A stretch of 49,528 nucleotides of DNA from Candidatus Sumerlaeota bacterium (lineage in GTDB: Bacteria; Sumerlaeota; Sumerlaeia; JAFGJS01). The translations under genes were made by a program, and so were the position numbers. Below are positions 1-49,528 of this stretch, piece by piece. The DNA lies in the NCBI GenBank assembly GCA_016928995.1, contig JAFGJS010000084.1, positions 1 through 49,528 on the forward strand. The letters run 5' to 3'. How positions within the stretch are numbered: the stretch's first letter is position 1; each line of letters opens with the position of its first letter. Under the pieces are notes generated by a model. The model saw only the letters and a list, made by a program, of their open reading frames with translations. It was not told the DNA's origin and searched no databases.

Positions 1-750
1 CATCCAGTCGAACACTTCACGCCGGTCCAGCACGCCGATCACTTTGTCGCCGCCGCTCCCCTCGGTCACCGGGGCCTTGCTGAAGAGCCATTCGGCGCTG
101 CGCGATTTGACTTCGTGCAGCGTCATGTCCGCCGGCAGCATATAGACCACCGTGCGGGGCGTGACCAGATCCGCCGCAGTAACGTCGTTCAGTTTCAGGG
201 CGTTGATAGCCCATTGCGCCTCGGATTCGTGCAGCGTGCCTGTCTCCGCGCCCAGTTGTGTCAGGGCCAGGATGTCCTCTTCCTTCGGTCCGTGCGATTC
301 GCGGTGGAATTTATGGGTGATGAAACGGCAGGTCCAGACGAAGGGATACAGCACATTGATGATGGCGACCATGGGCAGGGATAACATCGGCGCGACCTTG
401 CTTGCGTAGTTCACGCCCAGGGTTTTGGGGATGATCTCGCTGCCGAAGAGAATGATCAGCGTAAACAGACCGGAAAAAACACCAACGACTGTGTTGTTGT
501 AGTGGTGCGCCACCAGCGCGCCGGCCACTGTGGCGCCGACGGTGTTGGCAATAGTGTTCAGGGTGAGGATCGCGGAAATCGGATCCTGCACATGCTGGCG
601 AAGTTGATGCAGCCGTTCGCCGCTTTTATGACCCGCCTGGCGCAAACGTTCGATCTTGGCCTTGCTGATAGAGTACAGGCTCGCTTCCATCAAGCTGCAC
701 AAGAAGCTCGTAACCGCGGCCAACAGCGTCACCAGGATGATTGCTAACAA
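1..750 (-). CDS. CNNM/DUF21 and CBS domain membrane protein (hemolysin C/CorC-like), 3' part beyond the window
   Basis: The minus-strand frame is open from position 750 to the left edge (250 codons), so this is the N-terminal part only. A TTG start at 750 is chosen because a purine-rich GAGCGAGG lies about 6 bases upstream and an in-frame stop lies just before that. The first ~185 residues form the CNNM (DUF21) module: hydrophobic segments, a conserved stretch TIANTVGATVAGAL, and GSEIIPKTLGVNYA, which matches the family's E-x-x-P-K motif. After a helical linker, the sequence VTPRTVVYMLPADMT starts the CBS pair, which is cut by the window edge. Members are inner-membrane proteins linked to Mg2+/Co2+ transport; the old name hemolysin is not supported functionally. 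The substrate here is inferred from the family only. Confidence 0.85.
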   Translation of the reverse strand, partial: MLAIILVTLLAAVTSFLCSLMEASLYSISKAKIERLRQAGHKSGERLHQLRQHVQDPISAILTLNTIANTVGATVAGALVAHHYNNTVVGVFSGLFTLIILFGSEIIPKTLGVNYASKVAPMLSLPMVAIINVLYPFVWTCRFITHKFHRESHGPKEEDILALTQLGAETGTLHESEAQWAINALKLNDVTAADLVTPRTVVYMLPADMTLHEVKSRSAEWLFSKAPVTEGSGGDKVIGVLDRREVFDWM

Positions 751-773
751 AACTTGCCTCGCTCTCTAATGAT

Positions 774-906
774 ACTCTTGCTCTCGCTCTTGCTTATGCT
801 CTTATTCTTGCTCTTGCTCTTGCTCTTGCTCTTTTTTATTTCGCATCAAAGAAAGATCCGAATTAGAGCAAACGTAATCGGAGACAATTTAAAGCAAGAG
901 CAAGAG
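774..906. repeat. Inverted low-complexity hexamer repeat (CTCTTG / CAAGAG)
   Basis: Positions 774-832 consist of about nine imperfect copies of the hexamer CTCTTG, ending in a T run. Positions 894-906 carry the complementary form (GCAAGAGCAAGAG). The two arms are inverted and separated by about 60 AT-rich bases. The element fills most of the gap between the CNNM gene and the glutamine amidotransferase. No coding potential is seen inside. It resembles the inverted arms found at nuo gene junctions in layout but not in sequence. Confidence 0.7.
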
Positions 907-936
907 AAAATACGCGCAATCTCCGGTTAATGCGCA

Positions 937-1659
937 TCATCTGACGCCGGGCTTGAATAAATTCCGCAGCAATTCATTCAGGGATTCTTGCGCCTGTGGC
1001 ACGTATTGTTCCGCTTCTTCCAGTTGCTGCTCCAGCCGCATCATGCCGCCGGTGGCGGCGATGTCCGGCGCGCTGAAGGGCAGTTCGATCCATTTGCGGA
1101 TCAATTCCGCCGTGACCTCGATGTGAAATTGCAGTCCGACGATGCGCGGACCGTAAGCGAAAGCCTGGTTGCGGTAGATCGCGTTGCCTGCCAGCCGGAT
1201 GGCGCCTTGCGGCAAGTGAAACGTGTCGCCGTGCCAGTGGAAGACTGTCTGCTTTTCCGGAAAGTGCTTGAAATACGGGTGCCGTTGCGCCTCGGATGTC
1301 CATTCCACCTCGCCCCAGCCCAGTTCCTTTTGCGGTCCGGGATAAACCTCGGAGTCGTCCAGGGCGTTCGCCAGGAGCTGCGCGCCGAGGCACACGCCGA
1401 GGATCGGCCGCCGGTGCGTGGCGGTGTTGACGAAGTCGCGGATGAAGGTTTTCTCCTGAAGCAGCCAGGGGTGTTTATGCTCTTCATACACCCCCATTGG
1501 TCCGCCCATGATCACCAGCCCGTTCCAACGATTCGTGTCCTGGGGTTTTTCATCGCCGGCGTAAAAGCGCATGATCTCCCATGGGATTCCTTCGCGGTCG
1601 AAGAAATCGCCGATCAAGGCAGCAGGTTCGTCGTCGATATGTTGCAATACCAAAATCAT
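937..1659 (-). CDS. Class I glutamine amidotransferase (GMP synthase-like GATase domain protein)
   Basis: A stand-alone 240-residue triad glutamine amidotransferase. The nucleophile elbow GVCLGAQLLANAL places the catalytic Cys at residue 90. LQFHIEVT supplies His179 and Glu181 of the triad. VIMGGPMGVYEE near residue 50 is the typical oxyanion-loop region. Such proteins hydrolyse glutamine, or gamma-glutamyl compounds, and either pass ammonia to a partner or act alone as glutamyl hydrolases. No synthetase partner is visible here. The start codon overlaps the stop of the CARF-HEPN gene by four bases (ATGA), which indicates translational coupling and a common transcript. The native substrate cannot be read from the sequence. 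Confidence 0.9.
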   Translation of the reverse strand: MILVLQHIDDEPAALIGDFFDREGIPWEIMRFYAGDEKPQDTNRWNGLVIMGGPMGVYEEHKHPWLLQEKTFIRDFVNTATHRRPILGVCLGAQLLANALDDSEVYPGPQKELGWGEVEWTSEAQRHPYFKHFPEKQTVFHWHGDTFHLPQGAIRLAGNAIYRNQAFAYGPRIVGLQFHIEVTAELIRKWIELPFSAPDIAATGGMMRLEQQLEEAEQYVPQAQESLNELLRNLFKPGVR

Positions 1660-2972
1660 GCGCCGTTCTTCGTAACCTCATCTTTCCTTGGGATGTTCCA
1701 TACGTCATTTTCGCGTTCGAGCCAGGTGAATTGCAGTTCGGCGCAAAGTTCTTCGAATCGCGGGATCATGGCGCGGCAGACATCGCCAGTGAAGCGGATG
1801 AAATCGAGCGCCTGCTCGCGCGACATCGGCTGGACTCCATGCGAGAGGAACGACCGCCCGCGCGTTTCCATCATCTCCTTCAGTCCTGGATGGGCGCAAA
1901 AGGTCTGGCCCAGCGGATGCTCCAGCAGGCGCAGCAATTCATACGATTTGCGCAGGCCGATGCGCACAAGGCCGTCGTCCATGCTGCGCAACGCATCAAA
2001 ATCAGGGCGGTATTTCGGCGGAACCTTGCGTGTGTCAACCCGATCGGTGTCAATACCGAATTGGTCGTGAAGGATGAATTGCGCCTGCATTTCCAGCGCC
2101 CGGTAGGCGCGGATGATTGCGTCGTCATACCGTGCGCTGTGGTAACGGCGCAGGGCGTTGTTAAAGACATCGGCGAAGAGCATCTCATTATAACGGCGCT
2201 CGCCGACCGAATCTGCCATCGCATTCAGGCTCTCCAGTTGGCTGGTTTTGGGGAAAAATCGCGCGGTCAGATACCCCTGCCCCTCGATCCCTTTGAGCTG
2301 TTCCAGCGCCTCGGTAAAGCGGAAATTATCCCAATCCGCGAAGGCGGAGGTCAGGATGCGCAGTTCATCCAGCACGATGATGTCCGCATCATCCAGCAAA
2401 TCCTGTTCAATCCGGTCGATGCTGTCCTTTGTGCTTTGGAAACGGAGTTGCTCGAAGAAATGCAGCGCTTCGAGCAGATGGTGATAGGCGAATACGACAC
2501 GGGGCGAGGTGTAAGATGATTTGCGCTCAACGGTGTTTTCACTGTGTTTATTGTAACGCAGCATCTCGCAGCGCTGGGTGAGCGCGGCGAGCACCAAACC
2601 AGTTGACATGACCTTGGTGCCGCTGGAGTAATTGATTGAAATGCGACGCGGTTCGAAACCGCGCTTAATCAAATGCCGGATACCGTCTTTCGCGGTCTGG
2701 AAGATTCCCCTCAGGTCATGAGCGTTATGCAGCGTCACGATCTGGTAATTTTCAGGGCTAAACTCCAGCATATCAATCATCCGGCGCGCTGTTGGCTCGC
2801 TCTGGCTCGTGGCGAGCAGCATGATAAACACTGGCCGGAACAGGCGGATATCAGCAACCAGCGATTCTACAATCATCTTATCTTGTGGAGAATCAATGCC
2901 AACGGTTAAAACCAGCGCTCTCCCCCGTCCGTTGCCGTTATTAGGGGCAGAAGTCCTCATCTCGTGTGTCAT
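1656..2972 (-). CDS. CARF-HEPN protein, TIGR02710/Csm6-like (putative cyclic-oligonucleotide-activated RNase)
   Basis: This 438-residue protein has the layout of CRISPR-associated CARF proteins of the Cas02710 type. Residues ~18-150 form a Rossmann-like domain beginning ALVLTVGIDSPQ. The conserved loop NYSSGTKVMSTGLVLAA (Ser-Ser-Gly-Thr-Lys at 116-120) corresponds to the ligand-binding motif of CARF domains. The middle is helical (RRYHSARYDDAIIRAYRALE). The C-terminal part contains RSFLSHG, an R-x4-H motif at residues 373-378 that fits the catalytic motif of HEPN RNases. ATG at 2972 is preferred over TTG at 3038 because AAGGA lies 7 bases upstream. In the known family, CARF binding of cyclic oligoadenylate activates RNA cleavage. 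No cas gene or CRISPR array lies within the window, so its signal source is unknown. It overlaps the next gene by ATGA. Confidence 0.82.
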   Translation of the reverse strand: MTHEMRTSAPNNGNGRGRALVLTVGIDSPQDKMIVESLVADIRLFRPVFIMLLATSQSEPTARRMIDMLEFSPENYQIVTLHNAHDLRGIFQTAKDGIRHLIKRGFEPRRISINYSSGTKVMSTGLVLAALTQRCEMLRYNKHSENTVERKSSYTSPRVVFAYHHLLEALHFFEQLRFQSTKDSIDRIEQDLLDDADIIVLDELRILTSAFADWDNFRFTEALEQLKGIEGQGYLTARFFPKTSQLESLNAMADSVGERRYNEMLFADVFNNALRRYHSARYDDAIIRAYRALEMQAQFILHDQFGIDTDRVDTRKVPPKYRPDFDALRSMDDGLVRIGLRKSYELLRLLEHPLGQTFCAHPGLKEMMETRGRSFLSHGVQPMSREQALDFIRFTGDVCRAMIPRFEELCAELQFTWLERENDVWNIPRKDEVTKNGA

Positions 2973-3166
2973 ACCGCCATCCTTGGGATCAAACGAATCT
3001 TGGTCAGAATGAAGATCTTTTTGCGTGAATTCAACCAAAATCAGTTGACAATGCCGGTTCAGCTCTTTTCTGTAACCTATTTCCGCGTATTTCCGCGGTA
3101 ATCTTCAAAAATCGGCTAAAAAATAAATGCGCAGTTTGCGCGTTTCTATTTCGTGGAGGTATCTCA

Positions 3167-4411
3167 ATGAGTGAATTTGAAAAGCTGTCTCCGCCCAGCG
3201 GCGGGGAGCTGATCCAGATCAAACGCAAGCGCATCTCCGTCCCCGACAAGCCCATAATTCCGGTAATCCCAGGCGATGGAATTGGCCCGGAAATCACTGC
3301 CGTCATGCGCGCCGTGGTGGATGCCGCGGTGGCCAAGGCTTTTGACGGCCGTCGTCAAATCCAATGGATGGAATGCTTGGCAGGCGAGGCGGCGATGGCT
3401 TCCTATGGCACGCCGATGCCCGATGATACGGTCAAGGCGATCCAGAAATACGTCGTCGCGATCAAGGGGCCATTGACCACGCCCGTCGGCGGCGGCATCC
3501 GCAGCCTGAACGTCGCGTTCCGCCAGATCCTGGATTTATATGCCTGCGTGCGGCCCGTGCGCTACTATCGCGGGGTGCCCAGTCCGCATCGCCGGCCGCA
3601 GAAGGTCAATGTGGTGATCTTTCGTGAGAACACCGAGGATGTCTACGCCGGGATCGAATACAAAGCCGGCACGGACGAGGCCAATCGTGTGCGCGACTTC
3701 CTGGTCAATGAACTTGGCGCCAACATCCGCGAGTTCAGCGGCATCGGGATCAAGCCGATCAGCGAGTTTGGCAGCAAGCGCATCGTGCGCAAGGCGATCC
3801 AGTACGCGATCGACAACAAACGCAGTTCCGTGACGATGATGCATAAAGGCAACATCATGAAGTTCACGGAAGGCGCCTTCCGCGATTGGGGCTATGAACT
3901 GGCCAAGGAGGAATTCGCCAAGGACGTGATCAGCGAAGACGAATTATGGGAGAAATACAACGGCCAGGCGCCCAGGGGCATGATCGTCCTGAAGGACCGC
4001 ATCGCCGATTCGATGTTCCAGCAGATCCAGACCCGTCCCGATGAGTATGATGTGATCGCCACGCCCAACCTGAACGGCGACTTCCTCTCCGACGCCGCCG
4101 CGGCGCTGGTCGGCGGTCTCGGTCTTGCGCCGGGCGCGAACATCGGCGATTTCGTCGGGCTGTTTGAGGCGACTCATGGCACGGCGCCGAAATATGCCGG
4201 CAAAAACATGGTCAATCCCGGCTCGCTGATCCTTTCGAGCGTGATGATGCTGGAATACATGCGCTGGAACCGCGCGGCGCGGCTGATCACCAAGGCGCTG
4301 CAGGCCACGATCCGGCAGAAAAAGGTGACCTACGACCTTGAGCGGCAGATGAAGGGCGCAACCAAGCTCGGCTCGAAGGAATTCGGCGAGGCCATCATCA
4401 GCAACATGTAA
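3167..4411 (+). CDS. icd: Isocitrate dehydrogenase [NADP+]
   Basis: A 414-residue protein that aligns throughout with the homodimeric bacterial NADP-dependent enzyme. It oxidatively decarboxylates isocitrate to 2-oxoglutarate in the TCA cycle. Visible landmarks are [12 protein letters not shown] near the N-terminus, [19 protein letters not shown] (containing the active-site serine that is phosphorylated in E. coli), and [31 protein letters not shown] has the Lys-Tyr pair typical of NADP rather than NAD specificity. The ATG follows GGAGG with suitable spacing. It is divergent from the CARF gene, with about 195 bp between the chosen starts. A perfect TTGACA lies at 3045, but no convincing -10 box follows. 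The terminator-like hairpin at 4456 lies downstream. Confidence 0.97.
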
Positions 4412-4455
4412 AGCATGGTGAAGAAAGCATTGCACTTTCAGCGAATAGAACAAAC

Positions 4456-4483
4456 CGCCGGATCGGCATCTCCCGATCCGGCG
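4456..4483. terminator. Convergent bidirectional terminator hairpin between icd and the Asp-box gene
   Basis: A perfect 11-bp stem (CGCCGGATCGG paired with CCGATCCGGCG) closes a 6-base loop. It lies 45 bp after icd and 28 bp after the end of the convergent secreted-protein gene. The T tracts are weak on both sides (ATCGTTGTT on plus, GTTTGTTC on minus), so its terminator role is likely but not certain. Confidence 0.7.
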
Positions 4484-4510
4484 ATCGTTGTTCTGGACTT
4501 CATTATGAGT

Positions 4511-7500
4511 TTACTCAAACAAGTTCCACCGGTCTGCCTGGGTGTTTTCTTCTTCAGCAGCGGTAATCTGTCCTGTCACTGTAAAGTTGAACAAATAGGG
4601 AACTGCTTCGCCTTCCCGGGTCATGAAACTTACCATGCCGCTGAAATCGCCGGCGGTTGTCGTGGGCAATTCGACGGTGAATGTCTCCGTCGCCCCTGGC
4701 GGCATCAGGTATCCGTAGTATGACATGCTCTCCGGAAATCCTTCCGTGATGACGAAAGGCGTATCGGCAGCCAAATCAGCGAGATGAAGAAAGGTGTATA
4801 GTTGTCCGCTGCCTGAGACTGCCAGATTCTCGACAGTGACAACGAGCGACAGGCTGGTGGCGCCTTGTTCGGCGCTGCCCATGTCGATCACAGTCGCGCT
4901 GCTGATTACATCCTGCGACTGCGCAGTGACCCGTATTTCCGACCAGTCATCGATTTCTCCGGTCACGCTGAACGTGGTGGGATTTTCATCCGCGTCGTTC
5001 GTGGCGATGCTGACCACTCCGTCGTAATCGCCCACGGGATAATCGCCGCTTAAGGTCAAGGCAAAGGTGTCCGAATTGCCCGGAGCCAGCACCGAGGCGA
5101 GCGGATTCGTCAATACGTAACCCGCCGGGATAACCGGCGTTCCCAACGTCAGATTTACATTGCCTGTGTTCGTCACCCGAAAGGTCCGGGTGCCGCTCGA
5201 AACCTCGGTCGTTGCGAAAAGGCTCACCGGCCCACCGCCGTTCGGGATTTCCGTCCACGGCGCCGGGAAATAAGTCTCCAGTTCCAGCAGTATCTCCGGA
5301 TTGTCGATTTCGAAAATGGCTGTGAAGGTCGAGGCTTCCGTCACATTCGTCACGGTCAGCGGATTGTCTGTGGAAAAATCAAGGCCGTCATCGGTCCACT
5401 TGATGAAATGCCAGCCGAGGGGCGCATTCGCGGAAACCGAGGTGCAGTCGTCGCTATAATTGACTGTTTGCGAAGTTGCGCCAGTCAGCGACGCTCCAGG
5501 CGCGCCGTCGGTCACGAAGGTCAGTGTATATTGATAGATGGCAAAAACGGCGGTGAACGAAGTATCCTCCGTGACGTTCGTCACTGTCAGGGGATTTGAT
5601 GTTGAGTAATCGAAACCGTTGCTTGCCCACTTGACGAAATGGTATCCTGTGGGATTTTGGGCGATGACTGGTGTGCAATCAGCGCCGATGACAACCTCCT
5701 GAAAAACATCGCCGTCAATCCATGATCCTAACGTGCCATCCGTATGGAATGACACCATGTATTGACTGATAAAAACACCTGTGGAAAATAAAATGTCATT
5801 ATCTGTCCCAATCGTCAATCCGAGCGAGTTGGACGATGACCATATCGCGCCCCAAAGCCCAGCGCCATCAGTCGTAATTTGCGGTGAGATGTCTGCGAAT
5901 GGATCTGTCGCGGCGCCGGTGTTAATCACAGAAGGCGCAGTCCAGTCCACGCCATTATTGATCGAATGAGCAATGAGCAAGTCAGAATCTGTTCCAATCG
6001 TTCCATCGAGCGAATCATTTGATTCCCACACCACAACCCAGTGATTTGATGTGTCAAAGATGACGCTTGGATAATGATCATCGCCCGAATCGTATAGAGC
6101 GTTCGTATTGAGCGCTATGGGTGAACTCCAGTTCAAGCCATTATCAGACGATCTGGATACTAGAATATCATCATCCGTCCCGATTGTATTGCTGAGCGAA
6201 TCATCCGATCGCCATGCTACAATCCAGTTGCCGGCATCATCCGTCGCTATTTGCGGCTCGCAATCATCGCCTGCATCGACAGATGAATTCGTATTTAGCG
6301 CAGTTGGAGTGGTCCAGGACATGCCATCGTCGGTTGAAATCGCAATTAAAACATCGTAGTCAGCGCCAATCGAACCGCTTAATGAATCATTGGAACTCCA
6401 TACTGCTATCCAGTTCCCAAAAGTATCGACCGTAATCTGCGGCGATAAATCATCTCCTGTATCGGTCGCCGCATTCGTGTTAAGAGCAGTGGGAGTGGTC
6501 CAGCTTACGCCATCATCTGCTGAGCATGAGAATAAGATATCCCAATCTGTTCCGATCACGCCTTCGAGAGATTCACATGATTGCCAGACTGCTATCCACT
6601 GGCCTGCATTGGTCCAAGTGACATTCGCCTTTGTATCGTCCTCTGAATCTGTTTCGGCATTGGAATTAAGCGCGGTTGGCGTTGTCCAGTTGCTCCCATT
6701 GTCTGTTGATCGCGAAATGAATATATCATCATCAGATTGGTATGCATTCCACACTGCCAACCAATTGCCAAGTCCGTCGGTGGAAATCTGCGAATAATAG
6801 CTCTCGCTGCTTGGTAAACCAGCAAAGGTGAGTAGCGTTATAGGTTCTGACCAATTTGCTCCATCATCATTCGAGTGCGAAACACAGATGGAATGTTCCC
6901 AAATAGGAAGATTGAAATTGTATGTCGAATCCCATATTGCAACCCAATGCCCTGAGCCGTCCGTTGCGATTGAGGGCAAATAATCGTCATCATTGTATGC
7001 ATCGGACGCCGCAGTGCTATCGGGTGTTTGGGGAGGATCGAACACCAATCGTTCAACTTGATTTATTTCAAAAAGAGCGGTATACACCATATCCTCGTAA
7101 ACATCAGTCACGATCAAGGGATTATCCGTCGAAAAACTTGCGCCGTTGTGTGTCCATTTGTGGAAATGCCAGCCATCTGACGCTTGAGCGAACACTGGAG
7201 TGCAGTCCTCGCCAGGATTGATTGTCTGAGACGTTGCTCCGGAGAGCGACGCTCCCGATGGGCCATATATGTCGAAGGTCACTGTATAATCATTTCTAGC
7301 AAAGATGGCAGTGAAACTCATATCATCAGTCACGTTCGTCACAGTCAAGGGATTGCTCGTCGAGAAATCCAATCCATCTCTTTGCCATTTAACAAAGTGA
7401 TAACGTGGAGGAGCTTGTGCCGAAACTGACGTGCCGTCGTCTCCGAGTTTAACCTGTTGAGCGGCGTTGCCTGACAGCGTAGCGCTTGATGTGCCGTCTG

Positions 7501-8980
7501 TTTGGAATATCAACTCGTAATGAATCGCTCCATTCGAGAACAAGATATCCCGGTCATTGCCGATTGTTCCGCCAAGCGGATCGTAGGCGTACCAGACGAC
7601 GACACAATTTCCAGCAGCGTCGACAGCGAAATGTGGATTGCCATCCCACACTTCGCCATCTGACGCAGCATCGGAAGTTAGAGGAGCCGGTGATGTCCAT
7701 GTCACTCCGTCATTTTTTGAAAGTGCGTATTGAATATCCCAGTCCGATCCTATTGTTCCATCAAGAGTATTGGAGGAGGCCCATATCATAATCCAATTAT
7801 CTGAGTTAAAGAGGGCAAGATGCGAACTTCCATCGCTTCCCGAATCAGTCGCGGCATTAGTATTAAGCGGGGCAGGAGCAGTCCAGCTTGCACCATTGTC
7901 TGTTGAACGTGCGATAAGAATATCTGAATCCGTCCCAATCGTCCCCTCAAGTGAATCCGTACTGCTCCATTCCGCTAACCATTGACCTGCACCGCAAGCT
8001 GTCACTTGCGCACCACTATCGCCGCCCGAATCAATTCCAGCATTGCTGTTAAGCGCAACAGGAGCGGTCCAGGTCAATCCATTGTCGGTCGAACGAGATA
8101 TGAGAATATCCGAATCCGTGCCGATTGTTCCACCAAGTGAATCATGGGACATCCACACAGCAATCCAGTTGCCTGCGCCATCAGTTGAGACAGTTGGGAT
8201 ATAATCAGATCCGGAATCACTCGCTGCATTGGAATTAAGAGCGTCAGGAACGCTCCAGGTTATGCCGTTGTCTGATGAAGTCGCGTAAAATATATCCGAA
8301 TCTGTCCCAATGGTTCCACCGAGCGTTTCATCTCCAGACCATACTGCAATCCAGTTGCCAGCGCCATCTGTCGCGAGTTGAGGTTTTTGATCAGTGCCAA
8401 CATCCGTGGCAGCGTTGGCGTTTAGCGCCTCGGGATCACTCCAGCTCATTCCATTATCTGTCGAACGGGATATTAGAATGTCTCCTTCTGTGCCGATTGT
8501 CCCACCGAGAGAATCGCCAGAATTCCATACTACAATCCAGGTGCCGGAACCATCAAACGCGATACATGGAGCGCCATCATTTCCTGAATCGGTAGCTGCA
8601 TTGGTGTTCAGCGGCGCCGACACGGTCCAACTATCCCCATTATCGGAGGAGCGCGCGAAAAAGATATCGGATTCCCCTTCATCCATTCTACTAAGTTCCC
8701 ACACCGCAATCCAGTTGCCGGCACCATCAGTCGCAACTTTTGCGGCATCGTCATAATTATCCTCATCCGTTGTAGCGTTGCTGTTAAGCGGAGCTGATAT
8801 TCCCATCACCAATTCCACGGCAGATGATCTGTCGGGCAAACCCAACACTACCGTCAGCATAAATAGCAATAGGAGCATCCTGCTTATACGTAGATGACCG
8901 CATTGCGATTGAATGTGCTGTTGCGCCATGCGAAAGATGTTTTTTCCTGCATGAGCTGTAATAAGATCAATCATAACCAT
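4511..8980 (-). CDS. Very large secreted Asp-box (BNR) beta-propeller protein with InlB B-repeats
   Basis: A 1,489-residue exported protein. A hydrophobic signal segment (MLLLLFMLTVVLGLPDRSSA) lies at about residues 35-54 after an unusually long n-region. AGGGAAGGG precedes the ATG at 8980, supporting that start. Six Asp-box units of ~58 residues follow, with motifs such as STDNGMSW (first at 111-118). Two InlB-type B-repeats come next (~490-640), then six more Asp-box units (~650-1080), two more B-repeats (~1095-1245), and two Ig-like choice-of-anchor/ASH-type domains to the C-terminus. Asp boxes normally mark turns of sialidase-like propellers. The catalytic Arg and the RIP motif of true sialidases were not seen, so a binding or structural role is more likely. 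No C-terminal sorting signal is recognised. Similarity between units suggests recent internal duplication. Confidence 0.85.
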   Translation of the reverse strand: MVMIDLITAHAGKNIFRMAQQHIQSQCGHLRISRMLLLLFMLTVVLGLPDRSSAVELVMGISAPLNSNATTDEDNYDDAAKVATDGAGNWIAVWELSRMDEGESDIFFARSSDNGDSWTVSAPLNTNAATDSGNDGAPCIAFDGSGTWIVVWNSGDSLGGTIGTEGDILISRSTDNGMSWSDPEALNANAATDVGTDQKPQLATDGAGNWIAVWSGDETLGGTIGTDSDIFYATSSDNGITWSVPDALNSNAASDSGSDYIPTVSTDGAGNWIAVWMSHDSLGGTIGTDSDILISRSTDNGLTWTAPVALNSNAGIDSGGDSGAQVTACGAGQWLAEWSSTDSLEGTIGTDSDILIARSTDNGASWTAPAPLNTNAATDSGSDGSSHLALFNSDNWIMIWASSNTLDGTIGSDWDIQYALSKNDGVTWTSPAPLTSDAASDGEVWDGNPHFAVDAAGNCVVVWYAYDPLGGTIGNDRDILFSNGAIHYELIFQTDGTSSATLSGNAAQQVKLGDDGTSVSAQAPPRYHFVKWQRDGLDFSTSNPLTVTNVTDDMSFTAIFARNDYTVTFDIYGPSGASLSGATSQTINPGEDCTPVFAQASDGWHFHKWTHNGASFSTDNPLIVTDVYEDMVYTALFEINQVERLVFDPPQTPDSTAASDAYNDDDYLPSIATDGSGHWVAIWDSTYNFNLPIWEHSICVSHSNDDGANWSEPITLLTFAGLPSSESYYSQISTDGLGNWLAVWNAYQSDDDIFISRSTDNGSNWTTPTALNSNAETDSEDDTKANVTWTNAGQWIAVWQSCESLEGVIGTDWDILFSCSADDGVSWTTPTALNTNAATDTGDDLSPQITVDTFGNWIAVWSSNDSLSGSIGADYDVLIAISTDDGMSWTTPTALNTNSSVDAGDDCEPQIATDDAGNWIVAWRSDDSLSNTIGTDDDILVSRSSDNGLNWSSPIALNTNALYDSGDDHYPSVIFDTSNHWVVVWESNDSLDGTIGTDSDLLIAHSINNGVDWTAPSVINTGAATDPFADISPQITTDGAGLWGAIWSSSNSLGLTIGTDNDILFSTGVFISQYMVSFHTDGTLGSWIDGDVFQEVVIGADCTPVIAQNPTGYHFVKWASNGFDYSTSNPLTVTNVTEDTSFTAVFAIYQYTLTFVTDGAPGASLTGATSQTVNYSDDCTSVSANAPLGWHFIKWTDDGLDFSTDNPLTVTNVTEASTFTAIFEIDNPEILLELETYFPAPWTEIPNGGGPVSLFATTEVSSGTRTFRVTNTGNVNLTLGTPVIPAGYVLTNPLASVLAPGNSDTFALTLSGDYPVGDYDGVVSIATNDADENPTTFSVTGEIDDWSEIRVTAQSQDVISSATVIDMGSAEQGATSLSLVVTVENLAVSGSGQLYTFLHLADLAADTPFVITEGFPESMSYYGYLMPPGATETFTVELPTTTAGDFSGMVSFMTREGEAVPYLFNFTVTGQITAAEEENTQADRWNLFE

Positions 8981-9411
8981 ATATCAATCCCTTCCCTCAT
9001 TATTTGATGAAGAAAACTTGAACAGACAATTCGGGGCAATTAAATACAATATAATATATATTAAGACAACTCAATACTGAAATCAAGTTGATATTCCTAA
9101 AATTCGCTTGAGATTAAAATGATCTTAATCCGAACAATCTCGCATGAATAACGTTTATGCTACGGTCGATACTGGGCCATTTACGATTGTTTCAAATGAA
9201 AATGGAGAGCCAATTGCAGTTCAATAATCAAACAATCGTGCGGAAGGCATGGTCTTATCCCGGTGTTTTGCGATTCATGCTCTCTGGTGGAAATTTGTGC
9301 TTGCTTAAACGTGAATTCGTATCAAACTGCAATCTGAAATCCGGCGCCGCTTGTCCGGCGCTGGTCTTGAGTTGGCGTCCGCGACAGACGGGTGATTTGA
9401 GGAAGGTTTTC
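8981..9411. other. AT-rich divergent intergenic region
   Basis: This 431-bp gap separates the divergent Asp-box gene and ABC exporter. It is AT-rich around 9040-9125. An open frame continues upstream of the exporter to 9157, but its translation is unlike any ABC N-terminus and it lacks a ribosome site, so it is treated as leader. Promoters for both genes should lie here, but no hexamer pair with good spacing stands out. Confidence 0.5.
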
Positions 9412-11160
9412 ATGGCGATACCGGAAAATTTTTTGCGGCAGCATCCGATCAAGACGCTCTGGATTCTCTTCGCGGAGGATCGCAGGGGCATCTTCTGGGC
9501 CGCGGTGTTTTTTTTGATCAAGCATTCGCCGGTGTGGATTCTGCCGGTGATCTCGCGCAATATCGTGAACTTCGCGGCGTATCCCAGCGAGCGGACGATC
9601 AGCTATCTGTGGATCAACATGGCGCTGGTGGTGTTCCTGGTGCTTCAGAACATCCCGTTTCACAATGTGCATATTCACTTCGGCATGCGGGCGGTGCGCA
9701 ACATGGAGGCGCGGCTGCGCAGCGCGTTGATCCGTCAGATGCAGCAGCTTTCAATCAGTTTCCATACGGAGTTCCGGCGCGGCCGGCTGCATTCGAAAAT
9801 CCTGCGAGATGTCGAGGCGCTGGGCAACCTGTCCATCCAGCTGTTCAACGGCGCCTTTTCGGGCGTGTTGACGGTCGTTGTGGCGCTGGGGATCACGCTG
9901 AGGTATGACTGGCGGGTGACGTTCTTTTTCGTGGCGGTGATCTTTCCGGCGGTCGGGCTGGTGCATCTGTTTCGCGGCAAGATCCGGGTGCGCAACGCGG
10001 AACTGCGCCACGAGATCGAGATGATGTCGGCGCAGGTGAGCGACATGATCGAGATGGTGCCGGTGACGCGGGCGCACGGCGTGGAGGATTATGAGATCCG
10101 GCGGCTGGACAGCCATATGGAGAGCGTGCGCGGCCGGAGCCTGAAACTGGATTTGCTGATCGCGCTGTTCGGCTCCTGCAGCTGGGCCACATTCACGCTG
10201 TTCAATATGTTCTGCCTGTTTTTCTGCTCGTACCTGGCGTGGAAGAAGCTGATCCTGGTGGGCGACATTGTGATGTATCAAGCGTTCTTCGGGGCGATCA
10301 CGGGCGCGGTGAACATGACGCTGAATATCTACCCGCAGCTGATGCAGGGCTTTGAGTCGATCCGCTCGATCAGCGAGATCATGGACAATCCGCAGGTGGA
10401 GCAAAATGAAGGCAAACACAAACTGGCTTCGGTGCAGGGGCGCTTCCAGTTCGAGCAGGTGAAGTTCCAGTATCCGGGCGCCAATGCGCCGGCGATCCAT
10501 GATTTCACACTCGAAGTGGAGACCGGCGAATGCATCGCGCTGGTGGGTCCGTCCGGCTCCGGCAAATCGACGATGATGAGCCTGGTGATCGGATTCGCAT
10601 TCCCGTCAGATGGGCGCATCCTGATCGATGGACACGATACGCGGGAGCTCGACCTGCGGCAATACCGGAATCATCTGGCTGTTGTGCCGCAGGAGTCGAT
10701 TCTATTCACAGGCTCGATTCGCGACAATATCACCTACGGCTTGGAGGGCGTGGATGAGGCATGGCTGCAGGAGGTGCTGGAGGCGGCGAATGTGAATGAT
10801 TTCGTGAAGGATTTGCCCGAGGGTTTGGAGTCGCGGATCGGGGAGCATGGATCGAAGCTATCCGGCGGTCAACGGCAGCGCATTTCCGTGGCGCGGGCGA
10901 TGATCCGGCGGCCGCAAATCATCATTCTGGACGAGGCGACATCGGCGCTGGACGTGCAGAGCGAGCGCGCGGTTCAAGTGGCGATCGAGCGTTTGATCGA
11001 GGGGCGCACGACCTTCATCGTGGCGCACCGGCTCTCCACAATCCGCAATGCGGACCGCATCGTTGTGCTGGAGAACGGCCGAATCGCGGAGCTCGGCACG
11101 CATGACGCGTTGATGGAACTGGACGGCGCGTTCGCGCAGCTGCGGAAGTTGCAAGTATAG
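9412..11160 (+). CDS. ABC transporter, fused permease and ATPase (type IV exporter fold, MsbA/LmrA-like)
   Basis: A 582-residue half-transporter with an N-terminal six-helix membrane domain (~20-320) and a C-terminal nucleotide-binding domain. The ATPase carries Walker A GPSGSGKST (~379-387), signature LSGGQRQR (~483), Walker B IIILDEATSALD (~503) and the H-loop AHRLST. These match homodimeric exporters of lipids, peptides or drugs; the cargo cannot be inferred. The ATG at 9412 is chosen over 9157 because GAGGAAGG lies 5 bases upstream and the resulting length is normal for the family. The extra upstream 85 residues would not resemble a transporter N-terminus. Neighbours on both sides are on the opposite strand, so the gene is monocistronic. 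Confidence 0.95.
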   Translation: MAIPENFLRQHPIKTLWILFAEDRRGIFWAAVFFLIKHSPVWILPVISRNIVNFAAYPSERTISYLWINMALVVFLVLQNIPFHNVHIHFGMRAVRNMEARLRSALIRQMQQLSISFHTEFRRGRLHSKILRDVEALGNLSIQLFNGAFSGVLTVVVALGITLRYDWRVTFFFVAVIFPAVGLVHLFRGKIRVRNAELRHEIEMMSAQVSDMIEMVPVTRAHGVEDYEIRRLDSHMESVRGRSLKLDLLIALFGSCSWATFTLFNMFCLFFCSYLAWKKLILVGDIVMYQAFFGAITGAVNMTLNIYPQLMQGFESIRSISEIMDNPQVEQNEGKHKLASVQGRFQFEQVKFQYPGANAPAIHDFTLEVETGECIALVGPSGSGKSTMMSLVIGFAFPSDGRILIDGHDTRELDLRQYRNHLAVVPQESILFTGSIRDNITYGLEGVDEAWLQEVLEAANVNDFVKDLPEGLESRIGEHGSKLSGGQRQRISVARAMIRRPQIIILDEATSALDVQSERAVQVAIERLIEGRTTFIVAHRLSTIRNADRIVVLENGRIAELGTHDALMELDGAFAQLRKLQV

Positions 11161-11186
11161 CCGGAAGGCGATGGGATCGCGCCGGA

Positions 11187-13028
11187 TTATTTGACGTTGT
11201 ATAATTTCACCGGCGGGCCTTCGAATGTCGCTTCGTTTTCATCCCACCATTTTTTCCATTGGTCGTAATCTTTGCCGAAGTCGCGCTTGCTGATTTTGCG
11301 CAACGCGGCAGAGGCATTCCAGCGGCATTCGCGATCCTTGAGCAGTTCGATCAATCCGCTGACGGCCTTGGGATCCCGTATTTCGCCCAAGGCGAAGGCG
11401 GCGGCGTTGCGTGTTTCTTTGTCTTCGGCCTTGAGCCTGGCGATCAAGGCTTCGGCGTGATACGGCGTTTGGCGCAATGCCTTGATGGAACGTTCGCGCA
11501 TCGCCATGCCATAGTTGTTCATGGTATCCAACAGGGCGTCCGTGGCGGATTCATCTTCAATCTGCCCCAGCGCCTCGATGCTTTTCCATTTCACTTTGAG
11601 CTCTTCGTCTTTCTTGATTCGCTCCTGCAAAGCTTCGACTGCCGCCGGCGAGCGCAATTCGTAAAGGGCTTCCGCGGCTTGGAGCCGGATCTGCACGTAT
11701 TTATCGCTGAGACGCTGCGCCACGCTTTCCGCGCTTTCCGGCATTTTAATTTCCTGGAGTCCGCGCAGGGCGATTAAGCGAATATTTGGATTTTCATCCT
11801 GCGAAGCGATGATCAGGCCGTCCATGCAGACGGGATCGTTAATTTGACAAAGCGCCCAGGCCGCTTTGTAGCGCACTAATTTATTTTCATCCTGCAACGC
11901 TCCGGTCAACGCCGGCGCCGTGGCTTTATCCTTGTGTTTGCCCAACGAGTTGGCGGATTCCTCCCGGATTTTCACCGATGGATCTTTCAGGGCTTTGACC
12001 AGAAGATCGCGCGCGCGAGGATCGTCCACTTCGCCAAAAACCGCCACGGCCATGCTGCGCACGCCTTCATTGCTGGAATCCAGCACCTGGATCAGCGGCT
12101 CCAGCGCGGCGGGATTGCGCACTTGCATCAAGGTGCGCTCAAGCGCGCGCTGAACGGCATCGTCCCGGTCCGAAAAGGAGCTCACGAGGATCTCCACGGC
12201 ATCGCGCGATTGAATCTGCCCCAGCACGATCACCGCCGCCTCGCGCACATAGTCTTCTTCCTGTTCATTCACGACGATTTTCCGCAGCATGTCGATGCCG
12301 TATGCGCGTTGAAGCATTGTCAGCAAGACCGGCAGCAACGAGCCTTCTTTTTTCATCACCTTGGTGATCGCATCTTCCGGCGTGACGCCGTACAGATCGT
12401 CGATCATCTTGTTGTATGCGCTGTCCACGTTGAGTTCGCGTTCGAATTCGCGCGAGGGGATCTGCACGCCTTCATACGTCGATTCGAGCATCAGCCGGTC
12501 ACCGCGATACCAGCGCAGGGTTCCTGTCAGCCGGGCGCCGATCTGCTGCGAGGAGATGACGCCGTAATCGGAGTCGTTTCCGCCGAGGCCGTAGCCGACG
12601 CGGATGCTCATGCCTTCCGCGGTGATGTGCAGACGAAACTCCATGTCTTCGACGAATTCGTGCACGATGGTTTCGGGGGATATCACAGTCACGTCGCGGA
12701 CAGTCTCTCTGCGCACCGTGTTTTCATCCGGATGGGAGATGGTGCGCTGCAGATCTTCGATGATTTTTGTGTTGGATTCCCAGACGCGTTCCGTGAGTTC
12801 CTGCTCGTTGAAGGCGTAAATTCCGCAGTAGTCGCGCAAGAGGCGTTTAACCAGTTCCTCGATGTCGACGTCGGCCTCCGAGATGGATTGCTCCACGTCG
12901 AGTTGCGTGGTGCGCGCCGTGCGCAGCTGCTGCTGGTCTTCCTGCGTCATTTCCGCCAACGCTGAACGCCCCAATGTGAAAAAGCCCAGCATGAGAGCCA
13001 GGATAGTCAGTGTGCCGCGATCAAGCAT
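11187..13028 (-). CDS. Exported HEAT-repeat protein
   Basis: A 613-residue protein with a signal peptide (ILALMLGFFTLGRSALA, cut near residue 25). The N-terminal ~240 residues are a non-repetitive domain that I do not recognise. Roughly ten or eleven HEAT/PBS-type helical repeats follow from ~255 to 585, with recurring patterns such as VREAAVIVLGQI, VRSMAVAVFGEV and TRNAAAFALGEI. The tail DFGKDYDQWKKWWDENEATF is common at the end of such bacterial HEAT proteins. HEAT solenoids act as protein-binding scaffolds in the periplasm or on the outer membrane. It lies downstream of the pilin operon on the same strand but beyond a terminator, so a link to pilus function is only positional. GGAG lies 9 bases before the ATG. 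Confidence 0.85.
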   Translation of the reverse strand: MLDRGTLTILALMLGFFTLGRSALAEMTQEDQQQLRTARTTQLDVEQSISEADVDIEELVKRLLRDYCGIYAFNEQELTERVWESNTKIIEDLQRTISHPDENTVRRETVRDVTVISPETIVHEFVEDMEFRLHITAEGMSIRVGYGLGGNDSDYGVISSQQIGARLTGTLRWYRGDRLMLESTYEGVQIPSREFERELNVDSAYNKMIDDLYGVTPEDAITKVMKKEGSLLPVLLTMLQRAYGIDMLRKIVVNEQEEDYVREAAVIVLGQIQSRDAVEILVSSFSDRDDAVQRALERTLMQVRNPAALEPLIQVLDSSNEGVRSMAVAVFGEVDDPRARDLLVKALKDPSVKIREESANSLGKHKDKATAPALTGALQDENKLVRYKAAWALCQINDPVCMDGLIIASQDENPNIRLIALRGLQEIKMPESAESVAQRLSDKYVQIRLQAAEALYELRSPAAVEALQERIKKDEELKVKWKSIEALGQIEDESATDALLDTMNNYGMAMRERSIKALRQTPYHAEALIARLKAEDKETRNAAAFALGEIRDPKAVSGLIELLKDRECRWNASAALRKISKRDFGKDYDQWKKWWDENEATFEGPPVKLYNVK

Positions 13029-13141
13029 GATGGATGCTCCAGATGGAATGATAGCAAATAAGCTAATATCAACATATCATCGAAAATGATGCAACATTAA
13101 ATCGACTGGGCCAAACGGATCTCCCGTGTGCGTTCCATGAG

Positions 13142-13172
13142 AAAAAAAGGACGCCGTGCGGCGTCCTTTTTT
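13142..13172. terminator. Bidirectional rho-independent terminator
   Basis: A perfect stem GGACGCCG/CGGCGTCC with a very tight loop is flanked by seven A on the left and six T on the right, so it reads as a terminator on either strand. It sits 34 bp after the stop of the last pilin-like gene and about 115 bp upstream of the HEAT gene start. It therefore ends the minor-pilin transcript. Confidence 0.88.
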
Positions 13173-13205
13173 CATGTTTCCGGCCATAGTCGTTGATCCG
13201 CGTTG

Positions 13206-14966
13206 TTATGATCCGCTCTCCATGGACCAGGATTTTCGCTCAATCGTCATCACATCGGGCACTCCTGGAGGGCCGCCGCTAGTAGCCAAATCCGGATCCC
13301 AGGACCAAATGCGTCCGGGCTTCGTATACTGTGGATTGCCGTAGATCCATTTGCCCGTGTTTTCGCTGTAGTACAAACAAATGATCGAGCCGTTGAAAAT
13401 AAGATCGGAGCCGTTATCCCATTGTTCCAGCAGCCGGAAGTAATTCTCCACGCCACCGCTGTACGAATCATGAACATCTGTCGGCACAATGCCCTGAATG
13501 CAAACGGCGTTGATTCTAGTATCGGAGGCGTATCGGCTGCCATAGTTGGTGCTGTATGAATCTCTCCAGCTGTTGGACAGGACATACAGCGCGTCGCCCG
13601 CCACCATTGATGCGGTTTTATTGGTCGTGTTATAATCTCCTTCAATATAAATCGAGTCATCCGTGGCGATGGAAAATCCGTCCACGCTGGTCGTCGGCAG
13701 TTCATCAGCGTTTCGAATCCGGACCACGCCGGGCTGGCTGCCGCTGTCTTCGTTCGAGACATATAAAAAGCCGTTGTCGGGATAAATGCCTTGGGCGACC
13801 ATGCGGTCCACGTAGATGTCAAGCGAACTGACCGTAGTGCCGCCTGCGCCGTAGTCATGACCGCGAGCGTCGTAAAAGGTTGATGTCCCGTAGACTTTTT
13901 TTGTCTGGCCGTTTTCCACATAGGTCAAATTTACTACGTTTCCTTCGCCGTCATAGCCGACGATGTTTGAGCCTTCCTTGACGATCTTCAGTCCGGCTTT
14001 GTATTCGAACTTCTGACTTTGCATCGAGAGGGTGTCGCTGGCGTCGGCGCGTTCGATGATTTCGTGTGGATCCGAAGAAGTTGGGATTGGCAGATTGAGC
14101 GGATCGACGTTGGCTTGCACGTAGTTGTCCCAACGGTCCGCCGATTCGGCCAGCCAGTCCGCATCGGTCGATTCCAGCCACGAACCATCGCTGTTCTCCA
14201 TGTTTTCATAATGATCGCCGCCATCATAGGTTAACCAGACGTCGCCATTGCTGGTTCCTTGCCCTATTGCGTCAGGATGGCGGCCATGCCTGATTTCCCC
14301 GGCAGCGGTCACAAAGTCGTGGCATCTCAAGTAGCTGCCGGCTTGAATATAAAAATCTCCGTTGCCATGGATTTTCCCGATGATGTCCATATCCCCACCG
14401 GGCGCGAGTTCCATGATGGGATCGTAAAAAATGGCGAAATTAAAAAGCGGCTCGCGGACCACGGCCAGGGTTTGCATCAGTGAAACGCCTGGATGATCGT
14501 AGCGCCCCGCTGTGCCGCCGGTTTTGACTGCGGTGACGTTGATGTAGTATTCCTGCGAGTATTGGGTGGTTTCATTCCATTCGCCCGGATTGGATACAAT
14601 CGGGTTTTCTCCCGTAGCATCTTTAGTGACGGTGAATGTGTCGAAGGTGTAGCCATCGACGGTGGGCGGCTGAATCGCCGCGATATCCGAGTCCAAGGTA
14701 TCCGTGCCGACCGTCGTGATGAGAAACTGGATATGCGCGTAAGCCTTGTTCAGAGCCTCTTCGCACGCGGCGAATTCGTCTTTATACACCTCGTAGCGTC
14801 CGCGGATGCGGGTTTGCTGGTTGGACAGCGACACCATGGCCAGGGCCAGCGAGATCGCCAGGCCGACCAGCACAATTACGGTAAGCAACACCAAGCCACG
14901 GCGGTTGCGCGGCAGCGCCGGTTTGGCCCACATCCTTCGCCTCAAGTTATAGCCTCTATTTTTCAT
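13206..14966 (-). CDS. PilX/GspK-like minor pilin-type protein
   Basis: A 586-residue protein with a basic N-terminus followed by a single hydrophobic helix (GLVLLTVIVLVGLAISLALA) and a short amphipathic stretch LSNQQTRIRGRYEV. This is typical of the PilX_N family. The Gly before the helix fits a prepilin-peptidase site, but the residue at +5 is Thr rather than the usual Glu, as in GspK/PilX-type tip subunits. The remaining ~520 residues are a large, Asp/Gly/Ser-rich secreted domain without a recognised fold, much longer than PilX (about 200 aa). It is the last gene of an operon with two other prepilin-like genes, separated by only 45 bp. It is likely part of a pilus or type II secretion tip complex. 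Confidence 0.78.
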   Translation of the reverse strand: MKNRGYNLRRRMWAKPALPRNRRGLVLLTVIVLVGLAISLALAMVSLSNQQTRIRGRYEVYKDEFAACEEALNKAYAHIQFLITTVGTDTLDSDIAAIQPPTVDGYTFDTFTVTKDATGENPIVSNPGEWNETTQYSQEYYINVTAVKTGGTAGRYDHPGVSLMQTLAVVREPLFNFAIFYDPIMELAPGGDMDIIGKIHGNGDFYIQAGSYLRCHDFVTAAGEIRHGRHPDAIGQGTSNGDVWLTYDGGDHYENMENSDGSWLESTDADWLAESADRWDNYVQANVDPLNLPIPTSSDPHEIIERADASDTLSMQSQKFEYKAGLKIVKEGSNIVGYDGEGNVVNLTYVENGQTKKVYGTSTFYDARGHDYGAGGTTVSSLDIYVDRMVAQGIYPDNGFLYVSNEDSGSQPGVVRIRNADELPTTSVDGFSIATDDSIYIEGDYNTTNKTASMVAGDALYVLSNSWRDSYSTNYGSRYASDTRINAVCIQGIVPTDVHDSYSGGVENYFRLLEQWDNGSDLIFNGSIICLYYSENTGKWIYGNPQYTKPGRIWSWDPDLATSGGPPGVPDVMTIERKSWSMESGS

Positions 14967-15011
14967 GATCGTCTCTCCTGTCTCGATCGATCGCCTGATT
15001 GTATCGTATTT

Positions 15012-15650
15012 TTATGGCGCTTCGTTGCGCGGCGCCACCGTCACGTTGATTTCGAAGCCCTGCAAGCCTGGGCCGGATCGGAAATTGGCCTGATATTCCG
15101 CCTCCGCATCGGGATTAGCCGCATCCGGCGCCGGATCGCCGACACGCAAGCGGATGATCAGCGGCGCGCGGTTGTTTGTATACTGAAACGGCTGGATGCC
15201 GGGCAGCGTGGAAACGACGCTGGCCAAGGTCGTTTCATCCCCGCCAGCCGTGATGTCCGGATCATAAATCAGGACATTGTCCCAGGGAGTCCGCATGCTG
15301 GCGTCGGTCTGCGATACGAGTTTGTAACTGCGCTTCGCCGTGTCGCCCGGTCTTTGGAAGCGCACCTCGACTCCGCCGGACGCGCCGGCCACGCTGCCGT
15401 CCGCGTCGTGGATCGTCAGCGGATAGTTCGATGACGCCAGACGGATCTCGCGGTTCATGTGTTCGATGATTTTCTGGCCGTAATGCAGCGAGCGCTGTTG
15501 CGTGGTCAGGCTGAGCTGCGAGCGGTTGGCGTACAATAGCACGGAACCCATGATCGTCAACAGCACCGTGAAAATAGCGATGGCGATGATGACTTCCGTC
15601 AGCGAGAATCCCCGCTTGCTCGATGAGATGTTGTTGTGTTTTCGCGTCAT
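15012..15650 (-). CDS. Prepilin-type protein, PilW/GspJ-like
   Basis: A 212-residue protein with a clear class III signal: KRG followed by FSLTEVIIAIAIFTVLLTIM, with Glu at +5 of the mature form. Prepilin peptidase would cut after the Gly and methylate the new Phe. The C-terminal part is a beta-rich globular domain that includes a loop with several Asp residues (DADGSVAG). It is the middle gene of the minor-pilin operon, 15 bp after the PilV-like gene and 45 bp before the PilX-like gene. The order matches the V-W-X arrangement of many minor pilin operons, or the GspI-J-K trio of type II secretion. The two alternatives cannot be separated here. Confidence 0.85.
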   Translation of the reverse strand: MTRKHNNISSSKRGFSLTEVIIAIAIFTVLLTIMGSVLLYANRSQLSLTTQQRSLHYGQKIIEHMNREIRLASSNYPLTIHDADGSVAGASGGVEVRFQRPGDTAKRSYKLVSQTDASMRTPWDNVLIYDPDITAGGDETTLASVVSTLPGIQPFQYTNNRAPLIIRLRVGDPAPDAANPDAEAEYQANFRSGPGLQGFEINVTVAPRNEAP

Positions 15651-15665
15651 GAGCCGTGCCCTTTA

Positions 15666-16370
15666 TTATATGTCAAACGGCGCGAAAGCATCGGGAACGT
15701 TGTCGCCGTCATCATCGAGTCCGATGTTGTCGCCACGGTAATTGACGATCAATGATTCGACCGTCCGCGAGTATGCCTGACCTTTATAACGCCATGTCGT
15801 GGTGATTTCCACAGTCTTACCGTTGTTGATCATATAGCAGGATGTGTTCTTTGGCGAAACAGCAAGGTTTGATCCTAAGGTCAAGGTGTTGTTGGTGTTG
15901 CCGGTGATTTGCGCATACTGTCCGCTTGTATTGTTGAAATCGTCGCAGACGATAAACAATGTGTCGCCGGCCCATTCGTTGTTTTCCCAGTCTGCATCAG
16001 CGTCATACAGCGTGGTGGCCGTGCCGCTCTCGGCGATTCCGATGCCTTTGAATTCGTAATCGACTTTGCAGCGGATGTCGATCGCGGCGTCAAGGTAGAC
16101 TGGATTGGCGTCGTTATAATCGATGTTGGGATAGTTCGTTGGATTCACATCGGCGAACTCGTCGATGTACATCATTTCGAAGAGGCCCTGGGCGATGTTC
16201 TTGGCCGCGATATAGTTCGTGTTCAGCCGCGTGGCGCCGGAGCCATAGAGCATCAATCCGACCAGGCTGATGGACATCAGCGCAAGCACGGCCATGCCGA
16301 CCACGACTTCGATCAGGGTCAGCGCGCGAGTGCGGCGCTTGCCGTTATGGCATTTCGCTCCTCGTAGCAT
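15666..16370 (-). CDS. Prepilin-type protein, PilV/GspI-like
   Basis: A 234-residue protein whose N-terminus reads RTRALTLIEVVVGMAVLALM, a prepilin cleavage and methylation motif with Glu at +5. An Ala replaces the usual Gly at -1, which prepilin peptidases often tolerate. The helix is followed by LNTNYIAAKNIAQGLFEMMY, a long amphipathic alpha-1 segment usual for PilV/GspI. The C-terminal domain is rich in Asp and Asn and may bind calcium. It is the first gene of the operon. The ribosome site (AGAAG) is weak. A stable hairpin lies 40 bases upstream. Confidence 0.83.
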   Translation of the reverse strand: MLRGAKCHNGKRRTRALTLIEVVVGMAVLALMSISLVGLMLYGSGATRLNTNYIAAKNIAQGLFEMMYIDEFADVNPTNYPNIDYNDANPVYLDAAIDIRCKVDYEFKGIGIAESGTATTLYDADADWENNEWAGDTLFIVCDDFNNTSGQYAQITGNTNNTLTLGSNLAVSPKNTSCYMINNGKTVEITTTWRYKGQAYSRTVESLIVNYRGDNIGLDDDGDNVPDAFAPFDI

Positions 16371-16410
16371 GGTGTCTTCTCAATCCTTCTGTTTTTGATC
16401 CGCTTTTCAG

Positions 16411-16434
16411 CGCATCCGGCATCAGCCGGATGCG
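16411..16434. other. Hairpin in the leader of the minor-pilin operon
   Basis: A perfect 10-bp stem CGCATCCGGC/GCCGGATGCG closes a four-base ATCA loop, 40 bases before the pilin operon start. No T tract follows on either strand, so it is not a typical terminator. It may be an RNA-stability or translation-control element in the leader, or simply a dispersed palindrome. Confidence 0.45.
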
Positions 16435-16593
16435 TAAAAACATAAAAATCCGGGATTCACTTGCCTTGAAAACTTATCCTCTTTTATCGCACAATTTCCC
16501 TTATTTTGGCAATGGAAAAATGAAAATTGCGCATTGGCGATGCTTGTCATGTGGCGGCTCGTGAGCCGCTCATGGCTGCGTTGAATCAGCCTT

Positions 16594-16679
16594 TTTGCTC
16601 CATTTCAAAGCATAGTTTCTATAAAATCTAATAGCTTTATGCTGGTTTTTGCATTCAAAAAAGCATCAAAATGGAGCAA
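16594..16679. other. Branched inverted-repeat element (possible structured RNA or small MITE)
   Basis: An 11-bp perfect outer stem (TTGCTCCATTT at 16595-16605, AAATGGAGCAA at 16669-16679) encloses two inner stems: AGCATA...TATGCT, and a TTTTT...AAAAA hairpin. The fold would be a three-way junction. It lies in the 493-bp gene-free stretch between the pilin operon and the ferredoxin. The only other items in that stretch are a small GCGGCTC/GAGCCGC palindrome near 16553, the leader hairpin at 16411, and the ferredoxin terminator. No ORF of note is present. Confidence 0.45.
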
Positions 16680-16725
16680 TCATACTATCAAAATATGACT
16701 ATTCCGGCTGGAAAAGCACAAATGG

Positions 16726-16762
16726 AAAAGGCGCGTTGCGCTGATTGTACACGCAACACGCC
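16726..16762 (-). terminator. Rho-independent terminator of the ferredoxin gene
   Basis: On the minus strand, GGCGTGTTGCG pairs with CGCAACGCGCC (11 bp with one mismatch) across an 11-base loop. TTTTCC follows directly. It lies about 100 bp after the ferredoxin stop and in the right orientation to end that transcript. Confidence 0.7.
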
Positions 16763-16863
16763 ATGTCGATTCAAACACTTCGGATAAACATTCGCGCCCG
16801 GTATTACGAGCGGCTGAATCCGAATTTCGAAATTACAATCGGAAAAGACTCGTGATTCGAGAC

Positions 16864-17091
16864 TTATTCGCCGTCATCGCCGATCGAGTCGGTGGGGCAT
16901 TCTTCCATCGCTTTGCGCAGGGCCTCTTCCTCAGCTTCGTTTTCCGGTTGCTTGAAAACATAACTGTACTCGTCGCCGTCCTTGATGTTGTCCGGCGCGA
17001 CATCCACGCAAGACGAGCAGAAAATGCAGTTCGTGTCGATATACCACTTGCCCGGGACGTTTTCCGGCACTTTTGCGCTATTGTCAGCCAT
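16864..17091 (-). CDS. Small 4Fe-4S ferredoxin
   Basis: A 75-residue acidic ferredoxin. The motif CIFCSSCVDVAP gives the C-x2-C-x2-C set, and MEECPTDSI supplies the fourth Cys followed by Pro, so a single [4Fe-4S] cluster is expected. This resembles the mono-cluster ferredoxins (for example those of Thermotoga or Desulfovibrio) that carry electrons at low potential. Two ATG codons are adjacent (17094 and 17091). The second has the better spacing from GGAGG and is used. The gene is monocistronic, with its own terminator, and divergent from the unrecognised gene at 17330. Its redox partner is not evident. Confidence 0.93.
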   Translation of the reverse strand: MADNSAKVPENVPGKWYIDTNCIFCSSCVDVAPDNIKDGDEYSYVFKQPENEAEEEALRKAMEECPTDSIGDDGE

Positions 17092-17329
17092 CATGCTCCT
17101 CCAGAGTTTTTTGTTCTTCCGTTATTGAACAGGATTTGAACCGTAAGATGCGTCGTCCGAAAGGAATTTGCAAATAAAAATTCTCCGATTTGCGTCTATG
17201 ATGTATCTCGCTGGATAAATTCCGAGGAATTATGCTTGAATCCAGCACGATCCTTATGCAAATTCTACAAAATGTGTATTGATTAGATCTGTCAATCATT
17301 CATTTTTCCGGAAGGAAAGGAATGGATTC

Positions 17330-18499
17330 ATGGCTGTCCTCAAACCGCAACAGCAAGCGAATATCAATCGCTTGATGAAGCATTTGCGTCTTTATTTGAA
17401 CGCTCGCGCCGATTTTGCCGTGCGGGTCAATCCGCGTGTCAAAAACATCGTGGACGACATGATCTTTCATCATTTTCACCGGGTGCTGAGCACGCTGACT
17501 TTTGAGCGGATGTTCGGGCCGGTCCGCTTCATGGTGGCGGACATCCTGATGTCGACGGACATAACCAAGCGCAACGCGTTGTTTTCTCCGATGGATCAGA
17601 ACTCGATCATGACCATGCTGGTGGCTGAAAACAAAGAGTCGAACGAAGCTAAAAAACGCGCAGGCGTCAATATGCCGGTGTATGATCTGAAATCGCTGTA
17701 TGAATCGCTGGATCCTTCGCTGAATAAATTCATGGTGCTGATCGAATCCTGGGTTTGGTGGGACTTGCTGGATTCTTCGCTGTGCGGTATTTTCGAGGAA
17801 CGTCTGGAGCGGTTGCGCAATCTCGTGGCGAATGAAGGCATTGATAAAACGGAGCTCTCAAGGCATCTGGAGAACCGGCCGCCTGAAATGTCGCTGGAGG
17901 AGCTGACTGAAATCAAGTTCGATGATTTGATGGTGGAAGAGCAGGCGGCGCGCCTGGCGGTCAGCCTGGTTCGCGTCCGCGCCTGGTTCAAGGCGGAGCG
18001 CGACCGGGATGAGGCGTTTAAGATCATCCTGAAGCGCGACAGCAAGCCGGACAGTTTCGATGAAATGACGCCGATCATGGTGGAATGCGGCAAGCGCCTG
18101 CGGGCGATGGAAGCGGCGCGGAAAAGCACGACGATCGAACCGAATCTGCTGAGCTATTACGCCAAGCAGTTCTCCTGCGCTCCACAGGAAGTGACTCCAG
18201 AGCGGATCGCCAACCATGAGACCGCGAAGTTGCAGGAACTCTTGCCGCGATTAAACAGCGTCATCGCCCGGCACGATAGCATGGGCGAGCCGTATGATTT
18301 AAAGCACAAGCAGCAAGAGGAGATGGACGCGGCGCTGGTGAGCCTGCGCGGCCTGCTGAGCCTGCCGGCGAACTATCCGATCCTGCGTTTGGCTCAGGTG
18401 GAGCGTCACCGCACGGCAGCGGAGGAGGAAGTGGACGAATTCGACGCCGCTGCGCATCAAAGCATCGAAGCCGATCACGAGGGGCCGATGCTGTTTTAA
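17330..18499 (+). CDS. Unrecognised helical cytoplasmic protein
   Basis: A 389-residue protein that I do not recognise. It is predicted to be soluble and mostly alpha-helical, with many charged residues and no signal peptide or membrane segment. Recurrent features are FHHFHRVLSTLTFERMFG near residue 50, a Trp-rich stretch ESWVWWDLLD near 145, a helical Glu/Arg-rich middle, and an acidic C-terminal tail (AEEEVDEFDAAAH). The ATG at 17330 is chosen because AAAGGA lies 8 bases upstream; the frame extends to 17279 without a ribosome site. It is divergent from the ferredoxin and convergent with the GH2 gene. Codon use is like its neighbours, so it is probably a native lineage-specific gene. Confidence 0.75.
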   Translation: MAVLKPQQQANINRLMKHLRLYLNARADFAVRVNPRVKNIVDDMIFHHFHRVLSTLTFERMFGPVRFMVADILMSTDITKRNALFSPMDQNSIMTMLVAENKESNEAKKRAGVNMPVYDLKSLYESLDPSLNKFMVLIESWVWWDLLDSSLCGIFEERLERLRNLVANEGIDKTELSRHLENRPPEMSLEELTEIKFDDLMVEEQAARLAVSLVRVRAWFKAERDRDEAFKIILKRDSKPDSFDEMTPIMVECGKRLRAMEAARKSTTIEPNLLSYYAKQFSCAPQEVTPERIANHETAKLQELLPRLNSVIARHDSMGEPYDLKHKQQEEMDAALVSLRGLLSLPANYPILRLAQVERHRTAAEEEVDEFDAAAHQSIEADHEGPMLF

Positions 18500-18547
18500 G
18501 ACACCCAACCGGATCTCAATTGAATCCTTTGTCAGCGCGTTCGTGAG

Positions 18548-20902
18548 TCATCGCGTTTGGAGCGTGATGGTTGCCGCCTCCAGACCGGGGGCTTGAACTT
18601 TGATTCTGACGGCGCCAGCGGCGCGTCCGGCTTGAATCACGGCGAGACCACGGCCCTGCCAGACGTTATGCCGGAGCCCCTGATAATTGCCGTGGCCGTC
18701 GCGCCAGCCGTTGTCCAGACCGATAATCCGGCCGTGGCCTTCCACTGAAAAGTTCACTTCATGATCGGCGTCAGGCACGCGGACACCGTTTTCATCCACG
18801 ACGATCAACTCGAGATGGCACACATCCCGTCCGTCCGCATGCATTTCAACCACATCCGGCCGCAGTTCGATGCGTTGCGCGGCGCCGGCCGTGCGCAGAC
18901 TGAAGCGGCAAAGTTCCATGCCGTCCCTGCGGCCGATGATCAGCAACTCACCCGGCTCATAATCCATCACCAGACGCAGCCAGCCATCGACCTGGGTTTG
19001 CCGCAGCACGTCGAGTTCGCGGCCATTGAGCTGAACGATGACTTCAGGGCAGTTGGAGGCGATCATCAGTTCAAGCCGGCTGCCTTCCGGCCAGTTCCAG
19101 TCTTCTCGCAACAGGCGCCAGCGCCGGAAGAACGCTGGCATGCCTTGTTCTTCTTCGTCTTCCGCAACGGGCAGGGCGCAGGCGAACGCCATCGGCTCCT
19201 GCGTCCAAAGGCTCTGCCGCAGCCATCCAAGCGGCTTTTTATATCCGGTTGTGTCGAAGAGGCCGCTGTTGAAAATGCGGGAGGGCCATTCCGGCGCTTC
19301 TCCCAGGAAGTCGAACGCGGTCCAGAGGAACTGGCCGCAGATATATTCGTTGTCGCGCACGGCCATCCAGGCCTTGTGGCTATGGGAGTTTTCACTGCCG
19401 TATATCACGCGCCGGGGATAAGCCTGGTGGTGCTCCGCGTAGAAGCGCTCCATGTAGTTATAACCCACGATGTCGAGCTCCTCAGGAAATCCAACGGCGT
19501 TGGACATGACGGGATTGGCCAGCGCCGCCGTGACGGGGCGCGTCGTGTCGAGCTGCTTCACGGCCTTCGCCAGCCGCCGGGCGTATGAAACGATTTTTTC
19601 CGCGCGAGGATGATGCGGGCGGTATTCCTCGCCCAGCACGGGATGGGAAAAGGGATCGTTGGCGTAATCGACTTCGTTGACGATGCTCCACATGATGACG
19701 CAGGGGTGATTGCGGTCGCGGCGCACCATGTCTTGAATGTCGCGTTCAGCCCACTGCTCGAAGTCCTGCGCGTAGCCATAGCGGGCCGGCAAGCCGACGT
19801 TGCGTCCGCGAATCCACTTGTTTTTCGCTGGAGTGAACTCGTCGAAAGCCTCATCCTGCACCAGCAGACCCATGCGGTCGCACATGTCCAGCAGTTCGGG
19901 CGCTGGAGGATTGTGGCTGGTGCGGATGGCGTTGCATCCGACGGATTTAAGCAATTGCAGCCGACGCTCCAGGACGCGATCCGGAACCGCGGCGCCCAGG
20001 CATCCGGCGTCATGATGCAGACAGGCGCCTTTGATTTTCATGCCACGGCCATTGAGGAAAAATCCTTTGTCGGGATCGAATGCGATGCTGCGCACACCGA
20101 ACGGCGTGATGGTTTCGTCCACGGTTTCACCTGCGATTCGCAGCTCGCTTTTCAGCTGATAAAGCGCCGGAGCTTCCAAGGTCCAGCGCAGTGGATTGCT
20201 GATGGCCAGTTCGGAATCATGGACGGCGGAGCCGCCGCCTTCAATCTCGCCGTTTTGAGCGAGGCAGGCGACGGCGCCGCCATCGGGCGACAGAATCGTC
20301 AACAGCAGTTCATAATCCCGGCCGTCTTCGAAGCCGTTTTGCAGCCGCGTCTCCACGCGAACCTTGGCCTGTTGATCGGATATTTCCGGCGTGGAGACAA
20401 ACGTGCCCCAGTGCGCGATGCGCAGGGGATGCGTGATGCGCAGCCGCACATGGCGATAGATCCCGGAGCCGGTGTACCAGCGCGAATCAATGTGCTTGGT
20501 ATGATCGACGCGCACCGCCAGGATATTCTCCGCGTCGAAATGCAGATATGGGGTGAGATCATACTGAAAACTGGAATAACCGTAAGGGCGCCGTCCGATG
20601 AATTGGCCGTTGATCCAGACTTCGGAATTGCAATAAACGCCGTCGAATTCCACGGCGATCATCCGGTCCTGATGCGCGGAATCGAGAAAAAATCGCTTGC
20701 GATACCAGCCAACGCCGCCGGGGGCGTAGCCGGTTGAACTGGCGTATTCCGGCGTGAAAGGCCCTTCGATGCTCCAGTCGTGAGGGACATCGACCTCGCG
20801 CCAGGTGGAGCCGTCGTAATGCTCGCTATACGCCTCCGGCACGTCGCCTTGATGAAAACGCCAATCAAAATCAAAATTGAATTCAATCCGTGTCTGATGC
20901 AA
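18548..20902 (-). CDS. Glycoside hydrolase family 2 protein (beta-galactosidase type)
   Basis: A 784-residue retaining glycosidase with the GH2 order: sugar-binding jelly roll (GVGWYRKRF, WINGQFIGRRPYGYSSF), Ig-like domain, TIM barrel, and C-terminal Ig-like modules of the type following many GH2 barrels. The acid/base is in MWSIVNEVDY (Glu410). The nucleophile is in YGSENSHSHKAW (Glu504). GACLHHDAG is the barrel-entry motif. Such enzymes remove terminal beta-galactosyl or related residues from glycans; the exact sugar is not assignable. A TTG start at 20902 is proposed because AAGGGGGA lies ~8 bases upstream and MHQTRIEFNFDFDWRFH is a classic GH2 beginning; the frame is open back to 20974. 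No signal peptide is seen, so it is probably cytoplasmic. Confidence 0.93.
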   Translation of the reverse strand: MHQTRIEFNFDFDWRFHQGDVPEAYSEHYDGSTWREVDVPHDWSIEGPFTPEYASSTGYAPGGVGWYRKRFFLDSAHQDRMIAVEFDGVYCNSEVWINGQFIGRRPYGYSSFQYDLTPYLHFDAENILAVRVDHTKHIDSRWYTGSGIYRHVRLRITHPLRIAHWGTFVSTPEISDQQAKVRVETRLQNGFEDGRDYELLLTILSPDGGAVACLAQNGEIEGGGSAVHDSELAISNPLRWTLEAPALYQLKSELRIAGETVDETITPFGVRSIAFDPDKGFFLNGRGMKIKGACLHHDAGCLGAAVPDRVLERRLQLLKSVGCNAIRTSHNPPAPELLDMCDRMGLLVQDEAFDEFTPAKNKWIRGRNVGLPARYGYAQDFEQWAERDIQDMVRRDRNHPCVIMWSIVNEVDYANDPFSHPVLGEEYRPHHPRAEKIVSYARRLAKAVKQLDTTRPVTAALANPVMSNAVGFPEELDIVGYNYMERFYAEHHQAYPRRVIYGSENSHSHKAWMAVRDNEYICGQFLWTAFDFLGEAPEWPSRIFNSGLFDTTGYKKPLGWLRQSLWTQEPMAFACALPVAEDEEEQGMPAFFRRWRLLREDWNWPEGSRLELMIASNCPEVIVQLNGRELDVLRQTQVDGWLRLVMDYEPGELLIIGRRDGMELCRFSLRTAGAAQRIELRPDVVEMHADGRDVCHLELIVVDENGVRVPDADHEVNFSVEGHGRIIGLDNGWRDGHGNYQGLRHNVWQGRGLAVIQAGRAAGAVRIKVQAPGLEAATITLQTR

Positions 20903-21382
20903 AACGCAGCTCCCCCTTGAAAATTCAACGTCGATCATGGATCGAAGTTGGATGGATCGGGCAAAACCTGTCAAGCGCGAATATGAGAGGGATGGCTCGT
21001 TTTAGGCAAATGCGAGATAAAATCCCATTGCATTCCGCATGGCCGCACGGCTAAGGTCGGACATTCCTCATGTGTTCTTGACATGGCAATCCGATCAACG
21101 ATAGATCTGGCCGAACGGTCCGAGGCCATATCAGAACCTGCATCGAGCGGCACAGACGGCGCGGCAAGAAATCATCGCCTTGAAATCCCTGCCCCGCGTT
21201 GGGATTTGCGTCTCTGTAAAATAAATTTTTGGGCGACGGCATTTTTTCCGCTAACATTTTCGCCTATTTGTTGTCTTAAGCAACGGTTCACCTTTTTTTT
21301 CAGTCAAATTTCCAACGAAAGGAAATCGCGGCTGGATTTCGCGCGGCAAACCCGAAGCGCATTCCAGCGGTCATCAATTGTC
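20903..21382. other. Divergent intergenic region between two GH2 genes
   Basis: About 480 bp without a supported gene. A TTGACA hexamer at 21078-21083 is followed 17-18 bases later by ATAGATC, a weak candidate promoter for the rightward GH2 operon. An open frame runs from 21083 into the GH2 gene, but its first 100 residues are not GH2-like and precede a clear signal peptide, so they are treated as leader. Both glycosidases could be co-regulated from here, but no operator palindrome stands out. Confidence 0.4.
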
Positions 21383-23749
21383 ATGCTTGCTGCCTATCGA
21401 ACCTTTGCCTCTTTATGCTTATTCACCTTCATCCTGCTCGCCGCGCCAGGCGCGCAGCCCGCGCCGTCCACGGATGTCGCTTTTCCGCTGAGCGACGTGT
21501 GCGCGCGGAGTTCTATTTGTCTGAACGGCGAATGGGATTTCGCCAAGGACGAGGGCGACAACGGCGTGAAACAACGCTGGTACATGCCTTCCCATAACTA
21601 TTCACGCTGGGAAAAAGCGCCTGTGCCAATGGGATACAACGGCTCGACCGGTCCGGATGGTGTTCCGGAATACCGCGGCGTGGCGTGGTATCATCGCAAA
21701 GTCCAGGCGCCCGCGGATTGGACGGGCGACTTGACCTTGTGGTTCATGGGGTCGTACTACGCCACCGATGTATGGGTCAACGGCCAATACGCCGGATTGC
21801 ACAAGGGCGGGGACACTTATTTCAGCTTCGAACTGGAGGGCCTGGCGAAGCCGGGGCAGGAGTTCGATTTGACGGCGCGTATAGATAATCGTTTGAACTA
21901 TTCGACAGTTCCCTCGCAGCACATGCACTGGCAGCCGTGGGGCGGAATTTACCGCGATGTGTTTTTGATCGAACAGCCGGAGACGCTGCTGGCGGATCCG
22001 TTTGTGATGTTCAGCGTGCCGGTGAACGGCCAGCCTACAATGAAAGGAACAGCGGCGGCGTGCAACTGGAGCAGGGAGAAATTCGAGGGGACGCTTACGG
22101 CGCAGCTGTTGGACCCCGATGCGGGCAACCAGGTCGTGCAGGAGACGCAAGTGGCGTTGAGCCTGAAGCCTGATGAGGATCGCGATGTTGAGTTTGAGCT
22201 GAGCCTGCCGGGCGTCAAACTGTGGTCGCCGGAATGCCCGAAACTCTATAAGCTGAAACTGGATTGGGGCGCCGGCAGCATGGAATTTCCTGTCGGCGTG
22301 CGGGAATTGCGCATTGAGGGGACGCAGGTACTGCTGAACAACCGGCGCATCTGGATGCAGGGGATCGCGCATCATGAGTTTTTCAACGGCAAGCCCCCGG
22401 CCTGGCAAAAAGACGCGTGGCATGACCGGCTGATACTGATGCGCAAGGAGTATCATTGCAACATGATCCGGTTGGGGCATTATGTCAACGATCCTGACGT
22501 GTATCGCTGGGCGGACGAACTGGGGATGCTGGTCTTCACTGAAATTCCAGTCTGGCAGATGCATAACGGCGGGGCGTTGCAGAGTAAAAACATCTGGGAA
22601 GGCGTGCTGAAACCGGAGCTGACCGAGATGGTCGTGCGGCTGCGCAATCATCCATGCATTTTTGGCTGGGGCGTTTCGAACGAGACACATAATATGACGG
22701 CTTATTTCAGGCAATCCATCGAACTGATCCGTGAGTTGGATTCAACCCGCTTTGTGCAGCCGGTTTTTGACGCCATGACGGACCTGAATCATTCGCGCAT
22801 GGGCGATCTGGACGCGCGTAATCTGCATTACGGCTGGTATCATTCCGACAACATCTATGAATTGCGCAACGCGATGCAAACACTGGAAAGCGCATTGGGC
22901 GACATGCCGTTGTATGTGGCTGAACTGGGCGCCATGTCCGAACTCGGCAATCTGAATGGCGGCTACGGCGATTTTTCGAAATTCTCTGAAACTTATCATG
23001 ACAAGCTCGTGCGTTTCGGCATGCAATATTGCCCCACGATGAGCAACCTGACATGCGGGATTACGGTGTGGTGCTGGGCGGACCTGATCATGGGCGGCTC
23101 GTATATCCGGCACGGCATCATGGACATGGATGAGAAGCCGAAACTCTGCGCTTATGCCGTGCGCAATCTGCTCGAAGGCGACGTGCGGCTGTACATCTCC
23201 GAAATTTCGGCCAGCGTGATACCCGGCTGGTCATGGCGGGCGAATCTGGTGATGTTCAATCCCGAACTGCAACAGATTGGTCCGCTGAAGGCGCGCTATT
23301 GGCTGCTGAAAGGCTCAAAGGTGCTGATGGAGGGCGCCGTTGACGAGGACATCTATTTGTCGCAGGCTGAACGTTCGAAGGTCTTGACGCGCGTTGAATG
23401 GAACGCGCCGGACGATGCTGAGCCGGGGATGTATGCGTTCTGGGCCGAATTGTACGACCAGGACGGCAAGCGGATCTACACCAACAGCAGCTACTTCGAC
23501 GTGGGCAAGCCGTCGCGTCCGGGGATTCTGCAGGCGCGTGTGCTGTGCCACGGCGAACCGGTGGAAGGCGCAACGATGCAGCTGAGCGGCGTAGAAATCC
23601 CGGTCTACCGTCATCCGGGTCTGCTGATTCCGCTCGAAGAGGGCGAGTATCGCTTGATTTTTTCGGCGCCGGGTTTGCAGAATCAAGAGCGCGCCGTGAA
23701 AATTTCTCGCGGCGGCCGCACTGAGTTGGATGTCGAATTGGCGCCATGA
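21383..23749 (+). CDS. Exported glycoside hydrolase family 2 protein (beta-glucuronidase/galactosidase-like)
   Basis: A 788-residue enzyme with a signal peptide (YRTFASLCLFTFILLAAPGA), so it acts in the periplasm or outside. After the jelly-roll domain (GVAWYHRKV, DVWVNGQYAG) and an Ig-like domain comes a TIM barrel. The acid/base is in GWGVSNETHN (Glu434), and the nucleophile is in YVAELGAMSE (Glu514). The region from ~705 (RPGILQARVLCHGEPVEGA) is an extra Ig/carboxypeptidase-regulatory-like or PEGA-like module that probably binds surface glycans. The ribosome site at this ATG is weak, but the signal peptide fixes the start. The stop overlaps the next gene by ATGA, so the glycosidase is translationally coupled to two membrane proteins. 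Confidence 0.92.
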   Translation: MLAAYRTFASLCLFTFILLAAPGAQPAPSTDVAFPLSDVCARSSICLNGEWDFAKDEGDNGVKQRWYMPSHNYSRWEKAPVPMGYNGSTGPDGVPEYRGVAWYHRKVQAPADWTGDLTLWFMGSYYATDVWVNGQYAGLHKGGDTYFSFELEGLAKPGQEFDLTARIDNRLNYSTVPSQHMHWQPWGGIYRDVFLIEQPETLLADPFVMFSVPVNGQPTMKGTAAACNWSREKFEGTLTAQLLDPDAGNQVVQETQVALSLKPDEDRDVEFELSLPGVKLWSPECPKLYKLKLDWGAGSMEFPVGVRELRIEGTQVLLNNRRIWMQGIAHHEFFNGKPPAWQKDAWHDRLILMRKEYHCNMIRLGHYVNDPDVYRWADELGMLVFTEIPVWQMHNGGALQSKNIWEGVLKPELTEMVVRLRNHPCIFGWGVSNETHNMTAYFRQSIELIRELDSTRFVQPVFDAMTDLNHSRMGDLDARNLHYGWYHSDNIYELRNAMQTLESALGDMPLYVAELGAMSELGNLNGGYGDFSKFSETYHDKLVRFGMQYCPTMSNLTCGITVWCWADLIMGGSYIRHGIMDMDEKPKLCAYAVRNLLEGDVRLYISEISASVIPGWSWRANLVMFNPELQQIGPLKARYWLLKGSKVLMEGAVDEDIYLSQAERSKVLTRVEWNAPDDAEPGMYAFWAELYDQDGKRIYTNSSYFDVGKPSRPGILQARVLCHGEPVEGATMQLSGVEIPVYRHPGLLIPLEEGEYRLIFSAPGLQNQERAVKISRGGRTELDVELAP

Positions 23750-25344
23750 GTTTTTCACAACGATTTCGGGCGTTGCTTTGGACGCTCCCCTTCTGGCCGG
23801 CGGCGTGGGCCGCGGTGTTCTACCGCGTGTTCGACGACGATGAATTTCAGCATGCGCACATGGCCTGGCAGATCTGGAACGGCAACATTCCCTACCTTGA
23901 TTTCTTCGAGCACCACCTTCCGCTCTATCATTATTTAATCGCGCCGCTCTTCATCTTTGGTTCGCATGCGTGGATGATCTTTGCGCTTCGCGGATTGAGC
24001 CTGGCGATGCTGATCGTGACGCTGTGGCTGTGCGGACGGCTGGCCGTGCGGCTGGGCGCGTCTCGCGACGCCGCCATCGCCGCTGTGGCGCTGTGCCTGT
24101 TCGCGCCGGTTTTCACGTTCAAGGCGCTGGAGGTGCGGCCTGGCGCGCTGGGCGTGATGCTGTTCGTGATTGCGCTGAACATGATTTTCGAGGCGGAGGA
24201 AAAACCGGGCACGAAGCGGATGCTGCTGGCGGGATTCATCGCCGGCGCCATGACGCTCGCATCGCAGAAATTCGGCTTGTGCGCGGTGGGATGCGTCGCT
24301 GCCGCGGCAATCCTGTACGGCGTGCGTCCGGCGATCTGGGTTGCGCTGGGAGGCGCGCTCAGCGCCGCGATGTTTGTGCTGACGATGATGGAGCAGGGAG
24401 CATGGGACGGCTGCTGGATGTATGTGATGGAGATGAATCTGCATTGGAAGCATCGTTTTTCGCCGGCCGGATATTTAACCGAGCTCTTTCTGTCCAGCGG
24501 GATGTTGCTGGCGCTGGGCGCCATCGGCGTCCTGCGGCGGTATTGGGATCCGGCCTGGAACAGCGAATCCGCCCGGCGGCAATGGGCCTTGCTGACGTTG
24601 CTGCTGTGTCAGGGGCTGAGCGTGCTGGTTGCGCCGGAGCCGTACCGTCAGCTTTACATGCCCTTGTTTCCGTTGCTGACGATCGGCGCGGCGTGGGCTT
24701 TTGACGGCCTTGGCGCTTGCCTGACGGATGCGCGGACGCGCCGGGCGGCGTTGATCGCGCTCACGGTGCTCGCCGCGTTGCCTGGATCGCGGCGCACCAT
24801 TGATGAGTTTTCCACGCCGAACGCTCCGGACCTGGCGCGGATGCGTTTGATCGAGCGCCTCTCGCCCGCCGGTTCGCCGGTGTTCGACGGCCGGGGACTG
24901 ATGTTCTACCGGCCGCACGTGGGTTTTTATGGCTGCATGCACGCGGGGATTCAGGCCATGCTCGATCCAACGGAGCAATCGGCCAACGTGATTGGCGCGC
25001 TGCGGCGGCGCAAACTTCCGCCGGTGATCCTCGATTATCGCGTGGAGCAAATGCCGCCGGAGATTCCGGCGTTCATCGCGGAGCATTATCTGGCGCTACC
25101 GGAAGATCCACAGGTGCGCATGCCGGGCTTCACACTCGACCGGGCGCGGCTGAGCGGACGGCGCGGAGGCAAGTTCAACGTGGAGTTTGCGGGAAGCTAC
25201 CTAGTGCGCTGGGACGGCGACAGTTTGGTGATCGACGGCGAAGCGGTGGAGAACGGCAAAGTGTTGCAATTAAACGCTGGTGAGCATAGAATCCAGGCGC
25301 GCGGTTTTGTAGAGAATCTCGTTTTTACACGGGCAGGCGGCTGA
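23746..25344 (+). CDS. Polytopic GT-C-type membrane protein (putative dolichyl/undecaprenyl-phosphate sugar glycosyltransferase)
   Basis: A 532-residue inner-membrane protein with about ten hydrophobic segments and a soluble C-terminal ~150 residues. The first periplasmic loop carries VFDDDEFQHAHMAW, an acidic motif at the position of the catalytic Asp/Glu of GT-C glycosyltransferases (PMT/ArnT/GT83 types). HHLPLYHYLIAPL follows, as in that superfamily. Such enzymes move a sugar from a lipid-phosphate carrier to a protein or glycan outside the membrane. It overlaps the upstream GH2 (ATGA) and the downstream homologue (TGATG), so the three form one translationally coupled unit. The acceptor and sugar are unknown. 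Confidence 0.8.
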   Translation: MSFSQRFRALLWTLPFWPAAWAAVFYRVFDDDEFQHAHMAWQIWNGNIPYLDFFEHHLPLYHYLIAPLFIFGSHAWMIFALRGLSLAMLIVTLWLCGRLAVRLGASRDAAIAAVALCLFAPVFTFKALEVRPGALGVMLFVIALNMIFEAEEKPGTKRMLLAGFIAGAMTLASQKFGLCAVGCVAAAAILYGVRPAIWVALGGALSAAMFVLTMMEQGAWDGCWMYVMEMNLHWKHRFSPAGYLTELFLSSGMLLALGAIGVLRRYWDPAWNSESARRQWALLTLLLCQGLSVLVAPEPYRQLYMPLFPLLTIGAAWAFDGLGACLTDARTRRAALIALTVLAALPGSRRTIDEFSTPNAPDLARMRLIERLSPAGSPVFDGRGLMFYRPHVGFYGCMHAGIQAMLDPTEQSANVIGALRRRKLPPVILDYRVEQMPPEIPAFIAEHYLALPEDPQVRMPGFTLDRARLSGRRGGKFNVEFAGSYLVRWDGDSLVIDGEAVENGKVLQLNAGEHRIQARGFVENLVFTRAGG

Positions 25345-26906
25345 TGGCGACGCTTGATGACAAATCCCAGCGGATGTCGCGTTTTGCGCTGACGTTGCTG
25401 CTGCTGCTGCTGCTGGCGGCGGCGCATGCGGCCTGGCATGTACAGCACGATCTGCGCATGCTGGCTTTCCCCTTTCCGCAGGATTATGTGGAGGGTGTGA
25501 CGCAGCTGATGCAGCAACGCTTCAATGAGGGGTTAACGCTGTATCCCATAGTGTCGGATCAACCGCCGTGGCTGCATAATCCGTATCCGCCGATGGGATA
25601 TTGGATTACGCACATCGTGGGCCGGCTGACGGGAACGGCGCATCCATACCGGGCCGCCCGGCTGGCCGCGCTGCTGGCCACGCTGATCTGCGCCGGGCTG
25701 ATTTTCCGGCTGTCCGCCTGCGGCCGGGGGCGATTCTGCGGTTTCGCCGCCGTTGGGCTGTTTCTCTTCTCGCCGTTGGTTCTGAGGTACGGTTGCTTTT
25801 GCCGGCCGGACATGCTGGCGTTGATGTTTTCATTGGCGGCTGTCGCGGCGCTATGGAACCGCCGGAACGCGGGATTGGCGGCGCTGGCGGGCGTCTGCGC
25901 GGCGCTGGCACTGTTGACCAAGCCGCAATACTTCGCCGCCGGGCTGGCGATCAGCGTACATCTATTTCGCAACGACCGGAAACTGCTAGCGCCGTTTCTT
26001 GCCACGCTGTGCGGTTCATGCGGGCTGGCGCTGGCGATGCTGCATATTCAATCCGATGGCGCGGTATGGAGCCATCTCTTCGCGCTGAACGTGCTGCCGT
26101 TCGACTGGGGCGGTGGCATGGCGCGGCTGGCCGACTTCGCCGGACGCCATGCGCTGCTGCTCACGGCGCTGATCCTATTGCTGATCAATCCGCAGAAATC
26201 GTCGGCCGATGAGCCGCCGCGCGATCTGGCCTGGATGTATGGCCTATGCGCGCTGCTGCCGCTGCCGTTGATCGCCAAGACCGGCGCGGAGGAAAATTAT
26301 CTACTGGAACTGCTTGCGGTGGGGTCGCTGGCCGCGGGACGTTTCGCTTCGCGGCTGGATGGCCGGACGCTGACAATCGGCGCCGCGCTGCTGGCCGCGC
26401 AATGGCTGGTGTATCTTCCCGTGCAGCCACAGCCGGTTTTCTCGCGCACGTACGGGCAGGAGCTGTCGAGCGATTTCGGCGCGATCACCCCGACGCAAAT
26501 GGACCGCGATATAGGCGGCAAGATCGTTGAGGAGTTCCGCATGGCGGAGGGAGACGTGCTGGCCTGCGACGTGGGGTATGTGATGTTGTCGGGCAAACCA
26601 GTCATTTACCAGCCGTTTCAATTCACGCAGCTTGCCCGCTCCGGGCGTTTTGACGCTGAACTGCTGATCGAGCGGATCGAGTCCGGCTCTTTTGCGCTGA
26701 TCATGCTGCGCGGTCCGGCTGGAACGCCGGAAGAGTCCGATAAGGACGGCGCAGGATTAGCGCCCGGCGATCTGCCGGAAGCCTCAACTGCGGAAGAAAT
26801 CCAGCAATCCCCGTTTTTCACCAATGCCATGCTGCGCGTAATCAACAGACATTATGCGCTGAAGCGTCAAATTGGGCCGTATTTCTTGTATGAACCGAAA
26901 ATTTAG
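25344..26906 (+). CDS. Second polytopic GT-C-type membrane protein
   Basis: A 520-residue membrane protein related in layout to its upstream neighbour: an N-terminal helix (ALTLLLLLLLAAAHAAW), a first loop with QDYVEGVTQLMQQRF and the aromatic/proline stretch WLHNPYPPMGYW, then about ten more membrane segments and a soluble tail. In GT-C enzymes an acidic residue in this loop is catalytic; here Asp/Glu in the QDYVEG stretch is the candidate. It begins at the last base of the previous stop codon (TGATG). The pair may act successively on one glycan. It is the last gene of the unit, and no strong terminator is seen after it. Confidence 0.78.
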   Translation: MATLDDKSQRMSRFALTLLLLLLLAAAHAAWHVQHDLRMLAFPFPQDYVEGVTQLMQQRFNEGLTLYPIVSDQPPWLHNPYPPMGYWITHIVGRLTGTAHPYRAARLAALLATLICAGLIFRLSACGRGRFCGFAAVGLFLFSPLVLRYGCFCRPDMLALMFSLAAVAALWNRRNAGLAALAGVCAALALLTKPQYFAAGLAISVHLFRNDRKLLAPFLATLCGSCGLALAMLHIQSDGAVWSHLFALNVLPFDWGGGMARLADFAGRHALLLTALILLLINPQKSSADEPPRDLAWMYGLCALLPLPLIAKTGAEENYLLELLAVGSLAAGRFASRLDGRTLTIGAALLAAQWLVYLPVQPQPVFSRTYGQELSSDFGAITPTQMDRDIGGKIVEEFRMAEGDVLACDVGYVMLSGKPVIYQPFQFTQLARSGRFDAELLIERIESGSFALIMLRGPAGTPEESDKDGAGLAPGDLPEASTAEEIQQSPFFTNAMLRVINRHYALKRQIGPYFLYEPKI

Positions 26907-27009
26907 GGCATTCAATCATGATGTGCACTTTGGAAAATCCATCACGATAGTTCCCAAAACGGCAGGGACAGAGCCCCAGCAAAGTTCTCACAGAGTCTTG
27001 GAATAAGTA

Positions 27010-27038
27010 TTGACAGGTTTTCTCGACGCCGATAGAAA
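27010..27038 (+). promoter_or_regulatory. Candidate sigma70-type promoter upstream of nuoA
   Basis: A perfect -35 hexamer TTGACA (27010-27015), a 17-base spacer, and TAGAAA (27033-27038), which matches four of six -10 positions. It lies about 175 bp upstream of nuoA in the 308-bp gap after the glycosyltransferase gene. A second -10-like TATTAT at 27121 lacks a good -35. A GGCAGGGACAGAG stretch at 26961 resembles dispersed repeat tails but has no partner here. Confidence 0.45.
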
Positions 27039-27137
27039 GAGGACGTTTTGAGCCTGATTTTCATCAGTCGTAACAAACTGTGTATTTTGAGGATTGGGCG
27101 CCTAAACCACAACAAGCCGATATTATAGCACGGTTTT

Positions 27138-27153
27138 TGTGAGAATTTTCACA
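27138..27153. promoter_or_regulatory. CRP/FNR-family-like operator upstream of nuoA
   Basis: The sequence TGTGAGAATTTTCACA has the exact TGTGA-N6-TCACA form of CRP-family sites. It ends 61 bp before the nuoA start codon. It lies downstream of the TTGACA promoter candidate, so if that promoter is used the site would act as a block rather than as an activator site. The assignment rests on pattern only. Confidence 0.4.
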
Positions 27154-27214
27154 GAAGCAGACCAAGGAAATTGCTGTCTCTGTGGACGCTGATGGTTTTT
27201 GGAGATTTTAGTCT

Positions 27215-27589
27215 ATGTTCGCACCTTACCTATCCATACTGGTGACGCTGGTCTTCAGTATTATTTTAGCATCCATTCTGCTGATCCTGGCGCGCTGGGT
27301 CGGATGGCGGAGCAGCAACTCAGTCAAGAGCCTGCCCTTTGAATGCGGCAACCTGCCAAGCGGCGAGGCGCAGAAGGTTCAGTTTTCCGTCAAGTTTTAC
27401 ATGACGGCGCTGCTGTTCCTGATTTTCGATATGGAAACGCTGTTTGTGCTGCTGTGGGCCGCGGCGTTTCAGCGTTTAATGGAACTGGGACTGGGCGCGC
27501 TGGTGTTCTGGGAGATGATGTTCTTCATCGGCGTCCTGATCGCGGGATATATCTACGTCTGGCGCCGGGGAGGTTTTGAATGGAATTGA
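27215..27589 (+). CDS. nuoA: NADH-quinone oxidoreductase subunit A
   Basis: A 124-residue membrane subunit of respiratory complex I with three transmembrane helices. Diagnostic segments are [12 protein letters not shown] in the first loop (the family's conserved Cys-containing loop at the quinone site) and [21 protein letters not shown]. It works at the junction of the peripheral and membrane arms. It is the first gene of the nuo operon and overlaps nuoB by 10 bp. It starts at ATG after a 308-bp upstream region with candidate regulatory sites. Confidence 0.97.
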
Positions 27590-28113
27590 ATCTTGACCGG
27601 CAGCCCATCGTCAATCCGATGGATTTGAGCGAGCGCGAGTTGCAGAAGGCGACGACGTCGCTGGATAAGTCGGTGGCGTTCGTGGTGAACTGGTGCCAGA
27701 AGAATTCAATCTGGCCGGTGACCATGGGGCTGGCTTGTTGCGCGATTGAGATGATGGGCACGGGCGCCGCGCGCTACGACATCGCGCGCTTTGGCGCGGA
27801 GGTCTTCCGGCCGTCGCCGCGGCAGGCGGACCTGATGATCGTGGCGGGGTGGGTGAATAAAAAGATGAGCGAGCTGGTGCGGCGCATCTATGACCAGATG
27901 CCGGAGCCGAAATGGGTGATCGCGATGGGCTCGTGCGCTTCATGCGGCGGCATGCACAACTCGTACGCGGTGCTGCAGGGCGTGGATCAGATCGTGCCGG
28001 TTGACATTTACGTGCCCGGCTGCCCGCCGCGTCCGGAGGCGTTGCTCTGGGGGCTGCTTGAACTGCAGAAGCGCATCGCCGAGGACAAACGGATCCAATA
28101 TTTCCAGAAGTGA
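27580..28113 (+). CDS. nuoB: NADH-quinone oxidoreductase subunit B
   Basis: A 177-residue subunit that carries the terminal iron-sulfur cluster N2, which hands electrons to quinone. The four ligands are visible as the tandem Cys pair in [10 protein letters not shown] (Cys53, Cys54), GSCASCGG (Cys119) and [14 protein letters not shown] (Cys148). GGRG-less spacing and length are typical of bacterial NuoB. The start overlaps the nuoA end by 10 bp, and GGGGAGG lies just upstream. nuoC follows after 26 bp. Confidence 0.98.
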
Positions 28114-28139
28114 CAGTTTAGAGTTCAGGATTGCATGCG

Positions 28140-28697
28140 ATGGAAAATGCCGAGATCAGAAAAATAATCGAAGAGGCCTATGGCGCACGCGGGCTGGAGT
28201 TCGGCGAACAGCGGGACCGGCTGGTCGTGCGTGCGCCGCGCGAGATCATTCATGAGCTTTGCCTCTTCCTGCGCGATCATGCCGAGCTGCAATTCAATTA
28301 CCTGAGCGACATGACAGCGTATGACTTGCTGGATTTGGGTTTGGAGCCGCGCTTTGAGGTAATTTACCACCTGTATTCCATCGGCGAGAAATACCATCGC
28401 ATCATTGTGAAAGCGGGCGTGCCGGAGGACGACTGTCAGATCGCCACGGTCAGCGATGTGTGGATGTGCGCGGAGTTCGCCGAATGCGAAGTTTGGGACA
28501 TGTACGGCATCCGGTTCGAGAACCATCCAAATCTATACCGTCTGATCATGCATGAAGACTGGGAAGGCCATCCATTGCGCAAGGACTTCCCGCTGGGCGG
28601 TTCGACGAGTTTTTATTATAAGCGCGACACGCATGAATACGCCGGCGAGCCGCAGGGCATGGTCCCGCGCATTCGCATGCAAAAGGGCGAGGTTTGA
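28140..28697 (+). CDS. nuoC: NADH-quinone oxidoreductase subunit C
   Basis: A 185-residue peripheral-arm subunit (30-kDa family), present as a separate gene and not fused to nuoD. Landmarks are YHLYSIGEKYHRI, the signature-region sequence ECEVWDMYGIRFENHPNLYRLIM, and DWEGHPLRKDFPLGG. ATG at 28140 is preferred, with AGGA 9 bases upstream; a TTG at 28131 would add three residues. The stop codon is immediately followed by a T tract that begins the first copy of an inserted repeat. nuoC and nuoD are therefore separated by an 840-bp accessory island instead of lying side by side. Confidence 0.97.
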   Translation: MENAEIRKIIEEAYGARGLEFGEQRDRLVVRAPREIIHELCLFLRDHAELQFNYLSDMTAYDLLDLGLEPRFEVIYHLYSIGEKYHRIIVKAGVPEDDCQIATVSDVWMCAEFAECEVWDMYGIRFENHPNLYRLIMHEDWEGHPLRKDFPLGGSTSFYYKRDTHEYAGEPQGMVPRIRMQKGEV

Positions 28698-28732
28698 TTT
28701 TTTTTTGACGGGATGAACAGGATTCTCAGGAT
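28698..28732 (+). repeat. GACAGGAT-type repeat, left copy (direct orientation)
   Basis: Nine T residues are followed by GACGGGATGAACAGGATTCTCAGGAT-like sequence (core GACGGGATGAACAGGAT). It starts directly at the nuoC stop codon and ends at the ATG of the small ORF that follows. Inverted copies lie at 29075-29106 and 29508-29542. The AGGA units inside may serve as the ribosome site of the downstream ORF. Confidence 0.8.
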
Positions 28733-29059
28733 ATGATTATATTTCAATTCACAGTTTGTGATTCATTCCTGGATAAATCGACACATCCGATTACAGTGCC
28801 GAGTAGTCAGATAAACTATGAGACATTAAAATCCGCCAAATTGCACGAAGGGGACTTCAATATAATATTTCCTTGTGGTGAAAATATTCGAGGTAAAATG
28901 AATACGGGGATAGCTGGTTACGGAAGGTATTACCAAATCAGAAAAAAGCCAAGGAGCACTGGCAAGATTCCTGAATATATAAAAATAAATGATCGTTTAA
29001 TTGTTATATTATTTCGGCTTAATCAGAAAAACTATGCAGTGATTGAGTATGAAAAGTGA
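28733..29059 (+). CDS. Small AT-rich ORF of unknown function between nuoC and nuoD
   Basis: A 108-residue protein that I do not recognise. It appears beta-rich, with a Gly/Tyr stretch IAGYGRYYQIRKK in the middle and a hydrophobic strand pair DRLIVILFRLNQKNYAVIEYE at the end. The DNA is clearly AT-richer than the nuo genes, with many AAA/ATA/TTA codons, which suggests a foreign origin. It is tightly enclosed by inverted copies of the GACAGGAT repeat, and its ATG abuts the left copy. No membrane segment or catalytic motif is visible. Whether it is expressed depends on read-through from nuoC. Confidence 0.55.
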   Translation: MIIFQFTVCDSFLDKSTHPITVPSSQINYETLKSAKLHEGDFNIIFPCGENIRGKMNTGIAGYGRYYQIRKKPRSTGKIPEYIKINDRLIVILFRLNQKNYAVIEYEK

Positions 29060-29074
29060 ACAATGATAATCTAA

Positions 29075-29106
29075 ATCCAGTCGATCCTGTTAATCCTGTC
29101 AAAAAA
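29075..29106 (-). repeat. GACAGGAT-type repeat, middle copy (inverted)
   Basis: On the minus strand the copy reads TTTTTTGACAGGATTAAC and continues AGGATCGACTGGAT, inverted relative to the left copy. Together with the left copy it brackets the small AT-rich ORF. A further AGCAGGATTATT stretch follows at 29113 in direct orientation as a possible degenerate unit. Confidence 0.8.
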
Positions 29107-29135
29107 TATATAAGCAGGATTATTGAGTCATTGCG

Positions 29136-29537
29136 ATGCTATATGAGAACTTAACGGAAATTATAATTGGATGCGCTTATAAGGTTTACAATACTCTGGG
29201 GTTTGGCTTCCTGGAATCGGTTTATGAAAATAGCATCCTCCTTGAACTTAAACGAGCTGGATTGGACGCTCAGCAGCAAAAGCCGATACAGGTTTATTAT
29301 GACGGGCAGATAGTTGGTGAGTTTGTCGCAGACATTGTAGTGCACGACATCATCATTATTGAGCTGAAGTCTGTGCGCAAACTAATCGAAAGCCATGAGG
29401 TGCAACTGGTTAATTACCTGAAAGCGACAGGCAAAGATGTGGGACTCTTGATCAATTTTGGCGAAAACAAAGTTGAGGTGAAACGCAAAGTTCGTTCACT
29501 GAATAAAAATCCCGATCATCCTGTTCATCCTGTCTAA
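29136..29537 (+). CDS. GxxExxY family protein (PDDEXK_3-like), first copy
   Basis: A 133-residue member of the GxxExxY family, named for the motif seen here as GFLESVY (residues 24-30). The family is related to PD-(D/E)xK nucleases: FVADIVV gives Asp66 and IIELKSV gives Glu76 and Lys78, followed by a conserved Gln90 in EVQLVNYLKA. Its biological role is not established. Members often occur in many copies per genome, near dispersed repeats. Here the last nine residues (NPDHPVHPV) are encoded by the flanking GACAGGAT repeat, so the ORF runs into the repeat and stops inside it. It lies inside the nuo operon in the same direction, between nuoC and nuoD. Confidence 0.88.
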   Translation: MLYENLTEIIIGCAYKVYNTLGFGFLESVYENSILLELKRAGLDAQQQKPIQVYYDGQIVGEFVADIVVHDIIIIELKSVRKLIESHEVQLVNYLKATGKDVGLLINFGENKVEVKRKVRSLNKNPDHPVHPV

Positions 29538-29542
29538 AAAAA
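29508..29542 (-). repeat. GACAGGAT-type repeat, right copy (inverted)
   Basis: On the minus strand the copy reads TTTTTTTAGACAGGATGAAC and continues AGGATGATCGGGAT. It encodes the C-terminus and stop of the GxxExxY gene, and its A tract runs into the first possible ATG of nuoD. It is inverted relative to the copy at 28698, so the whole island lies between oppositely oriented copies. Confidence 0.8.
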
Positions 29543-30789
29543 TGAGAAATCTAATGAGTATGACTTCAGACAATATTGGCGAAGAGGCACAGGGGCGGCG
29601 GACTGTCGATTATTCTTATGACGGGCCGGAGACCATGAAGCTGAACATGGGGCCGGTGCATCCGAGCACGCACGGCGTGCTGCGGCTCGTGCTGGAACTC
29701 GACGGCGAGACCGTGGCGGAGTGCAAACCGGTGATCGGCTATCTGCATAGCGGCAAGGAAAAACTCGCCGAGGCCAAGACCTATCATCAGTTCATCCCCT
29801 ACACCGACCGGCTGGATTACCTGGCGCCGATGTCGAACAACACGGCGTACGCGCTGACCGTTGAAAAAATCCTCGGCGTCGAGGTGACGGAGCGCTGCAA
29901 GTGGCTGCGCGTGATGCTTTGCGAACTGGCGCGCATCGCCTCGCATCTGCTGGGCATCGGGGCGATGGCGCTGGATCTGGGCGCGACGACTCCGTTCCTC
30001 TGGGCGTTTACCGAGCGCGAGAAGCTGTACGACCTTTTCGAGATCATCAGCGGCGCGCGGTTCACGGTGAGCTACATGCGCGTCGGCGGCGTGGCGCGGG
30101 ACGCGACGGACGAGTGGCTCGCCGGCGTGAAAAAATTCGTCGATGAGTTTCCCGCGCATCACAAGGACATCGACACGATCCTGACCAAGAACGAGATCTT
30201 CCTGCGCCGCACCAAGGACATCGGTTTTCTCAGCGTGGAAGACGGTCTGCAACTGGGCATCAGCGGTCCATCGCTGCGCGGCTCCGGCATCGATTGGGAC
30301 ATTCGCCGCTCGAATCCTTACCTGGTTTACGATCAGATCGACTTCAACGTCGTTACGCGCAAGGCCGGCGATGTTTACGCTCGCTACCTGTGCCGCATGG
30401 ATGAGATGCTGGAGAGCCTGAAGATCGTTCAGCAATGCCTGGATAAACTGCCGAACGGCCCGGTGAACATCGACAATTACAAGGTGATCTATCCTCCCCG
30501 CGACCGGGTGAAGGAGTCGATGGAGGCGCTGATCCACCACTTCCTGCTGGCGCAGGAGGGGATCACGGTTCCCGAGGGCGAGGCGTATGTGCCGATTGAA
30601 GGCCCCAAGGGCGAGATGGGCTTCTACGTGGTCAGCGACGGGACGACCAAGCCGCTGCGCAATCGCATCCGCACGCCTAGCTTCTACAACTTATGGGCCA
30701 TCCCGCACGTCAGCAAGGGCGCCTTGCTGGCGGACCTGGTGGCGATTATTGGCAGTTTCGACATCGTATTGGGAGAAATCGACCGCTGA
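29542..30789 (+). CDS. nuoD: NADH-quinone oxidoreductase subunit D
   Basis: A 415-residue peripheral-arm subunit (49-kDa family), homologous to the large subunit of NiFe hydrogenases but without the metal-binding Cys. It forms much of the quinone pocket with NuoB. Landmarks are LNMGPVHPSTHGVLRLVLEL, YLHSGKEKLAE with the quinone-pocket His, and RAPSF-like RIRTPSFYNLWA near the end. The first ATG (29542) abuts the inserted repeat. ATG codons at 29554 or 29560 may be the original start, and none has a strong ribosome site. The insertion has therefore probably changed the translation start region. The stop overlaps nuoE by one base (TGATG). Confidence 0.97.
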   Translation: MRNLMSMTSDNIGEEAQGRRTVDYSYDGPETMKLNMGPVHPSTHGVLRLVLELDGETVAECKPVIGYLHSGKEKLAEAKTYHQFIPYTDRLDYLAPMSNNTAYALTVEKILGVEVTERCKWLRVMLCELARIASHLLGIGAMALDLGATTPFLWAFTEREKLYDLFEIISGARFTVSYMRVGGVARDATDEWLAGVKKFVDEFPAHHKDIDTILTKNEIFLRRTKDIGFLSVEDGLQLGISGPSLRGSGIDWDIRRSNPYLVYDQIDFNVVTRKAGDVYARYLCRMDEMLESLKIVQQCLDKLPNGPVNIDNYKVIYPPRDRVKESMEALIHHFLLAQEGITVPEGEAYVPIEGPKGEMGFYVVSDGTTKPLRNRIRTPSFYNLWAIPHVSKGALLADLVAIIGSFDIVLGEIDR

Positions 30790-31304
30790 TGGAACAGACA
30801 GCCGTTTCACAAATTCAGGATATTAAACCGGATGACTTGATGGTTCTCGGCGATCGGATGAGCGAGATTCGCGAGCTCGCCGGGAAGTATCCCGAGCGCG
30901 GGTCGCTGACGCTGCCGTTGCTGTGGATGGTGCAGCGGCAGGAGGGGTATGTCACCGAGGACGGCAAGCGCGACATCGCGCTGCTCACGGGCAAGCGGCT
31001 GGCCGAGGTGCAGGAAGTCGTGACGTTCTACACGCAGTACTTCCAGCAGCCGGTGGGCAAGTACTGCCTGGGCGTGTGCCGCACGCTCCCCTGCGCGCTG
31101 AATGGCGCGGGCGGCATGTTCGATTACCTGAGCGAGAAACTCGGCGTCAAGAACGGCGAGACGACGGAAGACGGCAAGTTCACGTTGCTGGCGTACGAAT
31201 GCCTCGGCGCGTGCAGTGAAGCGCCGGTGCTGCTGGTGAATGAAAAGACGTACACGCGCATGACCAAAGCGAAACTGGATGCTCTGCTGGAGAGCATGGA
31301 ATGA
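30789..31304 (+). CDS. nuoE: NADH-quinone oxidoreductase subunit E
   Basis: A 171-residue thioredoxin-fold subunit (24-kDa family) carrying the [2Fe-2S] cluster N1a of the NADH module. The four ligands are Cys97 and Cys102 in GVCRTLPC, and Cys138 and Cys142 in YECLGACSEAP. The N-terminal helical region includes LLWMVQRQEGYVTED. ATG at 30789 shares a base with the nuoD stop; a longer frame from 30693 overlaps nuoD and is not supported. The stop overlaps the start of an inserted PIN-domain gene by ATGA, which is unusual because nuoF would be expected next. Confidence 0.97.
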   Translation: MEQTAVSQIQDIKPDDLMVLGDRMSEIRELAGKYPERGSLTLPLLWMVQRQEGYVTEDGKRDIALLTGKRLAEVQEVVTFYTQYFQQPVGKYCLGVCRTLPCALNGAGGMFDYLSEKLGVKNGETTEDGKFTLLAYECLGACSEAPVLLVNEKTYTRMTKAKLDALLESME

Positions 31305-31783
31305 AAGAAAAGGTTTACATCGACTCCACAATACCCAGTTATTATTTCGATGAGCGGGAGTCTTTGCGCTTATTTACAGAAATTACCCGGCGATGGTGGA
31401 AGGAAGAATCGGGGAATTATGAGATTTGGATTTCAGGCGCCGTCTTTCAGGAGCTAGGATTGGGGAATTATCCCAATAAAGAAAAGGTGCTCGAATTGAT
31501 CCAGAACATTCCATTCCTGGACCGACTCAATGAAGTGGAGGAGATTGCACAATTCTATATGACGCATTTTGTGATGCCGCAGTCCCTGGCGGGTGACGCA
31601 GTGCATCTGGCATATGCATCGTTTTACAAGTTCGATTATCTCCTGACTTGGAATTGTAACCATCTGGCCAATGCCAACAAACAGCGGCACATCAAGATTA
31701 TCAATGGACAATTGGGATTGAGCACGCCACAGATTATTACGCCCATGGAATTGTTTCAGGAGCAGAGCAATGATAACGAATGA
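31301..31783 (+). CDS. PIN-domain protein, VapC-like toxin
   Basis: A 160-residue PIN-fold ribonuclease of the toxin type. Acidic metal-binding residues are visible as Asp8 in VYIDSTIPSYY, Glu51 in VFQELGLGN, and Asp99 in LAGDAVHLAYAS. The segment YLLTWNCNHLANA is characteristic of one VapC subfamily. PIN toxins cleave tRNA, rRNA or mRNA when the antitoxin is lost. The start overlaps nuoE by ATGA, and a 59-aa gene overlaps its end by 14 bp. The pair looks like a toxin-antitoxin module captured inside the nuo operon. The toxin comes first, the reverse of the usual order. Confidence 0.88.
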   Translation: MKEKVYIDSTIPSYYFDERESLRLFTEITRRWWKEESGNYEIWISGAVFQELGLGNYPNKEKVLELIQNIPFLDRLNEVEEIAQFYMTHFVMPQSLAGDAVHLAYASFYKFDYLLTWNCNHLANANKQRHIKIINGQLGLSTPQIITPMELFQEQSNDNE

Positions 31784-31949
31784 GATTTTACAAGAAAAAT
31801 ACCGGGTACAGAAGTGCTTGTCTGAACAGGCAAAGGATATGCATGAATATTTCGTGCAAATCGACCGCGACGTTGAGGAACTGGCGAAAAAGTACGGCTT
31901 CAAAATCAAGACGGCAGCGTCCATAGCCGCATCCAAGAAAATGGGTTGA
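31770..31949 (+). CDS. Small partner of the PIN protein, putative antitoxin
   Basis: A 59-residue, highly charged, helical protein that begins MITNEILQEKYRVQKCLSEQ and contains a DRDVEELAKKYGFKI segment. Small proteins of this appearance commonly lie next to this PIN subfamily, so an antitoxin role is inferred from context and resemblance. The ATG overlaps the toxin stop region by 14 bp, and GGAGCAG lies about 7 bases upstream. It shows no recognisable DNA-binding fold. It may be shortened at the C-terminus, since relatives as I remember them are slightly longer. Confidence 0.65.
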   Translation: MITNEILQEKYRVQKCLSEQAKDMHEYFVQIDRDVEELAKKYGFKIKTAASIAASKKMG

Positions 31950-31966
31950 AGGCACGGAGCAGGACA

Positions 31967-32713
31967 ATGCAGGAATTGCGGAAAAATAATAAGTTCAGAA
32001 ATGGATTTATCGATGTGATCGAAAGCTGCGGATTAAAACCGTCGCTATTTGAGCCCAGTGATAAAGCTAACGTTGATGGCCATCCTGCATTCATATTAAC
32101 CTTAAAGGATTCTGGATTGTCGTTCCTAGCGCGCACATGTAGCAGTGATCAGAGACGCCATGATTATAAATTTATTATATATGGTGCTGATTATAATTGG
32201 TCAAATTATATGCCGCGCTCTCGAAGTGGAATGGAGTATATATATCCGCAAGATAGAATTGGAAGTCCCGAAGAATCGTGCTCTGCAACTGATGTTTATA
32301 CGGCATTTACCAGTTGGCTAGAAGATCATGTGAAACCTTATTTACGGGAATTGGAAACTCCCAATCTTTGGGAGCAAATTGCCAAGCAAGATATAGTGAA
32401 GTTTGATCCACGTATTCGAGATGAAAATGAATTCAACGAAGATGAAAAAAAGGAATATAGAGCATCAATCGCAAAATTTCATCAACTGATTTTGACAACA
32501 TATCATCCAAATGATGAATGCCAGAAGCAAATTCAGGATCAATTGGATTATCTTACCGAACGAGTGGATAAATTGAATAAGTTTGATTGGTGTGGTGTAG
32601 CGATACAGATACTCATCGGCATTTCAATTCAATTAGCTTTCAATGAGGAGAGCCGAAGGCAATTATTTGATTTGTTCAAGGAATGTTTTTCCGCTTTTCA
32701 TCTTCTGAACTGA
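31967..32713 (+). CDS. AT-rich ORF of unknown function, soluble domain plus C-terminal hydrophobic helix
   Basis: A 248-residue protein. The N-terminal ~120 residues are a globular domain with no recognised fold (FLARTCSSDQRRHDYKFI, ADYNWSNYMPRSRSG). After the linker YLRELETPNLWEQ comes a helical, charged region (NEFNEDEKKEYRASIAKFHQL; QIQDQLDYLTERVDKLNKFDW). A hydrophobic segment CGVAIQILIGISIQLAF follows near residues 207-225, with a short tail. This C-terminal coiled-coil-plus-helix module resembles one attached to varied N-terminal domains in bacterial accessory proteins (from memory, unverified). The DNA is AT-rich relative to nuo genes. ATG at 31967 has GGAGCAGG just upstream. A membrane-associated effector role would be speculation. 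Confidence 0.6.
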   Translation: MQELRKNNKFRNGFIDVIESCGLKPSLFEPSDKANVDGHPAFILTLKDSGLSFLARTCSSDQRRHDYKFIIYGADYNWSNYMPRSRSGMEYIYPQDRIGSPEESCSATDVYTAFTSWLEDHVKPYLRELETPNLWEQIAKQDIVKFDPRIRDENEFNEDEKKEYRASIAKFHQLILTTYHPNDECQKQIQDQLDYLTERVDKLNKFDWCGVAIQILIGISIQLAFNEESRRQLFDLFKECFSAFHLLN

Positions 32714-32742
32714 GGAAATATTCGTCAGCGTGAAATAAAAAA

Positions 32743-32769
32743 TCACGCAGAGGCGCGGGGGCGCAGAGG
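32743..32769 (+). repeat. CACGCAGAGGCGC-type inverted repeat, left arm
   Basis: The arm contains TCACGCAGAGGCGC followed by GGGGGCGCAGAGG. It is the inverted partner of the arm at 33165-33191, with only a few mismatches, and lies 9 bases before the second GxxExxY gene. The arm itself is built from repeated GCGCAGAGG units. Confidence 0.85.
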
Positions 32770-32778
32770 TTTTGAGTA

Positions 32779-33162
32779 ATGCATGAAAATGATATAGGAA
32801 CGATTGTCATTGAGGAATGCATCGATATTCATAGGGAGTTAGGGCCGGGACTGTGGGAAGTGGTTTATGAGGTGGTGTTGGTTGACGCCTTGTTAAGACG
32901 TGGACTGAAGGCTGTGCGGCAGGTTCCGATCCCCATTCAGTTCCGGGGCAGAAAGTTTGACGAAGGCTTTAAAGCGGACGTGATTGTGGATGACAAAGTC
33001 GTTTTAGAGTTGAAATCTGTGGAAAGAGTCGCGCCGGTGCATAAAAAGCAGGTGAATACTTATTTACGAATGACGGGATGTAAGTTGGGCTATTTGCTGA
33101 ATTTCGGTGAGGAACTCATGCGGGATGGCATCCATCGGGTTGTGAACGGCTTGGAGGAATAA
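32779..33162 (+). CDS. GxxExxY family protein (PDDEXK_3-like), second copy
   Basis: A 127-residue family member with the naming motif as GLWEVVY (residues 24-30). The nuclease-like residues are Asp67 in FKADVIV and Glu77/Lys79 in VLELKSV, followed by Gln91 in KKQVNTYLRMTG. Sequence identity to the copy at 29136 is low outside the motifs, so the two are separate acquisitions rather than a recent duplication. It is enclosed by a 27-bp inverted repeat of a family unrelated to that around the first copy. The gene is in the nuo direction, between the AT-rich ORF and nuoF. Composition is closer to the nuo genes than that of the ORF before it. Confidence 0.88.
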   Translation: MHENDIGTIVIEECIDIHRELGPGLWEVVYEVVLVDALLRRGLKAVRQVPIPIQFRGRKFDEGFKADVIVDDKVVLELKSVERVAPVHKKQVNTYLRMTGCKLGYLLNFGEELMRDGIHRVVNGLEE

Positions 33163-33164
33163 AT

Positions 33165-33191
33165 CCTCTGCGCCTCAGCGCCTCTGCGTGA
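33165..33191 (-). repeat. CACGCAGAGGCGC-type inverted repeat, right arm
   Basis: The minus strand reads TCACGCAGAGGCGC followed by TGAGGCGCAGAGG. It starts two bases after the GxxExxY stop codon and ends 30 bp before nuoF. With 32743-32769 it forms a nearly perfect inverted pair around a single gene. Confidence 0.85.
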
Positions 33192-33220
33192 GATTATAAA
33201 TCAAATTTGCAGGAATTGAA

Positions 33221-34540
33221 ATGCCAATAGCGGATTATACACCGAAAATGCTTGTGGGTTACGAGACGCTGGTGAGCGATTTCCGGGAGTCGCTGGATTC
33301 CTATCGCAATCGCGGCGGATATGAGGCGTTCGACAAGGTTTTGCGCAAGCTCAAGCCAGAGGACGTGCAGGCGGAGGTGAAGTCGGCGAATCTGCGCGGC
33401 CGCGGCGGCGCGGGCTTTCCGGCCGGCGTGAAGTGGGGCTTTCTGCCGAAAGAGCCGCAGCCGGGCGCGCCGCATTACTTGACCGTGAACGCCGACGAAT
33501 CGGAGCCAGGGACGTTCAATAACCGTCCGATCCTGGAACAGTATTGCCACACGCTGCTGGAGGGGATCGGCATCACGTGCTTCGCGATTCAGTCGCACCA
33601 TGCGTTCATCTTCGTGCGTGGGGAGTATTTCGACGCGCAGAAGAACCTGAACGCGGCGATCCGCGAGGCGGAAGAAGCGGGGATCCTCGGCGATAAGTGC
33701 ATGGGGCATGACTACAAGCTGAAGGTGACGGTGCACTCGGGCGCGGGAGCGTACATCTGCGGCGAGGAGACATCGCTGCTGGAGGCGCTGGAAGGGCGCC
33801 GGGGTTATCCGCGGCTGCGACCGCCGTTTCCGGCGATCAAGGGTCTGTACCAGTGCCCGACGCTGATCAACAACGTGGAGACGATCGCGTGGGTTCCGAT
33901 GATCTTTCGCGACGGCGTCGATGAATTCAAGAAATACGGTACGGAGAAGTCGGGCGGACCGACGATCTATTCGATCAGCGGGCACGTGAAGAAGCCGGGC
34001 AACTACGAAGCGCCGCAGACGGTGACGTTGCGCGACTTGATTTACCATTACGCCGGCGGCATCCGCAACGACAACAAGTTCAAGATGTGCTTTCCGGGCG
34101 GGACGAGTGTGCCGCTGTTCTTCGAGGACGCGCTGGACGTGATGATGGACTTCGATTCGCCGCCAAGCAAGGGGTCGTTCCTCGGCTCGAAGGCGATCCA
34201 GGTGATGGACGAGACGGTGTGCCCGGTGTGGGTGTGCCTGAATACGATGCATTTCTATCGTCATGAGTCGTGCGGGCAATGCACGCCGTGCCGCGAGGGT
34301 TCGTCGTGGATGTACAAAATCCTCACGCGGCTGGAGCGCGGCACGGGCACGATGGAAGACATCGACATGCTGGAGGAAATCTGCGACAAGATCAGCGGGC
34401 GGAGCATCTGTGCGCTGGGCGATTTCAGCACGGCGGCGCCGCGCAGCGCGATCAAGCGCCTGCGCCACGAGTTCGAAGAGCACGTAAAGCAAGGCTGCTG
34501 TCCGTTCAAGGACAAGATGGATTGGCATGAGTTTAAGTAG
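33221..34540 (+). CDS. nuoF: NADH-quinone oxidoreductase subunit F
   Basis: A 439-residue subunit (51-kDa family) that binds NADH, FMN and the [4Fe-4S] cluster N3, the electron entry point of complex I. LRGRGGAGFPAGVKWGF is the nucleotide-binding glycine-rich loop, and GAGAYICGEETSLLEALEG is the FMN-region signature. ESCGQCTPCREG plus the later Cys in ICALGDF are the cluster ligands. AGGA lies 7 bases before the ATG. It is separated from nuoE by a 1.9-kb accessory island, although NuoE and NuoF form one module. Confidence 0.98.
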   Translation: MPIADYTPKMLVGYETLVSDFRESLDSYRNRGGYEAFDKVLRKLKPEDVQAEVKSANLRGRGGAGFPAGVKWGFLPKEPQPGAPHYLTVNADESEPGTFNNRPILEQYCHTLLEGIGITCFAIQSHHAFIFVRGEYFDAQKNLNAAIREAEEAGILGDKCMGHDYKLKVTVHSGAGAYICGEETSLLEALEGRRGYPRLRPPFPAIKGLYQCPTLINNVETIAWVPMIFRDGVDEFKKYGTEKSGGPTIYSISGHVKKPGNYEAPQTVTLRDLIYHYAGGIRNDNKFKMCFPGGTSVPLFFEDALDVMMDFDSPPSKGSFLGSKAIQVMDETVCPVWVCLNTMHFYRHESCGQCTPCREGSSWMYKILTRLERGTGTMEDIDMLEEICDKISGRSICALGDFSTAAPRSAIKRLRHEFEEHVKQGCCPFKDKMDWHEFK

Positions 34541-34567
34541 GGGCTGGGATCTAGAGTCTGGGGGCTG
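34541..34567. repeat. Degenerate GGGTCTA-type repeat after nuoF
   Basis: Directly at the nuoF stop codon lies GGGCTGGGATCTAGAGTCTG followed by GGGGCTGG. It resembles the right arm of the nuoI-nuoJ element (39214-39247 on the minus strand). No inverted partner is seen before nuoG, so it may be a solo remnant. The remaining ~90 bp up to nuoG shows no gene. Confidence 0.5.
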
Positions 34568-34658
34568 GTGTTGGAGCGGCGGCGCCGCATTAAACGAAGC
34601 GCCAACATTGATTGAGACGCTGGAAAAGAATCTGGAATAAAGCTAAAGGCAAAACGCA

Positions 34659-37337
34659 ATGGCAGTGACGGATAAAAATGAAGTCAAGAAGGACACCGTG
34701 ACGCTGACGATCGATGGGATCGAGGTGACGGTTCCGAAAGGCACGAACTTGATTGAGGCGGCGAAGGCCGTGGGCAAGCACGTGCCGCATTATTGCTATC
34801 ATCCGTCGCTGTCCATCGACGGAAATTGCCGGTTGTGCCTCGTGGAAGTGAAGGGCATGCCGAAACTGACCATCGGTTGCAACACCATGGCGCAGGACAG
34901 CATGGAGGTTTTCACCGAGTCGGAGCAGGTGAAGGACGCGCAGAAGGGCATGATGGAATTCCTGCTGGTGAACCACCCGCTGGATTGCCCGGTGTGCGAC
35001 CGCGGCGGCGAATGCCAGTTGCAGCGTTTCAGCATGGAATACGGCTTGTCCGACGGGCGCGCGATTGACAGCCGCCGCAAGTTCCCCAAGGAAGATTTCG
35101 ATCCGCTGATCGACCTGGAGCGCAACCGCTGCATCGTGTGCCAGCGTTGCGTGCGCTTCATGGATCAGCTCGGCGGCGAGCGCTCGCTGGTGGTGGTGAA
35201 TCGCGGCAACCATGATTGCATCGCAACCTATGAAAACGAGATGATTTCCGGCAACCGGTTCAGCGGCAACGTGGTCGATCTTTGCCCCGTGGGCGCGCTG
35301 ACCAGCAAGCCGTACCGCTTCAAGGCGCGCAATTGGGAGTTGCAGCAGGTGCAGAGCACTTGCACGCTGTGCTCATCTGGCTGCCGCGTGACGCACTGGG
35401 TGCGCAACGGCGAAATCCTGCGCACCACGCCGCCGACGCGCCCGAAAAACAAGCGCTATCAGCTCGACGACGAAACGATGGAGTTCATCTGTAACGCCGG
35501 ACGCTTCGGGCATGACTTCGCCAATTCGGACAAGCGCTTAATGGCGCCGTTGGTCGATGGCGAAGCCGGCGAGTGGAACGCGGCGATTGATGAAACGGCG
35601 AAGCGGCTCAACAGTGTGAAAGAACAGCACGGCGCGGATGCCGTGGGCTTCCTGATCGGCGGACGATCGAGCTGCGAGGAAATGTATCAGATCAACCAGC
35701 TGGCGCGCGGCGTGGTTAAAACGAATAACATCGATTGGCGCGGCGGGCTGCTGAGCAAGGAAGCGGCGAAGGCCTGGAGCGTTGCGTTCGACGCGGCGAA
35801 TGGCCAGTTGGCAGATCCGACCGTTTATGACACGATTCTGCTCGTGAACGCGGATATCGGCGGGCAGTCGCCGGTGGATGCGCTGAAGATCAAGGAGTCG
35901 GCGCGCTTCGGCTATAGCACGGTGGTGAGCGTGGGCTACCGGCACGATCCGTGGTTCGCGAACCGGATCAACGCGACGGTGCAGGTCGCTCCGCATCAGA
36001 CCGCGGAGTTCATCGGCGCGATGGGCCGCATCCTGACCAGCAATGGCGAGATTCTTTCGACGGACGCGGCGAATCTGGCGGATACGATTCAGGCCGATCA
36101 TAAGTCAATGATGGGGTTTCTGTCGCAGTTGCAGAACACGGAGCGCGGGCTGCTGATTTTTGGTTTGAACGATCTGGGCGGTTTGAATGCGCCGGCGGTC
36201 ACGCAGGCGTGCCTGGAGTTCAGCAAGACCATGGGCGACCGTTTCAAACTGCTCCCCTTTGCGCCGGATCGCAATGCGCGTGGCGCGTTTGCGATGGGCG
36301 TGCAGCCGGACCGGCTGCCGGGCGGACCGCTCAACGACGATGAAACGAACTCGCGGATGACTGAAGCATGGCGGAAGTTGCCGAAGACCGCCGGGCTGAC
36401 GGCGCCGGAGATGCTGCAAGCCGCGGCGGACGGCAAACTGAAAGCGCTGTATGTGCTGGGCGCCGAGGCGCTGTGGAACTACAGCGACAGCGGCCTGCTG
36501 GAAAAGGCGCTGAGCAACCTGGAACTGCTCATTGTGCAAGACAACTTCCCTTCGCAATTGACGGACAAGGCGCATATCGTGCTGCCGGGCAACCTGACGA
36601 TTGAGGGCTTCGGCACATACGCCGATTTGAGCGGCTACGTGATTCGTTCCGGCCAGGGACGGCGTCCGCTGAGCCGCATCCCGGCGCAGCAACACTGCGC
36701 GACGCTGGGCGAAATCATGCTGGCCATGGGCAACAAGCATGCGCTGACCAATGCGCACGATGTTTTCGTCAAAGTCCTGGAACTGGTGAAGGTGTCCGAG
36801 GCTGTTGATCCGGATGCGCTGCTGCTGGGCGGGCCTGGCGAATCGGCGCCGATCTGGCCGCACAACACGCCTGAGCAAGCGCGCCCGGTCATCTCGTCCG
36901 CGCGGCCGTTCTCCTACTACTCGACCTATAAACCGGCCTATCGTCTGGACAATCAGGCGATCCGCCAAGACACGGAAGCGAAACTGGCGGGAAGCAAGCC
37001 CGTCGGCGCGGCTGAAGGCGATGCGCTGACGCTGACCTGGGCGCCGGTTTTGTTCGGCAAGGATCCGAAACTGGATCTTTCACCGTCGCTGGACGACGTG
37101 CGCGAGGGCGGCGAGATCGAAATCGCGCCGCATACCGGGCGTCATCACAATATCGCCGACGGCGACACGATCGTTGTGTCGGCGAAGCCGAACGGCGACG
37201 GAGTCAAGGGCGTGGTGAAATTCAACGAGCACATGGCGAAGGACACGGTGTTCTTCGCGCAAAACGGCATTGAGTTCGATGCGACGTCCGGCATGCAGAC
37301 GCTGCCGGCGGCCTATCTTCGCAAGGCGGGAAATTAA
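34659..37337 (+). CDS. nuoG: NADH-quinone oxidoreductase subunit G
   Basis: An 892-residue large peripheral subunit (75-kDa family) that carries the iron-sulfur wire. The N-terminal plant-type ferredoxin domain has HYCYHPSLSIDGNCRLCLVEV. The His-Cys and Cys sets for N5 and N4 follow (LDCPVCDRGGECQLQ, RCIVCQRCVRF). CTLCSSGC with a later Cys in FICNAGRFG corresponds to the extra off-path cluster N7 that some bacterial enzymes keep. The rest is a molybdopterin-oxidoreductase-like domain that has lost cofactor binding. The length is close to E. coli NuoG (about 908). AAAGG precedes the ATG by ~10 bases. nuoH starts 3 bp after the stop. Confidence 0.97.
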   Translation: MAVTDKNEVKKDTVTLTIDGIEVTVPKGTNLIEAAKAVGKHVPHYCYHPSLSIDGNCRLCLVEVKGMPKLTIGCNTMAQDSMEVFTESEQVKDAQKGMMEFLLVNHPLDCPVCDRGGECQLQRFSMEYGLSDGRAIDSRRKFPKEDFDPLIDLERNRCIVCQRCVRFMDQLGGERSLVVVNRGNHDCIATYENEMISGNRFSGNVVDLCPVGALTSKPYRFKARNWELQQVQSTCTLCSSGCRVTHWVRNGEILRTTPPTRPKNKRYQLDDETMEFICNAGRFGHDFANSDKRLMAPLVDGEAGEWNAAIDETAKRLNSVKEQHGADAVGFLIGGRSSCEEMYQINQLARGVVKTNNIDWRGGLLSKEAAKAWSVAFDAANGQLADPTVYDTILLVNADIGGQSPVDALKIKESARFGYSTVVSVGYRHDPWFANRINATVQVAPHQTAEFIGAMGRILTSNGEILSTDAANLADTIQADHKSMMGFLSQLQNTERGLLIFGLNDLGGLNAPAVTQACLEFSKTMGDRFKLLPFAPDRNARGAFAMGVQPDRLPGGPLNDDETNSRMTEAWRKLPKTAGLTAPEMLQAAADGKLKALYVLGAEALWNYSDSGLLEKALSNLELLIVQDNFPSQLTDKAHIVLPGNLTIEGFGTYADLSGYVIRSGQGRRPLSRIPAQQHCATLGEIMLAMGNKHALTNAHDVFVKVLELVKVSEAVDPDALLLGGPGESAPIWPHNTPEQARPVISSARPFSYYSTYKPAYRLDNQAIRQDTEAKLAGSKPVGAAEGDALTLTWAPVLFGKDPKLDLSPSLDDVREGGEIEIAPHTGRHHNIADGDTIVVSAKPNGDGVKGVVKFNEHMAKDTVFFAQNGIEFDATSGMQTLPAAYLRKAGN

Positions 37338-37340
37338 GTT

Positions 37341-38552
37341 ATGGATTTGTTCGACCTGATAACATCGATCATCAAAGGGCTGGCGTTTCCGCTGATCCCG
37401 TTGACGCTGGTGCCGGTCATCGTTCTGTTTGAACGCAAGATCATCGGCTGGGTCCAGGAGCGTCCGGGGCCGAATCGCGTGGGTCCGTGGGGCGTTGTTC
37501 AGGCCGTGGCGGACGCCGCGAAGTTGATCTTCAAGGAGGACCTTCGCCCCGCAGGCGCGATCGCGTTTCTGCATACGCTGGCGCCGGCGCTGACCATCGT
37601 TACGACATTTCTTACGCTATCCGTCGTGCCGTTCGGACCGAAACTGAGTTTCGAGTTCGACGGCGTGATGCGCACGGTGTCGATGTCCGTGCTCGATTTG
37701 AACCTCGGCCTGGTGTTTTTCCTCTCTATCACAAGCATTTCGATTTACGGCATCATCCTGGCCGGGTGGTCTTCGAACAACAAGTACTCGCTGCTGGGCG
37801 GGCTGCGCTCTTCGGCGCAGATGGTCAGTTATGAAATCAACCTGTCCTTCACGCTGGCCTGCGTGCTGATCCTGGCCGGCTCGTTCGATGTGTATGACAT
37901 CGTCGAGGCGCAGCAAGGCGGCTTCCTGAACTGGTTCATCTGGCGGCAGCCGCTGGCGTTCCTGCTGTTCTTCATCGCGCAGATCGCCGAGACGAACCGC
38001 CTGCCGTTCGATCTGCCGGAGGGCGAAAGCGAGCTGACCGGCGGCTTCCACACGGAATACTCGGGCATGAAATTCGCCATGTTCTTCATGGCGGAATACA
38101 TCTCGATGTTCGTGATGGCGGCGCTGGTGTCGGTGCTGTTCCTCGGCGGATTCCAGGGACCGGTCGCGCTGCCGGTGAGTGAATGGATCGGCGGCCCGGC
38201 GTGGCTGACGCAGGCGCTGAACGCGCTGATCGGCTTGTTCTGGCTAATCGCGAAAATCGCGGGGCAGATCTTCTTCATGATCTGGATGCGCGCCACGCTG
38301 CCGCGTTTGCGTTACGACCAACTGATGTCGCTGGGCTGGAAGGTGATGTTTGAACTGGCGACGATCAATTTGATTTACACGGCGGCGGTGCAGCTGATGT
38401 TTGGCTCCAATCCGATGCCGCTGTTTACAATCCCGTTTCTGGGGACGATTTCCGTGCAATGGATCGTGCTGTTCGCGCTGGGAGCGGGCGTGATCGCCGG
38501 TGTGGAACTGCTGACGCAGGCATACCGGAGGAGGACTTTGAATGCTTGTTGA
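37341..38552 (+). CDS. nuoH: NADH-quinone oxidoreductase subunit H
   Basis: A 403-residue membrane subunit with about eight or nine helices that connects the quinone site to the proton pathway. Landmarks are VLFERKIIGWVQERPGPNRV near the N-terminus, SMSVLDLNLG, and AETNRLPFDLPEGESELTGG, the acidic loop near the quinone entry. FFMIWMRATLPRLRYDQLM lies near the C-terminus. The length is somewhat above E. coli NuoH (325), partly from insertions between helices. The end overlaps nuoI by 11 bp. Confidence 0.97.
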   Translation: MDLFDLITSIIKGLAFPLIPLTLVPVIVLFERKIIGWVQERPGPNRVGPWGVVQAVADAAKLIFKEDLRPAGAIAFLHTLAPALTIVTTFLTLSVVPFGPKLSFEFDGVMRTVSMSVLDLNLGLVFFLSITSISIYGIILAGWSSNNKYSLLGGLRSSAQMVSYEINLSFTLACVLILAGSFDVYDIVEAQQGGFLNWFIWRQPLAFLLFFIAQIAETNRLPFDLPEGESELTGGFHTEYSGMKFAMFFMAEYISMFVMAALVSVLFLGGFQGPVALPVSEWIGGPAWLTQALNALIGLFWLIAKIAGQIFFMIWMRATLPRLRYDQLMSLGWKVMFELATINLIYTAAVQLMFGSNPMPLFTIPFLGTISVQWIVLFALGAGVIAGVELLTQAYRRRTLNAC

Positions 38553-39027
38553 AATAGCCATTGGGTTTTATACCACGTTTATGAAGATGTTTCAGCCGCG
38601 CGTGACGGTGCTCTTTCCGGAGCAAACGCGGCCGCAGCCCGCGCATTTTCGCGGAAGGCATCGCTTGCAGCGTTATGAAAACGGCCTGGAGCGCTGCGTG
38701 GGATGCGCGTTGTGCGCGGCAGTTTGCCCGAGCGAGGCGATTTACATCGAGGCAGCGGAAAACACCAAGGATCATCCGGTGTCGGCCGGTGAACGCTACG
38801 CCAAGACGTATCAGATTCACCTGCTGCGCTGCATCTACTGCGGTTTTTGCGAGGAAGCCTGCCCCGAGGACGCCATCGTAATGGGACCGGAGTTCCGGCT
38901 GGCAAACGACCGGCGCGACAAGTTCGTGATGAACAAGGAAGACTTTATTGATCCACCGGAAAAGGGCTTTGGCAGTCCGGACGAGTATAAATTAACGCGC
39001 TCGCATCCGGAAGCGGTGAAGGAATAG
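38542..39027 (+). CDS. nuoI: NADH-quinone oxidoreductase subunit I
   Basis: A 161-residue ferredoxin-like subunit with two [4Fe-4S] clusters (N6a and N6b) that relay electrons from NuoG to NuoB. The ligand motifs are CVGCALCAAVCP and CIYCGFCEEACP. An amphipathic N-terminal helix (LVEIAIGFYTTFMKMF) anchors it at the membrane. GGAGGAGG precedes the ATG, inside the end of nuoH. Immediately after its stop the GGGTTTA/GGGTCTA heptamer array begins, separating nuoI from nuoJ by 252 bp. Confidence 0.98.
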   Translation: MLVEIAIGFYTTFMKMFQPRVTVLFPEQTRPQPAHFRGRHRLQRYENGLERCVGCALCAAVCPSEAIYIEAAENTKDHPVSAGERYAKTYQIHLLRCIYCGFCEEACPEDAIVMGPEFRLANDRRDKFVMNKEDFIDPPEKGFGSPDEYKLTRSHPEAVKE

Positions 39028-39247
39028 GGGGTGGGGTTTAGGGTTTAGGGTTTAGGGTCTAGGGTCTAGGGCGCGAACGGTTAACGCCGAGAAGTATAAA
39101 ATTATTTGGGGCAAAGATTTAATTCTTGGAAATAGGGATGTCAGATTAAGAGTGTTTTCTAGGTTTAGCGACAGTGAAGTTTTTCATCTTTCTGCGGCGA
39201 AGCCGCTCCTTCACCAGCCCCTAGACCCCAGACCCTAGACCCGAGTA
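39028..39247. repeat. Inverted GGGTTTA/GGGTCTA heptamer element between nuoI and nuoJ
   Basis: The left arm has five tandem heptamers at 39034-39068 (three GGGTTTA, then two GGGTCTA). The right arm at 39214-39247 carries the complement (CCCCTAGACCCCAGACCCTA and further). The arms enclose about 145 bp with no convincing ORF, possibly the decayed remains of a cargo gene. The adjoining 39247-39271 stretch (AACAAGAGCACGAGTGAGAG) recalls the CAAGAG hexamers near position 900. The first bases after the nuoI stop belong to the element. Confidence 0.8.
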
Positions 39248-39279
39248 GAAACAAGAGCACGAGTGAGAGTAGACGCCAT

Positions 39280-39858
39280 ATGTTAATTTTCACGTATTCA
39301 ATGATTTTCGCCATTACGATTGTTTCGGCGTTGATTGTTATCGTCAGCCGCAACACGTTTTATTCCGCGATCTCGCTGATCGTGACGATGATCGCCATCG
39401 CGGGGAACTTCCTGATGATGCGCGCCGAGCTGATCGCGCTGGTGCAGCTGCTGGTATACGCCGGGGCGATCATGGTGCTGTTTCTGTTCGTGATCATGCT
39501 GCTGAACCTGCGCGAGGAGGAGGAGACGCCGCGAAGCCTGATGCCGCGCAAAATCGCGGGGTTGTTGCTGGCGATGATCTTCATTGTTCAAGCCGCCTAC
39601 ATCACGTTGTCGATATTCAACATCGACTCCGTGCGCGATCCCATCGTGCTGACGGAAGAGTTTAATGCGTCGCAGGAAAAGCGAGCGGAAGAAACCGGCG
39701 TCAATGCCTTTGCGGAGACGCTGTTTACGAAATACATGATCCCCTTTGAACTGACCTCCGTGCTGCTGCTGGCGGCGATTGTCGGAGCGGTGGCGGTCGG
39801 CTTGAAGGAAGATAAACGGCAGGCGGCGCCGGATGCGCCGCAAGCGAATTTGCAGTGA
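39280..39858 (+). CDS. nuoJ: NADH-quinone oxidoreductase subunit J
   Basis: A 192-residue membrane subunit with five helices. The segments YAGAIMVLFLFVIMLLNLRE (helix 3, which undergoes the pi-bulge transition in complex I) and MIPFELTSVLLLAAIVGAVAVG are diagnostic. The N-terminal helix is MIFAITIVSALIVIVSRNTFY. The ribosome site is weak, and the region upstream is the inserted heptamer element rather than native sequence. nuoK follows after 67 bp. Confidence 0.96.
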   Translation: MLIFTYSMIFAITIVSALIVIVSRNTFYSAISLIVTMIAIAGNFLMMRAELIALVQLLVYAGAIMVLFLFVIMLLNLREEEETPRSLMPRKIAGLLLAMIFIVQAAYITLSIFNIDSVRDPIVLTEEFNASQEKRAEETGVNAFAETLFTKYMIPFELTSVLLLAAIVGAVAVGLKEDKRQAAPDAPQANLQ

Positions 39859-39925
39859 TGTACCGGTCCGATAAAACCTTTGGGACTTATCGGTTATAGA
39901 TGGTGGAATCCGACGGAGTTCAAAC

Positions 39926-40261
39926 ATGGAATACGTATATTCCGGCAACATCATTCTCGCGGTGCTGCTATTCGCCATCGGCGCGCTGGGCGTGGTCTGG
40001 CGGCGGCACGCGATCGCGGTGTTCATGTGCATCGAGCTGATGCTGAACGCCGCGAACCTGGCGTTCGTCACATTCGCCTATTCGATCAACGACTCGATGG
40101 CCGCGGCGTCCGGAAGCAAGCCGCTGGACGGCGCGATCATCGCGCTGTTCGTGATGACCGTCGCGGCGGCGGAGGCTGGAGTGGGACTGGCGATTTTCCT
40201 GCGGGTGTATCGTCAACGCGGAACGATCAACCTCGATGAATTCACGTTATTGAAAGATTAA
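39926..40261 (+). CDS. nuoK: NADH-quinone oxidoreductase subunit K
   Basis: A 111-residue membrane subunit with three helices, the smallest antiporter-like (MrpC-related) component. The conserved Glu residues lie in CIELMLNAANLAFV and in AAAEAGVGLAIFL, both part of the proton path. GGAG lies 8 bases before the ATG. Only four bases separate it from the next gene, which is nuoN and not the usual nuoL. Confidence 0.97.
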   Translation: MEYVYSGNIILAVLLFAIGALGVVWRRHAIAVFMCIELMLNAANLAFVTFAYSINDSMAAASGSKPLDGAIIALFVMTVAAAEAGVGLAIFLRVYRQRGTINLDEFTLLKD

Positions 40262-40265
40262 ACCG

Positions 40266-41723
40266 ATGCAAATGCCACACATCATTTGGCCGCAATGGCT
40301 GCCGTTTTTGATTCCGCTGATCGGCGGGATCGGCGTGCTGCTGTTCGACGTGTTCAGCAATCCTGAAAGTTCGCGCAAGGCATGCCCGGCCGGGGCGGTC
40401 GCGACGTGCCTGCTGGCGCTGATCGCGCTATACAAGGTTTTCGCGGACGTCGCCGCGGCGCCGGCGTATCTGCCCGCGGAGTATCCAGTGTTCATGATCT
40501 CCCAATTCTCGCGCGACTGCATCGGGATCATCCTGCTGGGCGCGGCGCTGCTGCTGACGCTTTCGCCGCGCGGCATCGCCGGAAAAAACATCCGCGCGGG
40601 CGAGTACTACGGGCTATTCCTATTGTCCGTGCTGGGCATGATGCTGATGGCGGCGAGTGTGGAGTTGCTGACGCTGTTCATCTGCCTGGAGCTCGCTTCG
40701 CTTTCGATTTACGTGCTGATCGGGATTGAAAAGAGCAACGCGAACAGCGGCGAGGCGGCGCTGAAGTATTTTGTGCTCGGTTCCTTCGCCAGCGCGTTTC
40801 TGATTTTCGGCGCGGCGTTCTTTTACGGTCATGCGCGCACCACGTTCCTGATCAGCGAGTCGCACCAACTGGTCATTCAGGGCATCGCGCCATATATCGC
40901 GCTGGGCCTGATCCTCGTTGGCCTGGCGTTCAAATTGGCCCTGGCGCCGTTTCATCTTTACGCGCCGGAAGTGTATGACGGCGCGCCAACGCCGGTCTCC
41001 GCGCTGCTGGCCACGGGCATCAAGGTGGCGGGCTTTTGCGTGCTGGCGCAGGCGCTGGTCGAGCTGCGCCGTTGGGATGCGCTAGATCAAGGCGCGACAT
41101 GGGCGCTGGTTCTGCTCGCGCTGGCTAGCGTGATCATCGGCAACTGCGTGGCGCTGGTGCAACGGCGGATCAAACGGCTGCTGGCGTATTCCAGCATCGC
41201 ACACTCGGGGTATTTGCTGCTGGGCATCGTGGTGTTATCGGATGTCGCTCAAGTCGGAACGCCTCAGTTGGCCTTGACGGCGATCTCCGTTTATCTGCTG
41301 GCTTATACGCTGATGAATGTTGTCTCCTTCGGCGTGGCGTCATCGCTGGGCGGACGTTTTGAAGAGGAACTGAGCAATTACGCCGGATTGGCGAAGAGCC
41401 ATCCGTTCATGGCCGCCGCATTGACGGTGTCGCTGATTTCGCTGACCGGCCTGCCGCCGACCGTCGGCTTCATCGGCAAGTTTTACGTTTTCGCCGAGGC
41501 GGCCAAGACGAGTTACATCTTCGCCGTGGCCGTGGCCGTGGTGTTCAGCGTGCTATCCGCTTTTTACTACCTGAACATCGTGATGAAGATGTACATGCAG
41601 GAGCAAGAAGAGGGAGCGCCGGGCGTCGAGCGAACGCTGGCCTGCGACGTGGCATTGGGCGTCAGCATGGCGCTGATCCTGCTGCTGGGCATCGCGCCGG
41701 GTTTGCTGTTTTGGATGATGTGA
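40266..41723 (+). CDS. nuoN: NADH-quinone oxidoreductase subunit N
   Basis: A 485-residue antiporter-like subunit with about 14 helices. It is identified as NuoN by SVELLTLFICLELASLSIYVL, SGEAALKYFVLGSFASAFLIFG (family-typical EAALKYF), and FKLALAPFHLYAPEVYDGAP. KRLLAYSSIAHSGYLLLG contains the conserved Lys of the central proton channel. It lies between nuoK and nuoL, whereas the common order is K-L-M-N. The ribosome site is weak, and M3 is an alternative start. Confidence 0.95.
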   Translation: MQMPHIIWPQWLPFLIPLIGGIGVLLFDVFSNPESSRKACPAGAVATCLLALIALYKVFADVAAAPAYLPAEYPVFMISQFSRDCIGIILLGAALLLTLSPRGIAGKNIRAGEYYGLFLLSVLGMMLMAASVELLTLFICLELASLSIYVLIGIEKSNANSGEAALKYFVLGSFASAFLIFGAAFFYGHARTTFLISESHQLVIQGIAPYIALGLILVGLAFKLALAPFHLYAPEVYDGAPTPVSALLATGIKVAGFCVLAQALVELRRWDALDQGATWALVLLALASVIIGNCVALVQRRIKRLLAYSSIAHSGYLLLGIVVLSDVAQVGTPQLALTAISVYLLAYTLMNVVSFGVASSLGGRFEEELSNYAGLAKSHPFMAAALTVSLISLTGLPPTVGFIGKFYVFAEAAKTSYIFAVAVAVVFSVLSAFYYLNIVMKMYMQEQEEGAPGVERTLACDVALGVSMALILLLGIAPGLLFWMM

Positions 41724-41736
41724 GTCAAACAATGAT

Positions 41737-41747
41737 GTAGGGTGGGC
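41737..41747. repeat. Half-copy of the GTAGGGTGGGC repeat at the nuoL ribosome site
   Basis: GTAGGGTGGGC lies directly before the nuoL ATG and equals the first 11 bases of the inverted repeat found after nuoL (43743 onward). Its AGGGTGG also serves as the purine-rich ribosome site for nuoL. No partner arm is present here. Confidence 0.6.
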
Positions 41748-41748
41748 T

Positions 41749-43746
41749 ATGAATCTCAACATTGCACTTGGAATCCTGCTTTTGCCGGCGGCGTCTGCGA
41801 TCATCTGCGGATTATTCGGCAAATATCTGAAGGAAAAAACAGGCTGGGTGGCGACGGGCGCGATGCTCGGCACGCTGGCCATCACGGCGATTCTATGGGG
41901 TTTATGGATCGTCGATTCCCAGGGCAACAGCGGCTATGTGCCGTGGGGCTTTGAGTGGATCAAGGTCGGCGGCTTCTCCATCGAAGCAAAGTTCTGGGTT
42001 GATGAACTGACGCTGATCATGCTCACGTTCGTCTCGCTCGTCGGCTCGATGGTGTTTATCTACGCCAACGGCTACATGCATGGCGATCCGGGCACGCCGC
42101 GCTTTTTCGCCTACTTCTCGCTGTTCGCCACGGCGATGTTCCTCTTGGTGCTCGGGGCGAACTTTCCGATGCTGTTCATCGGCTGGGAAGGCGTGGGGCT
42201 GTGCTCCTACCTGCTGATCGGCTATTATTTCGACAAGGATTTCGACGGAAAGATCACCTGCGCGGACGCGGGCCGCAAGGCGTTCATCACGAACCGCGTC
42301 GGCGACTTCGGCTTTCTGCTGGGCATGCTGTTCGTGCTGTATTTCTTCGGCACGCTCGATTTTCATCAGTTGTTCAAAGACGGCGGAGCCGTCGCCGGTT
42401 TCCTCGGCGAGAACGGCACGGCGATGGGATGGGTGTTTACGGCAATCGCGTTGCTGCTTTTCATCGGCGCGACGGGCAAATCGGCGCAGATTCCCCTTTA
42501 TATCTGGTTGCCGGATGCCATGGCAGGCCCGACGCCAGTCTCCGCGTTGATCCATGCCGCGACCATGGTCACGGCGGGCGTTTATATGGTCGCGCGGTGC
42601 AATGTGTTTTACTGGCTTTCGCCCGAAGCGATGACCATTGTGGCGATCATCGGCGCGCTGACGGCGTTCGTCGCCGCCAGCATCGGCATCACGCAGCGCG
42701 ACATTAAGAAAGTGCTGGCTTACTCCACCGTGAGCCAGTTGGGCTATATGTTCCTGGCCTGCGGTGTGGGTGCGTTCAGCGTTGCGATCTTCCATGTCTT
42801 TACGCACGCCTTCTTCAAGGGCTGCCTGTTTCTTTGCGCGGGCAGCGTGATCCATGCGCTGCATCACGAGCAGGACATGACCAAGATGGGCGGTTTGAAG
42901 TCCGAGATGCCCCGGACGTACTGGACCTATCTGATCTCGACGCTGGCGATCTCCGGCATCTTTCCGTTCGCTGGTTTTTTCTCCAAAGATGAAATTCTGC
43001 TGAACACATATCTGGTGGATCTGAATATCGGCAAGACGCTCTGGCTGATCGGAGTGGCCACGGCGCTCATGACGGCATTCTATATGTTCCGTTCGGTGTA
43101 TCTTACGTTCCACGGTAAGTTCCGCGGCAGCGAAGAGAAATGGATGCATGTTGAAGAATCGCCGAATGTAATGACAATCCCGTTGATCATCCTGGCGATT
43201 GGCGCGACCACAGCCGGTCTGCTGGGATTGCCGGCCTGGTTTCCGGCTCTGCCGCAACACATCCTTCCGCATTTTCTGGATCATGGCGTGACACTGCAAG
43301 GCCAGCACCTGGCTGAGCAATTCGGCATGTCGGCCATTGAGCGTCACCATATTTCGCATTCCACGGAACTGGGATTGGCCGTATTTTCGCTGCTTGTCGC
43401 CGTCGGCGGCTGGGCGTTGGCGTATTTCGTCTATGCGAAGAATTATCCCGCGCTGCCGGAGAAACTGCGGAATAACTTGCGGCCACTGTGGAATCTTTCG
43501 TGGAACCTTTGGTATTACAACATGTTCTGCATGAAGGGTGTCTGCGGCGGGCTGATGGCGCTGTACCGCTTCATCCTGGCGATTGATCAACATATCGTGG
43601 ACGGCGTGGTGAATGGCGCGGGCCGCGTGGCGCAGGCCGTCGGCGGCGAGTTGCGCGAAATGCAAAACGGCAGCGTTCAGGCTTACGCGGTTTGGGTGCT
43701 GGTGGGCGCGAATATCGTGATGCTATTCCTGGTCTTTGCGCTGTAG
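41749..43746 (+). CDS. nuoL: NADH-quinone oxidoreductase subunit L
   Basis: A 665-residue distal antiporter-like subunit with about 16 helices and the long lateral helix at the C-terminus. Landmarks are FIGWEGVGLCSYLLIGYYF, GATGKSAQIPLYIWLPDAMA, GPTPVSALIHAATMVTAGVY and KKVLAYSTVSQLGYMFLACG, which hold the conserved Glu and Lys of the proton path. The C-terminal ~150 residues include the amphipathic arm. The stop codon TAG lies inside the first arm of the 22-bp inverted repeat, so the repeat overlaps the gene end. Confidence 0.97.
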   Translation: MNLNIALGILLLPAASAIICGLFGKYLKEKTGWVATGAMLGTLAITAILWGLWIVDSQGNSGYVPWGFEWIKVGGFSIEAKFWVDELTLIMLTFVSLVGSMVFIYANGYMHGDPGTPRFFAYFSLFATAMFLLVLGANFPMLFIGWEGVGLCSYLLIGYYFDKDFDGKITCADAGRKAFITNRVGDFGFLLGMLFVLYFFGTLDFHQLFKDGGAVAGFLGENGTAMGWVFTAIALLLFIGATGKSAQIPLYIWLPDAMAGPTPVSALIHAATMVTAGVYMVARCNVFYWLSPEAMTIVAIIGALTAFVAASIGITQRDIKKVLAYSTVSQLGYMFLACGVGAFSVAIFHVFTHAFFKGCLFLCAGSVIHALHHEQDMTKMGGLKSEMPRTYWTYLISTLAISGIFPFAGFFSKDEILLNTYLVDLNIGKTLWLIGVATALMTAFYMFRSVYLTFHGKFRGSEEKWMHVEESPNVMTIPLIILAIGATTAGLLGLPAWFPALPQHILPHFLDHGVTLQGQHLAEQFGMSAIERHHISHSTELGLAVFSLLVAVGGWALAYFVYAKNYPALPEKLRNNLRPLWNLSWNLWYYNMFCMKGVCGGLMALYRFILAIDQHIVDGVVNGAGRVAQAVGGELREMQNGSVQAYAVWVLVGANIVMLFLVFAL

Positions 43747-43812
43747 GGTGGGCCTTGGCCCACCATTTTGATATACTATGCAATAAAATCGGTGGGCCAA
43801 GGCCCACCCTAC
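43743..43812. repeat. Perfect 22-bp inverted repeat between nuoL and nuoM
   Basis: The left arm (43743-43764, beginning GTAGGGTGGGCC) and right arm (43791-43812, ending GGCCCACCCTAC) are exact inverted copies separated by 26 AT-rich bases. Each arm is also nearly palindromic by itself (GGTGGGCC then GGCCCACC), so either one long or two short hairpins can form. It contains the nuoL stop codon and fills most of the 98-bp nuoL-nuoM gap. It looks like a small non-coding mobile or palindromic element. Confidence 0.88.
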
Positions 43813-43844
43813 AACTTCGATTTGATCGGATTTGAGCGATTGCG

Positions 43845-45464
43845 ATGGAACATTTGACTACAATTCTGATTTTTCTGCCTGCGGCTGCGGCGCTGTTGAT
43901 CCTGCTACTAGCCAAGACGAAGAACGACGCTCTGACCAAAGGAATCGCGCTTGCGGCGACTGCGCTCTCCACGCTGCTTTCGCTGGCGCCGCTTTATTCG
44001 CGGGAATTTTTCAGCGGCGCGATCAGCCTCGGTGATTCCGTCGAGTGGTTCAGCCTGGGGCCGATCACGCTGACGTACACGGTCGGCATGGACTCCTTGA
44101 GCCTGCTGATGGTGATCCTGACCAACGGGCTGATGGTCATCGCCGTGCTGGCGTCGTGGACCGCAATCACAAAACGGCTGACGGAATATTACTTCTTCCT
44201 GCTGCTGCTGCATACGGGGATGGTCGGCACGTTCTGCGCGTTCGATATATTTCTGTTCTACGTCTTCTGGGAACTGATGCTGATCCCGATGTTCTTCCTC
44301 ATCGGCGTGTGGGGATCCACGAACCGGCTGTATGCCACGATCAAGTTCGTGCTCTATACGCTGGCCGGATCCGTGCTGATGCTGGTCGCGGTGCTGTTTC
44401 TGTGCTTCAAGGCGCAGGCCGCGGGCGCGGCGAACTTCACTTATCAGGAACTGATCCAGCTTTTCTCGACTGGCGCGATCCAGCTCACGGCGGGGCAGGA
44501 GTCGCTGATGTTCCTCGCGTTCTTTGTCGCCTTCGCGATCAAGGTTCCGCTCTTTCCGTTCCACACCTGGCTACCTGACGCGCACACTGAAGCGCCGACG
44601 GCGGGTTCGATCATCCTGGCCGGCGTGCTGCTGAAAACGGGCGCGTACGGCATTCTGCGTTTCTGCCTGCCGTTCTTCCCGCATGCCGCAGTAGCATGGG
44701 CGCCGGTGATCTGCTGGCTTTCGGTGATTGCGATCATCTACGGCGCGGCCACGGCGATCGCGCAGCAGGACATGAAACGGCTGGTGGCGTATTCCTCCGT
44801 CAGCCACATGGGCTTCGTGACGCTGGGCATTTTCGCCTTCACGCTCGAAGGTCTGAGCGGCAGCGTACTGCAAATGATCGGCCACGGCATTTCGACCGGC
44901 GGCTTGTTCCTCGGCGTCGGCATTCTATACGAACGCCGCCACACGCGCTTGATGGCCGATTACGGCGGCGTGGCCGGCGTGATGAAGGTCTTCTGCGTGC
45001 TGATGGTGATCATCGTGCTGGCCTCGGCGGGTTTGCCGGGCTTGAACGGATTCGTCGGCGAGTTCCTGATCCTGGCCGGCACATTCCTGTCGGACAAATT
45101 GCCGAACGCCTGGCTCTTTACGGCGCTGGCGGCCACGGGCGTGGTGCTGGGCGCGGTCTATCTGCTGATCATGGTGCAACGCGTGTTCTTCGGACCGGTG
45201 ACTATCGAAGAAAATAAATCCCTGCCGGACCTGAATCCTCGCGAGCTCTTTTGCATGTGCGCGCTGGTGGCGATGGCCTTCTGGATCGGCCTGTATCCCA
45301 AACCGTTCCTGAGTATGATCGAGCGCAGCTACGCGATGAAAAATATCGAGAGCCGCTTGGGAATCGAGCCGCGCGAATACACCGCCGTGGATTACACTTC
45401 CGCCGCCGTCAGTCATGCGGCCGACGCCGGCGAAGAAACCCTTCATGCACCCGATGGGCACTAA
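43845..45464 (+). CDS. nuoM: NADH-quinone oxidoreductase subunit M
   Basis: A 539-residue antiporter-like subunit with about 14 helices. YVFWELMLIPMFFLIGVWG (conserved Glu), FAIKVPLFPFHTWLPDAHTEAPTAGS and MKRLVAYSSVSHMGFVTLGI (conserved Lys) identify NuoM. The last ~40 residues (YTAVDYTSAAVSHAADAGEE) are a hydrophilic extension. It is the last gene of the operon and ends 8 bp from the convergent glycosyltransferase gene. No terminator hairpin is visible in this narrow gap, so transcripts may run into each other. Confidence 0.97.
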   Translation: MEHLTTILIFLPAAAALLILLLAKTKNDALTKGIALAATALSTLLSLAPLYSREFFSGAISLGDSVEWFSLGPITLTYTVGMDSLSLLMVILTNGLMVIAVLASWTAITKRLTEYYFFLLLLHTGMVGTFCAFDIFLFYVFWELMLIPMFFLIGVWGSTNRLYATIKFVLYTLAGSVLMLVAVLFLCFKAQAAGAANFTYQELIQLFSTGAIQLTAGQESLMFLAFFVAFAIKVPLFPFHTWLPDAHTEAPTAGSIILAGVLLKTGAYGILRFCLPFFPHAAVAWAPVICWLSVIAIIYGAATAIAQQDMKRLVAYSSVSHMGFVTLGIFAFTLEGLSGSVLQMIGHGISTGGLFLGVGILYERRHTRLMADYGGVAGVMKVFCVLMVIIVLASAGLPGLNGFVGEFLILAGTFLSDKLPNAWLFTALAATGVVLGAVYLLIMVQRVFFGPVTIEENKSLPDLNPRELFCMCALVAMAFWIGLYPKPFLSMIERSYAMKNIESRLGIEPREYTAVDYTSAAVSHAADAGEETLHAPDGH

Positions 45465-45472
45465 GCGGACAA

Positions 45473-46540
45473 TCATTTTCGATAAAGCTGCATGATTCTG
45501 TCCGCGCAGAACTCCGCACCGTTCAACGCAAACACGTCGCGTCGAGGCAGGCGATCCAATCCTTGAAGGCTCCCGGCCCAATCCAACGCGGCGAAGCGCT
45601 CCGGCGGCAAAAACACGCCCGCTCCCCAGCGCTGCAACGCGTCATGCAACACATCATATTCCGCGAATTGCTCGCGCGAGGTGTAGATCAGCGGCGTGCC
45701 ATTCCCCAGGCATTCTCCCACAATTCCATATCCCGGCTTGCCGATCACAGCCTCCACAGACGCCGTGATGTCGGGATGATGCCAGCGCGCCGAGGGCAGA
45801 ACATGCAGATTGCTGACGCCTTCCGCGATGTTGTGCAGCGTTAGAAATTCAACTCCAGCCATCCTCTCCAGCCGTTTCCAGTCCACGCCATCCAATCCCT
45901 GTTTGCCGACATAGATCAGGAACAATCGCGACGCGGGATCGATTTCCAACTCGCGGCAGAGTTCCTCGCGGATGGAGCGCCCGGCGCGCGTGATCACCGG
46001 CGTCGAGACTTGATGCGGCAGCGCTGACATCGCCAGATGCGGCTGTGTGAGCAGGCTCAATGTCGCGCAGCTGTACTCCTCGCGTAAGATTTCCATCACA
46101 TCGCGATACGCCGGATTTTCTCCGATCACCGGCTCGTAAATATCATGCCAGGTGAAATTTCCCAGCGCCACTCCCGGCACGGCCGCCTCCTTGGCGACCG
46201 CCAGCGGAAACGATGCGGTGTCAGACACCACGACTCGCGCGCCGGATTCGCGCAGCCAAGCCGCTTCGGCGGCGAATCGCCGCTGATTTTTACGGCAGAT
46301 ACGGCGGTACAATTCCATTGTGCGCGCCACGTCCACGCGCATGCCATCCTGCTGAACCATGCCACAGTCGAATTCTGCTGCAACGTGCTCCCATTGATGT
46401 CCGGCCAATTCCTGCTCGAAAAACCAGCGCGGCACGCCGGTCTTGACCAGCAGCGGAACGTCCTGCGGCAAATGGCGCAGGACTTCCAATGAACGCGCGG
46501 CGTGTCCGAAACCGTGCGCAGAGATGTAATAAACGATCAT
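45473..46540 (-). CDS. MurG/UDP-glycosyltransferase-like protein (GT-B fold)
   Basis: A 355-residue protein with the N-terminal motif YYISAHGFGHAARSLEVLR, the glycine/His-rich loop typical of GT-B glycosyltransferases of the MurG/GT1 kind and of the related N-terminal domain of sugar kinases such as L-arabinokinase. A C-terminal nucleotide-sugar motif is suggested by AVIGKPGYGIVGECLGNGTPLIYTSRE. No signal peptide is seen, so it is cytosolic. The likely reaction is sugar transfer from a nucleotide donor, but donor and acceptor are unknown. ATG at 46540 is used because the protein then starts MIVYYISAHGFGHA; ATG at 46549 is an alternative. It lies downstream of the ABC importer genes in one direction, 40 bp away. 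Confidence 0.78.
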   Translation of the reverse strand: MIVYYISAHGFGHAARSLEVLRHLPQDVPLLVKTGVPRWFFEQELAGHQWEHVAAEFDCGMVQQDGMRVDVARTMELYRRICRKNQRRFAAEAAWLRESGARVVVSDTASFPLAVAKEAAVPGVALGNFTWHDIYEPVIGENPAYRDVMEILREEYSCATLSLLTQPHLAMSALPHQVSTPVITRAGRSIREELCRELEIDPASRLFLIYVGKQGLDGVDWKRLERMAGVEFLTLHNIAEGVSNLHVLPSARWHHPDITASVEAVIGKPGYGIVGECLGNGTPLIYTSREQFAEYDVLHDALQRWGAGVFLPPERFAALDWAGSLQGLDRLPRRDVFALNGAEFCADRIMQLYRK

Positions 46541-46580
46541 GGTATGCATCCCACTTTGATATCGTCGATCCTGCTGAAAA

Positions 46581-48011
46581 TCATCCGATCCTGGCAAGCA
46601 TGCGGTTCACCGCTCCTGCCAGAATCGCTCCGGCCAGCAGCATCGGCAGCAGCAGAATCAGCGCCGCGCCGGCGACTTCGTAATAAACGCCGTAGTGCAG
46701 CAAAGTGAAAATCCGCACGCTGAGCAAGGGCAATCCCGGAGGCACGGCGATGGCGGTTGCGCCGAGTTCGCCGATGATCCAGGCGAAATTCATCGCTGTC
46801 AATGCGCCGATCAACGGCGCGTCGATCGGCAGGATGATGAACAGCAGGCGTTGCACGGGATTCGTTCCGTCCAGCCTTCTCAGCCAGCCGATCTCTTCGG
46901 GTTGCGCCGCGACAAAGGGCAAGGCGATAAGCGCTGATAGCGGCAGGAATCGCGCGGTCCACACCAGGAGCACGATGATCGCCGTGTCGGAGAAGACCGC
47001 CGGAACGAACGGCTGGCGCAAGGCGTATAGAATCACCCAGCCAACCAACGGTGCGGGAAGCATGGCCAGCAGAAACAATCCCAGCGCACCTGCGTGAAAA
47101 CGGCGCGGATGACGCTTGCGCCAGCGATCCATGCCTCGCGCCAGCAGCGGCGCCAACATTGCGATGATCAGCGCGCCCACGGCGCCAAGCGCCAGCGTGC
47201 AGACGATTTCCTCGCGCACGACCTGCGCCGCCTGCCAGAGCAGCCGCGGCGCCTTCACCGCGCGCACCAGGTAAAACAGCGGCACACCCCAGAGCGCGGC
47301 AAGAATCAACCAAATCCACACGGCCAGCAAGGGCTTTTCCGCCGTCGTTGCGCGGCGTTGCAACCGGCGTCCGAAACCTTCCAGCGAGACTTCCGTCAGC
47401 GGCCGCAGAAATCGCAGAAACGCCACGCAGAGAGCCAGCGTCAGCGTGCTCAACACCAGCGCCACGCCCAACGCCTGGGCCGGTTTCTGCAAGACAAACT
47501 GGGTGTAGATTTCCTCGGCGAACGTCCGCACGGCCAGCACATCCGTCGCGGTAATTTCGCCGGAGACAAAGATCGCAACCAGGATCAGTCCGGCCAGCAG
47601 CGTTGGCGCCGCCTCGCGCAATGTCACCCGCAACCAGACTTTCGCCGGCCGCGCGTCAAGCAGCGCTTGATCTTCATTCGATGGATCGGCGGTGAGCAAA
47701 GCCAGACCGGTGAACCAGGCCATCAGGGGGACATACGCCGGCGCTTGCAGTAAAGCGGCGTGCAATTGCTCGGGCAGAGTATGGGAAAACGGCAGCCACA
47801 CCGCGCGCCATGCCGTGACGCTGACGTGCATCGGGATGAACAGCCCGGCTACGAGCATGCCGCGATAGATTCCGGCGCCGGGCAGCCGAAGACGGAATAA
47901 GAGCAGCCCCAGCGTTACGCCCAGCACGCCGGAGATCAACAAGGTCCATCCGGTCACCGCGCCGGTGTTGATCAAAAGTTCGCCGATGCGCCGCCAGAAA
48001 TCCAAAGTCAC
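46581..48011 (-). CDS. ABC transporter permease, FbpB-like double-domain (ferric/iron-type importer)
   Basis: A 476-residue inner-membrane protein with about twelve helices, made of two tandem permease domains as in FbpB/SfuB iron(III) permeases. Degenerate EAA-type loops that dock the ATPase are seen as DQALLDARPAKVWLRVTLRE in the first half and QPEEIGWLRRLDGTNPVQRL in the second. It starts with GTG at 48011, overlapping the stop of the binding-protein gene by four bases (GTGA). The ATPase subunit gene is not next to it, since the downstream gene is a glycosyltransferase. The ATPase must be encoded elsewhere. Confidence 0.9.
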   Translation of the reverse strand: MTLDFWRRIGELLINTGAVTGWTLLISGVLGVTLGLLLFRLRLPGAGIYRGMLVAGLFIPMHVSVTAWRAVWLPFSHTLPEQLHAALLQAPAYVPLMAWFTGLALLTADPSNEDQALLDARPAKVWLRVTLREAAPTLLAGLILVAIFVSGEITATDVLAVRTFAEEIYTQFVLQKPAQALGVALVLSTLTLALCVAFLRFLRPLTEVSLEGFGRRLQRRATTAEKPLLAVWIWLILAALWGVPLFYLVRAVKAPRLLWQAAQVVREEIVCTLALGAVGALIIAMLAPLLARGMDRWRKRHPRRFHAGALGLFLLAMLPAPLVGWVILYALRQPFVPAVFSDTAIIVLLVWTARFLPLSALIALPFVAAQPEEIGWLRRLDGTNPVQRLLFIILPIDAPLIGALTAMNFAWIIGELGATAIAVPPGLPLLSVRIFTLLHYGVYYEVAGAALILLLPMLLAGAILAGAVNRMLARIG

Positions 48012-49126
48012 TGGAGAAAAGTCTGCTCCACGTATGCTTGCGCCCGAGCATGCGCATCGGCCGCCGCCTCGAAATCGGCCTCCATGAAACGCACATCCTT
48101 CAATTCCGGCAAGTCTTTCGGCAGCATTCCCACGTCGGGATTGAGCGGAATTTGCGCCGCCTGGGATTCCGCCAGCATGGTCTCCACTTCAGGCGAGATC
48201 AGGTATCGAGCCAGCGCCACGGCCTTGTCGCCGTTCGGTCCGCCCTTCACGCGCGCCACCGTATTGGGGATCAGCAACGCGCCCATCCGCCCCTCGCCTT
48301 GATCGGGAAAAACGATCTTTACTGGCGCGCCAAGATGCGTCTGCACCACGGCGTCATCGGTGTCGGTCAGGCCGAAGGCCAAACGGCCGGCCGCCACTTC
48401 GCGTGCCACGGCGCCGTTGCTCGCTTCGATCACGATATCGTTGGCCTTCAGGCTGTCGAAAAACTTCACCGCCTCTTCCTCGCCCAGCGCCGCGAACAGC
48501 ACCGCGGCGTGCGTGACTGTCGTGCCGAAGAGCGGCTTGGCGATGCCGGTTTGCCCTTTCCATTTCGGGTTCGCCAGATCGTAGATCGAGCTCGGTATTT
48601 CATCCTCGCCGACCAGGTCGGTATTCACGATCAGGATCCGCGCCCGCGCGCCAAAGCCGTACCAGTAGCCGTCCGGATCGCGGAATGACGCGGGCATCGG
48701 CGCGTCTTCCAGGTTCAGCGGTTCCAGCACGCCGTCGCGCTTCAGCCGGATTGTATTCATAATTTCATTGTTCCACCACACATCGCAGCGCGGCCGGTTC
48801 TTTTCCGCCTTCAACGCCTCCACCAGCCCAATGGTCTTGGTCGCTTCCGTGTCAAATTTCGACAGGGCGCGCATGCCGGTTTGCTCTTCGAATTTCTTCA
48901 GCACCGGCTCGCTGTACAACCGGTCGTGCGCAGTGTAGACCACGACTTCATTTTTCGCTTCAGGCTTTGCTTCGGATTTCACCGCAGGTTTCGCCGCGGT
49001 CTTCGCCTCTTGCATCACGACCGCTCTCGCCTCATCGCCATCGCCGCATTGGATGAAGTTCAACGCGACGCCAACCAGCAATGCCAGAGACAGAACCGCC
49101 ATTCCATTCCGCTTGATCAGCTCCAT
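48008..49126 (-). CDS. Periplasmic iron-type ABC substrate-binding protein
   Basis: A 372-residue binding protein of the FbpA/AfuA-like class. An N-terminal hydrophobic signal (GMAVLSLALLVGVALNFIQC) is followed by a Lys/Ala/Glu/Pro-rich linker with repeated KPE/KSEAKPEAK units. The conserved beginning VVVYTAHDRLYSEPVLKKFE comes next. The Cys after the signal could be lipidated, but the preceding FIQ is a poor lipobox. The motif VWWNNEIMNTIRL and the GYWYGFGARARILIVNT region are typical. ATG at 49126 is chosen because GGAGGAG lies ~8 bases upstream. It is the first gene of the importer operon and is coupled to the permease by GTGA overlap. The ligand (ferric iron or another metal or organic complex) is inferred from the family. 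Confidence 0.9.
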   Translation of the reverse strand: MELIKRNGMAVLSLALLVGVALNFIQCGDGDEARAVVMQEAKTAAKPAVKSEAKPEAKNEVVVYTAHDRLYSEPVLKKFEEQTGMRALSKFDTEATKTIGLVEALKAEKNRPRCDVWWNNEIMNTIRLKRDGVLEPLNLEDAPMPASFRDPDGYWYGFGARARILIVNTDLVGEDEIPSSIYDLANPKWKGQTGIAKPLFGTTVTHAAVLFAALGEEEAVKFFDSLKANDIVIEASNGAVAREVAAGRLAFGLTDTDDAVVQTHLGAPVKIVFPDQGEGRMGALLIPNTVARVKGGPNGDKAVALARYLISPEVETMLAESQAAQIPLNPDVGMLPKDLPELKDVRFMEADFEAAADAHARAQAYVEQTFLQ

Positions 49127-49282
49127 ATGCCACTCTCCTCCGGAAATCCGATTCTCAACGCGCACAAATCATGCCGCTTGGCATCATGCCACTATAAGCG
49201 CGTGGCGTCCGCCGATGTCAAAAAAAAGAGCATTACGTTATTTATAGCATTTCCCGAAAATTATTGCGTATTGGTCAGCGGT

Positions 49283-49302
49283 CACAGCCGAGGGCGGCTG
49301 TG
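49283..49302. repeat. CACAGCCG/CGGCTGTG hairpin in the right intergenic region
   Basis: An 8-bp perfect stem with an AGGG loop lies within GTCACAGCCGAGGGCGGCTG and the following TGCCACA. It sits in the ~280-bp gene-free stretch between the binding-protein gene start and the purF fragment. No T tract follows, so it is not a terminator. The phrase resembles dispersed intergenic palindromes. No other feature is seen in the stretch. Confidence 0.4.
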
Positions 49303-49405
49303 CCACATTTTCAGAACGTGCTATTTCTTTCGAGAGATGTCTAGACTATAAGATCTCAATCTTCGCAAGCAACCCTCAAATTATGGAAACGATCCAATTT
49401 CGAGG

Positions 49406-49528
49406 GGCGCCAAGGAAGTCCACGTGCGCGTGGCCTCGCCGCCGTGGAAGCATCCCTGCTTCTTCGGCATCGACACGCCCAACCAGGAAGAGCTGATCGG
49501 CAGCCGGATGAACGTGGAGGAAACCGCG
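49406..49528 (+). pseudogene. purF: 5'-truncated fragment of amidophosphoribosyltransferase (purF), continuing past the window
   Basis: The 41 codons to the right edge translate to [20 protein letters not shown] followed by [20 protein letters not shown], an excellent match to the C-terminal phosphoribosyltransferase region of bacterial PurF (compare GIDTP...EELIA...VEEI). PurF makes phosphoribosylamine, the first step of purine synthesis. The similarity begins abruptly at 49406. Upstream the same frame reads unrelated residues and meets a TAA at about 49350, with no ATG, GTG or TTG in between. The roughly 350 residues that should precede this part, including the N-terminal glutaminase, are absent. 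It may be a pseudogene, a rearrangement scar or an assembly join. A short product could start only at an internal GTG. Confidence 0.75.

Follow-up and report, generated by a model that had tools for sequence, protein, structure and literature searches.

A predicted Csm6-like CARF-HEPN ribonuclease gene is probably inherited stably in Candidatus Sumerlaeota, mostly without type III CRISPR systems

The window analysed here, the whole stretch of 49,528 nucleotides from a Candidatus Sumerlaeota MAG (4.55 Mb in 161 contigs, 92.5% complete), carries a gene for a CARF-HEPN protein set between a glutamine amidotransferase gene and a divergent icd-like gene (Table 1). The initial annotation had deduced the two domains from motifs, and this deduction is now borne out by profile matches to CARF and HEPN models, by a match to TIGR02710 and by a Csm6-like predicted fold. 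The TIGR02710 model is matched at 148.3 bits against a curated cut-off of 83.9 (E 3e-43), the Csm6 HEPN family PF09670 at 89 bits against 27 (E 3e-25) and the PADLOC model CARF1--CARF_HEPN at E 3e-68; automatic annotation tags the protein as CRISPR-associated, and all 19 aligned members match TIGR02710 at E 1e-3 or better. Structure prediction, proposed earlier as a check, returned both folds: the AlphaFold2 model (input of 19 orthologues, pLDDT 85) matches Thermus thermophilus Csm6 in Foldseek with E 4e-12, and its structural alignment with the cA4-bound form of that protein (PDB 8jh1) reaches Z 19.1 over 372 residues and includes both domains.

Table 1. Features of the CARF-HEPN locus, in positions of the window
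Feature	Position	Strand	Remarks
Glutamine amidotransferase class I gene	937..1659	-	PF00117, E 3e-15; ATGA overlap with the CARF-HEPN stop
CARF-HEPN protein gene (TIGR02710/Csm6-type)	1656..2972	-	438 aa; profile matches and predicted fold
HEPN RNase domain (PF09670)	1776..2183	-	residues 264-399; profile match
Catalytic motif R371-x6-H378	1839..1862	-	invariant in orthologues; aligned with R415/H422 of Thermus Csm6
CARF domain	2502..2921	-	residues about 18-157; structural alignments with CARF proteins cover residues 15-158
Shortened lid	2508..2555	-	residues 140-155; anchor-to-anchor length 14, versus 21-26 in type III-linked relatives
Ligand loop SSGTKVMSTG	2598..2627	-	residues 116-125; K120 aligned with K137 of Thermus Csm6
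Extended CARF loop	2832..2900	-	residues 25-47; anchor-to-anchor length 21, versus 14 in most type III-linked relatives
Shine-Dalgarno-like AAGGA	2980..2984	-	7 nt 5' of the CARF-HEPN ATG; read from sequence
icd-like gene	3167..4411	+	divergent neighbour; also near the G012 orthologue (counterpart there PF00180, E 2e-89)

Elsewhere in the window, low-complexity CTCTTG-type repeats lie at 770-910 in the intergenic stretch next to the amidotransferase gene, a 1489-aa reading frame at 4511-8980 (minus strand) contains many tandem repeats (LNTNAATDSGDD...NWIAVW...DILIARSTDNG) and probably encodes a secreted repeat protein, and Complex I (nuo) genes, including those of the 49-kDa subunit, a NuoG-like and two antiporter-like subunits, occupy 29542-45464 (plus strand). 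Rfam and tRNA scans of the whole window gave no matches.

The SSGTKVMSTG loop recognized in the initial annotation holds, and its lysine K120 is invariant in the alignment of Sumerlaeota orthologues; mutation of the corresponding K137 in Thermus Csm6 abolishes binding of cA4 (PMC10897365). As for the catalytic pair proposed earlier, H378 stands while R373 has to be replaced: arginine occupies this position only in the window protein and in its orthologue from G012 (20 sequences aligned), and the invariant arginine is R371, so that the R-x4-6-H pattern of HEPN domains is present as R371-x6-H378. Its counterparts R415 and H422 are required for the RNase activity of Thermus Csm6 (PMC10897365). 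The residue following the catalytic arginine is N416 in Thermus Csm6, asparagine in most outside proteins and histidine in TTHB144 of the same species, and is never asparagine in Sumerlaeota. By homology, the window protein may be taken as a putative RNase gated by a cyclic nucleotide.

CARF-HEPN RNases are generally regarded as outputs of type III CRISPR systems. The orphan status of the gene, seen at first within the window only, extends to the assembly: profile searches of the host genome, 92.5% complete, gave neither RAMP nor Cas1 nor Cas10 palm domain, no type III system being found there, and no mCpol, and SMODS CD-NTases had no match in the host or in any of 40 Sumerlaeota genomes (E 0.01; SMODS model only). 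The term orphan refers here to RAMP, Cas1 and Cas10. No candidate messenger synthase was found among the Cas10, SMODS and mCpol families searched in the host. Assignment as a CBASS effector was dropped, the SMODS model having no match in the 40 genomes, and so was an mCpol synthase partner for the clade, as the only two mCpol matches in the phylum both overlap Cas10 hits.

While a single-protein search for relatives returned none, its alignment-based repeat gave 27 loci, and the orthologue is present in 21 of the 40 Sumerlaeota genomes, one in each, with no second copy found by a HEPN-family search of these genomes. RAMPs occur in 10 of the 40, namely in 5/21 carriers and 5/19 non-carriers (Fisher p = 1), leaving 16 of the 21 carriers without RAMPs, or 10/12 among those at least 90% complete. 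G015, G023 and G027 gave weak matches to the Cas10 palm, which were set aside as probable GGDEF-type cross-hits because E. coli gives a signal too. Most Sumerlaeota genomes are incomplete MAGs, and one might suppose that the protein is an ordinary unlinked accessory of a host type III locus missing from the assembly, given its 161 contigs and completeness and the fact that rpoB itself, used as a sensitivity control, was recovered in 27/30 genomes and missed in 3/30. Single absences therefore mean little, but 16 jointly mean much: the product of the incompleteness values is about 2e-17 (genomes taken as independent), and G035, a single 3.29-Mb contig, carries the orthologue without RAMP or Cas10, which makes a merely unassembled locus very improbable. 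Since no RAMP, Cas10 or Cas1 was found in the host and there is no phylum-wide association, the protein was not classed as a type III accessory effector. Between the two readings offered in the initial annotation, a signal from a distant type III system is thus disfavoured and CRISPR-independent signalling is favoured. As most carriers have no CRISPR system able to make the alarm, another switch probably exists.

In Sumerlaeota genomes that hold both the orthologue and type III genes, three type III loci are equipped with CARF proteins of their own: G033 has CARF-PDDEXK and CARF-TM, G029 has CARF-PDDEXK together with a CARF7 protein, and G009 has a CARF5 protein, so that the core CARF-HEPN protein is not their obvious missing effector. 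The locus of G021 matches III-A/III-F Cas10 and III-F Cas7 models, and on the type III contig of G026, a fragment, no other CARF effector was found. These data bear on the proposal that the RNase is a core component awaiting cA4/cA6 from type III loci that are gained and lost through horizontal transfer or brought in on mobile elements. Retention of the full Csm6 fold and of the GTK loop, which leaves room for cA4 or cA6 as ligand, would agree with it, as would the greater number of changes in type III presence than in orthologue presence on the RpoB tree (8 vs 5), and in-trans signalling between type III loci has been discussed (PMC11229360). Against it speak the lack of type III association, the resident CARF effectors of the three loci and a pocket altered across the whole clade, and we regard it as unlikely, yet deserving attention. 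With respect to the loci themselves, that of G017 has CRISPR arrays beside it, with 33 repeat copies split between two blocks (L165, 10-749 and 10258 onwards), and so has that of G009, with 8 copies (L163, 11-593). The 398-aa frame L160:296-1492 (minus strand) matches Cas2 in its C-terminal part, whereas its first 300 residues have no PADLOC match, implying a fusion or an overlong frame, and in the 520-aa frame L163:1135-2697 (minus strand) a match to Cas1 from residue 174 onwards is preceded by about 170 additional N-terminal residues.

All 19 full-length Sumerlaeota proteins fall into a single clade (support 100/100), and their tree is congruent with that of RpoB in family f12 plus G018 and in G028/G029/G035, the deeper branches being poorly settled in both trees. 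Neighbourhoods are steady within families and housekeeping in content, exemplified by a histone-deacetylase-like gene and a Mur ligase in f13 or by PilM and PRA isomerase in f12, and no recurring defence partner was seen in them. The overlap with the amidotransferase gene was rejected as a conserved operon, this neighbour being absent from every other orthologue; in G021/G022, G027 and G009, where short overlaps also occur, the overlapping genes are different ones. A phage origin is likewise unsupported, relatives being absent from the phage records and viral contigs searched. If the gene were an inactive remnant left by a lost CRISPR system, the lack of cas genes of the searched families in the host genome would be expected; however, orthologues with 30-41% identity to the window protein all keep the ligand lysine and the catalytic residues, frames are full-length in the great majority of carriers, and dN/dS is about 0.11 in two within-genus pairs (NG86; a rough value, with dS above 1 and near saturation), so that decay hardly comes into consideration. 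The gene for this predicted Csm6-like RNase is probably stable and inherited in Candidatus Sumerlaeota, mostly without type III CRISPR.

Conservation of the catalytic residues is combined with a remodelled CARF pocket, in which one loop is about 7 residues longer and the lid about 10 residues shorter than in relatives. Counted from one fixed anchor to the next, the first CARF loop has 20-23 residues in 19/19 Sumerlaeota proteins, as compared with 14 in 10/11 distinct outside proteins and 20 in that of Thermomicrobium; the lid has 12-15 residues in 18/19 Sumerlaeota proteins (20 in G009) and 21-26 in the outside ones, a small set of 11 gathered via motif patterns or plasmid search. In Thermus Csm6 a mobile loop closes over cA4 and reads one adenine (PMC10897365). 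Of the features that go with self-limiting (ring nuclease) behaviour in that protein, a mobile lid and residues of the Y161/N164 type, the lid is short in the Sumerlaeota clade and the residues are not conserved there, though they are likewise absent from TTHB144. Judging from the alignments, the shortness of the lid suggests that the ligand differs from that of TTHB144 and Thermus Csm6 or that the intrinsic shut-off is weaker than theirs.

Taken together, these findings make it probable that the gene encodes a standalone ligand-gated HEPN ribonuclease derived from TIGR02710/Csm6, a family of type III CRISPR effectors, and that it is passed on vertically in Candidatus Sumerlaeota as a chromosomal gene no longer coupled to type III CRISPR. 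The observed basis of this explanation consists in the family, the predicted fold, conserved residues, single copy, one clade, housekeeping neighbours, no type III association and altered loops. According to the mechanism envisaged, the protein would act as a dimer whose paired CARF domains take up, at the GTK loop, an oligonucleotide-like ligand from a source other than Cas10; its binding would place R371 and H378 of both HEPN domains so that they can cut, and the activated protein would cleave RNA, slowing or halting growth under infection or stress. More tentatively, it is possible to think of a core CRISPR-independent nucleotide signalling in Sumerlaeota, where an unrecognised synthase would supply an oligonucleotide messenger to the remodelled CARF-HEPN RNase as an inherited response to infection or stress.

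Participation of the protein in a response to RNA damage is a version of the standalone-ribonuclease explanation, not fully exclusive of it, and follows the precedent of RtcR, whose CARF domain detects broken tRNA outside CRISPR (PMC7790460). The lack of cyclic oligonucleotide synthases of the searched families in the host genome and the shortened lid are in line with this version. Both proteins have CARF outside CRISPR; RtcR, however, is a transcription activator with a divergent CARF and no HEPN RNase domain, the parallel is one of analogy, and we consider such a role doubtful, with rather low probability.

A clade whose sensor and RNase residues stay intact across a phylum in the absence of the established signal source implies another activator. 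If the standalone-ribonuclease explanation is true, a defence effector has been turned into core machinery, and a new messenger or synthase might come to light through its study. The kind itself is known, since standalone CARF nucleases (PMC3710099) and RtcR have already been described; what appears to be new is phylum-wide maintenance, the tested lack of type III association and the clade-specific loops. A literature search conducted mostly outside subscription journals yielded no paper on the Sumerlaeota clade.

Proteins most similar to the Sumerlaeota clade display a different genomic setting. Most of the nearest outside relatives found come from Syntrophaceae and other Deltaproteobacteria, besides a single genome each of Armatimonadetes and Bryobacteraceae. 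RAMPs are present in 10/10 of these genomes, and in 7 a RAMP gene and the relative are 2.5-6.3 kb apart, in a sample that is non-random, being gathered by motif patterns or plasmid search. Among plasmid homologues, that of Synechocystis lies downstream of Cmr genes, and that of Rhodothermus has just a cas1 about 9 kb away within the stretch read. The TIGR02710 protein of Thermomicrobium roseum, the best plasmid match (28% identity), shares the long first loop with the window protein and differs in that its gene ends a cmr (type III-B) operon and its lid has 21 residues. TTHB144, a cA4-activated RNase (PMC11229360), resembles the window protein in TIGR02710 membership, domain order, GTK loop and R-x6-H at 23% identity, but its gene adjoins cas1 and the csm operon, and its first CARF loop and lid count 14 and 23 residues against 21 and 14. 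Thermus Csm6 (TTHB152; PDB 8jh1, 5fsh) corresponds to the predicted fold in both domains and in its three key residues, though it belongs to a type III-A operon and possesses a long mobile loop. Finally, standalone CARF-nuclease genes outside CRISPR loci were noted as early as 2013 (PMC3710099); they share the CARF-nuclease fusion with the Sumerlaeota clade, for which phylum-wide inheritance, an association test and a pocket comparison, none of them contained in that text, are added here.

Follow-up and report, generated by a model that had tools for sequence, protein, structure and literature searches.

The 49,528-nucleotide contig JAFGJS010000084.1 of a Candidatus Sumerlaeota bacterium (the window; the host genome is G000) contains a small gene of the GxxExxY family that lies tightly between inverted arms. 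Is this arrangement a coincidence, or do the gene and its arms form a unit, and what could the encoded protein do with the arms? A described function for the GxxExxY family was not found in the open literature searched, nor was any account of arms around GxxExxY genes; a text search for PDDEXK_3 was without result, and the arm words searched as text gave no relevant occurrence. The family name occurred in two papers, once in each. In the relevant section of one of them, PMC8934634, GxxExxY appears merely as a domain label at the place where a cas4 gene would be.

A GxxExxY gene between inverted arms in the nuo operon

The initial annotation of the window had described a gene packed between 27-bp inverted arms, the left arm ending 9 bp before the ATG and the right arm beginning 2 bp after the stop codon, and these coordinates were reproduced exactly (left arm, TCACGCAGAGGCGCGGGGGCGCAGAGG; right arm, CCTCTGCGCCTCAGCGCCTCTGCGTGA; Table 1). 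A repeat search lengthened the arm pair to 43 nt at 81%. When the upstream flank was aligned with the reverse-complemented downstream flank a score of 22 was obtained, against a maximum of 15 among 2000 dinucleotide shuffles. Both arms are built from three 8-bp units of CTCTGCGC type, with GTGA at the outer end. No target-site duplication was visible at 32740 / 33192, and an Rfam search over the window arms returned a match to mir-383 only, at chance level.

Table 1. Positions of the two GxxExxY units in the window
Feature	Position	Strand	Description
Left arm	32743..32769	(-)	Three 8-bp units of CTCTGCGC type, outer end TCACGC; 25/27 complementary to right arm
GxxExxY gene, 127 aa, PD-(D/E)XK nuclease	32779..33162	(+)	TIGR04256, PF13366, conservation, AlphaFold model
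Right arm	33165..33191	(+)	CTCTGCGC CTCAGCGC CTCTGCGTGA; terminus class GA
Upstream arm of second GxxExxY gene	29083..29100	(+)	GATCCTGTTAATCCTGTC; oriented like downstream arm
Second GxxExxY gene	29136..29537	(+)	TIGR04256 2.2e-42; tree position in clade with ..AT-type arm words
Downstream arm of second GxxExxY gene	29514..29534	(+)	GATCATCCTGTTCATCCTGTC; doubles as coding for C-terminal DHPVHPV

The cassette is located between nuoE and nuoF, together with two unnamed ORFs. Relatives in which this region was examined have the two genes close together or adjacent and no GxxExxY in the gap, indicating that the nuo operon of the host is interrupted in the window. The ORFs at 31301-31783 and 31946-32713, which lie in the nuoE-nuoF gap, have no Pfam match, and relatives are without such a gap. 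The second GxxExxY gene of the window adjoins nuoD on its upstream side and has ATCCTGT arms, both in one orientation. A relative belonging to another family (G022, locus L069) has a GxxExxY gene between nuoD and nuoE.

The GxxExxY protein has a conserved nuclease active site and a Cas4-like predicted fold

The protein encoded in the window matched TIGR04256 (5.7e-37; 126.6 bits, cut-off 35; profile positions 4-116 of 116) and PF13366, PDDEXK_3 (5.6e-37). These were its only profile matches; no DDE, HUH or serine/tyrosine recombinase was found, which agrees with the earlier statement that the protein is not a known transposase. The residues of its active-site set are E27, D67, E77, K79, Q91 and Y95. 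Across the 206 GxxExxY genes compared (see below), E77 and K79 were present in 206/206, D67 in 203/206, Q91 in 200/206, Y95 in 199 and E27 in 205/205. The AlphaFold model of the protein (pLDDT 95.4) gave Cas4 SSO0001 as its best fold match (Foldseek 6.8e-4; VIA Z 9.3); Hjc and lambda exonuclease were also matched, where Z values of 6 to 8, as seen for matches other than Cas4, mean only a shared arrangement. A conserved D..ExK active site and a restriction-endonuclease-like fold in the predicted model place the protein in the PD-(D/E)XK group. A sequence search of the PDB returned no solved relative and a single match at chance level (E 0.064).

The fold and the D..ExK and QxxxY motifs are common to GxxExxY and the Cas4/RecB-like exonucleases (4ic1 SSO0001, lambda exonuclease). 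Unlike those enzymes, the window protein has just 127 residues, and iron-sulphur cysteines are absent from the invariant set. No CRISPR genes were noticed around the window copy, and the window gene matched no defence model of PADLOC; the same search gave a weak Cas4 match (3.9e-4) for the paralogue at 29136.

Arms accompany GxxExxY genes across bacteria

The initial annotation had raised the question of whether arms occur with GxxExxY genes more often than expected. This was clearly the case: inverted flanking arms (flank alignment score of at least 14) were present at 153/206 GxxExxY genes from many phyla and at 4/678 control ORFs taken from the same kind of loci (Fisher p ~1e-119), in a sample made up of 80 loci found by scanning 84,980 species genomes, those most closely related to the window gene, and of the best-scoring genes from a survey of 386 genomes, so that remote members are under-sampled. 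The proposal of a minimal cassette, consisting of two arms and one nuclease-like gene, was upheld, with the same format recurring across bacteria. In these cassettes words of 8-10 bp, set in arrays, make up the arms.

GxxExxY was found in 112/386 surveyed genomes. Genomes with at least five exact GCG-type arms had the gene in 25/30 cases versus 87/356 of the others (p 2e-10), and with the same threshold the figures outside the host phylum were 10/12 versus 70/334 (p 1e-5). Inside the host phylum, however, arm abundance did not separate genomes by GxxExxY presence (15/18 versus 17/22). Three genomes, G004 (one contig), G009 and G017, hold 16-19 exact arm copies each, and a GxxExxY gene was not detectable in them despite the arms; the idea that the gene is obligatory wherever its arms occur was dropped. 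A genus search around G091 found no genome besides G091 itself.

Only 8/72,556 plasmid records contained GxxExxY, and carriage by phages was rejected, since none of the 50,697 phage records did (0/50,697). The upstream neighbour was codirectional with the GxxExxY gene in 72/77 cases, compared to 187/303 for ordinary genes, and expression by read-through is the simplest reading of this bias.

The arm word follows the protein

If gene and arms form a unit, similar proteins should have similar arms. Over pairs from different genomes, protein and arm similarity were correlated (r=0.483), while free shuffles gave 0.00+-0.03. Shuffling within genomes only gave 0.325+-0.023, and none of the 2000 shuffles (0/2000) reached the observed value, so that the match between arm and protein is no by-product of the host. 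On the protein tree (182 sequences), two changes of arm terminus (GCG-N-GA or G(C/T)G-GT, 52 genes each) occurred over 104 genes, and the unit class (CT, 8-9 bp; AT, 9-11 bp) changed 11 times versus ~41 after shuffling, on a tree that is weakly resolved (124 columns) and with arm classes that were assigned by pattern and left 17 genes unclassed. The proteins are often only 40-60% identical, a distance over which neutral arms would lose their words, and this points to constraint on the arm words. Sequence comparison therefore shows that gene and arms are co-inherited as one unit with a protein-specific word, and suggests that the GxxExxY protein may physically recognise the words of its arms.

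Arm words and gene-free copies in the host genome

G000 carries eight GxxExxY genes, all with arrays of short words on both sides. The word is CTCTGCG at four genes, and CACAGAG, ATCCTGT, ATCCCCAT and TTTCG(C/T)G at one each. As counted by pattern searches, together with inspection of 20 stretches, the window-type CTCTGCG arm has 106 approximate copies in this genome as against 14 for the reversed control. In the 20 stretches many arm copies formed inverted pairs with their termini outward, either as hairpins with a loop of ~20 bp, or around GxxExxY genes, or around other orphan ORFs; a DMP19-like gene, a zinc-ribbon-like gene and unnamed ORFs are among the genes enclosed. Hence arms lie mostly apart from GxxExxY genes (~106 copies, eight genes), which is half of what the initial annotation had named as evidence against a functional cassette; the other half, genes mostly without arms, was not found, and a functional cassette is not refuted because GxxExxY genes mostly do carry arms. 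The notion that GxxExxY is the only possible content of the arms was not supported, as other orphan genes and hairpins are enclosed too and a second protein family shares the format (see below). Single orphan genes other than GxxExxY were seen within or beside CTCTGCG arms at six loci (L046, L047, L048, L051, L054 and L061), one of them DMP19-like.

Six hairpins of G000 have a common loop, and several are also alike outside one arm, indicating a dispersed family of their own. Hairpins at L056, L057, L058 and L060 share the loop GAAYRCATGAATATCAAAT and have CTCTGCG arms, as in a REPIN-like family.

The genome also has nine Y1 transposase genes (L343-L351), all with long, TIRtron-like inverted arms (score 21-56), and these serve as a positive control for the arm method. 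The Y1 arms are internally palindromic, unlike GxxExxY arms. A RAYT, the simplest alternative mover of the GxxExxY arms, was rejected, because all nine Y1 genes have different arms.

Turnover at fixed sites

We found differing GxxExxY cassettes, or a deleted remnant, in one intergenic slot of related genomes of family f144 (L178, L383, L384, L386). The cassette of G168 in this slot measures 436 bp and has CACAGAG arms; that of G387 measures 459 bp, has CACGGAA arms and encodes a protein of 48% identity, in flanks that are 92-96% identical. G386 has a 146-bp internally deleted remnant that keeps both CACAGAG arms, and G391 a 490-bp cassette. At another site (L248, G168:C4:631372-633572, compared with L403-L405) a cassette of G168 is cleanly absent from the sister genomes G386, G387 and G388, and part of it was found elsewhere in G386. 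This insert extends 20-40 nt beyond the arms to inverted GTAACTAT ends and is bracketed by a direct repeat of 6-7 nt, AAGATA; in this one case a cassette may have been captured by a larger transposon. A further candidate for a clean empty site, L297, was rejected on comparison with L411-L413, where the sister genomes retain the ACCACAGAAACACGGAATT arms and hold a TTATTACTTCGG inverted-repeat insert within them in place of the gene.

A target duplication of at least 3 nt was present at 7/121 cassettes, where 2.9+-1.6% was obtained after shuffling (~3.5 cassettes expected), and no bulk duplication was seen. The insertion-sequence geometry initially proposed is borne out in part: terminal inverted repeats do surround one gene, but taken strictly it is not supported, as no duplication of target sites was seen in bulk. 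The comparison establishes, for the sequences examined, that copies with internal deletions exist, that gene-free hairpins with related arms are dispersed and that fixed sites undergo turnover; gene and arms appear to be inherited, lost and exchanged together, as one unit.

Four-helix-bundle genes share the format

Genes for four-helix-bundle proteins (TIGR02436, the S23 protein of 23S rRNA intervening sequences; L352-L381) had inverted arms in 23/30 cases, showing that the format is wider than the nuclease, and we no longer take a gene-between-arms arrangement to require a nuclease. The arm period of these genes is 7 bp in 19/23, whereas that of GxxExxY arms is mostly 8, 9 or 10. Arms of four-helix-bundle genes resembled GxxExxY arms of the same genome no more than those of other genomes (5.0 vs 4.9). 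The upstream gene was codirectional in 22/23.

The intervening sequence of Coxiella has been described as a selfish element of 428 nt, excised by RNase III, that has inverted repeats at its termini and heptamers in tandem (PMC4990558). Like the GxxExxY cassette, an intervening sequence with the S23 gene is a unit of ~430 nt with one small gene between inverted repeats, has arms of short tandem words, lies inside transcribed regions and has been called selfish. In contrast to the four-helix bundle, the GxxExxY unit encodes a nuclease and has words of 8-10 bp, and it occupies intergenic or intercistronic sites rather than rRNA, the window copy lying between nuoE and nuoF.

Discussion

The GxxExxY cassette has the appearance of a minimal mobile element, of a widespread kind that has gone essentially undescribed. 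We lean, with modest confidence, towards an element whose GxxExxY nuclease acts on its own inverted word arrays and which is copied to other intergenic sites. That the protein would process its own arms fits the observations that the arms flank the gene far above chance and that their word is tied to the protein. Comparison shows the arm association, a clade-matched word that is independent of the host, a conserved active site and a codirectional sense orientation.

Such an element would have no promoter of its own and would be transcribed by read-through from the upstream gene. Its inverted arms could fold into a hairpin, in RNA or in single-stranded DNA, and an RNA hairpin might be trimmed by RNase III by analogy with 23S rRNA intervening sequences. 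The Cas4/RecB-like protein would recognise the arm words and trim or nick the arm DNA, and the unit would then be copied into another intergenic site; the joining step may be carried out by host repair or another enzyme. Short gene-free hairpins would be non-autonomous derivatives, used in trans. Several results count against this explanation. The non-enzymatic four-helix-bundle family has the same format, and the nuclease is thus not common to all units. Arms occur without GxxExxY in G004, G009 and G017, with no separation inside the host phylum. Finally, no bulk target duplication was seen, and the clean L248 insertion has its ends outside the arms.

The last of these is the strongest point of the main rival to a protein acting on its own arms, which is that GxxExxY is a passenger, the arms owing their movement to a different enzyme or to recombination and repair by the host, with various small orphan genes having ended up inside. 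The direct repeat at L248 lies, with the outer inverted ends, outside the arms, the arms of G000 also enclose DMP19-like, zinc-ribbon-like and unnamed genes, four-helix-bundle genes use the same format, and some genomes have arms without GxxExxY. A passenger, however, should not predict the arm word, and even among the genes of a single genome the word goes with position in the GxxExxY tree; moreover, four-helix-bundle arms are no nearer to the GxxExxY arms of their own genome, RAYT arms differ from them, and the active site is retained in nearly all GxxExxY copies. We regard the passenger view as rather unlikely. It is still more improbable that the cassette is an immobile chromosomal regulatory unit, its arms serving as operators or RNA hairpins for autoregulation or for stability of the operon message. 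The tight match between arm and protein, the codirectional upstream gene and the rarity on plasmids and phages would suit such a role, but against it stand differing cassettes in one slot of close relatives, an empty site and an internally deleted copy, dispersed gene-free hairpins, and insertion within conserved operons, e.g., nuoE-nuoF and fabD-fabG. The arm repeat is abundant enough in G000 that it could be imagined to have fallen by chance on both sides of the window gene; this reading was refuted by the survey, other GxxExxY genes of G000 are flanked by arms of unrelated words, and we give it practically no weight.

Among known elements, the self-acting GxxExxY unit that we favour can be compared to REPtrons and TIRtrons, in which RAYT (Y1, HUH) genes are flanked by inverted REP or TIR arms and REPIN hairpins are moved in trans (PMC3116915, PMC2817692, PMC3733652). 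Both have a single small gene between inverted arms, arms whose sequence changes along with the protein, scattered short-loop inverted pairs that lack the gene, and a chromosomal location; that no bulk target duplication was seen in our cassettes is in keeping with this. They differ in that the GxxExxY enzyme is a PD-(D/E)XK nuclease, profile searches having given no Y1/HUH match, and in that its arms are arrays of 8-10 bp words rather than GTAG-tagged palindromes.

A broader reading, which we put forward tentatively, is that of a new class of mobile elements across phyla. Each would encode a small protein that reads a periodic word, set out in inverted arrays at both ends of its gene; where the protein is the Cas4-like nuclease, it would also move or copy the unit together with the many gene-free derivatives. 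It is possible, though we would not presume it, that the protein sets both word and period (7 bp for the four-helix bundle; 8-9 or 9-11 bp for two GxxExxY clades). If such a class exists, the intervening sequences of 23S rRNA would have their origin explained as well. The link to the arms gives the GxxExxY gene a candidate substrate, and the match between protein and word makes a recognition code testable. Abundant unexplained intergenic repeats (CTCTGCG, CTCTGTG, ATCTGCG and ATCCTGT words) gain a likely partner in GxxExxY, and become connected with the long unexplained intervening sequences of 23S rRNA.

Some further locations of GxxExxY genes were recorded. In Sphingomonas parapaucimobilis (L339) the gene is inserted between fabD and fabG, and at L163 and L165 it apparently also lies before fabG. 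In one complete genome (G179:C1:793844-827837), several GxxExxY genes are clustered within 35 kb.
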